Origin: Aquitalea aquatica
Lineage (GTDB): Bacteria > Pseudomonadota > Gammaproteobacteria > Burkholderiales > Chromobacteriaceae
Reading direction: 5' to 3'
DNA: 64,000 nt
NCBI RefSeq assembly: GCF_013911085.1
Contig: NZ_JACERN010000033.1
Span: 124,001 to 188,000, forward strand
Shown: positions 1-64,000 of the stretch, piece by piece
Layout: each line of letters begins with the position of its first letter
Position numbering within the stretch: position 1 is the first letter of the stretch
Notes under the pieces: generated by a model
Seen by the model: the letters and a program-made list of their open reading frames with translations, nothing else
Told to the model about the DNA's origin: nothing
Database searches by the model: none
Program-made: the position numbers and the translations under genes

Positions 1-1
1 G

Positions 2-514
2 TTAGCAAGCTGCTGGTACTGTGATTTTGACCTACGCACCGCACCCGCCCCGCCCATATCCGAATGGGATGAGTGCACATTTCAGCATTGGAATGAGGCC
101 TTGCAATGCATCGAAAACAACTCCACATTCACAACACACTTCGATTACTCCACGCTAACCGTCCTGCACCACTTCTGTACATTACTAGTTTCGATGCGGC
201 TTGCCCCTAAGCTTCATGCCTACTTATGCGATCAAACAGGGCAACCTTTTCAACTTCTAGTCAAAAACAGAACCGCTTTCGAACTACGTACACAAGAAGA
301 AAGGCATTACGTGAGCGGGTTGGCTTGGTGGCTTCTTGGACAATGGCCTAATCGACTGATGGCCGCCTGGTTATCAAAAGCAATCCGGTACAACACCTTG
401 CTCAAGGATTTTGGCGATCCACCGACATGGTACTTAACCGTTTCAGATGAGATAGGAGCCATGACATGGACAAAACTCTCATCCAAAAAACGCCACACGA
501 TGCTGCCAAATTAA
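2..514 (+). CDS. TniQ-like transposition protein, 3' part (5' end outside window)
   Basis: The frame is open from the first base of the window, so the gene begins upstream; a TTG at 101 is probably not the true start. The visible ~170 residues begin with a CWYC zinc-knuckle followed by DLR, then a helical region, and end with a stretch containing WWLLGQWPNRL, LLKDFGDPP and TWY. Zinc-finger CxxC-DLR followed by a (W/L)LL-x-WP-x-R and a late P-x-W-Y pattern is how I recognise the C-terminal half of TniQ/TnsD-family target-selection proteins of Tn5053- and Tn7-like transposons. Such proteins bind the target site and recruit the AAA+ regulator and transposase. The first zinc motif would lie off the left edge. 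It is followed by 21-bp repeats, and a TnsE-like gene lies 5 kb to the right. Family assignment is by eye. Confidence 0.55.
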   Translation, partial: LASCWYCDFDLRTAPAPPISEWDECTFQHWNEALQCIENNSTFTTHFDYSTLTVLHHFCTLLVSMRLAPKLHAYLCDQTGQPFQLLVKNRTAFELRTQEERHYVSGLAWWLLGQWPNRLMAAWLSKAIRYNTLLKDFGDPPTWYLTVSDEIGAMTWTKLSSKKRHTMLPN

Positions 515-572
515 AATAAACAACAAAAGCTGTGGAATACCAACGAATACCGGCAATAACTTCCACAAGGGT

Positions 573-614
573 TCAGTTATCGCCGGAACGGTGTCAGTTG
601 TCGCATTAATGGTG
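573..614. repeat. Two tandem 21-bp repeats, transposon-end-like
   Basis: Two adjacent 21-bp units (573-593 and 594-614) share TCAGTTRTCGC, then AA, then GGTG, 16 of 21 positions identical. They sit between the end of the TniQ-like gene and the 3' end of the methylase gene, overlapping the last three codons of the latter. The stretch ending in GGTGTCA at 596 resembles the TTGGAAGTGTCA terminus at 7505. Tandem ~20-bp iterons are typical transposase-binding sites in Tn7/Tn5053-type ends, but the window does not show the outer element boundary. Confidence 0.4.
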
Positions 615-1550
615 TGCTAACACAACCTCCGCCATCTCAGCAACGACATGATTGACAACAGACTCCTGGGATTCTTGGACTTCTTGAGACTCCTGATATA
701 CCGGAGGGGGAATCTCAATATTGGATATCAAAAGCTCTGTCGCCCGCCTTGATGCCTTGACATTATAATCCAAGTAAATCGGTTGAATTTTATTTTGTGC
801 GTACAGTTCCTTGATACGAGTGTGATCGTCGTAACTAATCAGCCATGGGTATCCCTGCCCAGTGATAAAATTCGCTAAATTTACATGATGCTGGTCTTCA
901 TAGAAATAACGGTAGAGCTTTTTTCCTTGACTATAATAAGGAGGGTCAATATAAACAAAATTAAAACCCGCAGATATGACTCCGGTGCTTTTACGCATGA
1001 AGTCAATTGCGTCACCATAATGCAACTCAATTAGGTCGCTATATGCTGACACACTCCGGATTTGTTCAATAATTCGCGCCTTATTAAATCGACAATCAAT
1101 GCCATATTTCGAAGACTGGTTTTTTCCTCCGATTGGTCCTGCCCCAATAATTCCCGAGAAATTAGTCCGATTGAAAAAAAGACCTGCAATTCCCAACTCT
1201 AACAAAGAGCAATTTTCATTGCTTGGATCCGTCACATCCCGGTAAAGCTGGAATCTTTGCCATGTTTCTATAGAAATCTCAAGATCATCAATTGCGGAGC
1301 ATAACCCATCCGGATCAAACAAAACGGAATGCCAAAACGCATAGACTAAAGGGTCTCGCTCCACCCAGACGGCACTTGAAATACTACCTTTCCCAAGCAA
1401 TGCCAACGAAACAGATGCTCCTCCTAGATAGGGTTCATAAAAAGTGCAACCGGTCAGCAAATGGGCCTCAAGTATATCCGCAATATAGTCTGCGAGGAGT
1501 GCTTTTCCTCCAGGATACCGCAGAGGACTTACAGGAACAGGATTAGGCAC
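606..1550 (-). CDS. DNA adenine methylase, Dam/M.DpnII class
   Basis: This is an N6-adenine methyltransferase of the D12 class. From the chosen start, SPLRYPGGK (residues 8-16) and FYEPYLGGASV (about 37-47) form the S-adenosylmethionine site, and DPPY (about 202-205) is catalytic motif IV. An N-RTNFSG segment after the target-recognition region is also typical of the family. I chose the GTG at 1550 because it overlaps the stop of the upstream ParB-like gene by 8 bases and has GGAGG six bases before it; the frame stays open to 1595 but without a ribosome site there. The last ~25 residues are Q/E/S-rich and probably unstructured. Translational coupling to the ParB-fold gene suggests the two proteins act together, probably as a modification plus partner pair. 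No cognate restriction endonuclease is recognisable beside it. Confidence 0.85.
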   Translation of the reverse strand: MPNPVPVSPLRYPGGKALLADYIADILEAHLLTGCTFYEPYLGGASVSLALLGKGSISSAVWVERDPLVYAFWHSVLFDPDGLCSAIDDLEISIETWQRFQLYRDVTDPSNENCSLLELGIAGLFFNRTNFSGIIGAGPIGGKNQSSKYGIDCRFNKARIIEQIRSVSAYSDLIELHYGDAIDFMRKSTGVISAGFNFVYIDPPYYSQGKKLYRYFYEDQHHVNLANFITGQGYPWLISYDDHTRIKELYAQNKIQPIYLDYNVKASRRATELLISNIEIPPPVYQESQEVQESQESVVNHVVAEMAEVVLAHH

Positions 1551-3021
1551 TTTCTTCCTCCATATCGTGGTCTTGGCCTTCAACAATGTGCGCAATCAGT
1601 GGGCGAAGCAGTCGAGCAGCAGTTTCAACAACAGCCGCCTCTGCCTCGATCCAGCGACCATGAACGATAAAATCGAGGTGTTCTTTCAACCCAGCCTTTT
1701 CAAAGGCATCCAATGCATCACTGGCACGCTTATGAAAAAATATCTGATTTTGAGAATTAGCACAAAAAGAGATTAGGGTCTGCAATCCGACGTCCCGACC
1801 ATTGCTCTTCTTATTTAGCTCTTTGGACTTGCCCGCTTTTCTAACCTGGTACGTAAGAGCAGACTCAAATAACGCACGAAGAAGCATTGCAGACGCTATT
1901 GGAAAATCAGCCGGCTGAATGCGAGTTATTTCATCAGTCAATGCAATAAGTCGATCATCATCAACCGTACAAATCAGCTTTTCAAAAAATGTTGATGCCT
2001 TAGCTGACTTTGGCGCACCGGGCTTTGGTTTATTAGTTCTCCCACTGCCAGATGCTGGTTTTCCTGACGGGGACACCACCCCCCCACCGCCACTTGGCGG
2101 AGTAACAACGCCACCGCCCCCTGTGACAAAATCATTACCACTGAAGTGCAGTCCATCTTTCTTCAAAGCAAAACTTGCAAACACTTCTTCTGAAGTAGTG
2201 CGGGTATTCGCCCATGGCTTTTTGTTAGGCGGAATCGGGATAAAAAAGCATCTGGCAATATGGTGCATATACTGATCAAATACATCAGTCGATAGGGAAG
2301 TTGTGACATGATCATGTTCATCAAACGACAACCCTAACTTTTCTTTAACCCCAGCCAGGGTAAAGAAACGGGTGTATGGGTTTGTTTGCAAAGTCTGATC
2401 AGTAAGCCGTTCCAATTCATTTTGGCTCCAAACTCGGTGTCCCAAATCCAATACATAACGAAGCAATCGATACTCTCTTATTGAGGCACGCAAAACCGAA
2501 TGCCGAGCGCCGAGCTTTTCTGCAATTTGCGCCAGATCATAACCAGCCTCAAGCAATTTTGATGCACGCCGCATCTTTGCCGTTGTCCTCCACCGCTCAA
2601 TCCCGGGCTCCGTATGACGTTTCGTGATAGTCGGCTCGGCAGCATCGCGATCTGGAGCAATATCGGCCTTTATCTCTTTGATCGCATCCTTTAATTCTTG
2701 GCTTGCAATCGGGAATCTCTTCTTGAATTTCTCTGGAACAAGCTCAGGCTTGAGCAGTAACTGACAGGCACATACCCGTCGATTCCCCTCAACTACGACA
2801 TATTTACGATTTTCTTTGCAAACAATGATGCGCTCACCTGGCATCAAGCCGCCAAACTCAACAATACCAATGGCAAGCTTTACGACGTCTTCATGAGCCA
2901 ATAACTTTAGACGAATTTCATCTTGGTCCGCATCGCCTGCAACTTCAATACGCGGATTCTGGGCATCAAGTACAATTTTGAGTGGATTAAGAGCAGTTTC
3001 TGCCCATGCATTCTGCGCCAT
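1543..3021 (-). CDS. ParB-fold protein with C-terminal helical domain (copy 1)
   Basis: A 492-residue protein. The N-terminal ~95 residues look like a ParB/Srx domain: an I-V-x-E-F-G-G-L stretch and the phosphate-binding-type motif EGNRRVCACQ (residues 78-87). A helix-turn-helix-like segment (AQIAEKLGARHSVLRASI) follows near 155-175. Residues ~300-345 are a Gly/Pro/Ser-rich linker. The C-terminal ~140 residues are helical and contain LLRALFESALTY and a late IVHGRW, a layout repeated in the second ParB-like gene at 4020. ParB-fold domains act as CTPase switches or nucleases; which applies here cannot be told. The start at 3021 has a GGGGG tract 7 bases upstream. It is co-transcribed with the methylase. 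Not a chromosome-partition ParB: no parA neighbour and the wrong C-terminus. Confidence 0.7.
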   Translation of the reverse strand: MAQNAWAETALNPLKIVLDAQNPRIEVAGDADQDEIRLKLLAHEDVVKLAIGIVEFGGLMPGERIIVCKENRKYVVVEGNRRVCACQLLLKPELVPEKFKKRFPIASQELKDAIKEIKADIAPDRDAAEPTITKRHTEPGIERWRTTAKMRRASKLLEAGYDLAQIAEKLGARHSVLRASIREYRLLRYVLDLGHRVWSQNELERLTDQTLQTNPYTRFFTLAGVKEKLGLSFDEHDHVTTSLSTDVFDQYMHHIARCFFIPIPPNKKPWANTRTTSEEVFASFALKKDGLHFSGNDFVTGGGGVVTPPSGGGGVVSPSGKPASGSGRTNKPKPGAPKSAKASTFFEKLICTVDDDRLIALTDEITRIQPADFPIASAMLLRALFESALTYQVRKAGKSKELNKKSNGRDVGLQTLISFCANSQNQIFFHKRASDALDAFEKAGLKEHLDFIVHGRWIEAEAAVVETAARLLRPLIAHIVEGQDHDMEEESA

Positions 3022-3058
3022 AGATATCCCCCTTTTATATATCCGTTGCTTCTACTAT

Positions 3059-3358
3059 TTATTGCTTCTCAACTGCTGTTTTTTTGACGTGGCCTGAGGA
3101 ATTTCGCCATTCACTCACAACGCGTACTACTTCCTGATCGTCCAGCATGGAAAGAAGGTTCAGCAGGGCTTTCATCGCCAATGGTGCATTAGTACCCCTC
3201 TGATATTCCATATACGTACGATAGCCAACACCTATTCGCTTTGCCATTTCTTCCTGTGTGATACGCCTTTTCTCCCTTGCTTCGACCAGGGAATGCGCTC
3301 CACGTATCAGCTCTTTTAGTTCCACTGAAAATCCTGGCAACCATTTTGTATATCCCAT
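3059..3358 (-). CDS. XRE-family helix-turn-helix regulator
   Basis: A 99-residue protein if translation starts at the ATG at 3358; the frame is open to 3460 but the extra residues are an AT-rich artefact rich in Leu, Phe and Ile. The helix-turn-helix spans residues ~30-60: REKRRITQEEMAKRIGVG then YRTYMEYQRGT, the usual Q-x-x-x-A recognition layout, with a helical C-terminal tail. It lies 37 bases upstream of the ParB-like/methylase pair on the same strand, so it is likely the first gene of that operon. The AT-rich DNA upstream holds two TACA-N6-TGTA dyads that could be its own operators. No strong ribosome-binding site is visible before 3358, so the start is uncertain. Confidence 0.7.
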   Translation of the reverse strand: MGYTKWLPGFSVELKELIRGAHSLVEAREKRRITQEEMAKRIGVGYRTYMEYQRGTNAPLAMKALLNLLSMLDDQEVVRVVSEWRNSSGHVKKTAVEKQ

Positions 3359-3391
3359 TAAAACACAAATAGCACAAAAAGCAAATATAAA

Positions 3392-3469
3392 TGCATATTT
3401 TATGCACAAAAACAACAAAAATATACATAAATTTGTATATCGCAAGATTGATGCATACATAATTATGTA
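3392..3469 (-). promoter_or_regulatory. Operator-like dyads upstream of the XRE gene
   Basis: TACATAAATTTGTA (3424-3437) and TACATAATTATGTA (3456-3469, a perfect palindrome) lie 32 bases apart, about three helical turns, so both would face the same side of DNA. A third dyad, TGCATA-TTT-TATGCA, lies at 3392-3406. The region is strongly A/T-rich. Position suggests autoregulation by the XRE protein; this is inference. Confidence 0.4.
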
Positions 3470-4019
3470 GTTTTAATGCACATTCGTAGATATTTAATGA
3501 AGTGGTACGACATAAGCTTTTGTCCTCCCCAGCCTCAATGGCGACGCCCACGCCACATTCAATCAGACTGCCCAGAAGTTAAAAACCCCCATGCACTCGT
3601 AGCCACTACTTACAGCAACCAAGCCAAGGCATATTAATCAGACTCACCACAACACACCGACATGAAACAACACGGCAAACTTTGTCAGACAAGCGGATGG
3701 GATGAGTGGACACGAAGGGACATACTCATCAAGGAGAACAGAAGACACAGCAAAAAGCTGATAAGGAATTTTTGATACCGAAGACTTGCTCTACATACAC
3801 TAAAGCCACGATTAATACCGCGAACTCACACGCCACCACCTACCTTCACTTCCATTTACAATGACAGGCCGATTAGCTCAATCATCATCACAACACCACA
3901 CCCAATAAAGCCGTCAAAAAATTACCGCACTAATTATTAAGCACGCATGCAAAAAGCGGAAATACAATCAAACAAGCAAGGCGTGGCAACCATTAAAAAG
4001 ATCAACACGCCCATATAAA
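3470..4019. other. Long AT-rich gap without a recognisable gene
   Basis: No reading frame with a credible start, length and composition was found in this ~550-base gap. A short stretch at 3690-3780 reads SGWDEWTRRDIL, faintly like the TniQ-like SEWDECT segment at the left edge and sharing a 12-base exact match (ATGGGATGAGTG), but it is too short to call a gene remnant. Confidence 0.4.
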
Positions 4020-5504
4020 TCAACTATTCATCGCCTCCAACAAAGGGAAAACATTCCCAAATAACGTGGGAATATCACTTGGAACAACAGAAAAATTCGG
4101 ATTGTGTACTAGCTGGTTTAGCGAAGTCACAGAAAGAACACTATCTTTCTTACCAAGCTCGGTCATTGCCCCATGCAACCTCTTCACCATAGCTGCATCT
4201 TTATTGTTACGAGTCAAATGATTTGTTATTTCCCGCAAAACATCTTCGAGCGTATTAAATGCTCCATTCTGCTTAGTAAATGATGGACCTCCGTTACCTC
4301 CATTGTCATCACAATATGCTTTCGCTGAAATCTCAAACATACTACGCAACAAGAAACAAAAAGCAATTGGATTATCATTGAGATCTAATTTTCCAGCCTC
4401 AATGCGCAATGTAACTACTTTTTGACGATTACGTCCAAGTGGCACAAATTTTTTAAGAGATCTCTTGACTGATCGCGGGTCACTTATCGCGACAGCCGCA
4501 ACATTTTTTGTATTTGATGATGTAGCTTTCGTAATAGAAGAAACATTACCCTCAATTACTGTTGCACTATCCACCTCTACTTGACCTACACCACCATTTC
4601 CACTGCCCACTTGCAAATTAGAGGCCTCAGACATTGAGCCTAAATCAATAGAAGAGGAACTAAAGCTACTATCTTGCGTAGTCACAGAGACAGCACTGGT
4701 CGAACCAACCTCAAAAATACCATATTTATCAAAGAAATCCTTTTTAGCCCTCAGCATCGGATGGGTAATATGCTCGACCCCAATATCTCTTAATATTTCA
4801 TCAAGCACCGCCTTATTACTGATGATAGGATAATTTCTTGAAAGCTCACGCCCATTTTTTACCCCGAATTTTACCGCAAGCCTTCCAAGTGCATCATCAA
4901 GCACTGAAAGCGGGTATTTCCCCGCCCAAAGTTTAGCTTGAAGCTTGCTTAAATTCTCACCATGCACCAAATACTTTTCAAGTAAATCAAGCCCATTTTC
5001 AGGCACCTTGCCTTCATCACGATTATGCCTAGCTCTAGCAACTGCGTTCCAATTATGTCGCCCAGCCTTTTCTGCCTTACCATGAGTCAATGTCACAATT
5101 TTATCTACAATGGCAGCTTCATCTGCCGAATACACCGCACATGGAACTAATTCGTTTGCACTTTTCCATTCCAATGAAATTTCACTTATTTTTTTCAGAA
5201 CAACACTTGGAATTGAAAACTCAGAAATCGGCAGATACCCATGCAGTAGTTTTAACGCCGCCACGCGACGATTTCCCTCTTTTACCAATAGCTGTCCAGA
5301 TGCCGAACCAGACTTTAAAACAATAATATTTTCAGTAGGCAGATAGCCATCATCGGCCAAGCTTTCGATCAATGCCCATAGTTCATCCGCACCAATTGAA
5401 ATCATGGCTTGTATAGCCTGCATTTCATCTGGTTGTTCTACTGTTCTAAAATTTTTTAGATCAATAACAAGATCTCGTACCGGTGTCGCTATAGTGTTCG
5501 GCAT
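4020..5504 (-). CDS. ParB-fold protein with C-terminal helical domain (copy 2)
   Basis: A 494-residue paralogue of the gene at 1543 in architecture. The N-terminal ParB/Srx domain carries LLVKEGNRRVAALKLL (EGNRR at residues 76-80). A central region follows, then a long Ser/Thr/Asn-rich linker (~275-345). The C-terminal helical domain contains FCFLLRSMFEISAKAYC and a terminal NQLVHNPNF segment. The R-x-x-F-E helix plus a late HN motif recalls HEPN-type or related helical effector domains, but this is only a resemblance. DGQHR/DndB-like and other anti-phage ParB-fold proteins are the closest functional analogues I can name. It is transcribed in the same direction as the first copy but separated by ~560 bases and probably has its own promoter. 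No good ribosome site is visible. Confidence 0.65.
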   Translation of the reverse strand: MPNTIATPVRDLVIDLKNFRTVEQPDEMQAIQAMISIGADELWALIESLADDGYLPTENIIVLKSGSASGQLLVKEGNRRVAALKLLHGYLPISEFSIPSVVLKKISEISLEWKSANELVPCAVYSADEAAIVDKIVTLTHGKAEKAGRHNWNAVARARHNRDEGKVPENGLDLLEKYLVHGENLSKLQAKLWAGKYPLSVLDDALGRLAVKFGVKNGRELSRNYPIISNKAVLDEILRDIGVEHITHPMLRAKKDFFDKYGIFEVGSTSAVSVTTQDSSFSSSSIDLGSMSEASNLQVGSGNGGVGQVEVDSATVIEGNVSSITKATSSNTKNVAAVAISDPRSVKRSLKKFVPLGRNRQKVVTLRIEAGKLDLNDNPIAFCFLLRSMFEISAKAYCDDNGGNGGPSFTKQNGAFNTLEDVLREITNHLTRNNKDAAMVKRLHGAMTELGKKDSVLSVTSLNQLVHNPNFSVVPSDIPTLFGNVFPLLEAMNS

Positions 5505-5704
5505 TGGCTAACTTTTCAAATAGAAGAATGACTTCACGGAATAAACATTATTCCAAAGCGAACAATGGCCATATTACAATACACCCCAGCCACCTTTAGG
5601 CTCACGATGGAAAACCAATAGAAAACAGATTATTACCTAGACACCCGCACCCAACCGAGCTGCGAGCAACTAAAATTATCTACTCAAAATCAATTATGGG
5701 ATGG

Positions 5705-7426
5705 CTAACTGCCACTTAGCTTTACCATAATTTTAGAGACTACTGCATCTGCATAGGCAAATACCGATGGCCACGTATGCTTAAGCGTAGCAAGCTCGAC
5801 ATATCCCAGCAATGGTTTTGCATTTTCCCAACGTCCTTCTTTTTTTGCTAAAACCCGGAGCAACAAATACAACTGTTCGTCACCCAACCTAGCCCCACTC
5901 GGCAATGAAACCATTGCCAGCTTAAACGACTCCCCTTCACGCCACTGAAACTCGATTAAACTGTATGCGCTCGCCCCCCTCACAATATCTGCAACCACAA
6001 CAGCACGTCTTTGCTGCTTCTCTGAATCCAGATAGCTCCATTGCCAAGCCTTATGAGGCTTCGTTAGTGGTATATATGCAATGGCATCAGTTCTGGCACG
6101 GATTCTAGCCCGGCATCCAGCCTCCCCATCCAGATGCTTCACCATCGCCTCAAAGTTTTCAAAGCTTGCTGGTATTGCCTCCTGACGTATATGCTTGACC
6201 TCTGCTGAAGTAGGCGTTATACCAGTATCCGAGTAGGAACCATCACCAGTGCCAAACACTTCTGTGGGCAGTGCAAGTGGCCGAACAACTCCGGCGCTAA
6301 AGTAATTGCAAACCTCCTTCTCAGGCTTCTCCAGTTCCATGCCGGCCAATGCGCCAAAGCGCTCCTCTGGCATGGACACTACGGCCGATTGGATGTTTTT
6401 GGAGGTATCCTCGTCACTCTGCAGCTCTCCATCAGTAACGTCCTGACCGGATGGTTGCTTACTTGGGTATGCTGGCTCTTTCAAATCATCCGGTTGGTCC
6501 TTACCCTCTTCTGGGCGGAGGTTGCTGTTATCTCTATCACAGGTAATTGCACTGAATGGGAATGGCGCCGTGCAATGCTCCAGGGCAAAGACGATGAAAC
6601 GCCAACTTTTCTCATCAGGCGTTTTCATTCCCTTCATCCTCACCCGCAGATTGGTTGAGCCAACGAATGGAAACGCAGCGTCAGGGTACAAACGCGGCTT
6701 ACCCAGCACGGCTTGTTTGATCATCGAATCATGCACGAGAACCGCCCCTTCTAAGGCCTCGTGGCAATTCAGAATGCGGCCAATAATATAGGCATCCACA
6801 TCAGCAAACTCCTTACGCAGCTTAAGTATGCAGCGCCTCTCTGGCGCAACGTACTGACATTCATCCGGATTCACGATCGCCCCCAGATCGTGTCGAAAAT
6901 CACCCGCAAAAATAGCTTTGGCCAAGTCCGACGACGTGGCGTAATAAAACCGAATGATCTCAGCTGTTGGAATGATAATGCCATAGGGATCATCTTGCCA
7001 TTCGATAGCAAGACATTGCGCAGCCAATCCTGCACCGATCTGGTGATACTTCTTACGGATGAGCTGCTGCCCATCAACCAAGACATCCGATTTCACCAGT
7101 CGGACCGTCTCAGGCGAGATAATGAGGTTTTCGAAGACCTTGGTCTTGCCTGCACTTTCGATAAGGCAATGCCGGTTTTGCCAAAGCGAACCGATAGAAA
7201 CAAGGGGCAGTTGACCAACACCGATGCTGATTGAGCGGCGTTCTTCGTGATTGACGGCGTTGCTGGCGGCGTAGTCGGTGGCGCCATCTACCACCGGACT
7301 GATGATGAGTTGGATTTTAGGTTCGGAGGGAACCTGGGGATTGCGCTCTACACCGCCAAACCAATCTACCCTCCAGATGCGGCCGTCGTCGGGAAACTCC
7401 TTGATCCTTGGAATTGCCTTCCGCAT
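5705..7426 (-). CDS. TnsE-like transposition protein
   Basis: A 573-residue protein. Its layout matches Tn7 TnsE as I know it: an N-terminal WRVDWF-type opening; a middle motif IIIPTAEIIRFYYATSS; a FPF-x5-LRVRMKG segment; an acidic, Ser/Gln-rich disordered stretch (about residues 300-345); and a C-terminal domain that starts SFENFEAMVKHL, passes through RARTDAIAYIPL and SLIEFQW, and ends with a W-P-S-x-F helix. TnsE directs Tn7-type elements to replicating DNA by binding the beta clamp and 3'-recessed ends. Length is close to TnsE (~540). The start at 7426 has a GAGAGGGG tract upstream. The gene sits just inside iterons that end beside lipA, which fits a transposon-encoded factor. No database search was possible; a generic unknown protein is the alternative. 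Confidence 0.5.
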   Translation of the reverse strand: MRKAIPRIKEFPDDGRIWRVDWFGGVERNPQVPSEPKIQLIISPVVDGATDYAASNAVNHEERRSISIGVGQLPLVSIGSLWQNRHCLIESAGKTKVFENLIISPETVRLVKSDVLVDGQQLIRKKYHQIGAGLAAQCLAIEWQDDPYGIIIPTAEIIRFYYATSSDLAKAIFAGDFRHDLGAIVNPDECQYVAPERRCILKLRKEFADVDAYIIGRILNCHEALEGAVLVHDSMIKQAVLGKPRLYPDAAFPFVGSTNLRVRMKGMKTPDEKSWRFIVFALEHCTAPFPFSAITCDRDNSNLRPEEGKDQPDDLKEPAYPSKQPSGQDVTDGELQSDEDTSKNIQSAVVSMPEERFGALAGMELEKPEKEVCNYFSAGVVRPLALPTEVFGTGDGSYSDTGITPTSAEVKHIRQEAIPASFENFEAMVKHLDGEAGCRARIRARTDAIAYIPLTKPHKAWQWSYLDSEKQQRRAVVVADIVRGASAYSLIEFQWREGESFKLAMVSLPSGARLGDEQLYLLLRVLAKKEGRWENAKPLLGYVELATLKHTWPSVFAYADAVVSKIMVKLSGS

Positions 7427-7447
7427 GCCCGCCCCTCTCAGTAGCGT

Positions 7448-7505
7448 TTAGCGATGTAGAGTACAAATTAGCGTTGTTTAGTCGCCATTAGCGTTGGAAG
7501 TGTCA
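7448..7505. repeat. Transposon end: three iterons at 20-bp spacing, terminus TGTCA
   Basis: TTAGCGATG (7448), TTAGCGTTG (7468) and TTAGCGTTG (7488) are direct repeats exactly 20 bases apart. They are followed by GAAG and TGTCA (7501-7505). The next base but one starts the lipA stop codon (7507-7509 on the opposite strand). Phased iterons ending in TGT(C/A)-type termini are the form of Tn7/Tn5053-family ends. If TGTCA is the tip, the 5-bp target duplication would be CTTAA (7506-7510), and its copy should lie beyond the left window edge. Confidence 0.55.
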
Positions 7506-7506
7506 C

Positions 7507-8454
7507 TTAAACGCCGGCCTCGTGCGCCTGCACATCGGCGTGGTAGCTGGAGCGCACCATGGCACCGACTGCCGCATGGGCAAAGCCCATTTCGTAGGCT
7601 TTTTCCTCGAACATCTTGAACACATCCGGGTGCACATAACGCAGCACCGGCAGATGGCCATCGGACGGCTGCAGGTACTGGCCGATAGTCAGCATGTCCA
7701 CATTATGGGCGCGCAGGTCGCGCATCACCTCGAGGATTTCCTCGTCGGTTTCACCCAGGCCGACCATCAGGCCGGACTTGGTACGCACCGCCGGGTTCTT
7801 GGCCTTGTAATCTTTCAGCAGCTGCAGCGAATGCGCGTAATCGGCACCCGGACGGGCCTGCTTGTACAGGCGCGGCACGGTTTCCAGATTATGGTTCATC
7901 ACATCCGGCGGCGTGGTGGTGAGAATGTCCACCGCGATATCCAGGCGACCACGGAAGTCCGGCACCAGGGTTTCGATCTGGGTATCCGGCGAAGCCGCCC
8001 GCACCGCGCTGATGCAGTCGGCAAAGTGCTGGGCACCGCCGTCGCGCAGGTCGTCACGGTCGACCGAGGTCACCACCACGTATTTGAGCCGCATGGCGGC
8101 CACGCTCTCGGCCAGGTGCTTGGGCTCGTTCTCATCCAGCGGATTGGGACGGCCATGACCCACATCACAGAAGGGGCAGCGACGGGTGCAGATATCCCCC
8201 ATGATCATGAAGGTAGCCGTACCCTTGCTGAAGCACTCGCCGATATTCGGGCAGGTGGCTTCTTCGCACACGGTGTGCAGTTTCTGATCGCGCAGAATCT
8301 GTTTGATTTCGTGAAAACGCTGGCCGGTGGGCAGCTTGGCGCGAATCCATTCCGGCTTTTTCAGCTTTTCATCCAGCGGCACGATCTTGATGGGAATGCG
8401 TGCGGTTTTGGCGGCGCCTTTATGCTTGACCCCTGCCTCGTTGTCCAACTTCAT
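7507..8454 (-). CDS. lipA: Lipoyl synthase
   Basis: A radical-SAM enzyme that inserts two sulfurs into protein-bound octanoyl groups to form lipoate. The family-specific auxiliary cluster motif [12 protein letters not shown] provides C63, C68 and C74. The radical-SAM cluster motif CTRRCPFC provides C89, C93 and C96. The C-terminal RSSYHA segment carries the serine that ligates the auxiliary cluster. 315 residues is normal for the family. The start ATG overlaps the last four bases of lipB (ATGA), so the two are translationally coupled. Its stop codon abuts the transposon-like end at 7505, so the element lies directly downstream without damaging the gene. Confidence 0.97.
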
Positions 8455-9074
8455 GCTGTCTCCTTCACCACGGTAAGGTGTTTTTCCAACTGGGGCAGCA
8501 GCAGCTCGGCCACTTGCGCCAGGGTTTTATCCACCCCCAAATCCTTCATTTGCGTCACCCGCAGGCCTTCGTAGCCGCAGGGATTGATCCAGCTGAACGG
8601 GGTCAGGTCCATGTCCACATTCAGCGACAGACCGTGATACACCGCTCCGTTCTTGATGCGCAAGCCCAGCGAGGCAATCTTGGCACCATCCACATACACA
8701 CCGGGGGCGTTGACATCGCCATTGGCGGTAATGCCCTGCCCGGCCAGCATGTCGATGACCGCCTGCTCGATGCGCCGCACCAGTTCGCGCACGCCGATAT
8801 GCATGCGCTTGAAATCGATCAGCAGATACACCACCAGTTGGCCGGGGCCATGATAGGTAACCTGGCCGCCACGGTCGGTTTTCACCACCGGAATATCAGT
8901 GAGCCGCAGCAAGTGCTCCGGCTTGCCAGCCAGGCCCTGGGTATACACCGGGTGATGCTCCACCACCCATAGCTCGTCCGGCGTATCTGCCGTGCGGCTA
9001 TCGGTAAAGGACTGCATGGTGCGCCAGGTCGGTTCGTAGTCCACCAGACCCAAATGCTTGATCAGACGCTGCAC
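8451..9074 (-). CDS. lipB: Octanoyl-[acyl-carrier-protein]:protein N-octanoyltransferase
   Basis: Transfers octanoate from ACP to the lipoyl domains of 2-oxo-acid dehydrogenases and the glycine cleavage H protein, the step before LipA. The [16 protein letters not shown] signature covers about residues 68-83. The catalytic pair is K132 ([11 protein letters not shown]) and C166 (NPCGYEGL). 207 residues matches the family. Translation starts with GTG at 9074, with an AGGAG tract upstream. It overlaps lipA by four bases and follows ybeD by 20 bases, forming a dacA-ybeD-lipB-lipA transcription unit as in many beta- and gammaproteobacteria. Confidence 0.96.
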
Positions 9075-9094
9075 GCGCGAGGCTCCTGTTCGGT

Positions 9095-9373
9095 TTAAAG
9101 CACCATCTTGACCATGGGGTGGCCAGTGAGCGACAGATAGATATTGTCCAGCTGTTCGCGCGAGGTGGCGTTCACGGTAATGGTGAGTGCATAGAAGCGC
9201 CCGCCCGAGCTTTCGCGCAGGGTGACATCGTGCACCGCCAAGTCCGGGGCATTCACCCGCACCACTTCGGTCATGGTGACCACGAATTCATCATGCCGCT
9301 CACCCATTACCTTGAGCGGAAAACGACAGGGGAATTCGATGATTTCCTGCTTTTCAGGGATTTGTTCAGCCAT
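9095..9373 (-). CDS. ybeD: YbeD/DUF493 family protein
   Basis: A 92-residue DUF493 protein of unknown molecular role, recognised by the [15 protein letters not shown] opening, the conserved [13 protein letters not shown] strand and the [14 protein letters not shown] end. The fold resembles an ACT-like regulatory domain. The start at 9373 (MAEQIPEK) is preferred because residues encoded further upstream are not conserved in the family. It sits between dacA and lipB, its usual location, and the constant linkage to lipB suggests a link with lipoate or envelope metabolism without proving one. Confidence 0.9.
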
Positions 9374-9466
9374 ATTCAACTCGATCCGCAATGGCAAACG
9401 GCCCGCATCTTCCGATGCAGGCCATTGCCTGGCCCCGTCACGCGGGGCGGTCAATCAAAAGCCGGA

Positions 9467-10615
9467 TTACTTCCAGCCCAGCATCAGCTTGATGCTGTCC
9501 CACAGGCGGCCAAAAAAGCCACCCTCTTCCACTGCCTGCAAGGCAACCACCGGGCGCTCCAGCAAGGGCTTGCCATCCAGGCTCACCACCAGCTTGCCTA
9601 CGGTCTGGCCGGCTTTGATCGGCGCAATGAGCGGCTGCACGGTGGACAGGTCGGCTTTCAGCTGACCTGCCTGACCCTTGACCACGGTGGCGTAAACATC
9701 CTGGCCAAAACCAACCGGCACCGACTTGGCAGCACCCTTGTACACCGGAACATCAGAAACCGGCTTGGCTGCCGAGTAAAGTTTGGGCGTATCGAAAAAC
9801 TGCAAGCCGTAATTAAGCAACTTCGAGCTTTCCACCGCACGCGCTTCCGGGCTGGCCGTACCCACCACCACGGAAATCACCCGGCGGCCATCACGATGGC
9901 TGGAGGTGATCATATTGTAGCCTGCGGTATCGGTGTAGCCGGTTTTCATGCCGTCCACATTGGGATCACGGTACAGCAGCAGGTTGCGGTTGGGCTGGGT
10001 GATGTTGTTATAGGTAAACGACTTGATGGAGTAAGTAGGATAAAACTCCGGGAAATCACGAATCAGCGCGGCGGACAGGATGGCCAGATCATGCACCGTG
10101 GTGTAGTGATCGGCATGCGGCAGGCCAGTGGCATTGCGGAACTGGGTGTTCTTCATGCCGAGCTTCTGCGCCTGCTGGGTCATCACCTGGGCGAACACGT
10201 CTTCACTGCCGGCAATGGCTTCGGCCAGGGTGACGCAGGCGTCGTTGCCGGATTGCACGATCATGCCCTTGATCAGGTCATCCACCTTAACCGGCACTTT
10301 CGGATCCAGGAACATGCGCGAACCGTCGGTTTTCCAGCCACGGCTGGACACGGTCAGCATCTGGTCCAGCGTCAGGCGCTTTTCCTTGACTGCCTTGAAC
10401 GTGAGGTAGGCGGTCATCAGCTTGGTCAGCGAGGCCGGCTCGACACGGGCGTCAGGGCCTTGAGCGGCCAGCACCTGTCCGCTGTTGAAATCGACCAGAT
10501 AGTAGGCCTTGCCGGCGATTTCCGGCACCGGCGGTACAAAAGCAGCAGTGGCAGAGGCAGCAACAGGCAGGGCAAGCGTGGCAGCAAGCAAAATTCGGGA
10601 GATGGTGGTTTTCAT
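9467..10615 (-). CDS. dacA: D-alanyl-D-alanine carboxypeptidase (PBP5/6 type)
   Basis: A periplasmic, membrane-anchored penicillin-binding protein that trims the terminal D-Ala of peptidoglycan stem peptides. The start at 10615 gives a signal peptide (MKTTISRILLAATLALPVAA) with an Ala-rich cleavage region. Active-site motifs are SLTK (S62, K65), SGN (122-124) and KTG (224-226). The C-terminal beta-rich domain (PBP5_C) ends with a short amphipathic helix (LWDSIKLMLGWK) that should hold the protein on the membrane. 382 residues fits. E. coli has dacA and dacC paralogues; which one this equals cannot be decided. It is divergent from ilvA across a 225-base gap that must hold both promoters. Confidence 0.95.
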   Translation of the reverse strand: MKTTISRILLAATLALPVAASATAAFVPPVPEIAGKAYYLVDFNSGQVLAAQGPDARVEPASLTKLMTAYLTFKAVKEKRLTLDQMLTVSSRGWKTDGSRMFLDPKVPVKVDDLIKGMIVQSGNDACVTLAEAIAGSEDVFAQVMTQQAQKLGMKNTQFRNATGLPHADHYTTVHDLAILSAALIRDFPEFYPTYSIKSFTYNNITQPNRNLLLYRDPNVDGMKTGYTDTAGYNMITSSHRDGRRVISVVVGTASPEARAVESSKLLNYGLQFFDTPKLYSAAKPVSDVPVYKGAAKSVPVGFGQDVYATVVKGQAGQLKADLSTVQPLIAPIKAGQTVGKLVVSLDGKPLLERPVVALQAVEEGGFFGRLWDSIKLMLGWK

Positions 10616-10840
10616 TGAGATCGACAACTGGGTGAGGGCTACAAACAATAGCCGTTGATTATACACGCCCACGCTGCTGCGTTGACCGTAAATGGCTGGT
10701 TTTTGCAGCAGTGCAGCAGCTGCCGCCCATGCGGTTGCGGCAATGCAGCATGAAAATGGCGACACGGCTTCCCGCCGGCTTGGAGTTCCTGCTACTCTGA
10801 CAGTTCAATAAAAAAGAACGACAAGGACATCGGCATCACC

Positions 10841-12370
10841 ATGCAAGACAAGCAAGACTATCTGGAGCGCATCCTCACCTCGCGCGTCTATGACGTCGCG
10901 GTGGAAACTCCGCTGGAAACAGCGAACAATCTCAGCCGCCGTACCGGCAACACCATTTTGCTGAAGCGCGAAGACCTGCAGCCGGTGTTCTCGTTCAAGC
11001 TGCGCGGCGCGTACAACAAAATGGCCAAGCTGACCCCCGCGCAGCTGGCCAACGGCGTAATTACCGCCAGCGCCGGCAACCATGCCCAAGGCGTGGCGCT
11101 GTCGGCCAAAAAAATCGGCTGTGAAGCCATCATCGTGATGCCGGTGACCACCCCGCAGGTGAAGATTGACGGCGTCACCAGCCGTGGCGGCAAGGTGGTA
11201 TTGCATGGCGAATCGTTCAGCGATGCCTACCAGCACGCCATGACCCTGGTAGCCGAAACCGGCAAAACCTATATCCCGCCGTTTGACGACCCGGACGTGA
11301 TTGCCGGCCAGGGCACCATCGGCATGGAAATCCTGCGCCAGCACCCCGGCCATATCGATGCCGTGTTCGTGGCGATTGGCGGCGGCGGTCTTGCGGCTGG
11401 CGTGGCCAGCTTCATCAAGCGCCTGAAGCCGGAAATCAAGATCATCGGCGTGCAACCGGTGGATTCCGACGCCATGAAGCAGTCCATCGAAAAAGGCGAA
11501 CGTGTCGAACTGAAAGACGTGGGCCTGTTTGCCGATGGCGTGGCAGTAAAACTGGTGGGTGAGGAAACCTTCCGCATCTGTCGCGAGCTGCTGGACGAAA
11601 TTATGCTGGTGGATTCGGACGCCATGTGCGCCGCCATCAAGGATATCTTCGAAGACACCCGTTCCATCGTAGAGCCAGCCGGCGCACTGGCCGTGGCAGC
11701 CGCCAAGGCCTATATCGAGCGTGAAGGCTGTACCGGCCAGACCCTGGTGGCCATCAATTGCGGCGCCAACATGAACTTCGACCGCCTGCGCCATGTATCG
11801 GAACGCTCCGAACTGGGCGAGCGCCGCGAAGCCATCATTGCCGTCACCATTCCGGAAAAACCGGGCAGCTTCAAGCAATTCTGTTCGGTAATCGGCAACC
11901 GCAACATCACCGAATTCAACTACCGCTTTGCCGACCCCGGCACGGCTCATGTGTTTGTCGGCGTACAGATCAGCGGCAAGCAGGATTCGGAACGCATCAT
12001 TGCCGAGCTCAAGGCCAATGATCTGGATGGACTGGACCTGACCGATAACGAGCTGGCCAAACTGCACATCCGCCACCTGGTGGGCGGGCATGCACCGCAA
12101 CTGAAAGATGAGCGCGTGCTGCGCTTTGAATTCCCCGAGCGCCCGGGCGCGCTGATGCGCTTCCTGGAAGGCATGCGCACCCACTGGAATATCAGCCTGT
12201 TCCACTACCGTAACCACGGTGCCGACTATGGCCGCGTGCTGGTAGGCATTCAGGTGCCGGCCAGCGACAATGCCGAGTTCCAGCACTTCCTGGATGGCCT
12301 GGCCTATCCCTATGTGGAAGAGACGGACAATCCGGCCTACAAGCTGTTCCTGGGCAAGACCATCCGCTAA
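10841..12370 (+). CDS. ilvA: Threonine dehydratase, biosynthetic
   Basis: PLP-dependent deamination of L-threonine to 2-oxobutanoate, the first step of isoleucine synthesis. The PLP lysine is K53 in FSFKLRGAYNK. The phosphate-binding glycine loop is GGGGLAAG. The C-terminal ~180 residues contain two ACT-like domains (EKPGSFKQFCSVIG and EFPERPGALMRFLEG), the isoleucine/valine sensing part that marks the biosynthetic rather than the catabolic enzyme. 509 residues is normal. It probably forms a loose unit with gph, 57 bases downstream and separated by a strong hairpin. Confidence 0.96.
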   Translation: MQDKQDYLERILTSRVYDVAVETPLETANNLSRRTGNTILLKREDLQPVFSFKLRGAYNKMAKLTPAQLANGVITASAGNHAQGVALSAKKIGCEAIIVMPVTTPQVKIDGVTSRGGKVVLHGESFSDAYQHAMTLVAETGKTYIPPFDDPDVIAGQGTIGMEILRQHPGHIDAVFVAIGGGGLAAGVASFIKRLKPEIKIIGVQPVDSDAMKQSIEKGERVELKDVGLFADGVAVKLVGEETFRICRELLDEIMLVDSDAMCAAIKDIFEDTRSIVEPAGALAVAAAKAYIEREGCTGQTLVAINCGANMNFDRLRHVSERSELGERREAIIAVTIPEKPGSFKQFCSVIGNRNITEFNYRFADPGTAHVFVGVQISGKQDSERIIAELKANDLDGLDLTDNELAKLHIRHLVGGHAPQLKDERVLRFEFPERPGALMRFLEGMRTHWNISLFHYRNHGADYGRVLVGIQVPASDNAEFQHFLDGLAYPYVEETDNPAYKLFLGKTIR

Positions 12371-12377
12371 ACTCTGC

Positions 12378-12400
12378 CGGCCAGCCAACACGGCTGGCCG
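12378..12400 (+). other. Intergenic hairpin between ilvA and gph
   Basis: CGGCCAGCC and GGCTGGCCG form a perfect 9-bp stem with a 5-base loop. There is no following T-run, so it is more likely an mRNA-stabilising or attenuating hairpin than a complete intrinsic terminator. Confidence 0.5.
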
Positions 12401-12427
12401 CAGAACTTCCCGCACAGGCATCCCCAT

Positions 12428-13075
12428 ATGATCAAAGCAGTATTGTTCGACCTCGACGGCACCCTGGCCGACACGGCGCGCGACCTGGGCGCTGCCCTCA
12501 ACCGCTTGCTGGCCGAGGAAGGCCTGCCGCCCCAGCCCTATTCCGCCATTCGCCCACTGGCCAGCCATGGCGCACGCGGGCTGGTCAGCCTGGGCTTTGG
12601 CATAGACCGCGAGCATCCGCGTTTCGAGGAATACCGGCTGCGTTTTCTTGATCATTACGAGCACAGCTTTGCCGATGAAACCGTGCTGTTCGACGGCATC
12701 AACAACATGCTCGAGGGCATTGCTGCCAAAGGCCTCACCTGGGGCATCATCACCAACAAGCCGATGCGCTTTACCGATCGACTGGTGCCGGCCCTGCCCT
12801 TTGTCAGTCGCCCGGCAGTCACCGTCAGCGGTGACACCGTCGGCGTACCCAAGCCGGACCCGGCTCCCATGTTGCATGCTGCCGGGCAGATTGGTATCGA
12901 CCCGGTCCATTGCCTGTACGTGGGCGATGCCGAGCGTGACATCCAGGCCGGCCGCGTGGTGGGCATGAAAACCGTGCTGGCCAACTGGGGCTATATCTCG
13001 GAGCAGGACCAGCCGCAGCAATGGGGAGCCGACATCAGCATCGAACACCCGCTGGAGCTACTGCAGCACCTGTAA
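12428..13075 (+). CDS. gph: Phosphoglycolate phosphatase (HAD family)
   Basis: A HAD-superfamily phosphatase. Motif I FDLDGTLADT supplies the nucleophile D8 and acid D10. Motif II is the ITNKP threonine. Motif III/IV is KPDPAPML with GDAERD. The cap is inserted after motif I (C1 type) and the length of 215 residues fits Gph-like enzymes, which remove 2-phosphoglycolate arising from DNA repair. Close HAD relatives (N-acetylmuramic acid 6-phosphate phosphatase MupP, pyrophosphatase PpaX) cannot be excluded from sequence alone. The stop codon is followed by a clear terminator. Confidence 0.8.
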   Translation: MIKAVLFDLDGTLADTARDLGAALNRLLAEEGLPPQPYSAIRPLASHGARGLVSLGFGIDREHPRFEEYRLRFLDHYEHSFADETVLFDGINNMLEGIAAKGLTWGIITNKPMRFTDRLVPALPFVSRPAVTVSGDTVGVPKPDPAPMLHAAGQIGIDPVHCLYVGDAERDIQAGRVVGMKTVLANWGYISEQDQPQQWGADISIEHPLELLQHL

Positions 13076-13097
13076 GCTGGCGACCGCCTGTATTTGC

Positions 13098-13135
13098 AAC
13101 CCGCATGGCGCCAGTGGCCGATGCGGGTTTTCTTT
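13098..13135 (+). terminator. Rho-independent terminator after gph
   Basis: AACCCGCAT (13098-13106) pairs with ATGCGGGTT (13121-13129), followed by TTCTTT. It ends the ilvA-gph transcript. Confidence 0.8.
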
Positions 13136-13253
13136 AGCCGGATTAAACACCAAAAAGAAACAATATCTTGAAATAAAGCATCTATTTCCACCAAGGGGTA
13201 ATCAATACACTGCAGGCATGCACTTGCAGCACAACCCGACAAGGAAACAGATC

Positions 13254-13493
13254 ATGAAACACCTCACTCTCGCCCTAATCGCCCTTGGCTTTAGCACTGC
13301 AGCCCTGGCAGGTCATCACGATAGCCGCCCCAGCGCCGCCGACATCAGCGCCTGGCAGGCAGAGCAAGCAGCCATCAAGGCCGCCGATGCCCTGCTGCCG
13401 CCAGAACGGCAGGCAGAGATCGCCCGCGACCATACCGCCTGGCAAGCTGCGCTGCTGCAAAAAAACCAGCATAACGCCGGCATCAATCACTGA
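13254..13493 (+). CDS. Small secreted protein of unknown function
   Basis: 79 residues with a clear signal peptide (MKHLTLALIALGFSTAALAG), cleaved after ALA. The mature ~60 residues are charged and helical, with many Ala, Gln and His and no cysteines, and contain the repeated-looking WQAEQAAIKAAD and WQAALLQK helices. An AAGGAAACAG ribosome site precedes the ATG. Probably periplasmic. It follows the gph terminator and so has its own promoter; it may be co-transcribed with the next gene 22 bases downstream. I do not recognise a family. Confidence 0.6.
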   Translation: MKHLTLALIALGFSTAALAGHHDSRPSAADISAWQAEQAAIKAADALLPPERQAEIARDHTAWQAALLQKNQHNAGINH

Positions 13494-13515
13494 AACGACA
13501 AGGCCTGACACCACC

Positions 13516-13968
13516 ATGAGCCATCTTCATCTGCATATCGCTGCCGAACACACCAGCCTTGCTGCGCAACAGCAGCAAACCAGCATGCCGGTCGGCTGGC
13601 AGACGGCACTGGCCAGCCGCAAGCAGCCCGACCTGCCAACGGCTGCTGCCCTGGAGCTAGCCATCATGCAGGTGGAAGACGCCATCAGCGCCAACTGGCC
13701 GCAGCGGCTGATGCTGGCTACCGTCAGCAGCAGCGACCCGGCCATGTACCAGATCGCCACACTGAGTGGCCTGGCTGCAGAGCATGGCAGCCAGCTGGGG
13801 CGACATAGCGTGGAGGGTCTGTTTTCACGCCTGGCTAATGCCGTGGAAGGTGGCTCGGCCGCCGGCCTGCCGGATGGCGCCGAATTCATCGGCAGCCTGC
13901 TGATCCTGCGCGAATTGCTGCACCACCTGGATATCGCGGCCATCACACTGGTCAGCCCTGCCACTTGA
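13516..13968 (+). CDS. Hypothetical cytoplasmic protein
   Basis: 150 residues, no signal peptide or membrane segment. It opens with a His-rich MSHLHLHIAAEH, has two helical blocks (ALELAIMQVEDAISANWPQRL and AEFIGSLLILRELLHHLDI) and GC-rich codon use like its neighbours. The start at 13516 is the first ATG after the upstream gene's stop; the frame is open further upstream but that part lies antisense-like within the preceding gene. No family recognised. A strong bidirectional terminator follows. Confidence 0.5.
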   Translation: MSHLHLHIAAEHTSLAAQQQQTSMPVGWQTALASRKQPDLPTAAALELAIMQVEDAISANWPQRLMLATVSSSDPAMYQIATLSGLAAEHGSQLGRHSVEGLFSRLANAVEGGSAAGLPDGAEFIGSLLILRELLHHLDIAAITLVSPAT

Positions 13969-14003
13969 AATAGCCGACGGCACATCGGGCAAAGACAAAG
14001 AAA

Positions 14004-14033
14004 AACCGCCGCCAGATTACCCTGGCGGCGGTT
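14004..14033. terminator. Bidirectional terminator
   Basis: AACCGCCGCCAG (14004-14015) pairs perfectly with CTGGCGGCGGTT (14022-14033) around a 6-base loop, with an A5 tract on the left that is a T-run for minus-strand transcripts. It separates two convergent genes. Confidence 0.8.
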
Positions 14034-14069
14034 GCATATTGATCAGGCCATAGCAGCCCGAACCCGGGC

Positions 14070-14336
14070 TCAGAAGGGGTAGACCACTTCTGCCGGCTTG
14101 AATTCGCAAGGCTTGTCGGACGGTGCCGCATCATGCATTTCAGCCTTGCTGGCGGAAATCTTCTTCCACGAACCACCCAGGCTACAGGCAAAATCCTGCC
14201 CCAGCTCCAGCTCACCAAACGTCGATGGCAGTACCGGCTCTTCGCAGTGCGGGCACAGATTGGCCGCAGGGCCGGTCAGCTTTGCCCGGCTGGATACCTT
14301 GTCGCACCAGCAACATTTGATTTGATCTTCAGTCAT
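14070..14336 (-). CDS. Small zinc-ribbon protein
   Basis: 88 residues with two CxxC pairs near the N-terminus (CCWC and CPHC) spaced for a zinc ribbon, plus two further Cys in the C-terminal half (DFACSL and KPCEF). The ATG at 14336 is chosen because GGAAG lies five bases upstream; an in-frame GTG two codons earlier is the alternative. Zinc ribbons of this size often bind nucleic acid or a protein partner, but no function can be given. Ends at the bidirectional terminator. Confidence 0.65.
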   Translation of the reverse strand: MTEDQIKCCWCDKVSSRAKLTGPAANLCPHCEEPVLPSTFGELELGQDFACSLGGSWKKISASKAEMHDAAPSDKPCEFKPAEVVYPF

Positions 14337-14518
14337 CTTCACTTCCCGTTACCTAAGCTTGCCATGTCGAAATGACGCGAATGCAGCCGCGCATTATACC
14401 CTGTCTGTGGCAAACCGCCGAATGAGGGTGACGCGCCCCAGCCGCGCACAGCGCAAAGCCTTCGGCGGCGGCAGTCCGGAATCCACGCACGACATGACAG
14501 AAGGCAGAACTTGTGGGC

Positions 14519-15091
14519 TCAGCAGGCATCCAGCCGCTGCAACACCGCGTCGCCCTGCTCAGCAGACAGGAAAGTGGCAAAACCATGGCGGGCATAGTTT
14601 TCCCGCAGCACTGCCAACCGTGTCGGCTGTGCCGCATAGGCCGCCGGCAACAGAAAGCCGATGCGTGGTGCTGGCAGTGCCAGCCGGTCGACAATCTGGC
14701 GAAATACCCGGCCATGCTCCTGGCTGACGGCCTCCAACAACAAGGCCGACACCGGCAAGATCAGCCCCTGTTCGCCATAGCCGGCTTGCAGATAATTGAG
14801 CAAATGCAGGCTACGGATAAAGCGGTCCAGCACCACCGGTGTTTCGCTGACGCGGGTCAGCCTTGTCAGCGCTTCGTCAGCCAGCACTTCGCCGCCCGGC
14901 GCCATGGCATGCAGCCGCGCCAGCACGCCCAGCGACTGGCCGGCGGCATCATGGACTGGCTGAAAATGGCTGGACAAGCGCACCTTGATGAACTCACCCA
15001 TCACCTGCCCATCCGCCGTACTCCATAAGGGAAATTCCATGAAGTACTCGGCATGGACGGTGCGTAAAAACTGGGTGAGAAATGCATTCAT
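14519..15091 (-). CDS. Degenerate EAL-like protein
   Basis: 190 residues from the ATG at 15091 (CAGG upstream). The segment SSHFQPVHDAAGQSLGVLARLHA looks like the start of an EAL phosphodiesterase domain (FQPI-x-G-x-EAL-R), but the Glu-Ala-Leu signature is replaced by Val-Leu-Ala. The following LDRFIRSLHLLNYL resembles the second conserved helix. The usual DDFG, N and K metal-site motifs are absent and the protein is shorter than a full EAL domain (~250). It may therefore be a catalytically dead c-di-GMP-binding or protein-interaction module. Assignment is by resemblance only. Confidence 0.5.
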   Translation of the reverse strand: MNAFLTQFLRTVHAEYFMEFPLWSTADGQVMGEFIKVRLSSHFQPVHDAAGQSLGVLARLHAMAPGGEVLADEALTRLTRVSETPVVLDRFIRSLHLLNYLQAGYGEQGLILPVSALLLEAVSQEHGRVFRQIVDRLALPAPRIGFLLPAAYAAQPTRLAVLRENYARHGFATFLSAEQGDAVLQRLDAC

Positions 15092-15330
15092 GACAAACCT
15101 GACCATCTGCAGGCAATACGCAATGGAAACAGAAAGAGAATGCCAGCCAGCGCTGGCCACCTGCGTGATACAGCAGGACGCTGACAGACAAGGGAATCGC
15201 CCGCGGCCACGGCTGATCGACGCCTCACTGTAGCCCGGCCGGCCTGGATTGATAAATGCCCATTCCTGATATCGCTATTCGCCACACAGATAAGCCCGCC
15301 CACGACCAGCCGGTATTGATATGGCACAAA

Positions 15331-15445
15331 CCAGTGAAAAGTTGCACTGGACCGCAAGAAATACCCACTGGATACTGGGGACGTTAATCCTCCTCCATCC
15401 TTATGGAACTTGCGCCCACCCCTTGCCGGGTGGGCGATTTTTATT
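15331..15445 (+). ncRNA. Possible small RNA ending at an orphan terminator
   Basis: The gap 15235-15788 holds no convincing gene. Within it, CCAGTG/CACTGG form a small hairpin (15331-15350). A strong intrinsic terminator follows: CGCCCACCC (15413-15421), loop, GGGTGGGCG (15428-15436), then ATTTTTATT. No protein gene on the plus strand ends here, so a short non-coding transcript is possible. No clear promoter was identified. Confidence 0.3.
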
Positions 15446-15788
15446 CCGCCCCCCTGCCATAGCAAGCTGCGACAAGCAGTTTCACACTATCTGCCCACCA
15501 TCTCCACGGCCACTGACCAGCCGGCCTGACACGCTTCTGCCCTGCCCGAATACAAACCGCCGTAATAACTGCTTTAAACAAAATTGGAGTAATCTGCCAT
15601 GATGAATTCTGTTTGCGCCATCCTGGCAAGCAGCACGGTGGTAACAGACTTCCCGGCACGACGGCGATCTTTGAACAGAAGCTTATTTATGCAATAAGAG
15701 CGACTCGATATACTGCATGGAAAAGCCCAATAAGCGTCATTTTTTATAGATTTTATTTAAACTGACGCCATCTGCAGAAAGAAATAAC

Positions 15789-17768
15789 GTGATTGACCTT
15801 ACGCCCTCCTCCTGGTTGACGCAGCGATTCGGCACGGACAGCCCACGCTGGAGACTGCCGCCGGACTCCAACGCGCTCTATCTTTCCGATGCCGACGACC
15901 GGATGATCGTCGCCATTGCCCTGAGCAATGCCCAGGCCGAAGACGTACGCAGCCTGGCCGGCTCCACCGCTACCGTCGCCATCGAAACCCAGCTGGAAGG
16001 CACGCCGCTGGGCCTGATTCTGATTGGCCGCCGCACCGACCATGACGAGTGGCGCGGTGTGGCCACCTGGTGCAATGACACCGCCGCCGTACGGCGCGAG
16101 ATGGAACGCGGGCTGAATTTCTCCGAGCAGGTCATTTCCGAAGTCAGCTCGCTGATCGTGATCGTGGACGACAACGGCAATATCAAGCGCTTCAACCGCG
16201 AATGCGAACGGCTTTCGGGCAAGACCGAGGCCGAAGTCATGGGCAAGAACGCACTGGAGCTGTTTTTCTCGGCCGAAGAGTCGGAAAAGATCCGCGCCAA
16301 TCTCACCACTTTTTTCCGCAGCATGCAAAGCTGGGAAACCGAACGCCACATTCTGACCAAAGACGGCCCGCGGCTGATCTGGTGGCGCAACCGGCTGGTG
16401 CGCAACGCCACGGTGGACCAGTGGTTTCTGGTGTGTTCCGGCACCGACATCACCGAGCAGCGCCGCGCACAGGCCAGGCTGGAGGAACAGGCCAGCACCG
16501 ACAGCACCACCGGCCTGCCCAATCGCCATGCCATCCAGAACATCATCAATCTCGCGGTTGCCACCAAGCCAGCCAAACCCTTCGACCTGCTGTTTCTGGA
16601 CCTGGACAACTTCAAGAACATCAACGACCACTATGGCCATGCCATGGGCGACCTGCTGATCGCCCGTGTCGGCCAGGCGCTACGCGAACAAATCGGCCCC
16701 GGCGATGCCCTGGCACGCTTTGGCGGCGACGAATTCTTGCTGCTGCTCTACGACGCCACCCCGGAAAAAACCGCCAGCGTGTGCCGCCAGATCCGCCAGT
16801 TGATGGAAACACCGTTCACCTTGCAGCACATTCAGGTGTATTCCGGCTGCTCTATCGGCGTGGCCAGTTTTCCAGCCGACGGCGAAAGCCTGAGCGAGCT
16901 GGTGCGCAATGCCGACACCGCCATGTATGCCGCCAAGGCAGCAAACAAGGGGGGTGTGATGTATTTTTCCCGCGAAATGAACAACCACCTGCAGGAAAGC
17001 ATGTGGCTGGATGGCGGCTTGCGCCAGGCCTTGCAGGAGGGCCAGTTCAGCCTGCACTACCAGCCGCAGGTGTGCCTGCGCAGCATGCAGGCAGCTTCGG
17101 TAGAGGCACTGATTCGCTGGCAATCGACCGAGCGTGGCATGGTGCCACCGCTGAGCTTCATCCGTTACGCCGAGGATTCCGGCCTGATCAAGCAGATTGG
17201 CCGCTGGGTCATCCGCGAAGCCATGGCCCAGGCCAGACGCTGGAGCACGCTACCGCAGCCACTGCGCATTTCGGTCAATCTGTCGGCCCGCCAGTTGGGC
17301 GACCCCGAGCTACTGTCCGACTTCATGGCCGCCATGCAGCAGCATGGCTTCACCCAGTCGCCGCTGGATATCGAGCTGACCGAATCCTGCATCGCCTCGG
17401 ACGAGGCGCGCACCATCGAAATCATGAGCGCAATGCGCGCACTGGGTGTCAATATCCACCTGGACGATTTCGGCACCGGTTACTCCTCGCTGTCACAGCT
17501 CACCCGTTTGCCACTGCAAGTCATCAAGATGGATCAAAGCTTTATCCGCGCTATCCCGGCGGATGCCCGGTCCATGGCGCTGCTGCGCTCGATGGTGGCC
17601 GTGGCGCAGCAGCTTGATTTCCAGATCGTGGCAGAGGGTGTGGAAACCGACAGCCAGCTGGACTTCATCCGTGAAATCGGGGTCGATCTGGCACAGGGCT
17701 ATCACTTTGCCCGCCCCATGCCCGCCGACCAGCTGGAACAATGGCTGCGCCAGCATGGCAAACCCTGA
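15789..17768 (+). CDS. rpfR: RpfR/PdeR: BDSF-responsive PAS-GGDEF-EAL phosphodiesterase
   Basis: 659 residues, the same length and layout as E. coli PdeR (YciR/Gmr) and Burkholderia RpfR. The N-terminal ~100 residues (SPRWRLPPDSN, RSLAGSTA) correspond to the RpfF-interaction domain. The PAS domain spans ~108-228 and in RpfR binds the fatty-acid signal BDSF. GGDEF has RFGGDEF at 310-316, and the inhibitory RxxD site is replaced by GPGD. EAL has EALIRW at 439-444 and LDDFGTGYSS at 558-567, so the phosphodiesterase residues look intact. Known RpfR lowers c-di-GMP when BDSF binds. The convergent rpfF-like gene 36 bases downstream makes RpfR the better name than PdeR. The start is GTG with a weak ribosome site. 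Confidence 0.85.
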   Translation: MIDLTPSSWLTQRFGTDSPRWRLPPDSNALYLSDADDRMIVAIALSNAQAEDVRSLAGSTATVAIETQLEGTPLGLILIGRRTDHDEWRGVATWCNDTAAVRREMERGLNFSEQVISEVSSLIVIVDDNGNIKRFNRECERLSGKTEAEVMGKNALELFFSAEESEKIRANLTTFFRSMQSWETERHILTKDGPRLIWWRNRLVRNATVDQWFLVCSGTDITEQRRAQARLEEQASTDSTTGLPNRHAIQNIINLAVATKPAKPFDLLFLDLDNFKNINDHYGHAMGDLLIARVGQALREQIGPGDALARFGGDEFLLLLYDATPEKTASVCRQIRQLMETPFTLQHIQVYSGCSIGVASFPADGESLSELVRNADTAMYAAKAANKGGVMYFSREMNNHLQESMWLDGGLRQALQEGQFSLHYQPQVCLRSMQAASVEALIRWQSTERGMVPPLSFIRYAEDSGLIKQIGRWVIREAMAQARRWSTLPQPLRISVNLSARQLGDPELLSDFMAAMQQHGFTQSPLDIELTESCIASDEARTIEIMSAMRALGVNIHLDDFGTGYSSLSQLTRLPLQVIKMDQSFIRAIPADARSMALLRSMVAVAQQLDFQIVAEGVETDSQLDFIREIGVDLAQGYHFARPMPADQLEQWLRQHGKP

Positions 17769-17804
17769 ACGGGCCTGCCATGCCACTCAATCAGCTGCCA
17801 GGAT

Positions 17805-18656
17805 TCAAGCGCGTGTGCGCTTGTTCTGCAGCTGAACCAGCCTTTCCATATAGGCAATATCCTTTTCTTCCACGGACAGCGCGGTGTCCACCCAGTCCTG
17901 GGTAATATCCATCAGCTCTTCGCGGTGGATAGGGAATACCCGGTGGCGGGCACGCAGCATGGCACGGATGCCGTTCATTCTGGGCTGCAGGGTGTCGATG
18001 AAGGTTCTGGCTGCCATCACTCCCTCGCCCGGCTCGAACAGCTGATCGGCCAGCCCCACCTCATGATGCCAGGGCGCCCGCGGTGCCTCGCCCGAGGAAA
18101 TCAGCTGCTCGGCCACCCGCTGCCCCGCCTTGCGTCCGACAAATGAATAAGCCCCCATGCCGGGGAAAAGATTAAACGAGATCTCGGGGAATCCCATTTT
18201 TGCATCACGTTGTGCCAGCAGGTAATGATGGGCCAGCGCCGCCTCGAAGCCTCCTCCCAGCGCACTCCCCTCCACCAGTGCCAGCGTGATGACATTGCGG
18301 CCAAAGCCACCATCCAGATGGCACAGAATATCAATGCACCGGGTGGCGTAGCTGGACAGTACATCGCGCTGACGCTGGCGTATCGCCTGGGAAAACAGGC
18401 TCAGATCGCCACCGGTGTTATACATATGCGGCACGGTGGAACCCGAGATGAAGAAATCAATCGGCAGCTTGCTGTCGCATACGGCACGAAACACCGCCTC
18501 GACATCATCCAGCAAGGCCGGGTTGAAGCTGGGGCGCGGATGGGTATGCATCATCAGCCAGACGATGCGGCGGCCGCTTTCGTAGTAGGCGGTCAGTTGC
18601 GATGTGTGACCTGCTTCGGTAAAAATCTGGCAATCTTTGTGGAATGCGTCAGTCAT
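17805..18656 (-). CDS. rpfF: RpfF: DSF/BDSF fatty-acid signal synthase
   Basis: A 283-residue crotonase-fold enzyme that dehydrates 3-hydroxydodecanoyl-ACP and releases cis-2-dodecenoic acid (BDSF) or related DSF signals. Motifs specific to RpfF rather than ordinary enoyl-CoA hydratases are present: NTGGDLSLF, ALVEGSALGGGFEAAL and MGFPEISFNLFPGMGAYSF. The two catalytic glutamates are E138 and E158, equivalent to E141 and E161 of Xanthomonas RpfF. The C-terminus (DITQDWVDTAL) also follows the family. The start has GAGGAG six bases upstream. It converges with rpfR with no obvious terminator between the two genes. Confidence 0.88.
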   Translation of the reverse strand: MTDAFHKDCQIFTEAGHTSQLTAYYESGRRIVWLMMHTHPRPSFNPALLDDVEAVFRAVCDSKLPIDFFISGSTVPHMYNTGGDLSLFSQAIRQRQRDVLSSYATRCIDILCHLDGGFGRNVITLALVEGSALGGGFEAALAHHYLLAQRDAKMGFPEISFNLFPGMGAYSFVGRKAGQRVAEQLISSGEAPRAPWHHEVGLADQLFEPGEGVMAARTFIDTLQPRMNGIRAMLRARHRVFPIHREELMDITQDWVDTALSVEEKDIAYMERLVQLQNKRTRA

Positions 18657-18677
18657 GTCGGCTCCTCATGAGCGTGG

Positions 18678-18707
18678 TGGAAAATCGATGGAACGTTCGA
18701 TTTTCCA
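18678..18707 (-). promoter_or_regulatory. 11-bp inverted repeat upstream of rpfF
   Basis: TGGAAAATCGA and TCGATTTTCCA are perfect inverted arms around an 8-base spacer, 21 bases before the rpfF start. It could be an operator or a leader hairpin. The 200 bases beyond it, towards mdcR, are A/T-rich and must hold the divergent promoters. Confidence 0.4.
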
Positions 18708-18934
18708 GCTTTGCCGCCAGCATAAACAGTGACCTCGGTTCATTCCATATGTTTTGAATAATTTCTGCCTTTTCATTTTATTTAAACAAATCAACAGGAA
18801 ATGGTGTTTTTTGCCTATTCCTACGCATTTCTATTCATCATGATATTTATGCTGGTTTTTACAAAAAACAGCACACCTGCCTGCCCGGCCAGCACTGCAT
18901 CGGGCAGTGCTACCCCACCTGGCAAGGCCACGCG

Positions 18935-19882
18935 ATGATCAGTGAAGAAATTACCCTGCGCAAACTACAGATCCTGACTGCCTTCGTCGCCAGCGGCAGC
19001 CTGGCACGCACTGCCGAACGCATGCAGATGAGCACCGTCAGCGTGCACCGCGCCCTGCATTCGCTGGAAGACGCCATGCGCTGCGTCCTGTTTCGTCACG
19101 AAGGCCGCCGACTGATTGCCTTGCCCGCCGCCCTGGCGCTGGCCGAAGCCGCCGAGGATGCCGGGCGAACACTGGAAAGCGGCATCCGCAAAGCCCGTGA
19201 AAAAGCCGGCTTTGGCGCAGCTCAACTGAAAATTGGTGCCATGTACTCGCTGACGGTGGAGCTGATTCCACGCCTGGTGATGGGGGTAAAGCTGCGCCGG
19301 CCAGAACTGGCCATCGAACTGCAACTGGGCTCCAACACCCAGTTGCTGGAGAAACTGCAAACCCAGCAGGTGGACGCCCTGCTGATGTCGCTGCCGGCCG
19401 ATGGCTGCCCACCCGGCTTGCTGGCAGTACCACTATTCGAAGACGAGTTGTTTCTTGCCTCCTCGCCAGCCGGTCCGTCACCGGCTGCTGCCACGGCAGA
19501 TCTGGCCGACTACCGCCATCATAAATTCGTCGCACTCAACGACGGCTTTGCCACCAGCCGGGACTTCCAGCGCCTGTTCGAGCAAGCCGGTTACCAGCCG
19601 GATGTAGTGATGCGGGTAGACGACATTTTTTCGCTGATGAACCTGGTAGCTGCCGGGGTAGGCCTCAGTCTGCTGCCCGGCCGGGTCAGCTCATTGTTTG
19701 CCGGGCGCATCCGCTTCACCCCACTGGCTCCGCAGTGGCACAGTACCCAGCATATCGGCCTGTTGCTGCAGGAATGCCGCGAGCGCGACCCCAATCTGCT
19801 GGCCTTGCTGGCCGAAGCCCGCATGCTGGGACAGCAGCCATCCGCCACGGGCCTTGCCACCAAACCATTAGCCTCAGGCTAA
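18935..19882 (+). CDS. mdcR: LysR-type regulator of malonate utilisation
   Basis: 315 residues: an N-terminal winged helix-turn-helix (TLRKLQILTAFVASGSLARTAERMQ region, residues 8-65) and a two-lobed substrate-binding domain. LysR proteins of this subclass are the malonate-responsive activators MdcR. The gene lies directly upstream of and in the same direction as mdcA, with an 81-base gap. Placement beside the operon, not a diagnostic motif, supports the MdcR name. Confidence 0.8.
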   Translation: MISEEITLRKLQILTAFVASGSLARTAERMQMSTVSVHRALHSLEDAMRCVLFRHEGRRLIALPAALALAEAAEDAGRTLESGIRKAREKAGFGAAQLKIGAMYSLTVELIPRLVMGVKLRRPELAIELQLGSNTQLLEKLQTQQVDALLMSLPADGCPPGLLAVPLFEDELFLASSPAGPSPAAATADLADYRHHKFVALNDGFATSRDFQRLFEQAGYQPDVVMRVDDIFSLMNLVAAGVGLSLLPGRVSSLFAGRIRFTPLAPQWHSTQHIGLLLQECRERDPNLLALLAEARMLGQQPSATGLATKPLASG

Positions 19883-19963
19883 CAATTCGCCGGCCAGCTT
19901 GATTGATGGCCAGCGTGCCAGCGCCTACCTTGCGGACATTGTCATCTGCGATATGGAGCCCCC

Positions 19964-21625
19964 ATGCTGGCAGCCTCATCCCCCACCCCGGTCTGGCATC
20001 GCCGCCGTAGTGAAAAGCGCCGCCGGATCGAGCTGGCCGGCCACCTGGCCAGCGGCCGCATCCTGTCCACCAGCCAGCTGACCGCCGCACTGGAAATCCT
20101 GATCGCCCCCGGCGACCGGGTAGTACTGGAAGGCAACAATCAAAAACAGGCCGATTTCCTGTCACGCTGTCTGGCACGGGCAGACCCGACCCGCCTGCAT
20201 GATCTGCACATGATCATTCCCAGCGTGGGCCGGCCCGAGCATCTGGACATTTTCGAAAGCGGCATTGCCCGCAAGCTGGACTTTTCCTTTTCCGGCCCGC
20301 AAAGCCTGCGTATCGGCCAGCTGCTACAGGATGGCTGTCTGGAAATCGGTGCCATCCATACTTATGTCGAGCTGTATGCCCGGCTGTTTGTCGACCTCAC
20401 CCCCAATGTCGCACTGGTCGCTGCTTATCAGGCCGACCGCCACGGTAATCTCTACACCGGCCCCAGCACCGAGGACACCCCGGCACTGGTGGAAGCCACC
20501 GCTTTTCGCGACGGCATTGTCATCGCCCAGGTGAATGAAATTGTCGAAGACCCGTCCGCACTCACCCGCGTGGACATTCCGGCCGACTGGGTGGATTTCG
20601 TAGTACTGGCCGACCGCCCCTTCTTTATCGAGCCGCTGTTCACCCGCGACCCGCGCCTGATCAAGCCGGTACACGTGCTGATGGCGATGATGGCCATTCG
20701 CGGCATCTACGAGCGGCATCAGGTGCAATCGCTCAACCACGGCCTGGGCTTCAATACCGCCGCCATCGAACTGCTGCTGCCCACCTATGGCGAGCAACTG
20801 GGGCTGAAAGGCAAGATCTGCCGCCACTGGACGCTGAACCCGCATCCGACGCTGATCCCGGCCATCGAAAGCGGCTGGGTGGACAGCGTGCACTGTTTTG
20901 GCGGCGAACTGGGCATGGAAGCTTATGTGGCGGCCCGCCCCGATGTGTTCTTCACCGGCCGCGATGGCTCGCTGCGCTCCAACCGCGCCTTCTGCCAGAT
21001 GGCCGGGCAGTACGCGGTGGACATGTTCATCGGCTCCACCCTGCAAATGGATGGCGACGGCCACTCCTCCACCGTCACCCATGGCCGGCTATCCGGCTTT
21101 GGCGGCGCACCCAATATGGGCCACGACCCGCATGGCCGGCGCCATGCCAGCCCGGCCTGGCTGGATCTGATCCAGACCGACAGCCTGCTGGCCCGTGGCC
21201 GCAAGCTGGTGGTGCAAATGGTGGAAACCTTCCAGGGCAATGGCCAGCCCACCATCGTGGAAAGCCTGGACGCAGTAGAGGTGGCCCGCAACAGCGGCAT
21301 GCCGCTGGCCCCGGTGATGATTTACGGCGACGACGTCAGCCATGTACTGACCGAAGAGGGCATCGCCTATCTGTACAAGGCCGAATCACTAGAACAGCGC
21401 CGGCAGATGATTGCCTCCGTGGCCGGCATCACCCCCATCGGCCTGCGCCACGACCCGGCCAACACCGCCGCACTGCGCCAGGCTGGACTGGTCGCCCTGC
21501 CGGAAGACCTGGGCATCCGCCGCAGCGAAGCCAGCCGCTCGCTGCTGGCCGCCAAGAGCATGGCCGAACTGGTGAGCTGGTCGGACGGGCTGTACCAGCC
21601 GCCGGCCCGCTTCCGGAGCTGGTAA
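19964..21625 (+). CDS. mdcA: Malonate decarboxylase alpha subunit (acetyl-S-ACP:malonate ACP transferase)
   Basis: 553 residues, the usual size for MdcA, a CoA-transferase-like subunit that swaps acetyl for malonyl on the acyl carrier protein. Recognisable segments include the APGDRVVLEGNNQKQADFL opening, HGLGFNTAAIELLLPTYGEQLG, the conserved FTGRDGSLRSNRAFCQMAGQ and GHSSTVTHGRLSGFGGAPNMG near residues 365-390. First structural gene of mdcABCDEGH; its TAA shares its last base with the ATG of mdcB. Confidence 0.95.
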   Translation: MLAASSPTPVWHRRRSEKRRRIELAGHLASGRILSTSQLTAALEILIAPGDRVVLEGNNQKQADFLSRCLARADPTRLHDLHMIIPSVGRPEHLDIFESGIARKLDFSFSGPQSLRIGQLLQDGCLEIGAIHTYVELYARLFVDLTPNVALVAAYQADRHGNLYTGPSTEDTPALVEATAFRDGIVIAQVNEIVEDPSALTRVDIPADWVDFVVLADRPFFIEPLFTRDPRLIKPVHVLMAMMAIRGIYERHQVQSLNHGLGFNTAAIELLLPTYGEQLGLKGKICRHWTLNPHPTLIPAIESGWVDSVHCFGGELGMEAYVAARPDVFFTGRDGSLRSNRAFCQMAGQYAVDMFIGSTLQMDGDGHSSTVTHGRLSGFGGAPNMGHDPHGRRHASPAWLDLIQTDSLLARGRKLVVQMVETFQGNGQPTIVESLDAVEVARNSGMPLAPVMIYGDDVSHVLTEEGIAYLYKAESLEQRRQMIASVAGITPIGLRHDPANTAALRQAGLVALPEDLGIRRSEASRSLLAAKSMAELVSWSDGLYQPPARFRSW

Positions 21626-22482
21626 TGCGCCGCGCTTTTGCCCCCGACCAGGCCGGACAACTGGCCAAGCAACTGGCGGCGCTGGCCTGTCAGTCGCTGC
21701 TGGACGAAGCCCGCCTGGCTCCCAAGCCCGGGCTGGTGGACAGCCGTGGCAGCGGCGCCCACAGCGACCTGACACTGGCACTGCTGTGCCGCTCGGCCCA
21801 CGCCTTGTACCCAACCTTCTTCGCCATGGCCAATGCCGCCTGGCAGCAACAGCCATCGCCAGCACTGCGCGAACAGCTGGGCAGCCTGGGCCGGGCCGGC
21901 GAGCAGGCCATGCTGCAGGCCAGTGACGGCGTCAACACCCATCGCGGCGCGATCTGGGCCATCGGCTTGCTGGTAGCCGCTGCCGCCATGGATGCCAGCC
22001 AGCTGCAGGCCGTGGCGGTCTGCCAGCGTGCCGCTACGCTGGCAAAACTACCCGACCGCCTGCTGCCGGCACAGCCACGCAAGGGCGAACTGGCCTGCCA
22101 GCGCTACGGCGTGAGTGGTGCCCGTGGCGAAGCGCAGCAGGGCTTTCCGCACATCACCAAGCTGGCCTTGCCCGCCTTGCAGGCCAGCCGCACACGCGGC
22201 GACGGCGAAGTGAATGCCCGGCTTAATGCCCTGCTGGCCATCATGAGCCGGCTGGACGACACCTGCCTGCTGTCGCGCGGCGGCATGCCGGGACTGACGC
22301 TGGTACAGGCTGGGGCGCAAAGCGTACTGGCTGTCGGCGGTGTCGCCACCCTGCCCGGGCGCCGCCGGCTCTATCAACTGGAAAAAGACATGCTGGCGCA
22401 ACGCCTGTCACCCGGTGGCGCCGCCGACCTGCTGGCCGCCACCCTGCTGCTGGACCGGCTACCGGCCATGGCAGGCAACTGA
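21625..22482 (+). CDS. mdcB: Triphosphoribosyl-dephospho-CoA synthase
   Basis: 285 residues of the CitG/MdcB family, which joins ATP and dephospho-CoA to make the precursor of the ACP prosthetic group. Signature stretches are EARLAPKPGLVDSRGSGAHSD near residue 30 and DGVNTHRGAIWAIGLL near 100. The ATG overlaps the mdcA stop by one base. Confidence 0.93.
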   Translation: MRRAFAPDQAGQLAKQLAALACQSLLDEARLAPKPGLVDSRGSGAHSDLTLALLCRSAHALYPTFFAMANAAWQQQPSPALREQLGSLGRAGEQAMLQASDGVNTHRGAIWAIGLLVAAAAMDASQLQAVAVCQRAATLAKLPDRLLPAQPRKGELACQRYGVSGARGEAQQGFPHITKLALPALQASRTRGDGEVNARLNALLAIMSRLDDTCLLSRGGMPGLTLVQAGAQSVLAVGGVATLPGRRRLYQLEKDMLAQRLSPGGAADLLAATLLLDRLPAMAGN

Positions 22483-22507
22483 CCCGGCCAACCAACAAGG
22501 AGAAATC

Positions 22508-22804
22508 ATGGAAAAACTACATCTGCACTATCCGGCCGGAGCCCCGGCCGCACAAGCCGTGCTGGTGGGGGTAGTAGCCTCGGGCGACCTGGAAGTGCTG
22601 ATCGCACCGGCCGCCGCCGGCAGCTGCCACATCGTGATACACAGCGCCGCTGATGGCAGCGCCGCCCGCTGGCGCGCCCAGCTCGACCGCCTGTTTGCCG
22701 ATGGCCAGGCCGCCGCCATGCAGATGGAAATCAATGATTTCGGCGCCACCCCGGGCGTGGTCAGCCTGCGGCTGGCCCAGGCACTGGAGGAGCTGTCCGC
22801 ATGA
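22508..22804 (+). CDS. mdcC: Malonate decarboxylase acyl carrier protein (delta subunit)
   Basis: 98 residues. S25 in VVASGDLEV is at the exact position known to carry the 2'-(5''-triphosphoribosyl)-3'-dephospho-CoA group in Klebsiella MdcC. The frame is open further left, but the ATG at 22508 follows an AAGGAG ribosome site and gives the family length. Ends by overlapping mdcD by four bases. Confidence 0.94.
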   Translation: MEKLHLHYPAGAPAAQAVLVGVVASGDLEVLIAPAAAGSCHIVIHSAADGSAARWRAQLDRLFADGQAAAMQMEINDFGATPGVVSLRLAQALEELSA

Positions 22805-23664
22805 GCCATCAACAAGACATCGCCCGGCTGCTGCAGGGCCGCAGCTTTATCGAGCTGAGCGCGCGCGAACGCGCCCACAGCCTGCTAGATGCCGGCAGCT
22901 GCCGTGAGCTGGCCGGGCCGTTCGAACGACTGTACTCACCCTGGCTCAGTGCGCAGGGCATCGTGACCCAGGCCGATGACGGCGTGGTCATCTGCAAGGG
23001 CTTGCTGGATGGCCAGCCGGCGGTGATTGCCGCCATCGAAGGCAGTTTTCAGGGCGGCAGCCTGGGTGAAGTGGGCGGGGCCAAGCTGGCCTCTGCACTG
23101 GAGCTGGCGGCAGCAGACAATCGCCAGGGCATTCCCACCCGCGGCGTCATCCTGTTTGAAACCGGTGGTGTGCGCCTGCAGGAGGCCAACCTGGGCCTGG
23201 CCGCCATTGCCGAAATCCACGCTGCCATTGCCGACCTTACCCGCTATCAGCCGGTCATCGGCATCATCGCCGGCACCGTGGGTTGTTTTGGCGGCATGTC
23301 GATTGCCGCCGGCCTGTGCAGCTATCTCATCGTCACTCGCGAAGCCAGGCTGGGGCTGAACGGCCCGCAAGTGATCGAGCAGGAAGCCGGCGTGGCGGAA
23401 TATGACTCGCGCAACCGGCCCTTCATCTGGAGCCTCACTGGCGGCGAACAGCGCCAGGCCTGCGCTCTGGCCGATGCCTTACTGGAAGACGACAGCACAC
23501 TCATTCGCCAGCAACTGCTGCAGTTCATGGCCCGTGGCCTGCCCGAGCAGCCGCGCCACCGCCGCAGCCGGCACTATCTGGAGCGGCTGCTGGCCATGGA
23601 TAGCGCCGCCCAGGCTGATGCCGACTCCGCCCGCCAACTGTTCCACTCAGGAGAAAAACCATGA
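22801..23664 (+). CDS. mdcD: Malonate decarboxylase beta subunit
   Basis: 287 residues, carboxyltransferase fold, working with MdcE to decarboxylate malonyl-S-ACP to acetyl-S-ACP. The SFQGGSLGEVGGAKLASALELA stretch (split here for length) and the GIIAGTVGCFGGMSIAAGLC oxyanion-loop region are diagnostic of MdcD. Overlaps mdcC and mdcE by four bases each. Confidence 0.94.
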   Translation: MSHQQDIARLLQGRSFIELSARERAHSLLDAGSCRELAGPFERLYSPWLSAQGIVTQADDGVVICKGLLDGQPAVIAAIEGSFQGGSLGEVGGAKLASALELAAADNRQGIPTRGVILFETGGVRLQEANLGLAAIAEIHAAIADLTRYQPVIGIIAGTVGCFGGMSIAAGLCSYLIVTREARLGLNGPQVIEQEAGVAEYDSRNRPFIWSLTGGEQRQACALADALLEDDSTLIRQQLLQFMARGLPEQPRHRRSRHYLERLLAMDSAAQADADSARQLFHSGEKP

Positions 23665-24488
23665 GCCAGCCCACCATCAGCCAGCGCGGCCGCGACTGGT
23701 TTCACGCCCTGTGCGGCAGTACTCCCCTGCAGAAAGGCTTGCCGCCATCCCTGCTGGTGGCAGATGGCGAGCTGGCCGGGCAGCCGGCACGTTATGTGGC
23801 CGTGGTGGCCGACCCGCATAATCCCTTTGTCCGCGCCCGCCACGGCGAGGTGGGCCTGCTGGAGGGCTGGGCACTGGCCGCCGCCATCGACGCTGCAGTG
23901 CACGCCGATCAGCAAGAGACAGACAAGCGCGCCATCGTCGCCATCATCGACGTCCCCAGTCAGGCCTATGGCCGCCGTGAAGAGGCCTACGGCATCCACC
24001 AGGCGCTGGCCGCCGCCGCCGCGGCCTATGCCAGCGCCCGGCTAGCTGGCCATCCGGTAATCGGGCTGATTGTCGGCAAGGCCATGTCCGGCGCCTTCCT
24101 GGCCCACGGCTACCAGGCCAACCGCCTGCTGGCACTGGACGATGCCGGGGTGATGGTGCACGCCATGGGCAAGCAGGCCGCCGCCCGCATCACCCTGCGT
24201 TCGGTGGACGAATTGGAAACCCTGGCCGCCAGTATCGCGCCCATGGCCTATGACATCGCCAGCTATGCCAGCCTGGGCCTGTTGTGGCAATTGCTCAAAG
24301 TGAACCAGCCAGACCAGCCCACGCCGGCTGATGTGCAACGGGTGCGCAGCGCACTGGCAGATGCGCTTCACGACATCCAGGCCGATCCGCAACGCGGCCT
24401 ACAGCAGCGGCTGCACGGCGAGCATCGCCAGGCCACGCGCAAGGTCCGTGAGCTGCTGCAAGGGCAATGGGCGGAGAACGCAGGCTAA
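23661..24488 (+). CDS. mdcE: Malonate decarboxylase gamma subunit
   Basis: 275 residues, second carboxyltransferase-type subunit. Recognisable features are the VDVPSQAYGRREEAYGIHQ-like loop, the VIGLIVGKAMSGAFLAHGYQ glycine-rich segment and a conserved VMVHAMGKQAAARIT. Starts within the end of mdcD. A 124-base gap to mdcG follows, longer than the other junctions, with no terminator seen. Confidence 0.93.
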   Translation: MSQPTISQRGRDWFHALCGSTPLQKGLPPSLLVADGELAGQPARYVAVVADPHNPFVRARHGEVGLLEGWALAAAIDAAVHADQQETDKRAIVAIIDVPSQAYGRREEAYGIHQALAAAAAAYASARLAGHPVIGLIVGKAMSGAFLAHGYQANRLLALDDAGVMVHAMGKQAAARITLRSVDELETLAASIAPMAYDIASYASLGLLWQLLKVNQPDQPTPADVQRVRSALADALHDIQADPQRGLQQRLHGEHRQATRKVRELLQGQWAENAG

Positions 24489-24612
24489 AGCCAGCACGCA
24501 TCCCGGCACATGGCCATGGCCATGGCCAGCGTCGCCGGATGCCTACCACATGGTTGACCGCAGCTGACGCAGCAAAGCCTTGTCGCCTGCCGTTTCTTGT
24601 CAGGAGTTTCCG

Positions 24613-25278
24613 ATGCTCAAGCCTTACCTGCCGCATGATCTGCTCTGGCTTGCCCCCCGCTCGGCGCTGGCCACCGACACCGAGCTGCCCGCCTGGCTGC
24701 CGCAGCACTGGCACCCCGGCCTGCCGGTGGTGGTGCGCCGCGCCAGCAGCAGGCCCGGCTGGATCGCGGTCGGGGTGCGTGGCCCGCTACGCTGGCAGCG
24801 CTGTGCCTTGTGGGCGCGCCTCCAGCAGGTAGGTCGGGCGCTGAGCCCGGAGCAAGTGGCCGCACAGCAGGGCTGGCGACAGCACCCACGTCTTGCCGCC
24901 CTGCCGGCATTGCAGGCCCTGCAGCAGTTACATCCGGCATTGCAGGCCAGCGGCCTCGCCTGGGGCATCACTGGCAGTGCCGGTTTCGAACTGGCCACTG
25001 GTCAGCCTGCTCTTGGTCCGGCCAGCGATCTTGACCTGCTGCTGCGCTGCCCGCAGCCACCCGCGCGGGCAGTAGTGCAAGCGTTGGCGGAAACGCTGGC
25101 AGGGCTGCCTTGTCGCGTGGATATCCAGTTGCAAACCCCTACCGGCGGTGTGGCGCTGGACGAATGGCTGCGCGGCGGCAGGGTGCTGCTGAAAACCGCC
25201 AGCGGCCCGCTGCTGCTGGATGAACCGCTAGCCGCGTGGCCGGCCCACAGGCAAAACCATGTGGAGCAATGCCCATGA
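24613..25278 (+). CDS. mdcG: Phosphoribosyl-dephospho-CoA transferase (holo-MdcC synthase)
   Basis: 221 residues of the nucleotidyltransferase-like MdcG family, which attaches the prosthetic group to S25 of MdcC. The metal-binding pair is in GPASDLDLLLR (D139 and D141). The ATG at 24613 is preceded by CAGGAG nine bases upstream; earlier in-frame starts would add non-family residues. Overlaps mdcH by four bases (ATGA). Confidence 0.9.
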   Translation: MLKPYLPHDLLWLAPRSALATDTELPAWLPQHWHPGLPVVVRRASSRPGWIAVGVRGPLRWQRCALWARLQQVGRALSPEQVAAQQGWRQHPRLAALPALQALQQLHPALQASGLAWGITGSAGFELATGQPALGPASDLDLLLRCPQPPARAVVQALAETLAGLPCRVDIQLQTPTGGVALDEWLRGGRVLLKTASGPLLLDEPLAAWPAHRQNHVEQCP

Positions 25279-26207
25279 GCATCTTGTTTGTCTTTCCCGG
25301 CCAGGGCAGCCAGCGCCCCGGCATGCTGCAACAGCTACCGCAACACGCGGCCTGTCATGCGGTACTGGCCGAGGCCGAGGCCGTGCTGGGCAGTTCGCCG
25401 CACTTGCTGGATTCTGCCGCCGCGCTGCGCTCCACGGTGGCAGTACAGCTCTGCCTGCTGATTGCCGGCGTGGCCTCGGCCCGTCTGCTGCAAGCAGCAG
25501 GCATCCAGCCGCAGATGGTGGCTGGCTTGTCGATTGGTGCCTTTGCCGCCGCCGTAGTGGCCGAGGCGCTGCCGCTGGTCGATGCCCTGCGCCTGGTGCG
25601 GCGGCGTGGCCAGTTGATGGAGCAGGCCTATCCGCAGGGCTATGGCCTGTGCGCGGTATCCGGACTGGACCTGCCGCAGCTGGACAGCCTGCTGGCACAG
25701 CTGCGGGCTACCGGCAGCCCGCTCTATCTGGCCAATATCAATGCCGAGCGCCAACTGGTGGTGGCCGGCAGCGACACAGGCCTGCAGCAGCTGGCCAGCC
25801 TGATCCAGAGCAGTGGGGCCGGCCGCTGCCAGCGGCTGGACATCAGCGTGCCTTCGCACTGCAGCCTGCTGGATGAAGCTGCCAGCGCGCTGCATCAGGA
25901 TTTCATCCGCATCCGCCTGGCCGCGCCACGGCTGGACTACCTCAGCGCCAGCGCCGCCCGCCTACTGCGGCGGCCCGAGCAGATTGCCGATGATCTGGCC
26001 GGCAATATGGCGCGGCTGGTGCGCTGGCACGACTGTAGCCGACTGGCTTATGAACGCGGCGCACGGCTGGCGGTGGAAATGCTGCCTGGCAGCACCCTGA
26101 GCAAGTTGCTTGCTGCGGTATTTGAAGACGGCACCGCACTGGCCCTGGCCACCACCCGGCTGGACAGCCTGCAAGCCCAGGCCAGCCGGCTGCAGGCTCA
26201 GGACTGA
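25275..26207 (+). CDS. mdcH: Malonyl-CoA:ACP malonyltransferase of malonate decarboxylase
   Basis: 310 residues, FabD-like acyltransferase that primes the decarboxylase with malonyl. FPGQGSQ opens the protein and VAGLSIGAF contains the catalytic S86 (GLSIG in place of FabD GHSLG, usual for MdcH). A catalytic His follows in SVPSHCSLLD. Last gene of the operon; it converges with the aminotransferase gene six bases away, with no hairpin between. Confidence 0.93.
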   Translation: MSILFVFPGQGSQRPGMLQQLPQHAACHAVLAEAEAVLGSSPHLLDSAAALRSTVAVQLCLLIAGVASARLLQAAGIQPQMVAGLSIGAFAAAVVAEALPLVDALRLVRRRGQLMEQAYPQGYGLCAVSGLDLPQLDSLLAQLRATGSPLYLANINAERQLVVAGSDTGLQQLASLIQSSGAGRCQRLDISVPSHCSLLDEAASALHQDFIRIRLAAPRLDYLSASAARLLRRPEQIADDLAGNMARLVRWHDCSRLAYERGARLAVEMLPGSTLSKLLAAVFEDGTALALATTRLDSLQAQASRLQAQD

Positions 26208-26213
26208 TGCCGG

Positions 26214-27548
26214 CTACCGTGCGGCCAGCACCGCGTCCAGCGCATCCAGCAACAAGTCGGCATGTTCGCGGGCAAACGGCAGCTGCGGCCGCAGTTTGAG
26301 GATATTGCCGGCCGGTCCGGTGGCACTGAGCAGGATGCGCCGCTCGCGCAGCGCATTGACCACACGGCTGGCGGCGGCGGTGGCCGGCTGTTTGCCTTGA
26401 CGGTCGTTCACCAGTTCCACCCCAAGGAAAAAACCGGCACCGCGCACATCGCCGATCAGCTCGTGCTTGCCGGCCAGCGCCTGCAACCCTGCCTTGAGAT
26501 ACGCCCCGGTGACGTGGGCATTGTGCTGCAAGCCTTCTTGTTCGATCACCTCCAGCACGGCCATACCGGCGGCACAGGACACCGGATTGCCACCAAAGGT
26601 ATTGAAGTAGCGCACGCGGCTGCCAAAGGCATCGATGATGTCGGCACGCGCCGCCAGCCCGGCCAGCGGGTGACCATTGCCCATCGGCTTGCCCATGGTG
26701 ACGATGTCCGGCTGCACACCATGGCGCTGGAAGCCCCAGAAATGGCTGCCACTGCGGGCAAAGCCGGCCTGTACTTCGTCGGCAATGAACAAGCCGCCTG
26801 CTGCATGAATGGCATCGACCGCACCAGCCAGGAAACCGGGCGGGTCGGCAAACACGCCATCGCTGGTAAACAGCGTATCCACCAGCAGTGCAGCCGGGCG
26901 CAGGCCGTGGCGCTGCAGGTCGGCAATCGCCGCCTGCACATCGTGGGTAAAGCGCGTGGCGACATCCTCGCCGGCCACGCCACGGTAGCTATCCGGGGTG
27001 GGCACGGTACGCACATTCGGCCCCAGCGCCACGCCCTCGCCAAAAGCTGGCGAACAGGCCGCCACGCTACTGGTGACGCCATGGTAGGCATGGGCGGTGA
27101 CAATCACCCCTTGCCCACCGGTGAAATTGCTCGCCAGCCGCAAGGCCAGATCGTTGGCCTCGCTGCCGGTACAGGTAAACATGGCCTGATGACCCGGCAT
27201 GGCCAGAGTGGCCAGCAGGCGCTCGGCATAATCGACAATGCCTTCATCCAGGTAACGGGTATGGGTGTTGAGCGTGGCCGCCTGGCGGGCAATGGCCTGC
27301 ACCACCTGCGGATGGCTATGCCCTACCGAGGCGACATTGTTGTAGACATCCAGATAGGGCTGGCCGGCGGCGTCGTACAGCCACACCCCCTCGCCGCGCA
27401 GCAGATGCAAGGGCTGCTGATAGAACAGGCGATATGCCTGCCCCAGTGCCTGTTGGCGACGGCGGATCAGCGCCTGCTCACGGGCAGGCAGGCTGGCCAG
27501 CGTGCCCGGATCAAAGGCATTGGCCATGCGTTGGTCTGGCGGATTCAT
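26214..27548 (-). CDS. Class III aminotransferase / phospho-lyase
   Basis: 444 residues, fold-type I PLP enzyme of class III. TGSEANDLALRLA binds the PLP phosphate, D257 in IADEVQAGF binds the pyridine nitrogen, and K287 in MGKPMGNGHPLAG forms the Schiff base. The closest subgroup by these segments is the AGXT2L (ethanolamine-phosphate / 5-phosphohydroxy-L-lysine phospho-lyase) group, which eliminates phosphate rather than transaminating. Its coupling to a kinase of the hydroxylysine-kinase type supports a phospho-lyase. The start at 27548 overlaps the kinase stop (ATGA). Third gene of an SDR-kinase-lyase operon. Confidence 0.75.
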   Translation of the reverse strand: MNPPDQRMANAFDPGTLASLPAREQALIRRRQQALGQAYRLFYQQPLHLLRGEGVWLYDAAGQPYLDVYNNVASVGHSHPQVVQAIARQAATLNTHTRYLDEGIVDYAERLLATLAMPGHQAMFTCTGSEANDLALRLASNFTGGQGVIVTAHAYHGVTSSVAACSPAFGEGVALGPNVRTVPTPDSYRGVAGEDVATRFTHDVQAAIADLQRHGLRPAALLVDTLFTSDGVFADPPGFLAGAVDAIHAAGGLFIADEVQAGFARSGSHFWGFQRHGVQPDIVTMGKPMGNGHPLAGLAARADIIDAFGSRVRYFNTFGGNPVSCAAGMAVLEVIEQEGLQHNAHVTGAYLKAGLQALAGKHELIGDVRGAGFFLGVELVNDRQGKQPATAAASRVVNALRERRILLSATGPAGNILKLRPQLPFAREHADLLLDALDAVLAAR

Positions 27549-28627
27549 GCTGCTCCTTTCGTCTGGCACAACTGCTGCAGATAGGCGGTGGCGCGTGCCG
27601 GGCCGAATGCGGCCAGCCGTTGCAGGCCATCCCAGCTCAGGCCGTTGTTGCGCAGGATATAACTGCGATTTTCCGGATAACGTGCCGCCCGCCAGCCGGT
27701 GATGGTGACCGTCATGCACAGCCGGGTCATGATCAAGGAATACAGCAGATCAATTTCGCCCGGCAGCAAGGGACAGACCGCGTGGTAGCCGGCAATCAGC
27801 TCGCCGGCACTATCCAGCGGATTGGCGGTGGTGGACAGCTGGTAGGAACAGGCCACCGCCAGCTCGTTGATCAAGGGTGCTTCCACCATGTCACCAAAGT
27901 CGATCAGGCCGGCGGTGCTGATCTGGTCTTGCGCATCCACCAGCACATTGTGCGGGTTCAGGTCATTGTGAATCACCTGCCGGCGCAGTCCACCCAGCTG
28001 CGGCTGCACCTGCTGCATGAACTGCGCCAGCCAGTCGGCCAGCACCGCCTTTTGCGGCCCGTCCGGGGTTTCCGCCAGCAAGGGCTGCAGCCGCTGGGCA
28101 TGCTGGATATCCCACAACAGCGGGTGATGGGCTGCCGGGTGGGCATAGTCGCGCAAGGCATTGTCCAGCCGGCCCAGCGTCTGCCCCAGATGACGGCGCT
28201 GGGCCGCACTGCGCTGAGTCTGGTGCAAGGGCTGGCCGGCCAGATAACTGAGCAGGCGCAGCACGCGCAGGCTGCCATCGACCATTTCGACCAGGGCATA
28301 GGGCTGGCCATCGCGGCGTGGCAGCAACTGCGGAATGGGCAGGGTCGGGTCCTGCGCCAGCGCGTGCAGCAAGGCACGGCTCTGGAAATCGGTAACGGCG
28401 CGGTCCTCCGCCGGGTGGCTCAGCTTCAACACATATTCGCGGCCATCGTAGCCACGGATGTGGAAATTGGCATCGCGCTCGCTATTGAGCGGGCTGGCCA
28501 CACCGCGCAGGCCGTAATGCTGCCACAGCAAGGCGGTGGCCTCGCTGCACTCCACCGGCGCGGCGGCGGTGGAAAACAGCTGATCGATCACGCCTTCGGA
28601 CACCTCTGCGGACACGGTTTCAGACAT
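27545..28627 (-). CDS. APH-family small-molecule kinase, hydroxylysine-kinase-like
   Basis: 360 residues, aminoglycoside-phosphotransferase fold. An N-terminal NSERDANFHIRGYDGREYVLK nucleotide-binding region (quoted in part) is followed by the catalytic loop HNDLNPHNVLV (H220, D222, N227) and DFG at 243-245. LIDFGDMVEAPLINELAVA is typical of the hydroxylysine kinase (HYKK/AGPHD1) group and of the kinase half of kinase-aminotransferase fusions. Likely it phosphorylates a hydroxy-amine such as 5-hydroxylysine, and the adjacent PLP enzyme removes the phosphate. Substrate is inferred, not shown. Start overlaps the SDR stop by 8 bases. Confidence 0.7.
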   Translation of the reverse strand: MSETVSAEVSEGVIDQLFSTAAAPVECSEATALLWQHYGLRGVASPLNSERDANFHIRGYDGREYVLKLSHPAEDRAVTDFQSRALLHALAQDPTLPIPQLLPRRDGQPYALVEMVDGSLRVLRLLSYLAGQPLHQTQRSAAQRRHLGQTLGRLDNALRDYAHPAAHHPLLWDIQHAQRLQPLLAETPDGPQKAVLADWLAQFMQQVQPQLGGLRRQVIHNDLNPHNVLVDAQDQISTAGLIDFGDMVEAPLINELAVACSYQLSTTANPLDSAGELIAGYHAVCPLLPGEIDLLYSLIMTRLCMTVTITGWRAARYPENRSYILRNNGLSWDGLQRLAAFGPARATAYLQQLCQTKGAA

Positions 28628-29360
28628 GCTGGCCACCGTTGATGTGGATTTCCGAGCCGTTGATATAAGAAGAATGGCCAGAGCAAAGGAAATAAATGGC
28701 CTCGGCCACTTCATGCGGCGTACCCAGGCGGTGCATCGGCACATCACGCTCGATAATGCGGGCGGTATCCGGTGACAGGATGGCGGTGTCGATTTCGCCC
28801 GGCGCAATGGCATTGGCGCGGATGCCATGCGGGCCGAACTCGTGCGCCAGCTCGCGGGTGAGTGCCGCCAAGCCGGCCTTGGAGGCGGCATAGGCCACGC
28901 CGGCAAACGGGTGCACGCGCGAGCCGGCAATGGACGTGACATTGACAATGGAGCCCTGCCCCTGTTTCAGCTCGGCAAACAAGCCACGCGCCAGCAAGGC
29001 GGTGGACACCAGATTCACATTCAGCACCCGGCTCCAGTCATCGGCAGCGCTGGCCAGAATGCCCAGCCGCTCACCCTGCGGCCCCTTGGGCGAGATACCG
29101 GCGTTGTTCACCAGCGCGTGCAGCTCGCCATTTGGCAGGCGGCTTTGTACTTCGGCAATCAGCTGGTCGAGGCAGGACAGGTCGGACAAATCGGCCTGGA
29201 TATGGCTTTGCCGTGCCGATGGCCACAGGCAGGCCTCGGAAAATGGCTGGCGTGACACGGTGAAAATCTGCCAGTCATGCTCCTGAAACAGCTTGACCGT
29301 GGCATGGCCGATGCCGCGACTGGCACCAGTCAACAACATATAGCGGGTAGATGGGGACAT
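28620..29360 (-). CDS. Short-chain dehydrogenase/reductase
   Basis: 246 residues, classical SDR. NAD(P) site TGASRGIG at 11-18, structural NNAG at 85-88, catalytic S143, Y157 and K161. The C-terminal SSYINGSEIHINGG is usual. First gene of the operon with the kinase and PLP lyase, and divergent from a GntR regulator. Its substrate is unknown; context suggests it acts on the hydroxy or aldehyde intermediate of the same pathway. Confidence 0.85.
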   Translation of the reverse strand: MSPSTRYMLLTGASRGIGHATVKLFQEHDWQIFTVSRQPFSEACLWPSARQSHIQADLSDLSCLDQLIAEVQSRLPNGELHALVNNAGISPKGPQGERLGILASAADDWSRVLNVNLVSTALLARGLFAELKQGQGSIVNVTSIAGSRVHPFAGVAYAASKAGLAALTRELAHEFGPHGIRANAIAPGEIDTAILSPDTARIIERDVPMHRLGTPHEVAEAIYFLCSGHSSYINGSEIHINGGQHV

Positions 29361-29412
29361 GGCATTACTCCTGTCAGCGTGATATCGACGACGGCACGCG
29401 GCTGAATCAAAT

Positions 29413-29426
29413 TATGATGCATCATA
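29413..29426. promoter_or_regulatory. Perfect 14-bp palindrome, likely GntR operator
   Basis: TATGATGCATCATA lies centrally in the 133-base region between the divergent SDR operon and the GntR gene. FadR-subfamily GntR dimers bind dyads of this size. It is the obvious candidate site for shared control. Confidence 0.55.
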
Positions 29427-29493
29427 TTTGCTGCATTTCCATCTGGCAAGCACGGTGTTACCATGCCGCCATCACCCTTTCGTCCGCTGCGCC

Positions 29494-30165
29494 ATGCACT
29501 ACCAACTCGACACCCTGGAACACGACAATCTGGGCAGCACGGTCTACCAGCTGCTGTGCAATGACTTGCTGCAAGGCCGGCTGCAGCCTGGCGCACGGCT
29601 GAAAATCCGCGAACTGGCCGAGCAACTGGGCACCAGCGTCACCCCGGTGCGTGATGCCATCCTGCGGCTGGTGCAGGAGCAGGCGCTGGCCATGCAATCG
29701 CCGCGCGACATTCGCGTGCCCTACATGACGGTGGAGCGTTATCTGGAAATACGCGCCATCCGCATCCGGCTGGAAGGGCTGGCGGCGGAAACCGCCGCGA
29801 CCAAGGCACAGCCAGCCGACATCACCCGGCTGGAAGAGATCGTAGCGCGCAATGCTGTGGCCATGACCGCGCAGGACATCGCGCTGGGCTGCGCGCTGAA
29901 CCAGCAGTTTCACTTTGCCCTGGTCGACATTGCCGGCCTGCCCTTCCTGCACGGCATTCTTTACCGCATCTGGCTGCAAATGGGGCCGCTGATCGCTGCC
30001 GTCTACCAGCAAGGGGGCAGCGCCATGCTGGATTATCACTACCCGGTGATGGCAGCAATGCGCCAAGGCGATGGCGCGGCGGCGGCACTGGCCATTGGCG
30101 ACGATATTCTCAGCGGTGGCCAGGCCATCCTGCTGCATCTGCAAGCCCGCCAGAGCGCCGGCTGA
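29494..30165 (+). CDS. GntR-family regulator, FCD (FadR) subfamily
   Basis: 223 residues. N-terminal winged helix with GARLKIRELAEQLGTSVTPVRDAI (quoted region ~35-60) and a C-terminal all-helical FCD ligand domain whose metal/ligand residues include an R-x-x-(I/L)-E at 80-90 and H residues near NQQFHFAL and YHYPVMAAM. Probably a repressor of the divergent SDR-kinase-lyase operon relieved by a pathway metabolite. The start at 29494 gives the family length; the frame extends upstream through the operator region and should not be used. Confidence 0.88.
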   Translation: MHYQLDTLEHDNLGSTVYQLLCNDLLQGRLQPGARLKIRELAEQLGTSVTPVRDAILRLVQEQALAMQSPRDIRVPYMTVERYLEIRAIRIRLEGLAAETAATKAQPADITRLEEIVARNAVAMTAQDIALGCALNQQFHFALVDIAGLPFLHGILYRIWLQMGPLIAAVYQQGGSAMLDYHYPVMAAMRQGDGAAAALAIGDDILSGGQAILLHLQARQSAG

Positions 30166-30313
30166 CGGATTTCCGCACGGCCGACACCGCAACATCGGCG
30201 GTCCGCCGTATCAATCCGGAAAAACACCTTTCATTTCAATGATTTGAACAGGCCATTTCAGGCACGATGTTTGCAATACACAGCTGCGTTCGTTCTTGCA
30301 GAAAGCTGCTGCC

Positions 30314-30502
30314 ATGACATTCAAACTGCTGTGCACCCTGTTTATTACCTCCCTGCTGGCCGGCACCCTCAAGGCCGGCCCGCTGGCCGAGCAATCCAGC
30401 CTGTCGCTGCTGGCCATCCTGCTGCTGATGACGGCGCTGAACGCCGTGGTCTATGTACTGATCCGTCTGCTATTCCTCAAGCTGGCCCCACGCGGCGAAT
30501 AA
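30314..30502 (+). CDS. Small membrane protein
   Basis: 62 residues with two hydrophobic segments (about 4-22 and 34-55), the first possibly a signal peptide, and a short charged tail. Starts at the ATG at 30314; no strong ribosome site. Unknown function. Followed directly by an exceptional perfect hairpin. Confidence 0.5.
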   Translation: MTFKLLCTLFITSLLAGTLKAGPLAEQSSLSLLAILLLMTALNAVVYVLIRLLFLKLAPRGE

Positions 30503-30513
30503 GCGGCAGCGGC

Positions 30514-30558
30514 CCAGACGTGACAAGGCCCGGCTATGCCGGGCCTTGTCACGTCTGG
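30514..30558. terminator. Perfect 21-bp inverted repeat with 3-base loop
   Basis: Arms 30514-30534 and 30538-30558 are fully complementary around a TAT loop; the core AAGGCCCGGC/GCCGGGCCTT looks like a terminator stem, but no T-run follows on either side. Longer and more perfect than any other hairpin in the window. Confidence 0.6.
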
Positions 30559-30616
30559 CACTACCATCAGCAGAGGCATGCTGCAACCACTGCCTGCTGC
30601 TGCAAACAGCAATAAC

Positions 30617-30642
30617 AGGCTGGTCGGTTTCCTGACCAGCCT
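30617..30642 (-). terminator. Terminator of the AEC carrier gene
   Basis: Read on the minus strand, AGGCTGGTC pairs with GACCAGCCT and is followed by a T-rich stretch. It lies 17 bases beyond the carrier stop codon. Confidence 0.6.
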
Positions 30643-30658
30643 TTGCAACACCGTCCAC

Positions 30659-31600
30659 TCAGGCCATCAGGTAAATCAGCGCCGCTTCACCAAACACACC
30701 AATCACCGTCCCCACCAGTACCGAGTGCGAGGCATGCAGGGCGTAGGTCTGGTTGCGCACGGCAAACATCGAGGCGGCAATCGCCGTCGGCACCGCTCCC
30801 ACGATCAAGGCCTGGCGGGCAAACTCGGCATCCACGCCAAACAGCAGGACACCCAGCAGCATCAGCGCCGGCTGCAGGAAATTCTTCATCGCCACATTAC
30901 CCACCACATGGCCGTTGAACGCCGGTTTTTCGCCGCAGAACATCAGGCCCAGCGCCAGCAAGGACACGCCACCGGCCGCCTTGGCCAGCATGTCCACACT
31001 CTCCTGCACTGCCGCCGGCAGGTGCAGATGATTGAAGCTCAGCACCACCCCCAGAATGGGCAGCCAGACAATCTGATTAGACAGGGTCTTCACCATGCTC
31101 TGTTTCAGCATGGTCACCACCCCATCATCACTGCCAGAGGCGGACATTTCGCCACAGCGGCACAGCACGATGGTCAGCGGCAGGATGATAAAGCTGGTGA
31201 TCAGGTTGCCAATCAGTACCGCGATAAAGCCCTGCGGCCCGCACACCTGCTGCAGAATGGGCGCGCCAAAGTAGGCCATATCGGGAAAGGTACAGACCAG
31301 CGCCTGGATGGCGCTGCTTTTCAGATCACTACGGTAGTAATAACGCCCAGCCAGCAAGGCCAGGACGTAAGTGCCGACAAAGCCAAAGGTCAGGCACAAG
31401 ATAAACGGCACATTCTGGATGCGCTCCGGCGGCGTTTTCAGCGCGCCGATAAATAGCGAACAAGGCAAGGCATAGCGCATCACCAGCGTGGCCAACACGC
31501 TGACATCCGCCTGACGGAAATAGCCACGCTGCCCGCCAAACCAGCCCAACATCATCAACAGCACCACTGGCAGCAGTGCCGTGCTCATCGTTCCCAGCAT
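30659..31600 (-). CDS. AEC-family dicarboxylate (malonate/malate-type) permease
   Basis: 313 residues with about ten hydrophobic segments in two five-helix halves, the auxin-efflux-carrier (AEC) fold that includes the malonate carrier MdcF and malate permeases. The short hydrophilic central loop and the conserved FPDMAYFGAPIL and GNLITSFIILPL segments are family features. The start at 31600 has AAGGAG eight bases upstream. It could serve the mdc operon 4 kb away, which lacks its own mdcF. However, it has a sigma-54 promoter with DctD-like sites and is divergent from a fumarate-reductase-like operon, which argues for C4-dicarboxylates. Substrate is undecided. Confidence 0.8.
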   Translation of the reverse strand: MLGTMSTALLPVVLLMMLGWFGGQRGYFRQADVSVLATLVMRYALPCSLFIGALKTPPERIQNVPFILCLTFGFVGTYVLALLAGRYYYRSDLKSSAIQALVCTFPDMAYFGAPILQQVCGPQGFIAVLIGNLITSFIILPLTIVLCRCGEMSASGSDDGVVTMLKQSMVKTLSNQIVWLPILGVVLSFNHLHLPAAVQESVDMLAKAAGGVSLLALGLMFCGEKPAFNGHVVGNVAMKNFLQPALMLLGVLLFGVDAEFARQALIVGAVPTAIAASMFAVRNQTYALHASHSVLVGTVIGVFGEAALIYLMA

Positions 31601-31644
31601 GTTATTGCTCCTTATTTCTGCAAAGTGTCTCTCACCACTTGCAT

Positions 31645-31660
31645 AGCAAGGCGCATGCCA
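31645..31660 (-). promoter_or_regulatory. Sigma-54 promoter of the AEC carrier
   Basis: On the minus strand TGGCATGCGCCTTGCT matches the -24/-12 consensus TGGCACG-N4-TTGCW with one change. It lies 45 bases before the start codon, an appropriate distance. Confidence 0.65.
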
Positions 31661-31723
31661 TCGCACAACAACAACAAGTCATTGATTTTAATAAACAAAT
31701 AAACACATCTCGCCGCCACAGTA

Positions 31724-31765
31724 CGGTTTCCCGCGAATCCGTCGCGCCCAGCGCGCGGAAAACCG
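31724..31765. promoter_or_regulatory. Enhancer-like site pair 1 (CGG-N4-CCG)
   Basis: CGG-TTTC-CCG (31724-31733) and CGG-AAAA-CCG (31756-31765, extended GCGG...CCGC) lie 32 bases apart, 64-105 bases upstream of the AEC sigma-54 promoter. The shape resembles rhizobial DctD sites (GCGG-AAAT-CCGC, from memory). Confidence 0.5.
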
Positions 31766-31802
31766 CACGCGCCAGCCAAGCCCACTGCCCCCAAGCCAGA
31801 CA

Positions 31803-31845
31803 GGGTTTTCCGTCGATCCGGCCATGACAAAAACACGGAATTCCG
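31803..31845. promoter_or_regulatory. Enhancer-like site pair 2 (SGG-N4-CCG)
   Basis: GGG-TTTT-CCG (31803-31812) and CGG-AATT-CCG (31836-31845, perfect palindrome) lie 33 bases apart, 77-120 bases upstream of the sigma-54 promoter at 31922. Same form and spacing as pair 1, nearer to the other promoter. Confidence 0.5.
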
Positions 31846-31921
31846 ACGCCCACCAGCTCTGCACGCAGCAAAAATTTGCCATTTTTCTTTATTTTCAACA
31901 ACTTGCCAAATCACAAGGCGG

Positions 31922-31937
31922 TGGCACGCTCCTTGCA
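31922..31937 (+). promoter_or_regulatory. Sigma-54 promoter of the Fe-S/flavoprotein/NuoF operon
   Basis: TGGCACGCTCCTTGCA is a full match to the -24/-12 consensus, 83 bases before the first start codon. Confidence 0.8.
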
Positions 31938-32019
31938 AAGCCCCGACCAAGGGCCAGGCCATCCACCCGCCGGCGATCCGCACGGGCCGGTGGCCAGCAC
32001 CACAGCAAAGGAAATCCCC

Positions 32020-32667
32020 ATGAGTGAAACCATCTGCATCAGCATTGACGGCAAGGTGATGGCCGCACAGCCAGGCGACTCCATCCTGCAAACCCGGCTG
32101 CACGGCCCCGAGGCCGTTACCGCCAATATCGGCTGCATGGGCCAGGGGGTGTGCGGCTCCTGTCGCTGCCTGGTCCGCAAGGCCGGCGAGCGCGAAACCG
32201 TCAGCCGGCTGGCCTGCGAAACCGAGGTGGAAGACGGCATGCAGGTCAGCTTCATCGACTACTACCAGCCCGACCACGTCCACCGTTATCGCCCGCATGA
32301 TCTGCGCGACGGCTGGCAGGCACTACCGCAACTGCAGCAGACCTTTCCCGAAACCGCCCACTGCCGCCACTGCGGCGGTTGCGACCGCGCCTGTCCGCGT
32401 GGCATCCCGGTGCAGCAAGGCATTGCCCTGGCCAGCCGTGGCGAGCTGCCCGCCGCTGCCGCGCTGTTCGACGCCTGCATCATGTGCAATCTGTGCACCC
32501 TGGCCTGCCCGGAAAACATCCGCCCCAATCATGTCGGGCTCTACCTGCGCCGCGCCCAGGCCATCCAGAACCTGCGCCCCGGCGACCTGTTGCGCCGACT
32601 GGATCAACAAGCCCGTGGCCAGTTGAGCATCGACACCACGGCCCATCTTGCAAGGAGCGAGTCATGA
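32020..32667 (+). CDS. SdhB/FrdB-like iron-sulfur protein
   Basis: 215 residues. The N-terminal plant-type ferredoxin domain has the [2Fe-2S] ligands in GCMGQGVCGSCRC (about 37-49) and a later RLAC. The C-terminal domain has two CxxCxxCxxxCP motifs (CRHCGGCDRACP and CIMCNLCTLACP) for two [4Fe-4S] clusters. This is the electron wire of succinate dehydrogenase/fumarate reductase-type enzymes. In contrast to SdhB (which has 2Fe, 4Fe and 3Fe clusters), both C-terminal motifs have four cysteines, as in soluble relatives. The ATG at 32020 follows AAGGAAA; overlaps the next gene by four bases. Confidence 0.85.
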   Translation: MSETICISIDGKVMAAQPGDSILQTRLHGPEAVTANIGCMGQGVCGSCRCLVRKAGERETVSRLACETEVEDGMQVSFIDYYQPDHVHRYRPHDLRDGWQALPQLQQTFPETAHCRHCGGCDRACPRGIPVQQGIALASRGELPAAAALFDACIMCNLCTLACPENIRPNHVGLYLRRAQAIQNLRPGDLLRRLDQQARGQLSIDTTAHLARSES

Positions 32668-34298
32668 GCACAGCCATTTCCTACCAGCAGGCCTGCCTTA
32701 ACCGGGCCAGCCATGCCACACCGCCACTGCGGGCGGACGATCTGTCACGCGCTGCACTGTTGGCGCAACACCACCCCGACCACGCTGCCGATGCCAGCAC
32801 CCTGCTGCAAATCGGCAGCAGCCGTGGCCAGCCCTGCCACCCGCGCCTGGCCGAACTGCTGCAAAGCAATGCCTTGATTGACGGCTTTGATCTGGCCGGT
32901 GCCGAACAACGCAGCACCGACGTGCTGGTGCTAGGCGGCGGCGGTGCCGGTGCGGCAGCCGCACTGACCGCCGCCCGTGGCGGGGCCACGGTCATGCTGG
33001 CCAGCAAGCTGCGGCTGGGCGACAGCAATACCGTGATGGCCGAAGGCGGCATCCAGGCCGCACTGGCCGCCAGCGACAGCCCGCAACAGCATTTCGACGA
33101 CGCCATGCGCGGCGGCCACAACTGCGCCGATCCGCAACTGCTGGCCCAACTGGCCAGCGATGCAGCCGGTGTCATCCGCTGGCTGATCGAACTGGGCATG
33201 CATTTTGACCTGACCGATGCCAGCTGCGACGGCGGCAAGCTGCGCTACAAGCAAGCCGGCGGCTGCAGCCAGCCACGCATTCTGTCCTACCGCGATTACA
33301 CCGGGCTGGAGATGATGCGCGTGCTGCGCGAAACGGTGGAACTGGAGCCGGGCATCCAGCTGTTGAACCGCTGCCCGGTGGTGGAATTGCTGTCGCACGA
33401 AGACGGCAGCTGCGCCGGTGCCGTGCTGTACGACCTGGAATACCAGCGCTTCATCGTGGTGTCGGCCCGGCAAACCATTCTGGCTACCGGCGGCTGCGGC
33501 CGGCTGCATCTGCAAGGCTTTCCCACCTCCAATCACTACGGTGCCACTGCCGATGGCCTGGTGCTGGCCTACCGCCTGGGCGCGCAACTGCGTGATATGG
33601 ATGCCTTCCAGTACCACCCCACCGGGGTGGCCTGGCCGCAGCGTTTGCGCGGCGGGCTGATCTCCGAAGCCGCCCGCTCGGCCGGTGCCATGCTGCTGAA
33701 CGGTCTGGGTGAGCGCTTTGTCGATGAACTGGCGCCGCGTGATGTCGTCACCGCCGCCATGCTGCGCGAATGCGCCGCCGGCCGTGGCATCGAGCGCGAC
33801 GGTCAGCAAGGCGTATTTCTCGACCTGCGCCGCCTGTGTGGCCCGGACCAGCCCGCGCTGGCCAGCCAGCTGCCGGCACTGCAGCACCTGGCCGACAAAT
33901 GCGGCATCGACCCGATGCGCGAGCCCATGCTGGTCTACCCCACCCTGCACTACCAGAACGGCGGCGTGGTAATCGACAGCCAGGGCCAGAGCAGCGTGCC
34001 CGGCCTGCTGTGTGCCGGGGAAATCACCGGCGGCATTCATGGCCGCAACCGGTTGATGGGCAATGCCCTGCTCGACATCCTCGCCTTTGGCCGCCGCGCC
34101 GGCCGCCAGGCGGCACGGCTGGCCCAGGCTGCCCGCAACAAATCATCGCTGCCGCCCCTGCGCGGCGGTATCGAACACGTTTATCGCTGGCAGCGCCAGC
34201 TGGCCCTGGCCGGACTGGACGCCAGCCAGCAAGCCCCGCTGCTGTATCCGGGCCAGGCCAGGCTGACACTGCACCGCCCCGCCAGCGCACGCGCCTAA
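32664..34298 (+). CDS. Fumarate reductase/succinate dehydrogenase-like flavoprotein
   Basis: 544 residues. The FAD Rossmann motif GGGGAGAAAA lies at 91-100. Catalytic residues of the family are present: H318 in QYHPTG, R338 in ISEAARSAGA, H429 in LHYQNGG and R463 in GRNRLMGN. The histidine that binds FAD covalently in SdhA/FrdA is replaced by N122 (SNTVMAEGG), so FAD should be non-covalent, as in soluble fumarate reductases and L-aspartate oxidase. A ~85-residue N-terminal extension precedes the FAD domain. It is coupled to the Fe-S gene and followed by a NuoF-like gene, with no membrane-anchor genes. I infer a cytoplasmic NADH-driven reductase of fumarate or a similar unsaturated acid. Confidence 0.8.
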   Translation: MSTAISYQQACLNRASHATPPLRADDLSRAALLAQHHPDHAADASTLLQIGSSRGQPCHPRLAELLQSNALIDGFDLAGAEQRSTDVLVLGGGGAGAAAALTAARGGATVMLASKLRLGDSNTVMAEGGIQAALAASDSPQQHFDDAMRGGHNCADPQLLAQLASDAAGVIRWLIELGMHFDLTDASCDGGKLRYKQAGGCSQPRILSYRDYTGLEMMRVLRETVELEPGIQLLNRCPVVELLSHEDGSCAGAVLYDLEYQRFIVVSARQTILATGGCGRLHLQGFPTSNHYGATADGLVLAYRLGAQLRDMDAFQYHPTGVAWPQRLRGGLISEAARSAGAMLLNGLGERFVDELAPRDVVTAAMLRECAAGRGIERDGQQGVFLDLRRLCGPDQPALASQLPALQHLADKCGIDPMREPMLVYPTLHYQNGGVVIDSQGQSSVPGLLCAGEITGGIHGRNRLMGNALLDILAFGRRAGRQAARLAQAARNKSSLPPLRGGIEHVYRWQRQLALAGLDASQQAPLLYPGQARLTLHRPASARA

Positions 34299-34310
34299 GA
34301 GAACACAATC

Positions 34311-35561
34311 ATGGAAAAACTCAATCAGGTATTGCTCAACCCGGCCGTACAGGTCGGCCCCGATCTGGCCGCCTGGCTGCAAGCGGGCGGCGGCCTTGGG
34401 CTGCAAGCGGCCCTCACGGCCCCCACCGCCATCATCCGCTGCATTGCCGATGCCGACCTGCGCGGCATGGGCGGGGCCGGCTTTCCGGCCTGGCGCAAAT
34501 GGGAAGCCACCGCCAATGCGGTGGGCGATTGCAAGTACGTGGTGTGCAATGGCAATGAAGACGAACCGGGCACCTTCAAGGACCGCACCCTGCTCAGCGC
34601 ATCGCCGCACCAGGTGATAGAAGGCGCACTGATCGCCGCGCTGGCCGTGCGCGCCCGCTGCCTCATCTTCTACCTCAACCCGCACCAGGGCAGCAGCCTG
34701 CACACCATGCAGCAGGCAGTCAGCCAGTGGCAGGACAGCCCCTGGCCGGAAAAACTGGCTGCCGTCATGGGCCATGCACTGGAAATCAAGGTGGTGGCCA
34801 GCTCGGGCCGCTATATCGGCGGGGAAGAAACCGCCGTGGTCGCCTCGCTGGAAGCCGGCTTTCCCTTCCCGCGCAAAAAGCCGCCTTTCCCGGCCGAGCA
34901 AGGCATCAACAACCAGCCCACGCTGATCAACAATGTGGAAACCCTGGCCAATGTCAGCCACATCCTGCGCCACGGTGCCGGCTGGTACCGGGCACTGGGC
35001 GTGGGCAAGGCCTGCGGCACCAAGCTGTACTCGCTGTCCGGCGACGTACTGCGCCCCGGTCTGTACGAGCTGCCCATGGGCTCCAGCCTGCAAGAGCTGG
35101 TGTTCCACTACGGCGGCGGCATGTTGCAGGGCAAGGCCTTCAAGGCGGTATTTACCGGCGGCCCGTCCAATACCCTGCTCACCGCGCGCGATCTGGACGT
35201 GGCACTGGATTTCGACTCGGTCTGGCTGCGTCATTCGCGGCTGGGCACCGGTGCCATGATCGTCATCTCCGAAGGCAGCAGCATCATCCGCAAGGTGGCC
35301 GAATACATCGACTTCTTCGCCAAGGGTTCCTGCGGCCAGTGCCCCTCGTGCAAATGCGGCACCTTCCAGCTGGCCCGCCTGCTGGACCGGGTAGATGGCG
35401 GCCGCCACAGCCCGGCCGATCTGGATGCGCTGCAGCACCTGTGCCAGATCCTGCCCGGCAGTGGCCGCTGCGGCCTGATCGACGGCGCGGTCACCGTGGT
35501 GAAAAGCTCACTGCACACCTTTCCCGAGGAATACGGCCTGCTAGTCCAGCAACCAGCCTGA
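34311..35561 (+). CDS. NuoF-like NADH/FMN/[4Fe-4S] electron-input subunit
   Basis: 416 residues, homologous to the NADH-binding 51-kDa subunit of complex I and to HoxF/FdsB. The NADH loop is GMGGAGFPAWRKW. The FMN site is GNEDEPGTFKDR with YIGGEETAVVASLE. The N3-type cluster ligands are CGQCPSC and a later C in GRCGLIDGA. It starts 12 bases after the flavoprotein gene. As there are no other complex I genes and no anchor subunit, it most likely feeds NADH electrons through its cluster to the SdhB-like protein and the flavoprotein. Confidence 0.85.
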   Translation: MEKLNQVLLNPAVQVGPDLAAWLQAGGGLGLQAALTAPTAIIRCIADADLRGMGGAGFPAWRKWEATANAVGDCKYVVCNGNEDEPGTFKDRTLLSASPHQVIEGALIAALAVRARCLIFYLNPHQGSSLHTMQQAVSQWQDSPWPEKLAAVMGHALEIKVVASSGRYIGGEETAVVASLEAGFPFPRKKPPFPAEQGINNQPTLINNVETLANVSHILRHGAGWYRALGVGKACGTKLYSLSGDVLRPGLYELPMGSSLQELVFHYGGGMLQGKAFKAVFTGGPSNTLLTARDLDVALDFDSVWLRHSRLGTGAMIVISEGSSIIRKVAEYIDFFAKGSCGQCPSCKCGTFQLARLLDRVDGGRHSPADLDALQHLCQILPGSGRCGLIDGAVTVVKSSLHTFPEEYGLLVQQPA

Positions 35562-35628
35562 TACCGACACCACCTCCGGCGGCGAGTACAAGCCGCTGGC
35601 ATCGTCCTCATGCATTACGGAGTAAGCC

Positions 35629-36120
35629 ATGCAACACCAGACCATTGCCGGCAGCACCCCGGCACTACGCTTTTTGCTGGACCACAAGGTGGAATTCAGC
35701 TGCCACGCCTACCGCTACGAAGAACACGGCGGCACCGCCACCCCGGCCCGCGAACTGGAGGTAAACGAACACGCGGTGATCAAGACCCTGCTGTTTGAAG
35801 ACCAGGACGGCCTGCCGCTGGTGGTACTGATGCACGGCGATTGCAAGGTATCGGCCAAGGAACTGGCGCGCCAGTTGCCTTGCAAAAAAGTGCAGCCGTG
35901 CAAGCCCGACGTGGCCAACCGCCACTCCGGCTACCTGGTAGGCGGCACCAGCCCCTTTGCCACCCGCACGCCGATGCCGGTGTATATGGAAGCCAGCATC
36001 CTGCAACTGCCCAAGGTCTATATCAACGGTGGCCGCCGTGGCCTGCAGGTGGCGATGTCACCGATAGACATTGGCCGCCTGCTGCAGGCGCGCTGTGTGG
36101 AAGTGGCGCTGGCGAAGTGA
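35629..36120 (+). CDS. ybaK: Cys-tRNA(Pro)/Cys-tRNA(Cys) deacylase YbaK
   Basis: 163 residues of the YbaK/EbsC trans-editing family, which hydrolyses Cys wrongly attached to tRNA(Pro). Family features seen are HAVIKTLLFED, the catalytic-pocket lysine region CKVSAKELARQL and the GYLVGGTSPFATR loop. Slightly longer than usual at the N-terminus. Starts 67 bases after the NuoF-like gene and may be transcribed from the same sigma-54 promoter, although functionally unrelated. Confidence 0.92.
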   Translation: MQHQTIAGSTPALRFLLDHKVEFSCHAYRYEEHGGTATPARELEVNEHAVIKTLLFEDQDGLPLVVLMHGDCKVSAKELARQLPCKKVQPCKPDVANRHSGYLVGGTSPFATRTPMPVYMEASILQLPKVYINGGRRGLQVAMSPIDIGRLLQARCVEVALAK

Positions 36121-36194
36121 ACCACCAGGCCGCAAGGGCAAGTGGTCCATGCCAGCCAGCCAAATAATCTGCCCCTGCTGCCCCGCCAACAAAA

Positions 36195-36223
36195 AAGGGA
36201 TCTTTGCTAAGCAAAGATCCCTT
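36195..36223. terminator. Terminator hairpin downstream of ybaK
   Basis: AAGGGATCTTTGC pairs with GCAAAGATCCCTT (13 bp, 3-base loop). The A6 tract on its left is a U-run only for minus-strand transcripts; for plus-strand transcripts it lacks a T-run. Confidence 0.6.
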
Positions 36224-36589
36224 GCATCCCATGACACCACCAAGGTGAGCGGCCAATTATCATGAGCCAACCCGCATACCGGTTTCACTGCCCTATGCAG
36301 CACAGCACTTAAAAGGAGTGTCTTTTTAAACAATTTAAAAAAAATGGCATGATGTCTCATTCTGAACATCATGCGGACCGATACCCGTTTTACTACACAT
36401 ACGCCCACCACGATCAGATCGTTTGATCTTGTCCCATTCGTGCCAATTTCCGCATCCCATGCCATATCAATAATGATATTTGCAGAGGCGATTGCGCTGG
36501 ACATTACACTAGATTTCTTTGAGCAGGCGATGCGAGAACGAGCCGAGCAACTTGTACTCAGCCGTGGTATGGACACCATAGCAGAGCAT

Positions 36590-36880
36590 AAGGACAGGCC
36601 TGATCAGCAAAGCCAGTCTTACCGGTGCCCGCCTGTCTGGGCAGGATGCCAGGATGCCCGGTCGCTGTACGGACAGCACATGGCTTCCTTTCTCAGCCCG
36701 GCGGCATTGCCGGCATTCTCTGCCTTGCTGGCGGATGTCTTTGTGCGCCAACCCGCTGTTGAATGTACGCTGGCCTTACCAGCCACACCGGGCACTGAGC
36801 GATGGGTGCAAATCACCGCCCGAACCACCCCGGCAAGCATGACCTGCAACAGCCCAAACAGACACGGTGCCAAGTGGTAA
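36590..36880 (+). pseudogene. Relic of a PAS-domain protein, frameshifted
   Basis: Two plus-strand frames together read ASLTGARLSGQDAR, then SLYGQHMASFLSPAALP and AFSALLADVFVRQ, ending ERWVQITAR: a PAS sensor domain like those before GGDEF domains. The frame changes at a tandem 8-base duplication, AGGATGCC at 36643-36650 and 36651-36658. Removing one copy restores one frame. No start codon with ribosome site and no output domain are present, so it is a fragment. The bases between 36230 and 36590 hold no convincing gene. Confidence 0.4.
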
Positions 36881-37260
36881 CAAGCAGCCGACTATCCCTG
36901 TCGAGAGAGGCTACCGGAGGGTACTGGTGTCGACACAAAACTGACTTGAACATTTGCAATGATACCGGGCAGAGCGCTACCCTTGTACCAATATGCCTTG
37001 CAATAGGCATCAATACATCTCAAGTGCATAATATTGTATTCCCTACTGATTATTGGCCTTAATACACACAGGCGGACATTAACCACATATCCTATATTTA
37101 CAGAAAATTCCCGAAAATTCGCCATCACACATGATTTCATTCATCACAAACAACTACAACCGCATACCGCTCAGGCATTCAAAACAGACCACCCCACCTA
37201 ACACTTGAAACAAATAAAGAACAAGCATGAATCTTTTAAATTCATACTTTTAATAAATTT
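36881..37260. other. AT-rich gap before the diguanylate cyclase gene
   Basis: No reading frame or clear hairpin was found in this 380-base gap. The composition is much richer in A/T than the flanks, continuing into the next gene. Confidence 0.4.
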
Positions 37261-38433
37261 ATGAACACCTCTACTCACACACCATCTGTTCGCGAAGACG
37301 CCACGGGAAAAGCCCTTAGCCAATGCGTAGAGTCATTGCAAAAAACACTATTTCTGACACCCCTGGGATGGGGATTGGTGGCATGGCTTTCTCACGGACA
37401 TATTCCAACAAAAAACATAAACATATGGATATTGATATTTTTCGCAGAATGGATTGTTGCACACGGAGTAATTCTACATATAAAATCATCAAAGCCACGC
37501 AATAAAAAAACCGTCTTCTTATTGAATTCAATCTGCGCAACAGATGGGATTGCGTGGGGATGTATCGTACCCTTCCTGTTTCTTTACAACCAGCTCATCG
37601 ACTCATGGCTGGTTGTTGTCTTATGTGGCGTTGCCGCCATCAACGCCCCAGTATACGTAACGTGCATGTCCGCCTTCAGATTTTTTGCGGTTGGACTTTG
37701 GTTTTGCTCCGTACCACCTGCATTGCTATGGGGAATGGAAATATTTGCTGCAACAGAATTCTCAATAGGATTTACAATATATTTATTGATTTTACATTAC
37801 AACCTAAACGTCCTATCCACCAAGGTAATACTTGGAATAAAATTACAGTTAGAAAATAATATTTTTGCAAAAGATTTGGCAGAATCTCTTAAGAAAGTTG
37901 AGATTTTGGCAAACAATGACGCCTTGACCAACCTGGCAAATCGGAGATCACTCAATTCGATGCTAATTAATTTTCAGCAGAAGAAAGACAGTGAACAGGA
38001 AAACTCCTGCTTGATTATGTTTGATATTGATTTCTTCAAAAAAGTCAATGACATTTACGGTCACGCCATCGGCGATAAGGTTTTATTTCATTTTGGCCAG
38101 CGCGTGCAATCATGCTTACGCTCATCAGATACACTCTCTCGATACGGAGGTGAAGAATTCATTGCCATCCTACCTAGTGCAGATTTGAAAATAGCACTGG
38201 AAATTGCAGAGAGAATCAGAATTGATATTGAACAACACGAATTGACATCAGACCCATCGATTTCCGTCACGGTTTCTATCGGGGTATCCGCATTTGAGAA
38301 AAATGAATCAATCGACGATTTGATAAACAAAGTAGATGCCTGCCTGTACATGGCAAAAAACAACGGAAGAAACCAGGTATGGTTCAATACTGACAATGCG
38401 GCACATGAATATCATGCCTCACCACGAACATAA
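37261..38433 (+). CDS. Membrane-bound diguanylate cyclase
   Basis: 390 residues. Five or six hydrophobic segments lie between ~30 and 190 and form an integral membrane sensor; a C-terminal GGDEF domain (about 215-380) makes c-di-GMP from two GTP. The active-site loop is RYGGEEF (294-300) and an inhibitory RxxD site (R287, D290) lies five residues before it, so product inhibition is expected. Codon use is clearly A/T-rich compared with neighbours, a sign of separate origin. No strong ribosome site before the ATG. With rpfR it gives this window both synthesis and breakdown of c-di-GMP. Confidence 0.88.
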   Translation: MNTSTHTPSVREDATGKALSQCVESLQKTLFLTPLGWGLVAWLSHGHIPTKNINIWILIFFAEWIVAHGVILHIKSSKPRNKKTVFLLNSICATDGIAWGCIVPFLFLYNQLIDSWLVVVLCGVAAINAPVYVTCMSAFRFFAVGLWFCSVPPALLWGMEIFAATEFSIGFTIYLLILHYNLNVLSTKVILGIKLQLENNIFAKDLAESLKKVEILANNDALTNLANRRSLNSMLINFQQKKDSEQENSCLIMFDIDFFKKVNDIYGHAIGDKVLFHFGQRVQSCLRSSDTLSRYGGEEFIAILPSADLKIALEIAERIRIDIEQHELTSDPSISVTVSIGVSAFEKNESIDDLINKVDACLYMAKNNGRNQVWFNTDNAAHEYHASPRT

Positions 38434-38556
38434 GTATTTCTTCTGCTAAAACTGCACAGTGTGCCGTTTTTCATATCATCAGTTGACGCCCATTATTTCC
38501 GTCTTTAACGATGGCTGCGCATAAGCAGCAAGCTTCGCCTTTCCGCCACACGGCAT

Positions 38557-38605
38557 AAAAAAAGCCAACAGCCTAGCGGTGATCTGCCCAGCTGCTGGCT
38601 TTTCC
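38557..38605. terminator. Bidirectional terminator between the cyclase gene and dctD
   Basis: AAGCCAACAGC (38562-38572) and GCTGCTGGCTT (38591-38601) form a stem with one mismatch, flanked by A7 on the left and TTTT on the right. It can serve the two convergent genes. Confidence 0.65.
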
Positions 38606-38623
38606 TGTGGCATGCTGCCTGGC

Positions 38624-39943
38624 TTACTTTTCTTCCAGATCGTATTTGCGGATCTTGTCGAATAGCGTGGTCTTGGCGATTTTCAGCACTTCGGCGGTTT
38701 TGGAGACATTACCGCCCTGTTTGCGCAGTTCTTCGGCAATCATGCCCTTTTCAAAGGATTCCACTGCCGCGTGCAGGGTGAGCTGGGTGTCGGCGGCGGC
38801 GGTACCCGGCACCATTTTCAGGTCCAGCACAAAGCGATCGGCCTGGTTGCGCAATTCGCGCACATTGCCCGGCCAGTGGTAGGCCATCAGGTCGCGTACC
38901 ACTTCCGGGGTGATGACCGGTGCCGGGCGGTTCATGCGCAGGGCGGACTGGCTAACGAAGTAGTCGAACAGCAGCGGGATATCCTCGCGCCGGGCGCGCA
39001 AGGGTGGCAGGTCCAGCGTGACCACGTTCAAGCGGAAATACAGGTCGGCGCGGAATTTGTCCTCATCGGCCAGCTTGGACAGATCGGCCTTGGTGGCGGC
39101 AATCACGCGAAAATCCACCGGAATCAGCCGGTTGGAGCCCAGCCGTTCGATCACCCTTTCCTGCAGCACCCGTAATAGCTTGATCTGCATCGGCATGCTC
39201 ATGCTTTCGATTTCGTCCAGAAACAGCGTACCGTGCTGGGCGTATTCGATCTTGCCTATACGCTGCTTGCTGGCCCCGGAAAACGCGCCGGCTTCGTGGC
39301 CGAACATTTCGCTGTCAAACAGGGTTTCCGGCAGGCCGCCGCAATTGAGCGCCACAAAGGGGCCGGTGCGCCCGGAGAGGTCGTGCAGACAGCGCGCCAG
39401 CAGTTCCTTGCCGGCACCGGTTTCGCCATTGATCAGGATGTCGGTGGGGGTAGCCGCCACGCCCTGCACCAGTCGGCGCAGTTCGGCCATTACACCAGAA
39501 TTGCCGATCAGCCGGCTTTCCAGGCCGCCAAATGCCGCCAGTTGGCGGCGCAGCTGGCGTACTTCCAGTGCCAGCCGGCGTTTTTCCATGGCGCGCTGCA
39601 CTACCGATACCAGCACCTGTGGCAGGAAGGGTTTCTGGATGAAGTCGTAAGCGCCGTCGCGCATCGCCTGCACGGCCATGGCGATGTCGCCGTGGCCGGT
39701 GATGAGGATGACCGGCAGGTCGGGATCGTCGGCCAGCAGCTCCTGCATGAAGGCCAGCCCGTCCATGCCGGGCAGGCGGATATCGCTGACGATGATGCCG
39801 GCAAAATCACGGCCAATGGCGCGGCGGGCCTTTTCCACCGAATCGAAGCCCTGCGCCGGAATGCCATCCAGCCCCAGTGCCTGCACATAGCCCAGCTGGA
39901 CGTCCTGGTCGTCCTCGATCACCAGTACCTGAAGATTGCTCAT
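38624..39943 (-). CDS. dctD: DctD-type sigma-54-dependent response regulator
   Basis: 439 residues: receiver domain (phospho-acceptor D54 in VSDIRLPGMD, K104), AAA+ domain with Walker A GETGAGKE (173-180), and a C-terminal Fis-type helix-turn-helix (NVSKTAEVLKIAKTTLFDKI). The sigma-54 contact loop is GAFSGA (219-224) rather than the usual GAFTGA. The partner gene dctB ends three bases upstream. DctD activates C4-dicarboxylate genes from enhancers; candidate CGG-N4-CCG sites precede three operons in this window. Name rests on the DctB-like partner and neighbours; other NtrC-family regulators are possible. Confidence 0.85.
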   Translation of the reverse strand: MSNLQVLVIEDDQDVQLGYVQALGLDGIPAQGFDSVEKARRAIGRDFAGIIVSDIRLPGMDGLAFMQELLADDPDLPVILITGHGDIAMAVQAMRDGAYDFIQKPFLPQVLVSVVQRAMEKRRLALEVRQLRRQLAAFGGLESRLIGNSGVMAELRRLVQGVAATPTDILINGETGAGKELLARCLHDLSGRTGPFVALNCGGLPETLFDSEMFGHEAGAFSGASKQRIGKIEYAQHGTLFLDEIESMSMPMQIKLLRVLQERVIERLGSNRLIPVDFRVIAATKADLSKLADEDKFRADLYFRLNVVTLDLPPLRARREDIPLLFDYFVSQSALRMNRPAPVITPEVVRDLMAYHWPGNVRELRNQADRFVLDLKMVPGTAAADTQLTLHAAVESFEKGMIAEELRKQGGNVSKTAEVLKIAKTTLFDKIRKYDLEEK

Positions 39944-39946
39944 GTT

Positions 39947-41770
39947 TTACTCCTGCCTGTTTTGTCTGAGCGTGATGGTGAATACCGCTCCGCCATCCGG
40001 GTGATTGTCGGCGGACAATACGCCGCCATAGGCCTTGATGATGTCCGAGGACAGCGCCAGGCCCAGCCCCAGCCCGCTGGTTTTCTTGGTGGTAAAGAAG
40101 GGTTCGAAAATATGCTGTCTGACCTGTTCCGACAGGCCGCTGCCATTGTCACGCACCTGGATGCGTACGATGTCGTCCTGGCGTTGCCAACTGATGGCGA
40201 TCAGCGGGTCGGCCACTTCCTGTAGCGCATCAATGGCATTGCTGACCAGGTTCACCAGCACCTGCTCCAGCCGCACCGCTTCGCACAGCACCACGATGTC
40301 TTCCGGCTGGGCGGGCAGCTGCAGCCGGATCAGGGTTTTCTTCAGCCGGTGATTGAGCAGGAACAGTGCATTGTCCACGGCCTGTGCCACTGCGACGGAT
40401 TCGCGTTCGCCACTGGGGCGGCGGGCAAAGGATTTCAGCTGCTCGGTGAGCGCACCCAGCCGTGCCACGATGTCGGTAATGCGCTCCAGATTGGTCCGCG
40501 CGGTGGCCAGGTCGTTGATTTCCAGAAAGCGCACGGTATTGGCCGATAGTGCGGACAAGGCAGCCAGCGGCTGGTTGATCTCGTGGGCGATGCCGGTGGA
40601 CAGCTGGCCGATCACCGCCAGGTTTTCGGTGCGGATCAGCTCGTTCTGAAAGTTCTCCACCTGGCGCGCAGCCTGGATGCGCTCCTCGATTTCCATTTTC
40701 AGGCTGGCATTAGCCTGTTTCAGCTCGCTGCTGCGCTGTTCTACTTGCTCTTCCAGCTGGTCATGGGCGCGCTGCAGGGCGCGGCGGGCCTCGGCCTGAG
40801 TCTTGATGCCCATGCGCCACAGCCGTACCGAGTGCAACAGCAGGCAGGCAAAGCCCACCATCACCGCCACTGCCAGCGCCCGGGTCAGCGCCAGACTGTG
40901 CATTTCGTGGGTATCAATCACCATGGTCAGCGTCATGCCGCTGACCGGGATGGTCTGATTGATGGCCAGATATTCGTGCCGAGTGCGGCCCTGCCCCATC
41001 TGCACCAGCATGGCCTGGTTGTTGAGCACGCTTTTGCGCTGCCAGATGGGCGGCTTGATGATCTGCTTGTTGTACTGCTGGGCTTTTTCCAGTGCCAGCC
41101 GGGCGTCAAAGCTGAGCGGCACCGTGGCGTGGTATTTCCATTCCGGCACCGATGACAGCACCACCACGCCATTGGAATCCGACACCAGCAAGGGCTCCAC
41201 GATATTGCCCCACATGTGCTCCAGCTGTTCCAGCCCGATCTTGATGGCCACCACGCCCAGCCGCTCGCCCCCCTGGTAGATGCCGGTGGCCAGATAAAAT
41301 CCCGTCGCGTTGCCGGTGGTACCCACGGCGTAAAAGGTGGTGATGCGATTGGCCGCCGCCTGCTGGAAATACGGGCGATAGGCGATATTGCGCCCGACAA
41401 AGCTGTCTTTTTGCTGCCAGTTGCTGGAGGCAATCACCTTGCCCTGCTTGTCCATCAGATAGGCCTGCAAGGAGCCGGCCCCCTGATTGAGCCGCAGCAG
41501 GTAGTCATTGGCACGGGCCAGCTGTGGCGGATCGGCCGGCTGCAGCAGCGCTTCGCGCAGGGTGTCGTTATACGATGCTGCCAGTGGCAGCAGGCCGTAT
41601 TTGTCCACCTCGTGCTCCAGAAAGCCGGCATTGCGTGCCAGCCGCCGTGCCGACTCCTGCTGCCGCTGCTGTAACAGCTGCTGCCAGCTGATGCTGTACA
41701 CCGCATACGCGGCCAGCAGCGACAGCAGCATGGAAAACAGCAGATAAAGATAAAAACGGGTTCGCTTCAT
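39947..41770 (-). CDS. dctB: DctB-type C4-dicarboxylate sensor histidine kinase
   Basis: 607 residues. A membrane helix (6-28), a large periplasmic double-Cache sensor domain (~30-290; motifs YRPYFQQA and FYLATGIYQ typical of DctB), a second membrane helix (~295-315), a coiled coil (325-375), then HisKA with H396 in GIAHEINQPLAAL, and HATPase (NAIDAL, DNGSGL, GLGLGLALS). Phosphorylates DctD in response to external dicarboxylates in known systems. Transcribed as dctB-dctD. Confidence 0.9.
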   Translation of the reverse strand: MKRTRFYLYLLFSMLLSLLAAYAVYSISWQQLLQQRQQESARRLARNAGFLEHEVDKYGLLPLAASYNDTLREALLQPADPPQLARANDYLLRLNQGAGSLQAYLMDKQGKVIASSNWQQKDSFVGRNIAYRPYFQQAAANRITTFYAVGTTGNATGFYLATGIYQGGERLGVVAIKIGLEQLEHMWGNIVEPLLVSDSNGVVVLSSVPEWKYHATVPLSFDARLALEKAQQYNKQIIKPPIWQRKSVLNNQAMLVQMGQGRTRHEYLAINQTIPVSGMTLTMVIDTHEMHSLALTRALAVAVMVGFACLLLHSVRLWRMGIKTQAEARRALQRAHDQLEEQVEQRSSELKQANASLKMEIEERIQAARQVENFQNELIRTENLAVIGQLSTGIAHEINQPLAALSALSANTVRFLEINDLATARTNLERITDIVARLGALTEQLKSFARRPSGERESVAVAQAVDNALFLLNHRLKKTLIRLQLPAQPEDIVVLCEAVRLEQVLVNLVSNAIDALQEVADPLIAISWQRQDDIVRIQVRDNGSGLSEQVRQHIFEPFFTTKKTSGLGLGLALSSDIIKAYGGVLSADNHPDGGAVFTITLRQNRQE

Positions 41771-41882
41771 ACCAACTCCGGGTCACACACCCGTCTGACT
41801 GGAAAAACCGGCCTTGCTGCAGCCATGGCGGGCGCATTATCCCACAATCCCCAGCTGATTATTGCATCGCAGCATGACAAGC

Positions 41883-41912
41883 AAAAAAGCCACGCAGGGT
41901 CATCTGCGTGGC
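41883..41912 (-). terminator. Terminator of the malic enzyme-exporter operon
   Basis: On the minus strand GCCACGCAG pairs with CTGCGTGGC and is followed by T6, 49 bases after the exporter stop. Confidence 0.8.
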
Positions 41913-41960
41913 AAGGTCATGGCAGAACCACGACGACCGAAAGGAGAAAGAACAAGACAG

Positions 41961-43643
41961 CTAGAACACGTTGACCAGCACGATGGTGAACACAGCCATC
42001 ACCAGCCGGGACACGGCATACCCTACGGTATAGCCCAGTGCCGGCACCTTGCTCTGGGCGGCGTCCTGCAATGCACCCAGCGCGGCGGTGGTGGAACGGG
42101 CGCCGGCGCAGGCTCCCAGCAGGATGCCAGGGTGGAACTTGAACACGAAACGCCCCAGCAGCAGGCCGACAATCAGCGGCACCATGGTAACCACAGCACC
42201 GGCAAACAGCAGGGTCAGGCCGTATTGTTGCAGGCCGGAAATGAAGCCCGGCGCAGCGTTCAGGCCGATGACCGCGATAAAGCCGTTCAGGCCGACATTA
42301 TTGAACACCCACAGCGCCGGGCCGGGGATCTTGCCAAAAGTACGCATGGAAGCACGCAGGTAGCCGCAGACAATACCGGCCACAATGGAGCCCACCGAAG
42401 TACCGAAGCTGAGCGGGATACCGGCCACGTGCACGGTGATGGCACCCAGAATGCTACCGGCCACGATACCGAAGCCCATAAAGGCCATGTCGGAGTTTTC
42501 CAGCGGACGGTCGGCATAGCCCAGTTGCTTGGCCACTACGGCCACGTCCTGCTTGGCACCCAGAATGGTCAGCACGTCGCCGCGTTGCACCACCACATCC
42601 TGCCCCATCGGCATGTCGAGATCACCACGGCTGAAACGGGTGAGGAACAGGCCACGGCCAGGCTTGCCGAACAGTTCGCCGGTGATGTCGCCCAGCGTCT
42701 TGCCGGCGTATTTGCGACTGGTCACCACCAGGTCGAGCAACTCGGTGGAGAAGTCCAGCAGCGGCACGTCTTTCACTTCCTGGCCGAAATGGTGCTGGTA
42801 TTTCAGCAGCGCGGTCAGCGTGCCGGAAATGGCCACCACATCATTACGCTGAATACGGGTGCTGCCTTCGCAATCGACAATCTTGGCACCCACGGCCTGA
42901 CGCACGCGGCGCACGAAGATTTCGTGGTTGAACATGGCTTCCACTTCGGAAACCGTCTTGTCGAACAGATCAACATTGTTCAGCTGGAAGGCACGGGCGG
43001 AAAACTCGCGGTACGCGGTGCTACCCACGGTGTGGCCGCTGCCGTTTTCCTTTTCGTAGGTCTTGCACTCTTCCACCAGGTTGAAGCCCAGCACTTTCGG
43101 TGCAAAGGAAGCCAGAAACCAGGCCGAACCGGCAGTGCCGAAGGGATAGGTCACGGCATAGGCCACCGGCATCAGCGCCATGGCCACCTTCACGCCACCG
43201 GGCATCTGGCTGGCCTGATTGAGCAGGTCGGTCGCCACACCCAGCACGGTGGAATTGGTATAGCCACCGGACAGCAGGCCGGCAGTCAGCGCGGCATCAT
43301 AGTGCAGCATCTTGCCCAGCAAGATGGCGGTGAACAGGCCAGAGGCACACACCAGCACGGTAAAGAACACTTGCGAGATACCGTCGCTCTTGAGGGCGCG
43401 GATGAATTGCGGCCCCACGGCGTAGCCGACGGCAAACAGGAACATGGCAAAGAAGGTGGATTGCAGCACCGCCGGAATCACCAGATGCACCTGGCCAATC
43501 AACAGGCCAGCCAGCAAGGTGGAGGTAACCACCCCCAGATTGAACTTGCCCAGATTGAGGTTACCCACCCAGAAACCGACGGCGATGGTCAGATAGATCG
43601 CAATCTCCGGGTATTTCTGCAGGGTATGAATGATGTAGTCCAT
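41961..43643 (-). CDS. AspT/YidE-family dicarboxylate antiporter
   Basis: 560 residues from the ATG at 43643 (AGGTGT upstream). Two blocks of about five hydrophobic segments flank a central cytoplasmic region with two TrkA_C/RCK_C-like domains (~205-375), the layout of the aspartate:alanine exchanger family, which also includes succinate exporters. Family sequences include FLFAVGYAVGPQF and LLSGGYTNSTVLG. It is transcribed with malic enzyme (63-base gap) from a sigma-54 promoter, which favours a C4-dicarboxylate such as succinate, malate or aspartate as substrate. Confidence 0.82.
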   Translation of the reverse strand: MDYIIHTLQKYPEIAIYLTIAVGFWVGNLNLGKFNLGVVTSTLLAGLLIGQVHLVIPAVLQSTFFAMFLFAVGYAVGPQFIRALKSDGISQVFFTVLVCASGLFTAILLGKMLHYDAALTAGLLSGGYTNSTVLGVATDLLNQASQMPGGVKVAMALMPVAYAVTYPFGTAGSAWFLASFAPKVLGFNLVEECKTYEKENGSGHTVGSTAYREFSARAFQLNNVDLFDKTVSEVEAMFNHEIFVRRVRQAVGAKIVDCEGSTRIQRNDVVAISGTLTALLKYQHHFGQEVKDVPLLDFSTELLDLVVTSRKYAGKTLGDITGELFGKPGRGLFLTRFSRGDLDMPMGQDVVVQRGDVLTILGAKQDVAVVAKQLGYADRPLENSDMAFMGFGIVAGSILGAITVHVAGIPLSFGTSVGSIVAGIVCGYLRASMRTFGKIPGPALWVFNNVGLNGFIAVIGLNAAPGFISGLQQYGLTLLFAGAVVTMVPLIVGLLLGRFVFKFHPGILLGACAGARSTTAALGALQDAAQSKVPALGYTVGYAVSRLVMAVFTIVLVNVF

Positions 43644-43766
43644 GATAGACACCTTTGTTTGGTCAGCCACCACCAGCCGACATGTCGTACCGGTGGTGAC
43701 CATCAGGCGCGAAGCACCCGTCAGCTATTCACGCGCCACCCGTCCGGGCGGCGCATGTCTTCCCTC

Positions 43767-45425
43767 TCAGTACTGAGGCTTGTACAGCTGAGCCTCAAGC
43801 CAGGCGCGGATATCACGCGGACGCTCTACCTGGGCCAGACCGGAATCGAACATGTACTCGGCAATACGGGCCGCCGTGGTCACTTCGGTTTCCAGAATCT
43901 GCTCCTGGCTGGGGAACAGCATGGCCTTGGCGCGCTGGGTCAGCGTGACCTGGTCGGCGGTGGCGTGGGCGGCCACGATAAAGCACTCGTCGTTCAGGCG
44001 GGTCGGGCGGCAGGCATAGGTCGCCAGGCCGATGGCCGGGTAGATGTAGAAGTTGTTGGCCTGGCCCGGACGATAGGTTTTGCCTTCGTATTCGAAGTCG
44101 GGGAACTGCACGCCAGCGGCAAACAGCGCCTTGCCCTTGGACCAGGTGTAGGCTTCCTCGGCGCTGCACTCGGCCTTGTGGGTGGGGTTGGACAGGGCAA
44201 AGATGATGGGCTGCTCGTTCAGCTTGCTCATCAGCTCGATCACTTCACGGGTAAAGGCGCGCGCCTTGGTGCTCACGCCAATCAGCACGGTCGGTTTGAA
44301 CTCTTCGATGGCCTTGAGGAAATCCTTGCACGGCTTGGCCGGGCGGGCATACAGCTTCTGGGTTTCCGACAGATCGGTACGGGAATGCTCGATCAGGCCG
44401 TTGATATCGAACAGGGCAACCTGCTTGCGTGCTTCGGCTTCGCTCAGACCCAGGGTTTGCAGCTCGGCGCAGAACAGCTTGGCAATGCCCAGGCCAGCAG
44501 AACCGGCACCCAGGAACATCACGCGCTGGTCGGTCAGCTTGCCACCGGTAATGTTCATGCCGGCAGCGATACCTGCCAGTGCCACACTGGCGGTGCCCTG
44601 GATGTCATCGTTGTAGCAGAGGATCTTGTCTTTGTAGCGATCCAGCATGCGAATGGCGTCGGTGCCTTTCCAGTCTTCAAAATGCACGCAGCAATTGGGG
44701 AAGACCTCCTGCACGGCCTGGATGAATTCTTCGGTCAGCTCGTCCAGTTCGGCTTCGGAAACTGGGGCTTCGCGGGTGCCCATATAGAAAGGGTCGGCGC
44801 GCAGGGTTTCATTGGTGGTACCGATATCAAACAGCACCGGCAGCAGGCCGGCCGGCGGTACTGCAGCGCAAGCGGTGTACAGCTGCAGCTTGCCAATCGG
44901 GATGCCCATGCCATTGGCGCCGATGTCACCCAGACCCAGAATGCGGCCACCGGTGGATACGCAGATAAAGCGCACGTCTTTTTCCGGCCAGTTGCGCAGC
45001 ACCTCGGCCATGCGGCCCTTCATATAGCGGGTGATATACATGCCACGGGCGCGGCGGTAGTTGTTGCCGAAGGTTTCGCAGGCATCGGCTACGGTCGGGT
45101 CGTACAGCACCGGGATGAAGCGTTTCGGGTCGGACATCACCGTCTTGTAGAACACGGTTTCGTTACGGTCTTCCAGGCCGATCAGGTAGGTGTAGCGTTC
45201 CAGATCGTCCGCTTTTTCGTCCAGGTGGGCCATGACGCGCTCTACCTGACGGTCCAGGTTTTCCACTGCATGCGGCAGCAGGCCTTCCAGCCCCATCTGA
45301 CGGCGCTCTTCCACGCTATAGGCCGTGCCCTTGTTCAGCTTGGGTTCATGCAACAGCGGCATGCCGCCGTGTTGGCCATTGGCGCTCAGCTTGTCATTCT
45401 TGACGGAAGTGTTCTTTACAGTCAT
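43767..45425 (-). CDS. maeA: NAD-dependent malic enzyme (MaeA/SfcA type)
   Basis: 552 residues of the large malic enzyme class without a C-terminal phosphotransacetylase domain. It converts L-malate to pyruvate and CO2 with reduction of NAD(P). Seen: YTACAAVPP, the metal-binding FEDWKGTDAIRML and CYNDDIQGTA, and the dinucleotide loop FLGAGSAGLGIAKLF. NAD preference is the norm of this class, not shown directly. First gene of the operon with the AspT-type antiporter, under sigma-54. Confidence 0.93.
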   Translation of the reverse strand: MTVKNTSVKNDKLSANGQHGGMPLLHEPKLNKGTAYSVEERRQMGLEGLLPHAVENLDRQVERVMAHLDEKADDLERYTYLIGLEDRNETVFYKTVMSDPKRFIPVLYDPTVADACETFGNNYRRARGMYITRYMKGRMAEVLRNWPEKDVRFICVSTGGRILGLGDIGANGMGIPIGKLQLYTACAAVPPAGLLPVLFDIGTTNETLRADPFYMGTREAPVSEAELDELTEEFIQAVQEVFPNCCVHFEDWKGTDAIRMLDRYKDKILCYNDDIQGTASVALAGIAAGMNITGGKLTDQRVMFLGAGSAGLGIAKLFCAELQTLGLSEAEARKQVALFDINGLIEHSRTDLSETQKLYARPAKPCKDFLKAIEEFKPTVLIGVSTKARAFTREVIELMSKLNEQPIIFALSNPTHKAECSAEEAYTWSKGKALFAAGVQFPDFEYEGKTYRPGQANNFYIYPAIGLATYACRPTRLNDECFIVAAHATADQVTLTQRAKAMLFPSQEQILETEVTTAARIAEYMFDSGLAQVERPRDIRAWLEAQLYKPQY

Positions 45426-45484
45426 GGCATTCTCCAGTTTGTATCGAAAGGGTGAGTTGAAAGCTTCTCAGCTGCCCTTCTTAT

Positions 45485-45500
45485 TGCAACTGGCGTGCCA
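45485..45500 (-). promoter_or_regulatory. Sigma-54 promoter of maeA
   Basis: On the minus strand TGGCACGCCAGTTGCA is a full match to the -24/-12 consensus, 60 bases before the maeA start. Confidence 0.8.
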
Positions 45501-45581
45501 GCCTTTCCGGCCCGTTAAAAATTTTTATCTTATTGATTTTAATGATTTTTTATTTCCAGAAAAAACCATGCTGACGTCAGG

Positions 45582-45624
45582 CCGTACTTTGCCCCGCACG
45601 GCGGGTGCGGAAGTCCGTACTTTG
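45582..45624. promoter_or_regulatory. Enhancer-like repeat pair upstream of maeA
   Basis: CCGTACTTTG occurs at 45582-45591 and 45615-45624, 33 bases apart. The second copy is the right half of CGG-AAGT-CCG (45608-45617). Position (80-125 bases upstream of the sigma-54 promoter) and spacing match the pairs in the AEC/Fe-S region. Confidence 0.5.
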
Positions 45625-45629
45625 TGAGT

Positions 45630-46182
45630 GGGCTTTGCGCGGCTAGGGAAAAAACTGGTTTTTGGGGAAGGAGGAAGTGAAAGAGAGCGTGGCGCGCCAT
45701 ACCCGGTTGGGGTAAGACCCGCGAAGTTAAACCCGATATCGCCACACCGCTGTCGCTTGGCAACTATCGAACTATTTAAACATCAGCTGTCGGCTAGGCG
45801 GATGATGATTTGCCTGCCGCTGCCGCTGCAGCTGCCGCACGGCGGACGGGAAAGGGGTCGCATCGGTGCGGTCAGGTATGCGGATCGGGTGAATGGGGGT
45901 GAATGCAGAAAGTGGAACGGCACAAGTTTAAATAGATTACTGACAAGGGGGATTCTGCTTACGACCTTGAGCAGCTATCCCAGATGTGTCCACAGCATTA
46001 CCGGAGATCGGCCGAAGCGGCCTTTCATGGCTAAACCTGCGAAGTCCGCTTCTGTATGGATTGCAGCCGCCAAAGTGTCTGGATAGGTCGGGGGGATTCA
46101 GTCTGAATTTCCTATCACAGCCATTGGCTAAAAGTATTTAACCTTTCCGGTAGGCCAGCCGATCATCGCATATTTCACCTGC
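45630..46182. other. Gap of 550 bases without a recognisable gene
   Basis: Reading frames here lack credible starts or domains. A small hairpin (GGCCG-AAG-CGGCC near 46012) is the only structure noted. Confidence 0.4.
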
Positions 46183-47127
46183 GTGGTACCTCCATTGAAA
46201 GCCCTCTTCAACCCCGAACAGCGTGGTGTGCTGTTTGCCTTTCTGGCCGCCTTTGGCTTTTCCTTCAAGGCGATCTTCGTCAAGCTGGCCTATGCCTCGG
46301 CCACGGTGGATGCGGTCACCCTACTTACACTACGCATGGTGTTCTGCATTCCCTTTGTACTGCTGGCAGCCATTCCCGCAATCCGGAGATTTCCCAGCCT
46401 ACCCGCGCGCGACAAGGCACTACTACTCGTATTGGGCGTGCTGGGCTATTACGGTTCCAGCATGCTGGATTTTTACGGGCTGCAATACATCAGCGCGGGG
46501 CTGGAACGGCTGATCCTGTTTACTTACCCCACCATTACCATCGCCATTGGCATCGTGTTCATGGGCAAGAAAGCCGATGCGCGCATCCTGCTGGCTGCAG
46601 CCCTGTCCTATGGCGGTATCGCCATTGCATTTTTGCATGATGCCAGCCAGAGCCGGGATGTCGGCACGGTATTGCTGGGTGCAGGTTTTGTCTTTGCCTG
46701 TGCGGTGCTGTATGCCTTTTACAATGCAGGATCGGAAGTCGCCATCCGCCGCATGGGTGCGCACCAGTTTTCTCTGCTGGCCATCCTGATTGCTACCGGC
46801 GCCATCCTGCTGCATTTTGTCCTGGCCAGACCGCTGGCCACACTGTGGCTGCCGTGGCCTGTTTATGGCTACAGCGTTGGCATGGCGCTGTTTTCTACCA
46901 TTCTTCCCATTTTTTGGCAGTCCATTTCCATCCGCCATATCGGTGCCGAACGCTCAGTGCTGATCGGTACGCTGGGGCCGGCCCTGACGTTGCTGTTTGG
47001 CTGGTGGCTATTGCACGAACCGATTTCACTGGCGCAACTGGCTGGTACCGCGCTGGTCATGGCCGGGGTTCTGCTGGCCAGTTATCAGGCAAAGCCAGCT
47101 TTGGCCCTGCCTGAAAACCCGGCGTGA
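46183..47127 (+). CDS. EamA/DMT-superfamily transporter
   Basis: 314 residues with ten hydrophobic segments in two EamA repeats (about 15-135 and 155-295), the drug/metabolite transporter fold. The second repeat ends in FGWWLLHEPISLAQLAGTAL, a strong family signature. Translation probably starts at GTG 46183 or a nearby TTG (46195); no good ribosome site helps to choose. Substrate unknown. It converges with the LysR gene of the aldolase operon and may export or import an intermediate of that pathway. Confidence 0.85.
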   Translation: MVPPLKALFNPEQRGVLFAFLAAFGFSFKAIFVKLAYASATVDAVTLLTLRMVFCIPFVLLAAIPAIRRFPSLPARDKALLLVLGVLGYYGSSMLDFYGLQYISAGLERLILFTYPTITIAIGIVFMGKKADARILLAAALSYGGIAIAFLHDASQSRDVGTVLLGAGFVFACAVLYAFYNAGSEVAIRRMGAHQFSLLAILIATGAILLHFVLARPLATLWLPWPVYGYSVGMALFSTILPIFWQSISIRHIGAERSVLIGTLGPALTLLFGWWLLHEPISLAQLAGTALVMAGVLLASYQAKPALALPENPA

Positions 47128-47137
47128 TGCGGCCCAA

Positions 47138-48070
47138 TCAGCTTGCATCAACCTGCGTGGTGCCGTCTGTCTCGTGCAGGTAGGTGGCACTGATGTGATC
47201 AATCACGATATCAATGAGCGGGTTTTGGCGCTTGCTGCTCCAGGCCATGGCGGTGGTAACCACATGCAGCCCGTCCTCCAGTTGACGAATCACCACTGCA
47301 GGAGGTGCCATCAGCTGCAATGAGTCCGGCACCAGCGCCACACCCTGCTTGCAGCCAACAAATGCAATCTGAGATGCCACTGAACGGACTTCATGCAAGA
47401 TTCGGGGTGAAAAGCCGCTATTGCCGCAGGCTGAAATCAGGGCATCAAAGGACAAGGGGCTCACCTTGCGCGCAAACATGATGAAGTCCTCCTCAGCCAG
47501 GTCTGCCAGGTACAACCCAGACCGTTCGCACAGCGGATGCGTGGCTGGCAAGGCTACGGCCAGACGATCCTGGCGGATGGGCAGTGAATTGATGTTTTCG
47601 CCCAGATTGCCTTCCAGCCGGGCAAAGGCAAGGTCGATATCACCGGCTTCCAAAGCGGGAATCGCTTCATAGCTATCGATTTCCTTGACCGCGATGGTCA
47701 ACCCGGGGTGGTTCTGCCTTACCTGTTCAATGAGCGCCGGCAACACCTCAAGGATGGCTGAGGTAATCGCACCGATGGTAACCGTGCCGATTTGCCCGGC
47801 CACCGCCTCACGCACCGCCAGTTCCAGGCTTTCCAGCTGCTCGGCAAACTTCCGTACTGCCGGCAGGATAGCCTGACCTACCGGGGTCAGCTGCGCGCCA
47901 CGCCGCGAGCGATCAAACAGCTTCACCTTGAGTGCGTGCTCCAGTATCTGAATCTGCTCGGTCAGCGGGGGTTGCGACATGCCTAGCCGTTTGGCGGCAC
48001 GGCCAAAGTGTTTCTCTTCGGCAATGGCCAGGAACAGCCAGAGGTGGCGAATCAGGCGAAAGTTGATCAT
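47138..48070 (-). CDS. LysR-type regulator of the aldolase operon
   Basis: 310 residues: winged helix-turn-helix (residues 5-65, AEEKHFGRAAKRLGMSQPPLTEQI region) and a periplasmic-binding-protein-like effector domain. It belongs to the LTTR class that opens MINFRLIRHL and typically senses aromatic or organic acids (CatR/CbbR-like). Divergent from the three-aldolase operon with a T-N11-A box in the 110-base gap between them, the standard LTTR layout. Confidence 0.88.
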   Translation of the reverse strand: MINFRLIRHLWLFLAIAEEKHFGRAAKRLGMSQPPLTEQIQILEHALKVKLFDRSRRGAQLTPVGQAILPAVRKFAEQLESLELAVREAVAGQIGTVTIGAITSAILEVLPALIEQVRQNHPGLTIAVKEIDSYEAIPALEAGDIDLAFARLEGNLGENINSLPIRQDRLAVALPATHPLCERSGLYLADLAEEDFIMFARKVSPLSFDALISACGNSGFSPRILHEVRSVASQIAFVGCKQGVALVPDSLQLMAPPAVVIRQLEDGLHVVTTAMAWSSKRQNPLIDIVIDHISATYLHETDGTTQVDAS

Positions 48071-48089
48071 GGGTTTTGATAGGTTTTTC

Positions 48090-48108
48090 GTATTTTAACT
48101 TTAGATAC
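48090..48108. promoter_or_regulatory. LysR box (GTAT-N11-ATAC)
   Basis: GTAT and ATAC arms are separated by 11 bases, exactly the T-N11-A dyad of LysR-type regulators, within the divergent promoter region. Wider arms ATAGGT and ACCTAT flank it. Confidence 0.55.
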
Positions 48109-48180
48109 AACGGAATTTACCTATTTAACTGTAGAGCGGAAAGTAGGCCTCACACAAGTCCCAGACCAAGGAGTGACCTC

Positions 48181-48849
48181 ATGTCTCACGCTTCTCCGCT
48201 CGCCCGATTGCAGCAGATGGACAGCAATACCCTGTCCGATGCACTCGATTTTCTTGACCTGCCCGGTGCCACCTACGGCCTGCAACCGCTGTGGGACTGC
48301 CCCAAGGTGGTGGGGCGTGCCAGCACGGTTCAACTGGGGCGCAAAACCGACACCAAACCCACCGCCCATCTTATTTCTCCGGTGATTGCCAAGGTAACGA
48401 GTCAGGACCGGGTGCTGGTGATCGCCGGTGGTGTGGAGGGTATTTCCTGCTGGGGAGACATTCTGGCCAATGCCGCCAGATGCAAGGGTATCCGTGGCAC
48501 CGTCATCGACGGCCTGAGCCGGGATATCGACGGCAGTGCCGACATTGGCTACCCGGTGTATGGACGCGGCGTCACCATGATCAGCGCCCGCAACCGCGTG
48601 GTGCAGCTGTCGTCCGGCCAAGCCGTCCGCATGGCGGGTGTCACCGTAGAGGAGGATGACTACGTGCTGGCCGACCGCTGCGGCACTGTATTCATCCCCG
48701 CCCGGCATATCGAAGACGTACTGGCCCTGGCCGAGAAAATCGTGCGCCGACAGGATGGCATGGTGGCTGCGGTGCGCAGCGGTCGTTCGGTGGCAGACGT
48801 CATGCACGACAAAGAGTTTGAAGCCATCAAACACGGAGAGGCAAAGTGA
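48181..48849 (+). CDS. RraA-family aldolase, copy 1
   Basis: 222 residues, RraA/HMG-aldolase fold. The class II pyruvate-aldolase signature D-X20-R-D is intact: D in SCWGDILAN and RD in DGLSRDIDG. Such enzymes cleave 4-hydroxy-4-methyl-2-oxoglutarate (HMG) or 4-carboxy-4-hydroxy-2-oxoadipate to pyruvate, and many decarboxylate oxaloacetate. True RraA (RNase E inhibitor) is shorter and stands beside menA, so this is likely metabolic. The start at 48181 follows AAGGAG. Its TGA overlaps the next ATG. Confidence 0.8.
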   Translation: MSHASPLARLQQMDSNTLSDALDFLDLPGATYGLQPLWDCPKVVGRASTVQLGRKTDTKPTAHLISPVIAKVTSQDRVLVIAGGVEGISCWGDILANAARCKGIRGTVIDGLSRDIDGSADIGYPVYGRGVTMISARNRVVQLSSGQAVRMAGVTVEEDDYVLADRCGTVFIPARHIEDVLALAEKIVRRQDGMVAAVRSGRSVADVMHDKEFEAIKHGEAK

Positions 48850-49511
48850 TGCAAACCGATCAGCAACTTGTTGCCGCCTTTGCCGGGCTGGATACCCCGG
48901 CAGTATCCGATGCCATGGACAAGCTGGGCCTGCCCGGCCAGTGCCTGGGCATCATGCCGCTGGATAATTACCGCACCACCGTGGTTGGCCCGGCCTTTAC
49001 CGTGAAATACGTCAGCGCCAGCACTCCGGCGGGTACGGTGGGAGACTTCATTGACGATGTCGCCCCGGGCGATGTGGTGGTTATTGATAACGATGGCCGT
49101 ACCGATTGCACGGTGTGGGGCGACATCATGACCCAGTACGCCGGTATGCGGCACATAGCCGGTACCGTCATCGACGGTGTCTGCCGTGATGTAGGCAGAG
49201 CCTTGGCCGATGGCTATCCACTGTTCACCCAGGGACGTTTCATGCGTACGGGCAAGGACCGGGTGCAGGTAGAGGCGGTCAACGGCACAGTGTCTATCGG
49301 CACGGCACGGGTCTGTTCCCGTGACATCGTGGTGGCGGATGCCAATGGCGTGGTGGTGGTGCCGCGTGAACGTGCTGCCGAGGTTGCCGCACTGGCACGC
49401 CATATCGAAAGCGTGGAGGCCCGGATTCGCGCACAACTGGCTGCGGGTAAAACACTGGCAGCGGCCCGTGCCGAACTGGGTTATCACGATCTGCAAAGGA
49501 AACCGGCATGA
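48849..49511 (+). CDS. RraA-family aldolase, copy 2
   Basis: 220 residues, clearly of the 4-hydroxy-4-methyl-2-oxoglutarate aldolase subgroup: GDVVVIDNDGRTDCTVWGD, then X20, then RD in DGVCRDVG. It shares fold and motif with copy 1 but little sequence, so it is an old paralogue or a separate recruit. Starts inside the TGATG junction with copy 1 and ends in a four-base overlap with copy 3. Confidence 0.82.
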   Translation: MQTDQQLVAAFAGLDTPAVSDAMDKLGLPGQCLGIMPLDNYRTTVVGPAFTVKYVSASTPAGTVGDFIDDVAPGDVVVIDNDGRTDCTVWGDIMTQYAGMRHIAGTVIDGVCRDVGRALADGYPLFTQGRFMRTGKDRVQVEAVNGTVSIGTARVCSRDIVVADANGVVVVPRERAAEVAALARHIESVEARIRAQLAAGKTLAAARAELGYHDLQRKPA

Positions 49512-50146
49512 GCACTTCCGCTTTCAACCAGGAGCAGCGTACCCGCTGCCTGACATTGGGCAGCGCCACCCTGTACGAGGCATCGGGTCTGAACTGCGCG
49601 GTAGATCCGCAAATACGCCCAGTTTGGGAGGGTGCGGCATTGGCGGCTCCGGCCTATCCATTGGTTTGCTCCCCCGGCGACAACCTGTCGATTCATATCG
49701 CGCTGGAACGCGCCCCGGCAGGCAGTGTGCTGGTGGTGGATGCCGCCGGTTTCATCGCGGGCTACTGGGGCGAGGTGCTGACTGTTGCCGCCAAGGCTGC
49801 CGGCATTGCCGGCCTGGTCATCAATGGCGGTGTGCGCGATGTAGCTGCCATCGGCACGCATCGCTTTCCAGTCTTTTCCCGTGGCATTTCCGTGCGCGGC
49901 ACCGTCAAAGCCAGTAGCCCTTCCGTTGGCCAGGCCATGCTGTTTGCTGGTGCGCCAGTGGCGCTTGGGGATCTGGTGGTTGCCGATGCCGATGGCGTCA
50001 TCATCCTGCCCGCAGCAGCCATAACATCAACCTTGCAGGCAGCAGAAGCCAGAGCAGAAAAAGAAAACATCATGATGCAGCAGCTACGCCAAGGGGTTAG
50101 CACCCTGGAACTGATGGGGCTGTCCTGCTGGCGAGAGAGAGCATGA
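49508..50146 (+). CDS. RraA-family aldolase-like protein, copy 3
   Basis: 212 residues of the same fold: GSVLVVDAAGFIAGYWGE, then X20, then RD in NGGVRDVAA. The metal-site Asp of the D-X20-R-D signature is Glu here, so activity may differ. ATGA overlap with the following aminotransferase gene. Three RraA-type proteins in one transcription unit suggests either sequential substrates or a hetero-oligomer, since the family forms trimers and hexamers. Confidence 0.78.
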   Translation: MSTSAFNQEQRTRCLTLGSATLYEASGLNCAVDPQIRPVWEGAALAAPAYPLVCSPGDNLSIHIALERAPAGSVLVVDAAGFIAGYWGEVLTVAAKAAGIAGLVINGGVRDVAAIGTHRFPVFSRGISVRGTVKASSPSVGQAMLFAGAPVALGDLVVADADGVIILPAAAITSTLQAAEARAEKENIMMQQLRQGVSTLELMGLSCWRERA

Positions 50147-51375
50147 ACATGAACATGAACACTCCCGTGCTGAACAAATATCTGGCCAGCGCCCGGCCAT
50201 CAGCCACCTACAAGGTGATGGATCGGGTTGCTGCACTGCGTGCCGCAGATGTCGAGGTGATTTCGCTGTGCGCCGGTGAGCCGGACTTTGATACCCCGCT
50301 GCACATTCGTGCCGCGGCCATGGCCGCCATCAATAACGGCCACACCCGTTACACTCAGGTTGCCGGCTTGAAGGCGCTGCGTGAAGCCGTTGCCGACAAG
50401 TTCCGCCGTGAAAACGGGCTGAACGTACAGTGGACCGACACCCTGGTCTGTTCGGGTGGCAAGCAGGTGATTTTCAATGCCCTCGCCGCCACACTGAATG
50501 AAGGTGACGAGGTCATCATCCCCGCCCCTTACTGGGTGAGTTACCCGGAAATCGTCCAGCTGTGTGGCGGCAAGTCCATCGTCTTGCCTTGCGGCCCGGG
50601 CAGTGGCTTCAAGCTGACGGCGGCACAGCTGGCGGCGGCCATTACACCGCAAACTCGCTGGTTGATCCTGAACTCGCCCTCCAACCCCAGTGGGGCGGTG
50701 TATCAGCGCGCAGAGCTGCAAGCGCTAGCCGAGGTTTTATTGGCCAATCCGCAGGTATTGGTACTGTCCGACGATATATACGAGCACCTGCTGTTTGACG
50801 GACAGGTATTCCATACCCTGGCCCAGGTTGAAGCACGTCTTCAGCCGCGCATCCTCACCATGAATGGCGTATCCAAATCCTACGCCATGACCGGTTGGCG
50901 CATCGGCTATGCCACTGGCCCGCGCTGGCTGCTGGATGCCATGGAAAAACTGCAGGGGCAGCAAACCTCAGGGGCTTGTTCCATTTCACAGCATGCTGCG
51001 CTGGCAGCCCTGACCGGGCCGCAGGATTTCATTTCCCGCTCACGTGGTGTGTTTGAAAATCGGCGCGACATGATGGTTCGCCTGCTCAACGAAATGCCCG
51101 GCCTGTCCTGCATCAAGCCGACGGGGGCTTTTTATGCTTTTGCCTGTTGCGAGGCTTTGCTGGGTAAACGCAGCCCGGCTGGCAAGTTGCTGCAAACTGA
51201 CGAAGACGTCGCCATTGCTCTGCTGACCGAAGCCAGCGTGGCGGTAGTACACGGTAGCGCCTTCGGACTGGGACCATACCTGCGCATTGCCTATGCACTT
51301 GATGATGCATCGTTACGCAAAGCCTGTGCTGCTATCCGGACTTTCTGCAACACGGTGATGGCCACCAACGGCTGA
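50143..51375 (+). CDS. Class I aspartate-type aminotransferase
   Basis: 410 residues, fold-type I PLP enzyme of the class I gamma (prokaryotic AspAT) group: CAGEPDFDTP, YTQVAGLKALREAVA, NSPSNPSGAVY, SDDIYEHLLFDG and the PLP lysine in NGVSKSYAMTGWRIGY. The N-terminus contains three ATG-AAC repeats (MNMNMN), any of which could start translation. Within the operon it could convert a 4-substituted glutamate to the 2-oxo acid used by the aldolases, or replenish amino acid from the keto acid. Confidence 0.87.
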   Translation: MNMNMNTPVLNKYLASARPSATYKVMDRVAALRAADVEVISLCAGEPDFDTPLHIRAAAMAAINNGHTRYTQVAGLKALREAVADKFRRENGLNVQWTDTLVCSGGKQVIFNALAATLNEGDEVIIPAPYWVSYPEIVQLCGGKSIVLPCGPGSGFKLTAAQLAAAITPQTRWLILNSPSNPSGAVYQRAELQALAEVLLANPQVLVLSDDIYEHLLFDGQVFHTLAQVEARLQPRILTMNGVSKSYAMTGWRIGYATGPRWLLDAMEKLQGQQTSGACSISQHAALAALTGPQDFISRSRGVFENRRDMMVRLLNEMPGLSCIKPTGAFYAFACCEALLGKRSPAGKLLQTDEDVAIALLTEASVAVVHGSAFGLGPYLRIAYALDDASLRKACAAIRTFCNTVMATNG

Positions 51376-51389
51376 AACAGGGAGACAAG

Positions 51390-52214
51390 ATGAAACCGCA
51401 AGCATTACAGGCCCAGACGCTAGCTATCCGTATTGAAGGGATGGAGCTGACTGTTTCTGCGCTGTATCGCCCTGGTCCCAAAGAACCGATTGTCTTTCTG
51501 CACGGTTTTGGCTCGACCAAGGAAGACTATGCCGACATCGTCCAGCATCCGGCGTTTGATGGCCATGCTGTGATTGCCTATGACGCCCCCGGCTGCGGGG
51601 CCAGCATCTGCCCATCGCTGGACAAGGTGGGAATTCCGCTACTGTTGCACACGGCACGGGCGGTGTTGGCACATTACCGGGTAGAGCGCTTCCACCTGCT
51701 TGGCCACTCTATGGGCGGGCTGACAGCCTTGCTGCTGGCCGACGAGCTAAAAGAAGCAGTGCTTAGCTTTACCGACATCGAAGGCAATATCGCGCCGGAA
51801 GACTGTTTCCTGAGCCGACAGATTCAGGAATATCCCGCTTCCGATGCCGAACAGTTCTTTGCCGACTTCATCTGGCGCACTGGCCAGGCGCCGGATCATG
51901 CCAGCCCCCTGTATGCGGCCAGTCTGCAGCACAAGGTGCGCCCAGCGGCGGTACGCGGCATTTTTACCTCCATGGTGGAGCTGTCAGACCATGGGGAGTT
52001 GATGGAGAAGTTTCTGGAGCTGCCTTGCCGCAAGATGTTCATGTACGGAGCCAGCAATGCCGGGCTGAGTTATTTGGGCCACATCCAGGCCAACGGGGTT
52101 CGGCTGGCCGAGATCCCGGCCTGTGGCCACTTCCCCATGTATTCGAATCCGGTTGCGATGTGGCAGGCGGTAGCGGAATTCATCCGGCACGGAGGCTGCC
52201 AGGGTAGTGAATAG
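51390..52214 (+). CDS. Alpha/beta hydrolase
   Basis: 274 residues. Oxyanion motif HGFGSTKEDYADI, nucleophile elbow GHSMGG (Ser about 110), and the terminal catalytic His in CGHFPMYSNP. No signal peptide, so cytoplasmic. Starts 14 bases after the aminotransferase with GGGAG upstream and belongs to the same operon. An ester, lactone or C-C bond is the likely target; context favours opening of the substrate before the transaminase and aldolase steps. Confidence 0.85.
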   Translation: MKPQALQAQTLAIRIEGMELTVSALYRPGPKEPIVFLHGFGSTKEDYADIVQHPAFDGHAVIAYDAPGCGASICPSLDKVGIPLLLHTARAVLAHYRVERFHLLGHSMGGLTALLLADELKEAVLSFTDIEGNIAPEDCFLSRQIQEYPASDAEQFFADFIWRTGQAPDHASPLYAASLQHKVRPAAVRGIFTSMVELSDHGELMEKFLELPCRKMFMYGASNAGLSYLGHIQANGVRLAEIPACGHFPMYSNPVAMWQAVAEFIRHGGCQGSE

Positions 52215-52308
52215 CCTTACCTTATGTCACCATGCCACCCTTAGCTCCAGGCCGCAGGATGGCAGTGTGCATTCACCGGGCGGCACCTCATCTCGCTCAA
52301 CTTGAAAC

Positions 52309-53064
52309 ATGCCAATTATTGCGTTAAAGCTTTTGATGACCCCGCTCATGATCATTGCCGTTCATGCAGCGGGGAAGCGATGGGGAGCCATTATCAGTGG
52401 TTTGCTCATCGGGCTACCACTTACCTCGGGGCCGATCTCACTGATTCTGGCCTGCCAATACGGAGAAGCGTTTGCTGTTCATGCCTCGGCAGGTAATCTG
52501 GCTGGGCAGATTTCCATCTGTCTGTTCTGCCTGGTTTATTACAAGCTGTGCCAAACCCGGGGCTGGCTGCATTGCACCCTGCTAGCTACGCTCACTTTCA
52601 TTGCTGCTACAGCAATCTTGAAGGTACTTGCCCTCGGCTTGCTGAGTGCATTTGGATTGCTGTTGCTTACCCTTGCGCTGGTCAGCAGCAAGACGCCAGG
52701 TAAACCGACATCTGCGATCAAGATGGCAAAGCCCTGGTGGGATTTGCCTAGCCGTATTGTGATTGCCGTCACATTTGTGTTGCTGATAAGCAGCCTGGCA
52801 GGCGGGATGGGGCCGGTATTGAGCGGCTTGATTGCCCCGTTTCCAGTATTTGCCATTGTATTTGCCGCCTTTACCCTGCAAACCGAAGGTAGTGCGGCAA
52901 CATGTAATCTACTGCGGGGCATCGTACTCAGCTCGGTTGGCTTTGCGGCCTTCTTCATGACCATTGGCCTTACCACATCACAGCTTGGCTTAAGCAGTGC
53001 TTATCTGCTTGCGGCTGGACTGGGCATTCTGTCGAACTTCATTTTTCACTCTTTACTTGGTTAG
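52309..53064 (+). CDS. Hypothetical integral membrane protein
   Basis: 251 residues with about eight hydrophobic segments covering almost the whole length and a short polar loop near 128-145 (SSKTPGKPTSAIKM). The conserved-looking GAIISGLLIGLPLTSGP near the N-terminus suggests a transporter-like protein, but I do not recognise the family. Starts 94 bases after the hydrolase gene and may be read with it. Confidence 0.6.
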   Translation: MPIIALKLLMTPLMIIAVHAAGKRWGAIISGLLIGLPLTSGPISLILACQYGEAFAVHASAGNLAGQISICLFCLVYYKLCQTRGWLHCTLLATLTFIAATAILKVLALGLLSAFGLLLLTLALVSSKTPGKPTSAIKMAKPWWDLPSRIVIAVTFVLLISSLAGGMGPVLSGLIAPFPVFAIVFAAFTLQTEGSAATCNLLRGIVLSSVGFAAFFMTIGLTTSQLGLSSAYLLAAGLGILSNFIFHSLLG

Positions 53065-53115
53065 AAAAAAGCTGCTTTTCCATTGAAAACAGCCAATAAA
53101 AGTTAGCTATGGTGA

Positions 53116-54153
53116 TTATTTTACTGGCTCCGCCTTAGGGAATTCCCAAGAGCCATCAATGATTTCAGGTCTGGGACGATAAAGTCGAACCAGATAGTTC
53201 CAACCCGGCATGATTCGCAGATAATTAATGGCTTTCGGATTTCCACCAAAGTTCACGGTTACTGTTCCGTCACTATCTTTCTTGGCCGTGTAGCTGTTTA
53301 CTGATATTGCATTGACAGGCGCCTCATAAAACCCATTTTTGTTATAGACGGTAATAGACCAGAATGCATCGACAGGCACATCCTTGACTTTCAGTCTGAA
53401 CGGCTGCTTACCATCATTACCTTTGGGAACCTCAACAAAATAGAGTGCATCCTTCTCAGCATTGCCAAAGATACCTCCTGCGGTACCTATCAAATGCCGG
53501 ACTTCATCAACATCATCTTTAACTCCGAAGGTTCGACGACTATCAGGCATCCAAGGGGTCATGGTCAATATTGCATTACGAAGTCCAGTTAGACTTTTCT
53601 GGTCCCAATTTGGAACTTCAAAACGACCAGGGTTAGCCTGAACAACCTGAACAGCATCTTGCGCTTTGCGCATTGCTACGATGTCGGCCGGATCGGTTGG
53701 ATTAACCAACGTTCTAATCGTGACTTGAATGTAGCGACTTCCCATTTCCTTTTGGGTAAATGTATAAGTACCCGGATCATAAATGACTCGCTGAATATAA
53801 TGATCCTGATTAAAAACCAGGATGGACTGAAATCGTCCGCCAGTATCTGGCTTCACAATAGTGAGAGGCTGAGTCAGATCGAATATACCCGTACTGTACG
53901 GCGTATCCCGATTCATTCTGATGACTAACTGTTTATCGACATCAACAGGCCCACGCTCATGGTGGAATTTTCCGAATGCACCTTGCTCCACACGTTGCTT
54001 AAAGTAGCGATCCGTTTCGGCACGAACAAAAGTATCAACAGTTACAGGAGTTACGCTCATATCAACTGATGCAGCGTGGATCTCTGGCAGATACGCAAGC
54101 GATAGCAGGCCCAGCGAGGCTGCGGTTAATAATCTGTATATTTGTCCACTCAT
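53116..54153 (-). CDS. DUF1254/DUF1214 secreted protein
   Basis: 345 residues. The start at 54153 (AAGGTGAG upstream) gives a signal peptide (hydrophobic core LLTAASLGLLSLAYL, cleavage near IHAA). The N-terminal half has the DUF1254 pattern (VIRMNRDTPYSTGIFDLTQP) and the C-terminal half the DUF1214 pattern (DAFWSITVYNKNGFY, ending LVRLYRPRPEIIDGSW). Periplasmic or exported; biochemical role unknown. Codon use is a little less GC-rich than neighbours. Confidence 0.85.
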   Translation of the reverse strand: MSGQIYRLLTAASLGLLSLAYLPEIHAASVDMSVTPVTVDTFVRAETDRYFKQRVEQGAFGKFHHERGPVDVDKQLVIRMNRDTPYSTGIFDLTQPLTIVKPDTGGRFQSILVFNQDHYIQRVIYDPGTYTFTQKEMGSRYIQVTIRTLVNPTDPADIVAMRKAQDAVQVVQANPGRFEVPNWDQKSLTGLRNAILTMTPWMPDSRRTFGVKDDVDEVRHLIGTAGGIFGNAEKDALYFVEVPKGNDGKQPFRLKVKDVPVDAFWSITVYNKNGFYEAPVNAISVNSYTAKKDSDGTVTVNFGGNPKAINYLRIMPGWNYLVRLYRPRPEIIDGSWEFPKAEPVK

Positions 54154-54845
54154 CGTTCTCACCTTCTTCCTTCGGGATGGAAATGTAAAATTTGCGTTGC
54201 GACTGGAAATACAAACCACGCAGACTCCTTCAATCAAGCGGATCGGCAGCTATCTTGCAAAGGCGAAAAGCCTGTCATTTACTGACAGTTTGGTAAGCAC
54301 AACCGGGTGTTCCTCGTATTAGCACCAAGAAAGAGGTCACTTTCTCTGAACGAGAGGCGACTGGTAGATGTGCTTCGAACTTCTGCTGCTGCCAACAATG
54401 GTGATGCTAGCACATTGGCATGGCAAATTTTTACCTTATTCCAGAACCCGAGCACCTCGGCCATCCGCTGTCAGCAACATCGTCGCCACAAAATCCGGCC
54501 TCGTCAGCACACACCGCACTGGGTGGTAAGAAATTGCATGTTCGAGTAGTTCGGCGGTAGCGGGCCGTACCTTCTGATACGCCTTGGGCGGGATGGCTGG
54601 GACACGATTTTGCAGCGCTGCGGGTCGCCTTTTCTCTGCCTCCTTGCTGTTTGCGAAGTGGCAAAGCAAAAGAAAGGACCTCGACGGAGGAACGAGGCCG
54701 GCGAAGCTAAATGCTGCACTACAGGATGACCACCCGCTTGCCGACACGGAATGAGAGCCGATTTTGTAGCGGCTCACGCACAGGGTGGTTTCGCTGTCGC
54801 CAGGCGCTGAACTCCCCTGCTTGATCTGCCGCACGGCAGCGGGTG
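54154..54845. other. 690-base gap without a supported gene
   Basis: Minus-strand frames are open for up to 160 codons (for example 54436-54915) but overlap nrdG, lack ribosome sites and show no domain. I regard them as chance frames in GC-rich DNA. No terminator was identified after nrdG. Confidence 0.4.
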
Positions 54846-55571
54846 CTAGGCTGCCCGCCAGGCAAAATGCGCAAAGGATTGCTGCCAGTAATCCAGCACT
54901 GCCCTGCCCGGCCACTGTGCAGCATCAAACAAGGGCTGGCCCTTGCCATCCCTGCCCTGCTGCAAGGCAGCGTGGGTGACGCCTTTGGCCTGCAGGGTGT
55001 CGGCCAGCCGGTACAGGCTGTCTGCCGTCATCACGCGCGGGTCCAGCGTGGTGCGGCATTCCAGCGCAGCACCGCTCTCCAGCGCGACATCCAGCGCCTG
55101 CCACATACGCGCCTCGCTGCCCGCCACGCCGGTCACGGCATCCACACCGCCGGGGGCGGCCTTGATGTCCAGCCCTATCCAGTCCACCAGTCCGGCCACT
55201 GCCGCCAGCCGCTGCGGGTAGATGCCGGCAGTATGCAGGCCGATGGCCAGGCCTAGCCGGCGAGCGTCCTGCATCCATTCGGCCAGTTGCGGTGCCAGCG
55301 TGGGTTCGCCACCGGAAAACACCACGCCATCCAGAAAGCCCACCCGCGCCGCCAGCATGGACTGCACGCTGCCCCAGCCAAGCACACCGGCGCTGCGCGC
55401 CTGCAGATCGGGGTTGTGACAATAGCCGCAACGCCAGGGGCAGCCGGCCACGAATACCGTGGCCACCAGCCGTCCCGGCCAGTCACAGCTGGAAAACGGC
55501 TCTATGCCGGCCAGAGGCAACAGGGGGCTGGCCACGGCAGGCCGGGACTCAGCGCCGCAGATGTTCTTCAT
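54846..55571 (-). CDS. nrdG: Anaerobic ribonucleotide reductase activating enzyme
   Basis: 241 residues, radical-SAM activase that installs the glycyl radical. Cluster motif CPWRCGYCHNP (CxxxCxxC), then FSGGEPTLAPQLAEW and a conserved GLDIKA. It is of the longer, PflA-like NrdG type rather than the short E. coli type. The ATG at 55571 lies inside the end of the small glycyl-radical gene (23-base overlap), so the two are coupled; an upstream ATG at 55613 is an alternative. Confidence 0.9.
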   Translation of the reverse strand: MKNICGAESRPAVASPLLPLAGIEPFSSCDWPGRLVATVFVAGCPWRCGYCHNPDLQARSAGVLGWGSVQSMLAARVGFLDGVVFSGGEPTLAPQLAEWMQDARRLGLAIGLHTAGIYPQRLAAVAGLVDWIGLDIKAAPGGVDAVTGVAGSEARMWQALDVALESGAALECRTTLDPRVMTADSLYRLADTLQAKGVTHAALQQGRDGKGQPLFDAAQWPGRAVLDYWQQSFAHFAWRAA

Positions 55572-55728
55572 CAAAATGCAGGCGTTCAGCAAATTCGCCC
55601 TGTTTGCCCACATTAAAGGCAGAGACCGGGCGGAAATAGCCCATTACGCGGGTCCATACTTCGCAGCGGGTACGCAGTGCCGGGTCCAGCTGTTCTGCCT
55701 GTTTGGCTAGGATTTGGGATGACATCAT
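55549..55728 (-). CDS. Separate glycyl-radical segment of NrdD
   Basis: 59 residues from the first of two adjacent ATGs (AGGAG four bases upstream). TRCEVWTRVMGYFRPVSAFN is the conserved C-terminal tail of class III NrdD; the predicted radical glycine is G30 in RVMGY. The large NrdD frame upstream stops before this segment, so the radical site is supplied in trans by this small protein, in the manner of YfiD/GrcA for pyruvate formate-lyase. It could be a fixed gene split or the product of a past frameshift; its own ribosome site and overlap with nrdG favour a functional gene. Confidence 0.75.
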   Translation of the reverse strand: MMSSQILAKQAEQLDPALRTRCEVWTRVMGYFRPVSAFNVGKQGEFAERLHFDEEHLRR

Positions 55729-55831
55729 TTCTCTCCTGTTGAGGTGTCGGGTGTGCTGCTGGGAGCGGGCTAACAAAATGGCGTGGTGTCCTGAGGCCAG
55801 GCGCACCGCCGCAGCATGTTGTCAGCGGTGC

Positions 55832-57553
55832 TCAGCAGCAGCCCGGCGCGGTGGCTGCCGTGGTGCGGGCCAGCAGTTCGGCATCGCACTTGGGGCAGAA
55901 TTCGTGATGGCCATGCAGGTAGCCGTGCTGCGGGCACACCGAGAAGGTGGGCGTCACCGTGACATAGGGCAGGCGGAAGCGCTGCAGCGATCGGCGCACC
56001 AGCTGCTTGCAGGCGACGGTGGAGCTGATGGCTTCAGTCATATACAGGTGCAGCACGGTGCCGCCGGTATAGCGGCGCTGCAGCGGTTCCTGATGGCTGA
56101 GCGCGACGAACGGGTCATCGGTATGGCCGGCCGGCAACTGGCTGGAATTGGTGTAGTAAGGCTTGTCCAGCGGGCCGGCCTGCAGGATGTCCGGGTAGCG
56201 CTTGCGATCTTCGCGGGCAAAACGGTAGGTGGTGCCTTCGGCCGGGGTGGCTTCCAGGTTGTACAGATGGCCGGTGCTTTCCTGCATCTGCACCATGCGC
56301 GTGCGGATGTGGTCGAGCAGATCCAGCGCCAGCTGCTGGCCGGCGGTGCTGGCAATATCTTCGGCATCGCCGGTGTAATTACGCACCAGTTCGTTGATGC
56401 CGTTTACGCCGATGGTGGAGAAGTGATTGCGCAAAGTGCCCAGATAACGCTTGGTATAAGGATACAAGCCATCATCCATCCAGCCCTGCACTCGCTGGCG
56501 CTTGATTTCCAGGCTGATGCGGGCCAGCTCCAGCAGGCGGTCGGTTTCGGCCAGCAGGCCATTCCAGTCGCCACGGAAGCGGTAGCCCAGCCGGGCGCAG
56601 TTAAGCGTTACCACCCCCAGCGAGCCGGTTTGCTCGGCGCTGCCAAACAGGCCATTGCCGCGCTTGAGCAGTTCGCGCAGGTCCAGCTGCAGCCGGCAGC
56701 ACATGGAGCGCACCATCTGTGGTTCCAGATCGGAATTGAGGAAGTTCTGGAAGTACGGCAGGCCGTAGCGCGCGGTCAAGTCGAACAGCAGCTCGGCATT
56801 CGGGCTATCCCAGTCGAAATCCGGGGTGATGTTGTAGGTGGGAATGGGAAAGGTAAAAGCCCGGCCATGGGCGTCGCCACTGGCCATCACCCGCAGAAAG
56901 GCGCGGTTGATCTGGTCCATTTCCGGCTGGCAGTCGCCATAGCAAAACGGCATTTCCTCACCGGCAATCAGCGGAATCTGGCCGGCCAGGTCGGCTGGGC
57001 AGCTCCAGTCGAAGGTGAGATTGGTAAACGGCGTTTGCGTGCCCCAGCGTGATGGCACATTCAGGTTGTAGACAAACTCCTGCATGGCTTGCTCCACCTG
57101 CGCGTCGTTCAGGCCATCGCGCTTGATGAAAGGGGCCAGATAGGTGTCCACGCTGGAAAAAGCCTGAGCCCCGGCCCATTCGTTTTGCAGGGTGCCCAGA
57201 AAATTCACCATCTGCCCCAGTGCCGAACCCAGATGGCGCGGCGGCGCGGATTCCACCCGCCCCGGCACGCCGTTGAAACCCTCGTGCAGCAACTGGCGCA
57301 GCGACCAACCGGCGCAGTAGCCGGCCAGCACGTCCAGATCGTGCAGGTGGAAATCGGCCTCGCGGTGGGCCTGTGCCACTTCCGGCGGATAGATGCCGTC
57401 CAGCCAGTAATTCGCAGTCAGTTTGCCGGCGGCGTTCAGAATCATCCCACCCAGGCTGTAGCCCTGGTTGGCATTGGCAGAGACGCGCCAGTCGGCGCGA
57501 CTGAGGTATTCGTCCAGCGTGGCAAGCGGACTGACCATGACAGGTTTTTTCAT
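55832..57553 (-). CDS. nrdD: Anaerobic ribonucleoside-triphosphate reductase, large part
   Basis: 573 residues from the ATG at 57553; a GTG at 57586 would add 11. The catalytic barrel is typical (NANQGYSLGGMILNAAG, FHLHDLDVLAGYCAGWSL, PSRWGTQTPFTN). It ends in the zinc motif with CPQHGYLHG and FCPKCD, followed by a CC terminus. Two usual parts are missing: the N-terminal ATP-cone regulatory domain and the C-terminal RVxGY glycyl-radical tail. The latter is encoded 103 bases downstream as a separate gene. A perfect FNR/ANR box and NrdR-like boxes lie upstream. Confidence 0.88.
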   Translation of the reverse strand: MKKPVMVSPLATLDEYLSRADWRVSANANQGYSLGGMILNAAGKLTANYWLDGIYPPEVAQAHREADFHLHDLDVLAGYCAGWSLRQLLHEGFNGVPGRVESAPPRHLGSALGQMVNFLGTLQNEWAGAQAFSSVDTYLAPFIKRDGLNDAQVEQAMQEFVYNLNVPSRWGTQTPFTNLTFDWSCPADLAGQIPLIAGEEMPFCYGDCQPEMDQINRAFLRVMASGDAHGRAFTFPIPTYNITPDFDWDSPNAELLFDLTARYGLPYFQNFLNSDLEPQMVRSMCCRLQLDLRELLKRGNGLFGSAEQTGSLGVVTLNCARLGYRFRGDWNGLLAETDRLLELARISLEIKRQRVQGWMDDGLYPYTKRYLGTLRNHFSTIGVNGINELVRNYTGDAEDIASTAGQQLALDLLDHIRTRMVQMQESTGHLYNLEATPAEGTTYRFAREDRKRYPDILQAGPLDKPYYTNSSQLPAGHTDDPFVALSHQEPLQRRYTGGTVLHLYMTEAISSTVACKQLVRRSLQRFRLPYVTVTPTFSVCPQHGYLHGHHEFCPKCDAELLARTTAATAPGCC

Positions 57554-57598
57554 AACAATATGTAGTGCCTTGAAATTTTCAAACACTATATATTGATT
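57553..57598 (-). promoter_or_regulatory. Pair of NrdR-box-like sequences
   Basis: ACACTATATATTG (57583-57595) matches the NrdR box well; a weaker copy, ACAATATGTAGTG (57555-57567), lies with its centre about 30 bases away, close to the usual three-turn spacing. Location at the nrdD start fits repression by NrdR. Confidence 0.5.
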
Positions 57599-57630
57599 TT
57601 TGGCACAACAAAGCCACAGCTGAAAAAGGC

Positions 57631-57644
57631 TTGATTCGGATCAA
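57631..57644 (-). promoter_or_regulatory. FNR/ANR box upstream of nrdD
   Basis: TTGATTCGGATCAA is a perfect TTGAT-N4-ATCAA site, about 80-90 bases before the nrdD start. It implies anaerobic induction. Confidence 0.75.
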
Positions 57645-57823
57645 GTGCCGCCTTTATCTGCCAAACAGCACAGCCGCCAGCCCGTCCGACATGCTCATGT
57701 CGTGTAGGAATCGCCCTACAGGACTACAGCATTTTTCCTGACAGTAAAATCCGCAGCCCCCCGATACCCCTACTGTCATCCGCTTTTTACAATTCAGTCA
57801 TCACCATTTAAACAGGAGTGGTC

Positions 57824-58930
57824 ATGGCTGAAACGAACGCAAGCGACATCCTGGTCCGCTTCAAGAACGTACAAAAGAGCTACGACGGCGAGACCCTGAT
57901 CGTGAAGGATCTCAATCTGGACATCCGCAAGGGCGAATTCCTGACCCTGCTGGGTCCGTCCGGCTCCGGCAAGACCACCAGCCTGATGATGCTGGCCGGC
58001 TTCGAAACCCCGACCGCCGGCGAGATCATGCTGGGCGAGCGTTCGCTCAACCGCGTACCGCCGCACAAGCGCGATATCGGCATGGTGTTCCAGAACTACG
58101 CGCTGTTTCCGCACATGACCGTGGCCGAGAACCTGGCCTTCCCGCTGAAAGTGCGCGGCATGGACAAGACCGATGTCACCGAACGGGTGAAACGCGCCCT
58201 GTCCATGGTGCAGCTGGACAAGTTTGCCAACCGCTACCCCGGCCAGATGTCCGGTGGCCAGCAACAGCGCGTGGCCCTGGCCCGCGCCCTGGTGTTCGAA
58301 CCGCAACTGGTGCTGATGGACGAACCGCTGGGCGCGCTGGACAAGCAACTGCGCGAACACATGCAGATGGAAATCAAGCATCTGCACGAACGCCTGGGCG
58401 TGACCGTGGTGTACGTGACCCACGACCAGAGCGAAGCGCTGACCATGTCCGACCGCGTGGCAGTGTTCCATCAAGGTGAAATCCAGCAGATCGACAGCCC
58501 GCAAGGCCTGTACGAGCATCCGCGCAATACCTTTGTTGCCAACTTCATCGGCGAAAACAACCGCCTGCACGGCAAGCTGATCAGCCGCGACGGCGAGCGC
58601 TGTACCGTGGGCCTGGAAAACGGCGAGCGCGTGGAAGCCATGGCCATTCACGATGCAGCCCCTGGCGCGCCGGTTTCGTTGTCCATCCGCCCGGAACGTA
58701 TCAATCTGAACGTGGCGCAGGAGCAAAACCGCTTCTCCGGCCGCGTGCGCGAATTCATCTACCTGGGCGACCACGTGCGTATCCGCATGGAAGCCTGCGG
58801 CAACTCCAGTTTCATCGTCAAACAGCCTATCGCCACCCTCGACCCCAAGCTGGCAGTGGGCGACGTGATTTCGCTGGGCTGGAATGTAGAACACGTAAGA
58901 GCGCTCGATCCCGTCGAACTGGCCGAGTGA
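57824..58930 (+). CDS. potA: Polyamine ABC transporter ATP-binding protein
   Basis: 368 residues. Walker [11 protein letters not shown]-loop [11 protein letters not shown], signature [14 protein letters not shown], Walker B LVLMDEP and switch THDQSEAL, followed by a TOBE domain (~250-365). It is of the PotA/PotG (spermidine/putrescine) group by context with two PotBC-type permeases. The ATG at 57824 with AGGAG five bases before is preferred to the GTG two codons upstream. First gene of a four-gene operon. Confidence 0.9.
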
Positions 58931-58991
58931 GTGCGTGCAAGTGAGTAGCGTGTAGTAGCTGTAGTCTCAAAACAATATGGAGATCTATCAA

Positions 58992-60029
58992 ATGAAGAAA
59001 TGCATGAAAGCTCTTTCGCTGGCCGTGGTTGCTGCTTGCTGTGCTCAGACTGCGCTGGCAGGTGATCTGACCGTGATTTCCTTCGGTGGTGCCAACAAGG
59101 CTGCCCAGGAAAAAGCCTACTACGCCCCCTTCACCAAGGCCACTGGCGTCAAGGTGGTAGGCGGTGAGTACAACGGCGAAATGGCCAAGGTCAAGGCCAT
59201 GGTCGACACCAAGAGCGTGTCCTGGGACGTACTGGAAGTGGAATCCCCGGAACTGGCTCGCGGTTGCGATGAAGGCATGTTCGAAAAGCTGGACTACAGC
59301 AAGATCGGCAACAAGGCTGATTTCGTACCGGGCGCTGCCCAGTCCTGCGGCGTAGGCATTTTCGTATGGTCCACCGTACTGGCCTACAACGCCGACAAGC
59401 TGAAGGTTGGCCCGAGCGGCTGGAAAGACTTCTGGGATGTGAAGAAATTCCCGGGCAAGCGCGGCATGCGCAAGGGTGCCAAGTACACCCTGGAAGTAGC
59501 GCTGATGGCTGACGGCGTAGCCGCAAAAGACGTGTACAAGGTACTGGCCACCCCGGCTGGTGTTGACCGCGCCTTCAAGAAGCTGGACCAGCTGAAGCCG
59601 AACATCCAGTGGTGGGAAGCCGGCGCACAGCCGCCGCAGTACCTGGTATCCGGCGACGTGGTGATGAGCTCGGCCTACAACGGTCGTATCGCCAACACCC
59701 AGAAGGAAGGCAAGAACCTGAAGATCGTCTGGGCCGGTGGCATGTACGACTTCGACTCCTGGGCTATCCCTAAGGGCTCGCCGAACAAGGATGCTGCACT
59801 GAAGTTCATCGCTTTCGCCAGCAAGCCGGAAAACCAGAAGGTGTACTCGCAGAATATCGCTTACGGCCCGACCAACAAGAAAGCCGTACCGCTGCTGGAC
59901 AAGAAGCTGGTTGCCGACCTGCCGACCGCCCCGCAGAACATCAAGAGCGGCGTAGCCGTGGATGTGGCTTTCTGGGCTGACTTCGGCGAATCGCTGGAAC
60001 AACGCTTCAACGCCTGGGCTGCCAAGTAA
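58992..60029 (+). CDS. potD: Polyamine-type substrate-binding protein
   Basis: 345 residues with a signal peptide (MKKCMKALSLAVVAACCAQ, cleavage after ALA), then a PotD/PotF-like two-domain binding fold: LTVISFGGANKAAQ at the mature N-terminus, MVDTKSVSWDVLEVE, and a C-terminal DFGESLEQRFNAWAAK. An in-frame ATG five codons earlier is less likely to start translation. Putrescine/spermidine specificity is inferred from the transporter type; related proteins bind other amines. Confidence 0.85.
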   Translation: MKKCMKALSLAVVAACCAQTALAGDLTVISFGGANKAAQEKAYYAPFTKATGVKVVGGEYNGEMAKVKAMVDTKSVSWDVLEVESPELARGCDEGMFEKLDYSKIGNKADFVPGAAQSCGVGIFVWSTVLAYNADKLKVGPSGWKDFWDVKKFPGKRGMRKGAKYTLEVALMADGVAAKDVYKVLATPAGVDRAFKKLDQLKPNIQWWEAGAQPPQYLVSGDVVMSSAYNGRIANTQKEGKNLKIVWAGGMYDFDSWAIPKGSPNKDAALKFIAFASKPENQKVYSQNIAYGPTNKKAVPLLDKKLVADLPTAPQNIKSGVAVDVAFWADFGESLEQRFNAWAAK

Positions 60030-60048
60030 GCAGCTGTAACACGCATGA

Positions 60049-60080
60049 CTGCTGCCGGCCCTTTTAACTACCGGCAGCAG
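60049..60080 (+). other. Hairpin between binding-protein and permease genes
   Basis: CTGCTGCCGG and CCGGCAGCAG form a 10-bp stem with a 12-base loop, followed by a second GC-rich stem near 60085-60115. No T-run: probably protects the binding-protein mRNA and lowers expression of the permeases. Confidence 0.55.
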
Positions 60081-60144
60081 GTCCGCCCCCTCGGGGGTTC
60101 ATCCCCAGGGGGTTTTACCCCTTACCTGATCCGGAGCCGGAAGA

Positions 60145-61413
60145 ATGACCGCTTCCTCTGCACCCACCACCGCTATCGCAGCCACCCTGCCGGAGGCCGG
60201 CCGTTCTCTGAAACAGAAACTGGCCCGCGCCGAGCGTATGAACAAACTCAAGTCCCAGCTGCTGATTCTGCCGCTGGTGCTGTTCATCCTGCTGGTATTC
60301 GTATTGCCGATCACCAGCCTGCTGTTCAAGAGCGTCAACAACCCGGAAGTGGTAGACGCCATGCCGCACACGGTCAAGGCCATCTCCAGCTGGAGCGGCC
60401 GCGCCCTGCCGCCGGAAACCGTCTATGCCGCCGCGGCACAGGATATCCAGCAAGCACACGACGACCAGAAACTGGGTGACCTGGGCAAGCGCCTGAACAT
60501 GGAAGTAGCCGGCTACCGCAGCCTGCTGAACAAGACTGCCCGCGCCCTGCCGATGGACCCTGCCCCCAAATCCTACAAGGAAGCGCTGACCAATCTGGAC
60601 GAGCGCTGGGGTGACCCGGCCTACTGGCAGGCCATCCGCCGCAACACCAGCAGCCAGACCCCGTTCTACCTGCTGGCCTCGCTGGACCACCGTATCGACG
60701 ACCTGGGTGAAATCAGCCGTTCCTCGCCGGACCAGGCCATTTACCTCGACATCTTCACCCGTACTTTCTGGATGAGCCTGGTGGTCACCGCCATCGCCCT
60801 GGCCCTGGCCTACCCGCTGGCCTACCTGCTGGTGAACCTGCCCACCCGCAGCAGCAACCTGCTGATGATTCTGGTACTGCTGCCGTTCTGGACTTCCGTT
60901 CTGGTGCGCGTGGCCGCCTGGATCGTACTGTTGCAATCTGGCGGCCTGATCAACTCCACCCTGGAATGGCTGGGCCTCATCGATCATCCGCTGCAGCTGG
61001 TGTTCAACCGCACCGGCGTGTACATCTCCATGGTGCACATCCTGCTGCCCTTCATGATCCTGCCCATCTACAGCGTGATGAAAGGCATCTCCCCCAGCTA
61101 TATGAAAGCCGCCATCTCGCTGGGTTGCCACCCGTTTGCCAGCTTCTGGCGCGTGTACTTCCCGCAGACCGTGGCCGGCATCAGCGCCGGGGCCCTGCTG
61201 GTGTTCATCCTGTCCATCGGCTACTACATCACCCCGGCCTTGCTGGGCAGCCCGAACGACCAGATGGTGAGCTACTTCGTCGCCTTCTACACCAACACCT
61301 CGATCAACTGGGGCATGGCTACCGCTCTGGGCGGCCTGCTGCTGGCAGCCACTATGATCCTGTACATCGTTTACAACTGGCTGGTGGGCGCCAAGAGCCT
61401 GCGCCTAGGCTGA
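60145..61413 (+). CDS. potB: Polyamine ABC transporter permease (PotB-like)
   Basis: 422 residues, about 130 longer than typical PotB. The first membrane helix (~37-58) is followed by a ~150-residue polar, helix-rich insertion before the five-helix permease core. The coupling loop (MKAAISLGCHPFASFWRVYFPQT) is intact. The insertion should lie outside the membrane, in the periplasm by the usual topology. Followed 28 bases later by the second permease gene. Confidence 0.88.
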   Translation: MTASSAPTTAIAATLPEAGRSLKQKLARAERMNKLKSQLLILPLVLFILLVFVLPITSLLFKSVNNPEVVDAMPHTVKAISSWSGRALPPETVYAAAAQDIQQAHDDQKLGDLGKRLNMEVAGYRSLLNKTARALPMDPAPKSYKEALTNLDERWGDPAYWQAIRRNTSSQTPFYLLASLDHRIDDLGEISRSSPDQAIYLDIFTRTFWMSLVVTAIALALAYPLAYLLVNLPTRSSNLLMILVLLPFWTSVLVRVAAWIVLLQSGGLINSTLEWLGLIDHPLQLVFNRTGVYISMVHILLPFMILPIYSVMKGISPSYMKAAISLGCHPFASFWRVYFPQTVAGISAGALLVFILSIGYYITPALLGSPNDQMVSYFVAFYTNTSINWGMATALGGLLLAATMILYIVYNWLVGAKSLRLG

Positions 61414-61441
61414 TCCTCACCCTTTCCCGGAGACATAAAAC

Positions 61442-62260
61442 ATGCTGAACCCGACCATGTCGCCCATCGAAAAGGTGTGGCACTACGTACTGCGCATCAC
61501 CAGCGGCCTGACCTTGCTCTTCCTGATCATGCCGGTGCTGGTCATCATCCCGCTGTCCTTCAACGAGGGTTCCTTCCTGGTGTACCCGCTGACCGGCTTC
61601 TCCTTCCGCTGGTATCAGGACCTGTTCAGCGCACCGGAGTGGATCCGCTCCTTGCAAAACAGCATGATCGTGGCCCCGGCCGCCACTGTGCTGGCCATGG
61701 TGCTGGGTACGCTGGCCTCCATCGGCCTGACCCGTGGTGAATTCCGTGGCAAGGGCATCATCATGTTCCTGCTGATTTCGCCCATGGTGGTGCCGGTGGT
61801 AATTGTCGGTGTGGCCAGCTACCTGTTCTTTGCCCCGCTGGGCATGGACAACAGCTATACCACGCTGATCCTGGAGCATGCCGCGCTGGGCGTACCCTTC
61901 GTCATCATCACGGTGACTGCCACTCTGCAGGGCTACAACCACAACCTGACCCGTGCGGCGGCCAACCTCGGCGCGTCACCGATTACCGCCTTCTTCCGCA
62001 TCACGCTGCCGCTGATCGCACCGGGGGTGATTTCCGGCGCACTGTTCGCCTTTGCCACGTCCTTCGACGAAGTAGTAGTGACGCTGTTCCTGGCTGGCCC
62101 GGAACAGGCCACCCTGCCGCGCCAGATGTTCAGCGGCATTCGTGAAAACCTCAGCCCCACCATTGCTGCCGCTGCCACGCTGCTGATCGGCTTCTCCATC
62201 CTGCTGCTGCTGACGCTGGAATGGTTGCGCGGTCGCAGTGAGCGCCTGCGCACCAGCTAA
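61442..62260 (+). CDS. potC: Polyamine ABC transporter permease (PotC-like)
   Basis: 272 residues, six hydrophobic segments, coupling-loop motif AAANLGASPITAFFRITLPL about residues 178-197. C-terminal part of the PotABCD-type importer with the ATPase, binding protein and PotB-like permease upstream. The plus-strand terminator after it closes the operon. Confidence 0.92.
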   Translation: MLNPTMSPIEKVWHYVLRITSGLTLLFLIMPVLVIIPLSFNEGSFLVYPLTGFSFRWYQDLFSAPEWIRSLQNSMIVAPAATVLAMVLGTLASIGLTRGEFRGKGIIMFLLISPMVVPVVIVGVASYLFFAPLGMDNSYTTLILEHAALGVPFVIITVTATLQGYNHNLTRAAANLGASPITAFFRITLPLIAPGVISGALFAFATSFDEVVVTLFLAGPEQATLPRQMFSGIRENLSPTIAAAATLLIGFSILLLLTLEWLRGRSERLRTS

Positions 62261-62293
62261 AGCTGACGATTCCCTCATCTGCTCCATCCATTA

Positions 62294-62327
62294 CAGGCCG
62301 GCCTTAACAAGTCGGCCTGATTTTTAT
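62294..62327 (+). terminator. Terminator of the pot operon
   Basis: CAGGCCG and CGGCCTG form a stem around a 12-base loop, followed by ATTTTTAT. Confidence 0.75.
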
Positions 62328-62442
62328 CAAGCAATCACTATTTAATACCCAGACAAAACCGCCCTTGGTTGCAATCCTCCGCCAGCAGCATACTATTCAG
62401 ATAGTCTGCGTTCATTGCGCCCATTTCCCTGCCCGTTTGTTT

Positions 62443-63993
62443 ATGCGACTTATCTCGGCTTTAAGCCTGATTTTTCTAAGCAACACCCTGCTTGCCGGCC
62501 CAGGCATCGACTCTGCCACCTGGGAATATCAGGTGAAGCCGGGGGATTCGCTGTGGTCGTTTGCTGACCAGCACTTATCCTCCCCCGCCTATGTGCCACG
62601 CCTGCAAAGCCTCAATCACATTGCCGACCCCTACCGCCTGACACCGGGCAGCCGTATCAAAGTGCCTTATCCCTGGGTACGGCAACATCCGTCCACAGCG
62701 CAAATCGAAGAGTTTTCCGGAGAAGTCAGCGCGCACGACGCCAAGGGCAAACCGCTACCCATCAACAAGGAAACACGCTACCCGAAAGGCGTGCAGTTCC
62801 AGACCGGCAACGACGCCATGCTCAAGCTGCGCTTCGAAGACGGCTCCACCCTGCTGCTGAACGCCAACTCCAGCGCCCAGCTACAAAACGAAATCTACTA
62901 TCCCAGCACCGGCTCGGCCAAAACCGAAATCAAGCTGGACAAGGGCAATGCCGGCAGCTCGGTCATTCCCAACATCCTGATGCCCAACCGCTACCAGATT
63001 CGCACGCCATCGGCCGTCACCACCGTGCGTGGCACCGAATTCCGCGTCAATACCGAATCCAGCGACTCCACGCTGACCGAAGTACTACGCGGCAAGGTCA
63101 GCGTCAGCAGCAAGAACAAGGGTCAGGTCGATGTTCCGGCCGGCTTTGGCACATTGGCTTCAGGCTCCAGCAAACCCACCGTACCTGAAGCCCTGCCCGC
63201 CGCACCGGACCTGGGCCAGCTGCCAGCAGCCAGCAGCTTTAATCCGCCGCTGCTCAAATGGACTGGCGACCAGCAGGCCGTGGCTTACCGCATCAAGCTG
63301 CGCGGGCCTGGCGAGCATGGACGCCTGCTGGCCGAGCGCACGGTTGCGGCACCGCAGCTGTTCCCGGCACTGCCGGCTAATGGCGAATACCTGCTATCGG
63401 CACGGGCGCGCAACCAGCATGGCCTGGAAGGCTTTGACAGCAGCAAAACCTTCACCTTGAATGCCTTCCCGCCACCGCCACTGCTGTTCGGCACCGACGG
63501 TCCGCAGGAAATCCGCAGTCAGACCCTGCCACTCAAGCTGCTGGCCAGTCCGCAGCAGCCATTGCAACTGCAAGTCTCCCGCAGCAGCGACTTTGCCTCT
63601 GTCAGTCAGAACCTCACGCTGCAGGATGGTGACATCACCCTGCAGCTGCCGGACAAGGGCCAGTGGTTCTGGCGCGTGGCCCGGCTGGATGGCAAGGGGC
63701 AGCCCGGCCCCTTCAGCGATGCCCAGCAGGTCGTGGTCAAAGGCCTGTTCTCGAGCATCAACGACAACGCGCCCGCGCTGCTGGGCCGGCGTTATCCAGT
63801 CAACGGTGCGCGCTATACACTGAAACTGGCGGACAATCCGGCCATGCACAACATCAGCTACCGCGACACCCAGCCACAGCCGGCCTGGCTGCTGGACAAA
63901 CTGCCACGCGGCCAGTACTTTGCCCAACTCGAAGTCAACGGAGATGATGGATATCACGCGGTGGAAGCGATTGAAAAAATCAACATCCAATAA
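62443..63993 (+). CDS. LysM-FecR domain exported protein
   Basis: 516 residues. The start at 62443 gives a signal peptide (hydrophobic ISALSLIFLSNTLLA). A LysM peptidoglycan-binding domain (~27-75: YQVKPGDSLWSFADQHL, SRIKVPYPW) is followed by a FecR/sigma-factor-regulator-like beta domain (~90-230: TGNDAMLKLRFEDGSTLLL, TPSAVTTVRGTEFRV) and repeated Ig/fibronectin-like segments to the end. Such LysM-FecR proteins are periplasmic or surface proteins; a link to iron signalling should not be assumed because no sigma factor or TonB receptor is nearby. Complete in the window. Confidence 0.88.
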   Translation: MRLISALSLIFLSNTLLAGPGIDSATWEYQVKPGDSLWSFADQHLSSPAYVPRLQSLNHIADPYRLTPGSRIKVPYPWVRQHPSTAQIEEFSGEVSAHDAKGKPLPINKETRYPKGVQFQTGNDAMLKLRFEDGSTLLLNANSSAQLQNEIYYPSTGSAKTEIKLDKGNAGSSVIPNILMPNRYQIRTPSAVTTVRGTEFRVNTESSDSTLTEVLRGKVSVSSKNKGQVDVPAGFGTLASGSSKPTVPEALPAAPDLGQLPAASSFNPPLLKWTGDQQAVAYRIKLRGPGEHGRLLAERTVAAPQLFPALPANGEYLLSARARNQHGLEGFDSSKTFTLNAFPPPPLLFGTDGPQEIRSQTLPLKLLASPQQPLQLQVSRSSDFASVSQNLTLQDGDITLQLPDKGQWFWRVARLDGKGQPGPFSDAQQVVVKGLFSSINDNAPALLGRRYPVNGARYTLKLADNPAMHNISYRDTQPQPAWLLDKLPRGQYFAQLEVNGDDGYHAVEAIEKINIQ

Positions 63994-64000
63994 GCAATCG

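Follow-up and report, generated by a model that had tools for sequence, protein, structure and literature searches.

A candidate soluble NADH:fumarate reductase encoded by a three-gene operon in Aquitalea aquatica

A 64,000-nucleotide stretch of the Aquitalea aquatica genome (the window) contains three adjoining genes whose products are predicted, with good probability, to form a cytoplasmic heterotrimeric NADH:fumarate reductase. The genes encode an iron-sulfur subunit (FeS), an FrdA-type flavoprotein and a NuoF-like protein (Table 1). In the proposed enzyme, hydride from NADH would pass to FMN in the NuoF-like subunit, single electrons would travel from the N3 4Fe-4S cluster of that subunit to the two 4Fe-4S clusters and one 2Fe-2S cluster of FeS, and a non-covalently bound FAD in the flavoprotein would receive them and reduce fumarate to succinate. 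The NADH module of complex I would stand in for complex II's membrane anchor and its quinone site. The first-pass annotation had proposed a soluble enzyme leading from NADH to a C4 acid, which stays the best reading of the sequence – the association of the three proteins, the electron order, the substrate, the direction and the physiological role are the parts of it that we infer.

Gene layout and neighbouring genes

The trio occupies positions 32020–35561 of the window. The three genes are intact, without internal stops in the ORF map, and tightly coupled, as first annotated: the ATG of the flavoprotein gene overlaps the stop codon of the FeS gene, and 12 nt separate the flavoprotein and NuoF-like genes. 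Against three Aquitalea loci and Propionivibrio, dN/dS for the trio genes was 0.10–0.25. Third-position GC was 0.80–0.83.

Table 1. The three-gene operon and nearby features (window coordinates)
Feature	Position	Strand	Length	Evidence
Iron-sulfur subunit (FeS)	32020..32667	+	215 aa	ORF map, Pfam, cysteine alignment
FrdA-type flavoprotein	32664..34298	+	544 aa	Pfam, active-site alignment, AF2 model
NuoF-like NADH/FMN subunit	34311..35561	+	416 aa	Pfam, NCBIfam, PDB sequence match, residue alignment
AEC-family (Mem_trans) transporter, divergent; candidate organic-acid permease	30659..31666	-		Pfam; gene map
GntR/FCD regulator ORF	29428..30165	+		Pfam; accompanies AEC gene in four other named Aquitalea loci
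YbaK-family Cys-tRNA(Pro) deacylase	35629..36120	+		144.7 bits, just below cut-off 153.25

The nearest neighbours are the AEC transporter gene, which also adjoins the triple in all four other named Aquitalea loci, and the YbaK-family gene, which probably has a separate function, so no complex-II-type anchor gene lies beside the trio. A hydropathy scan found no convincing transmembrane helix in any of the three proteins (the AEC protein, as a control, gave 8 segments); marginal 19-residue windows numbered one in FeS (1.77, at a cluster motif), one in the NuoF-like protein (1.83) and none in the flavoprotein. The absence of membrane anchors, claimed from the outset, therefore holds.

Promoter and terminator scans around the trio gave signals no better than shuffles, and Rfam gave no match upstream (31600–32100). 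Of 71 upstream regions, five had a best 14-mer match of 9/10 to an anaerobic FNR-type site; about 1.4% of random 350-bp stretches reach at least 9. Three of the five matches are from Aquitalea, so no FNR regulation is claimed.

Malic enzyme, antiporter and two-component genes 4–10 kb downstream resemble a malate-dismutation set. The other Aquitalea loci (flanks of up to 10 kb, one truncated by its contig, with malic enzyme near the limit) yielded no relatives of this set, and for this reason it is not used as evidence.

The flavoprotein and the iron-sulfur subunit

The flavoprotein consists of an N-terminal extension of about 80 aa, a core with the Pfam domain FAD_binding_2, and a shortened C-terminus. 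The top PDB match of its AF2 model (mean pLDDT 82.8, with low values around the FAD loops) is E. coli FrdA, 1kf6, with E 7e-34. The dicarboxylate site is His318/Ser334/Glu335/Arg338/Arg359/His429/Arg463, and the first-pass claim of fumarate-reductase catalytic residues was borne out across the 99 relatives scored: equivalents of E. coli FrdA H232, E245, R248 and R287 are kept in every row (80 core, 19 distant), and those of H355 and R390 in all 19 distant rows and 79 of the 80 core rows, the missing row fitting the contig-truncated locus L034.

The flavoprotein scored far below the curated SDH/FRD cut-offs (286 vs 567 bits), and its best NCBIfam match was the TfrA model (320 bits, cut-off 718). 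The other flavoprotein relatives found in the Aquitalea genome were SdhA and NadB only, each encoded by a separate gene elsewhere. L-aspartate oxidase, named as an alternative in the first-pass annotation, was ruled out – Glu121 of NadB is absent (A, P or G) in 99 of 99 relatives, and the score was 290 bits against a cut-off of 452.75.

Two columns differ, so that the pocket departs from that of the classical enzymes: Phe116 of FrdA, also Phe in SdhA, is replaced by Ala, Pro or Gly in the relatives, and the heterotroph clade has Ser in place of Thr244.

In all 99 relatives scored, the covalent-FAD His44 (FrdA numbering) is Asn, and position 49 has the FrdA-type Glu where SdhA and NadB have Gln. 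Both features argue against the trio working oxidatively, with NAD+ as the acceptor when a dicarboxylate or a related acid is oxidised, which we consider very unlikely. That direction would be compatible with a fold family that includes the dehydrogenase SdhA, and with the presence of NuoF-type subunits in NAD-dependent formate dehydrogenases and NAD-reducing hydrogenases, as judged from PDB molecule names. However, the potentials given in PMC5861303, +33 mV for fumarate/succinate and -320 mV for NAD+/NADH, would make succinate oxidation by NAD+ strongly unfavourable.

In FeS, Pfam placed Fer4_17 and Fer4_9 above the cut-off and Fer2_4 just below it (22.2 vs 22.8 bits); matches were of Fer4/Fer2 type only, with none to a cysteine-rich domain. 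There is an N-terminal 2Fe-2S ferredoxin-like domain (Cys39, 45, 48, 66) and two CX2CX2CX3C motifs, Cys115–125 and Cys153–163, whose 8 cysteines are kept in every row (74 core, 14 distant). An extra Cys at the position of FrdB V207, present in 88 of 88 rows, gives a full 4Fe-4S motif where SdhB and FrdB bind 3Fe-4S. The original label of this subunit, SdhB-like, is loosely right: the cysteine order aligns with FrdB, but the sequence matches are mostly to other Fe-S proteins (CODH/ACS alpha best; FrdB E 0.028). Fold matches to Nfn/Stn/HydA, NuoG and SDHB all had low TM-scores.

The NuoF-like subunit and its linkage to the pair

The NuoF-like protein has the Pfam domains Complex1_51K and NADH_4Fe-4S, with N3-type 4Fe-4S ligands at Cys341, 344, 347 and 387. 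NuoF residues E93, E95, T98, K100, Y178 and E183 are kept in 68 of 68 NuoF-like rows and the N3 cysteines in all 67 with sequence there, in agreement with its first description as the NADH/FMN input protein. Against the curated NuoF model it scored 364.6 bits (cut-off 558.65). Two other NuoF homologues in the genome are 36–37% identical to it, and the trio operon has no NuoE-like gene.

Bifurcating Nfn, Stn and Hyd subunits are among the best PDB sequence matches of this protein, Fe-S subunits of bifurcating complexes are the top, low-TM fold matches of FeS, and the autotroph relatives need reduced ferredoxin. All three would suit an electron-bifurcating fumarate reductase that reduces ferredoxin as well, but we judge such an enzyme extremely unlikely. 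Pfam shows NuoF core domains only in the 416-aa protein, and the criteria for bifurcating NuoF-type subunits in PMC7311640 (extra Fe-S domains; A/E232, M234, F367, GGPSG) point to mostly non-bifurcating residues: T98 and K100 in 68 of 68 rows and Y236 in 62 of 67, with Phe, the bifurcating state, in 5. GGPSG was found in none of the 67 rows; GGPSN, close to it, was found in 63.

The trio is found in many bacteria, including deep-sea tubeworm symbionts. A genome survey for the triple, suggested with the original claim, showed the NuoF-like gene to be linked to its two partners: the order FeS, FrdA-like, NuoF-like is kept in 68 of 80 named loci, and the FeS-flavoprotein pair in 74. The pairwise identities of the three proteins correlate with r 0.95–0.98 over 64 loci, a figure that includes shared species history. 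The full triple is missing from 12 of the 80. The contigs of L034, L078 and L096 stop at the expected start of NuoF; the remaining incomplete loci have room. Six Thiotrichaceae loci (L078, L089, L096, L102, L104, L107) have no adjoining FeS gene, with at least 1.4 kb of upstream sequence present.

FeS and flavoprotein genes without NuoF were found in L079–L081, L092 and L101, and the Ilyobacter pair comes after HdrA/FlpD/Fe-S/NAD(P)-flavin genes. Both would fit an enzyme of FeS and flavoprotein alone, fed by another donor (thiols or an Hdr/Flx module), as would tfrAB of the Riftia symbiont, set beside the present pair by description only, which PMC11636981 calls a thiol-fumarate reductase thought to be fed via Hdr-Flx. 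This arrangement is highly improbable here, since NuoF lies directly downstream, with matching divergence, in the 68 loci that keep the order.

Metabolic context and relation to known enzymes

A phylum survey of 398 genomes at E 1e-75 gave 31 matches, including the Aquitalea genome itself; wider DNA was examined for 13 of the other 30, the distant loci. In all 13, genes for SucC, SucD and a 2-oxoacid:acceptor oxidoreductase (alpha and beta) come after the flavoprotein gene, and in 12 FeS comes before it. These downstream neighbours are the next steps of the reductive TCA cycle; 2-oxoglutarate as the oxidoreductase substrate is suggested by the SucCD neighbours, as the models do not tell the substrate. 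The oxidoreductase pair directly follows the triple in L087 and L098, and follows it and one small opposite-strand ORF in L091, L094 and L109. Neighbour labels come from one scanned representative per cluster, and the PntB label of cluster 28 was assigned by eye. In the chemoautotrophic relatives, the enzyme would reduce fumarate within the reductive TCA cycle.

No 2-oxoacid:acceptor oxidoreductase alpha was found in the Aquitalea genome (0 of 1 genome), which argues against a reductive-TCA role in it. In Aquitalea and other heterotrophs, the enzyme would more likely re-oxidise NADH with fumarate from C4 acids. Many heterotroph loci have no metabolic neighbour indicating the substrate. The flavoprotein gene has a DASS anion transporter no more than 4.3 kb away in 27 of the 47 heterotroph-clade loci; there are 0–4 DASS genes per genome in nine hand-picked genomes, seven of them with DASS near the triple.

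The transporters (DASS, and AEC in Aquitalea), the lack of a reductive-TCA role, the Ser for Thr244 and the Ala or Pro at Phe116 would also fit a different substrate for the same NADH-driven complex in the heterotroph clade – another unsaturated di- or tricarboxylate (maleate, mesaconate, itaconate, aconitate) entering via DASS or AEC. We find this unlikely. The Phe116 column varies (A, P, G) also inside autotroph clades, where context says fumarate, and Thr to Ser keeps the hydroxyl, with the carboxylate-binding His/Arg set unchanged. A wider proposal, also doubtful, is that FeS and flavoprotein form a soluble, quinone-free dicarboxylate-reductase core with swappable electron inputs (NuoF-like/NADH; Hdr/Flp in Ilyobacter; others), re-targeted in aerobic heterotrophs to a non-fumarate acid imported by its own transporter, as a new NADH:enoate reductase. 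For the heterotroph clade, Aquitalea included, we infer fumarate.

As an NADH:fumarate reductase, the trio is best read as a known type of enzyme in a compact, operonic form. It shares with the soluble NADH-dependent fumarate reductase (EC 1.3.1.6) a fumarate-reductase-type flavoprotein site (apart from the Phe116 and Thr244 columns), an FrdA fold match, a putative co-encoded NADH-oxidising FMN subunit and the lack of a membrane anchor. The first-pass annotation knew of no named bacterial enzyme of exactly this composition, and missed a precedent: FrdABCDE of Hydrogenobacter thermophilus, said to have been described by Miura et al. in 2008, is reportedly a soluble NADH-dependent fumarate reductase. 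Likened by description only, both are soluble and bacterial, with NADH as donor, an FrdA-like catalytic subunit and a reductive-TCA role; the Hydrogenobacter enzyme has five subunits encoded by scattered genes, in contrast to the three genes in one operon here. Neither a NuoF-containing three-subunit fumarate reductase nor a purification of the trio was found in the open-licence literature.

Complex II (E. coli FrdABCD/SdhCDAB) and the trio have in common the active site of the flavoprotein and an Fe-S protein carrying 2Fe-2S and two further cluster motifs; the trio differs in lacking anchors and the covalent-FAD His, in its 4Fe-4S motif in place of 3Fe-4S, in the N-terminal extension and, in the rows displayed, in having no C-terminal helical domain. 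Methanogen TfrAB and the tubeworm-symbiont 'tfrAB' are likewise Fe-S and flavoprotein pairs without an anchor. TfrB carries a cysteine-rich domain, unlike FeS in the Pfam search, and the trio also differs in its sub-threshold TfrA score and its NuoF-like partner. The NADH/FMN/N3 cluster core is common to complex I NuoF, formate dehydrogenase beta and HydB, while the score below the NuoF cut-off and the missing NuoE-like gene set the trio apart.

Fumarate reduction is usually seen as membrane-bound and quinone-linked; here, if the reading is true, it would be carried out by a compact, operonic, NADH-driven enzyme. Such an enzyme would explain how reductive-TCA chemoautotrophs, including tubeworm symbionts, feed the fumarate step. 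In heterotrophs such as Cupriavidus, Paraburkholderia and Pseudomonas it would act as an NADH sink in the cytoplasm, and its three genes would be a cassette usable in making succinate.

The gene triple and its distribution

The first-pass annotation described three coupled genes at 32020–35561; these are in place as described, consecutive and on the forward strand (table below). The window is Aquitalea DNA, its flavoprotein sharing 99% identity with the A. palustris counterpart. Relative to loci L031–L034 (L034 has two of the three genes), dN/dS of the triple genes is 0.10–0.25, which indicates that they are under purifying selection.

Genes of the triple and neighbouring gene sets in the window
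Feature	Position	Strand	Description
Malonate decarboxylase cluster	19964–26207		mdcA, mdcB, beta, gamma and mdcH (NCBIfam), upstream of the triple
Kinase-like and class-III aminotransferase genes	26214–28948	-	separate genes, adjoining an SDR gene
Fe-S protein gene	first of three in 32020–35561	+	215 aa
Flavoprotein gene	second of three in 32020–35561	+	544 aa; start overlaps the Fe-S stop
NuoF-like gene	third of three in 32020–35561	+	416 aa; 12 nt after the flavoprotein gene
Regulatory, transport and malic enzyme genes	38624–45425	-	sigma-54 response regulator, sensor kinase, aspartate-alanine antiporter homologue, malic enzyme

The triple is widespread among bacteria. A flavoprotein scan of genome contigs gave 185 stretches encoding a relative, 80 of which were retained. 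The Fe-S gene is immediately upstream of the flavoprotein gene in 74 of the 80 loci, and 68 have the complete triple. Hosts include Aquitalea, Propionivibrio dicarboxylicus, Cupriavidus, Paraburkholderia, Caballeronia, Variovorax, Pseudomonas, Nitrosomonas, Nitrotoga and tubeworm symbionts. Among 61 searched genomes near that of the window (its own counted among the 61), 8 encode the flavoprotein at E 1e-60, all from the same genus.

Twelve of the 80 loci are incomplete. Three have a contig edge at the NuoF place (L034, L078, L096), five keep the Fe-S gene with a different gene at the NuoF place (L079–L081, L092, L101), and six from Thiotrichaceae have no adjoining Fe-S gene (L078, L089, L096, L102, L104, L107). 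Two uncharacterised genes of ~123 and ~392 aa occupy the Fe-S place in L089, L096, L102 and L107; the one ~392-aa protein scanned had no Pfam match.

In a quick tree, with several joins on long branches, the flavoprotein family is separate from E. coli SdhA, FrdA and NadB. It comprises a heterotroph clade of 48 rows including the window, a clade of mainly sulfur and nitrogen oxidisers (31 rows), and a more distant clade of 20 rows that includes Ilyobacter, with two rows outside all clades. Pairwise identities across the three proteins correlate (r 0.95–0.98, 64 loci), and r never exceeded 0.32 in 2000 label permutations; the correlation still includes shared species history.

Conserved residues of the three subunits

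The flavoproteins (80 core and 19 distant rows) were aligned to E. coli K-12 references. All 99 rows have the same residues as FrdA at H232, E245, R248 and R287, and those of H355 and R390 are kept in 79 of the 80 core and all 19 distant rows. The position of His44, the covalent FAD attachment site, is Asn in every row. At position 49 the family shares Glu with FrdA, where SdhA and NadB of both E. coli and the window's genome have Gln. Lack of the FAD-linking His combined with the presence of Glu49 favours a reductase over a succinate oxidase. In all 99 rows the column of NadB Glu121, the residue that holds the aspartate amino group, contains Ala, Pro or Gly. This column, Phe116 in FrdA, differs from the classical enzymes, as does FrdA Thr244, which is Ser in the heterotroph clade; both count against identity with those enzymes. 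The flavoprotein model has a mean pLDDT of 82.8, with low values around the FAD loops, and best matches E. coli FrdA (1kf6, E 7e-34, TM 0.67). The rows displayed lack the C-terminal helical domain and have an N-terminal extension of ~80 residues.

The Fe-S protein alignment shows conservation of four 2Fe-2S cysteines and of two complete CX2CX2CX3C motifs. All 88 rows have Cys at the place of FrdB V207 (sequence position 208), where SdhB has Ile, which predicts that a 4Fe-4S cluster replaces the 3Fe-4S cluster on the quinone side. The tie to SdhB proposed for this subunit holds loosely – in sequence and fold searches other Fe-S proteins score equal to or above SdhB, and TM-scores are low for all fold matches.

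All 68 NuoF-like rows carry NuoF residues E93, E95, T98, K100, Y178 and E183, and all 67 rows with sequence at the N3 site have its four cysteines. The protein scores under the curated NuoF cut-off and the genome has two more NuoF homologues, so the gene is probably not the complex I gene. Judged by sequence against the criteria in section 17 of PMC7311640, which separate bifurcating from non-bifurcating NuoF homologues, the protein would be non-bifurcating: T98 and K100 are in all rows, position 236 is Tyr in 62 of 67 and Phe in the other 5, and GGPSG is in none of 67, with a similar GGPSN in 63.

Electron input and known enzymes

The proposal of a soluble NADH:fumarate reductase is largely right, though it overlooked a known precedent, the NADH-dependent enzyme of Hydrogenobacter, which is reportedly encoded by five scattered genes. 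An NADH-dependent FrdABCDE is named in a passage of PMC11508158. Neither an account of a three-subunit fumarate reductase with NuoF nor a biochemical report on the triple was found in the literature searched.

A passage of PMC11636981 calls the Riftia-symbiont pair a thiol-fumarate reductase and proposes supply via Hdr-Flx. In Escarpia and Lamellibrachia symbiont loci, the NuoF-like gene is immediately downstream of the Fe-S–flavoprotein pair, which suggests direct NADH supply in these symbionts; the Riftia pair is known here from its description. Electron input to the pair seems to be modular, since on an Ilyobacter polytropus plasmid (L111, 2–7503) it is preceded by genes for an HdrA-like protein, FlpD, two Fe-S proteins and an NAD(P)/FAD protein instead of having a NuoF-like gene. 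This set is possibly a bifurcating input to the same core.

Neighbouring genes and metabolic role

Thirteen wider distant loci were fetched out of 30 non-self hits, with neighbours identified from scanned representatives. SucC, SucD and both 2-oxoacid:acceptor oxidoreductase subunits are encoded downstream of the flavoprotein in all 13, and the Fe-S gene is upstream in 12. Taken in order, the genes read as conversion of fumarate through succinate and succinyl-CoA to 2-oxoglutarate. Five gammaproteobacterial or symbiont loci also have the oxidoreductase pair downstream of the triple: in L087 and L098 it comes immediately after, and in L091, L094 and L109 one small ORF on the opposite strand lies between. 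Aconitase and a transhydrogenase subunit adjoin the Fe-S–flavoprotein genes in five further loci. Fumarate is the likely substrate in the autotroph clades. Upstream of the Fe-S gene, 8 of the 13 distant reductive-TCA-like loci encode a 262–300 aa protein (L118, 7149–7997, and counterparts), without a Pfam match in the one scanned; it is a possible electron-input partner.

Within the heterotroph clade, a DASS transporter gene is within 4.3 kb of the flavoprotein in 27 of 47 loci. Their differing positions and their subgroups, which go down to 33–37% identity with the query transporter, suggest repeated association. Eight of nine author-chosen genomes (seven with DASS near the triple) have one to four DASS genes and one has none; in one Pseudomonas the sole DASS gene found adjoins the triple.

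All five Aquitalea loci, including the window, have an AEC transporter in place of DASS. The kinase-like and aminotransferase genes each correspond to one end of the PRK06148 fusion protein, whose middle part is matched by neither. The gene set that ends with malic enzyme looks like a C4-acid set; it was not found within flanks of at most 10 kb at other Aquitalea loci. A search of the window's genome found no 2-oxoacid:acceptor oxidoreductase alpha subunit, so the role of the triple here is not reductive-TCA carbon fixation. We infer that the Aquitalea triple re-oxidises NADH with fumarate, fumarate being somewhat less sure as the substrate here than in the autotroph clades.
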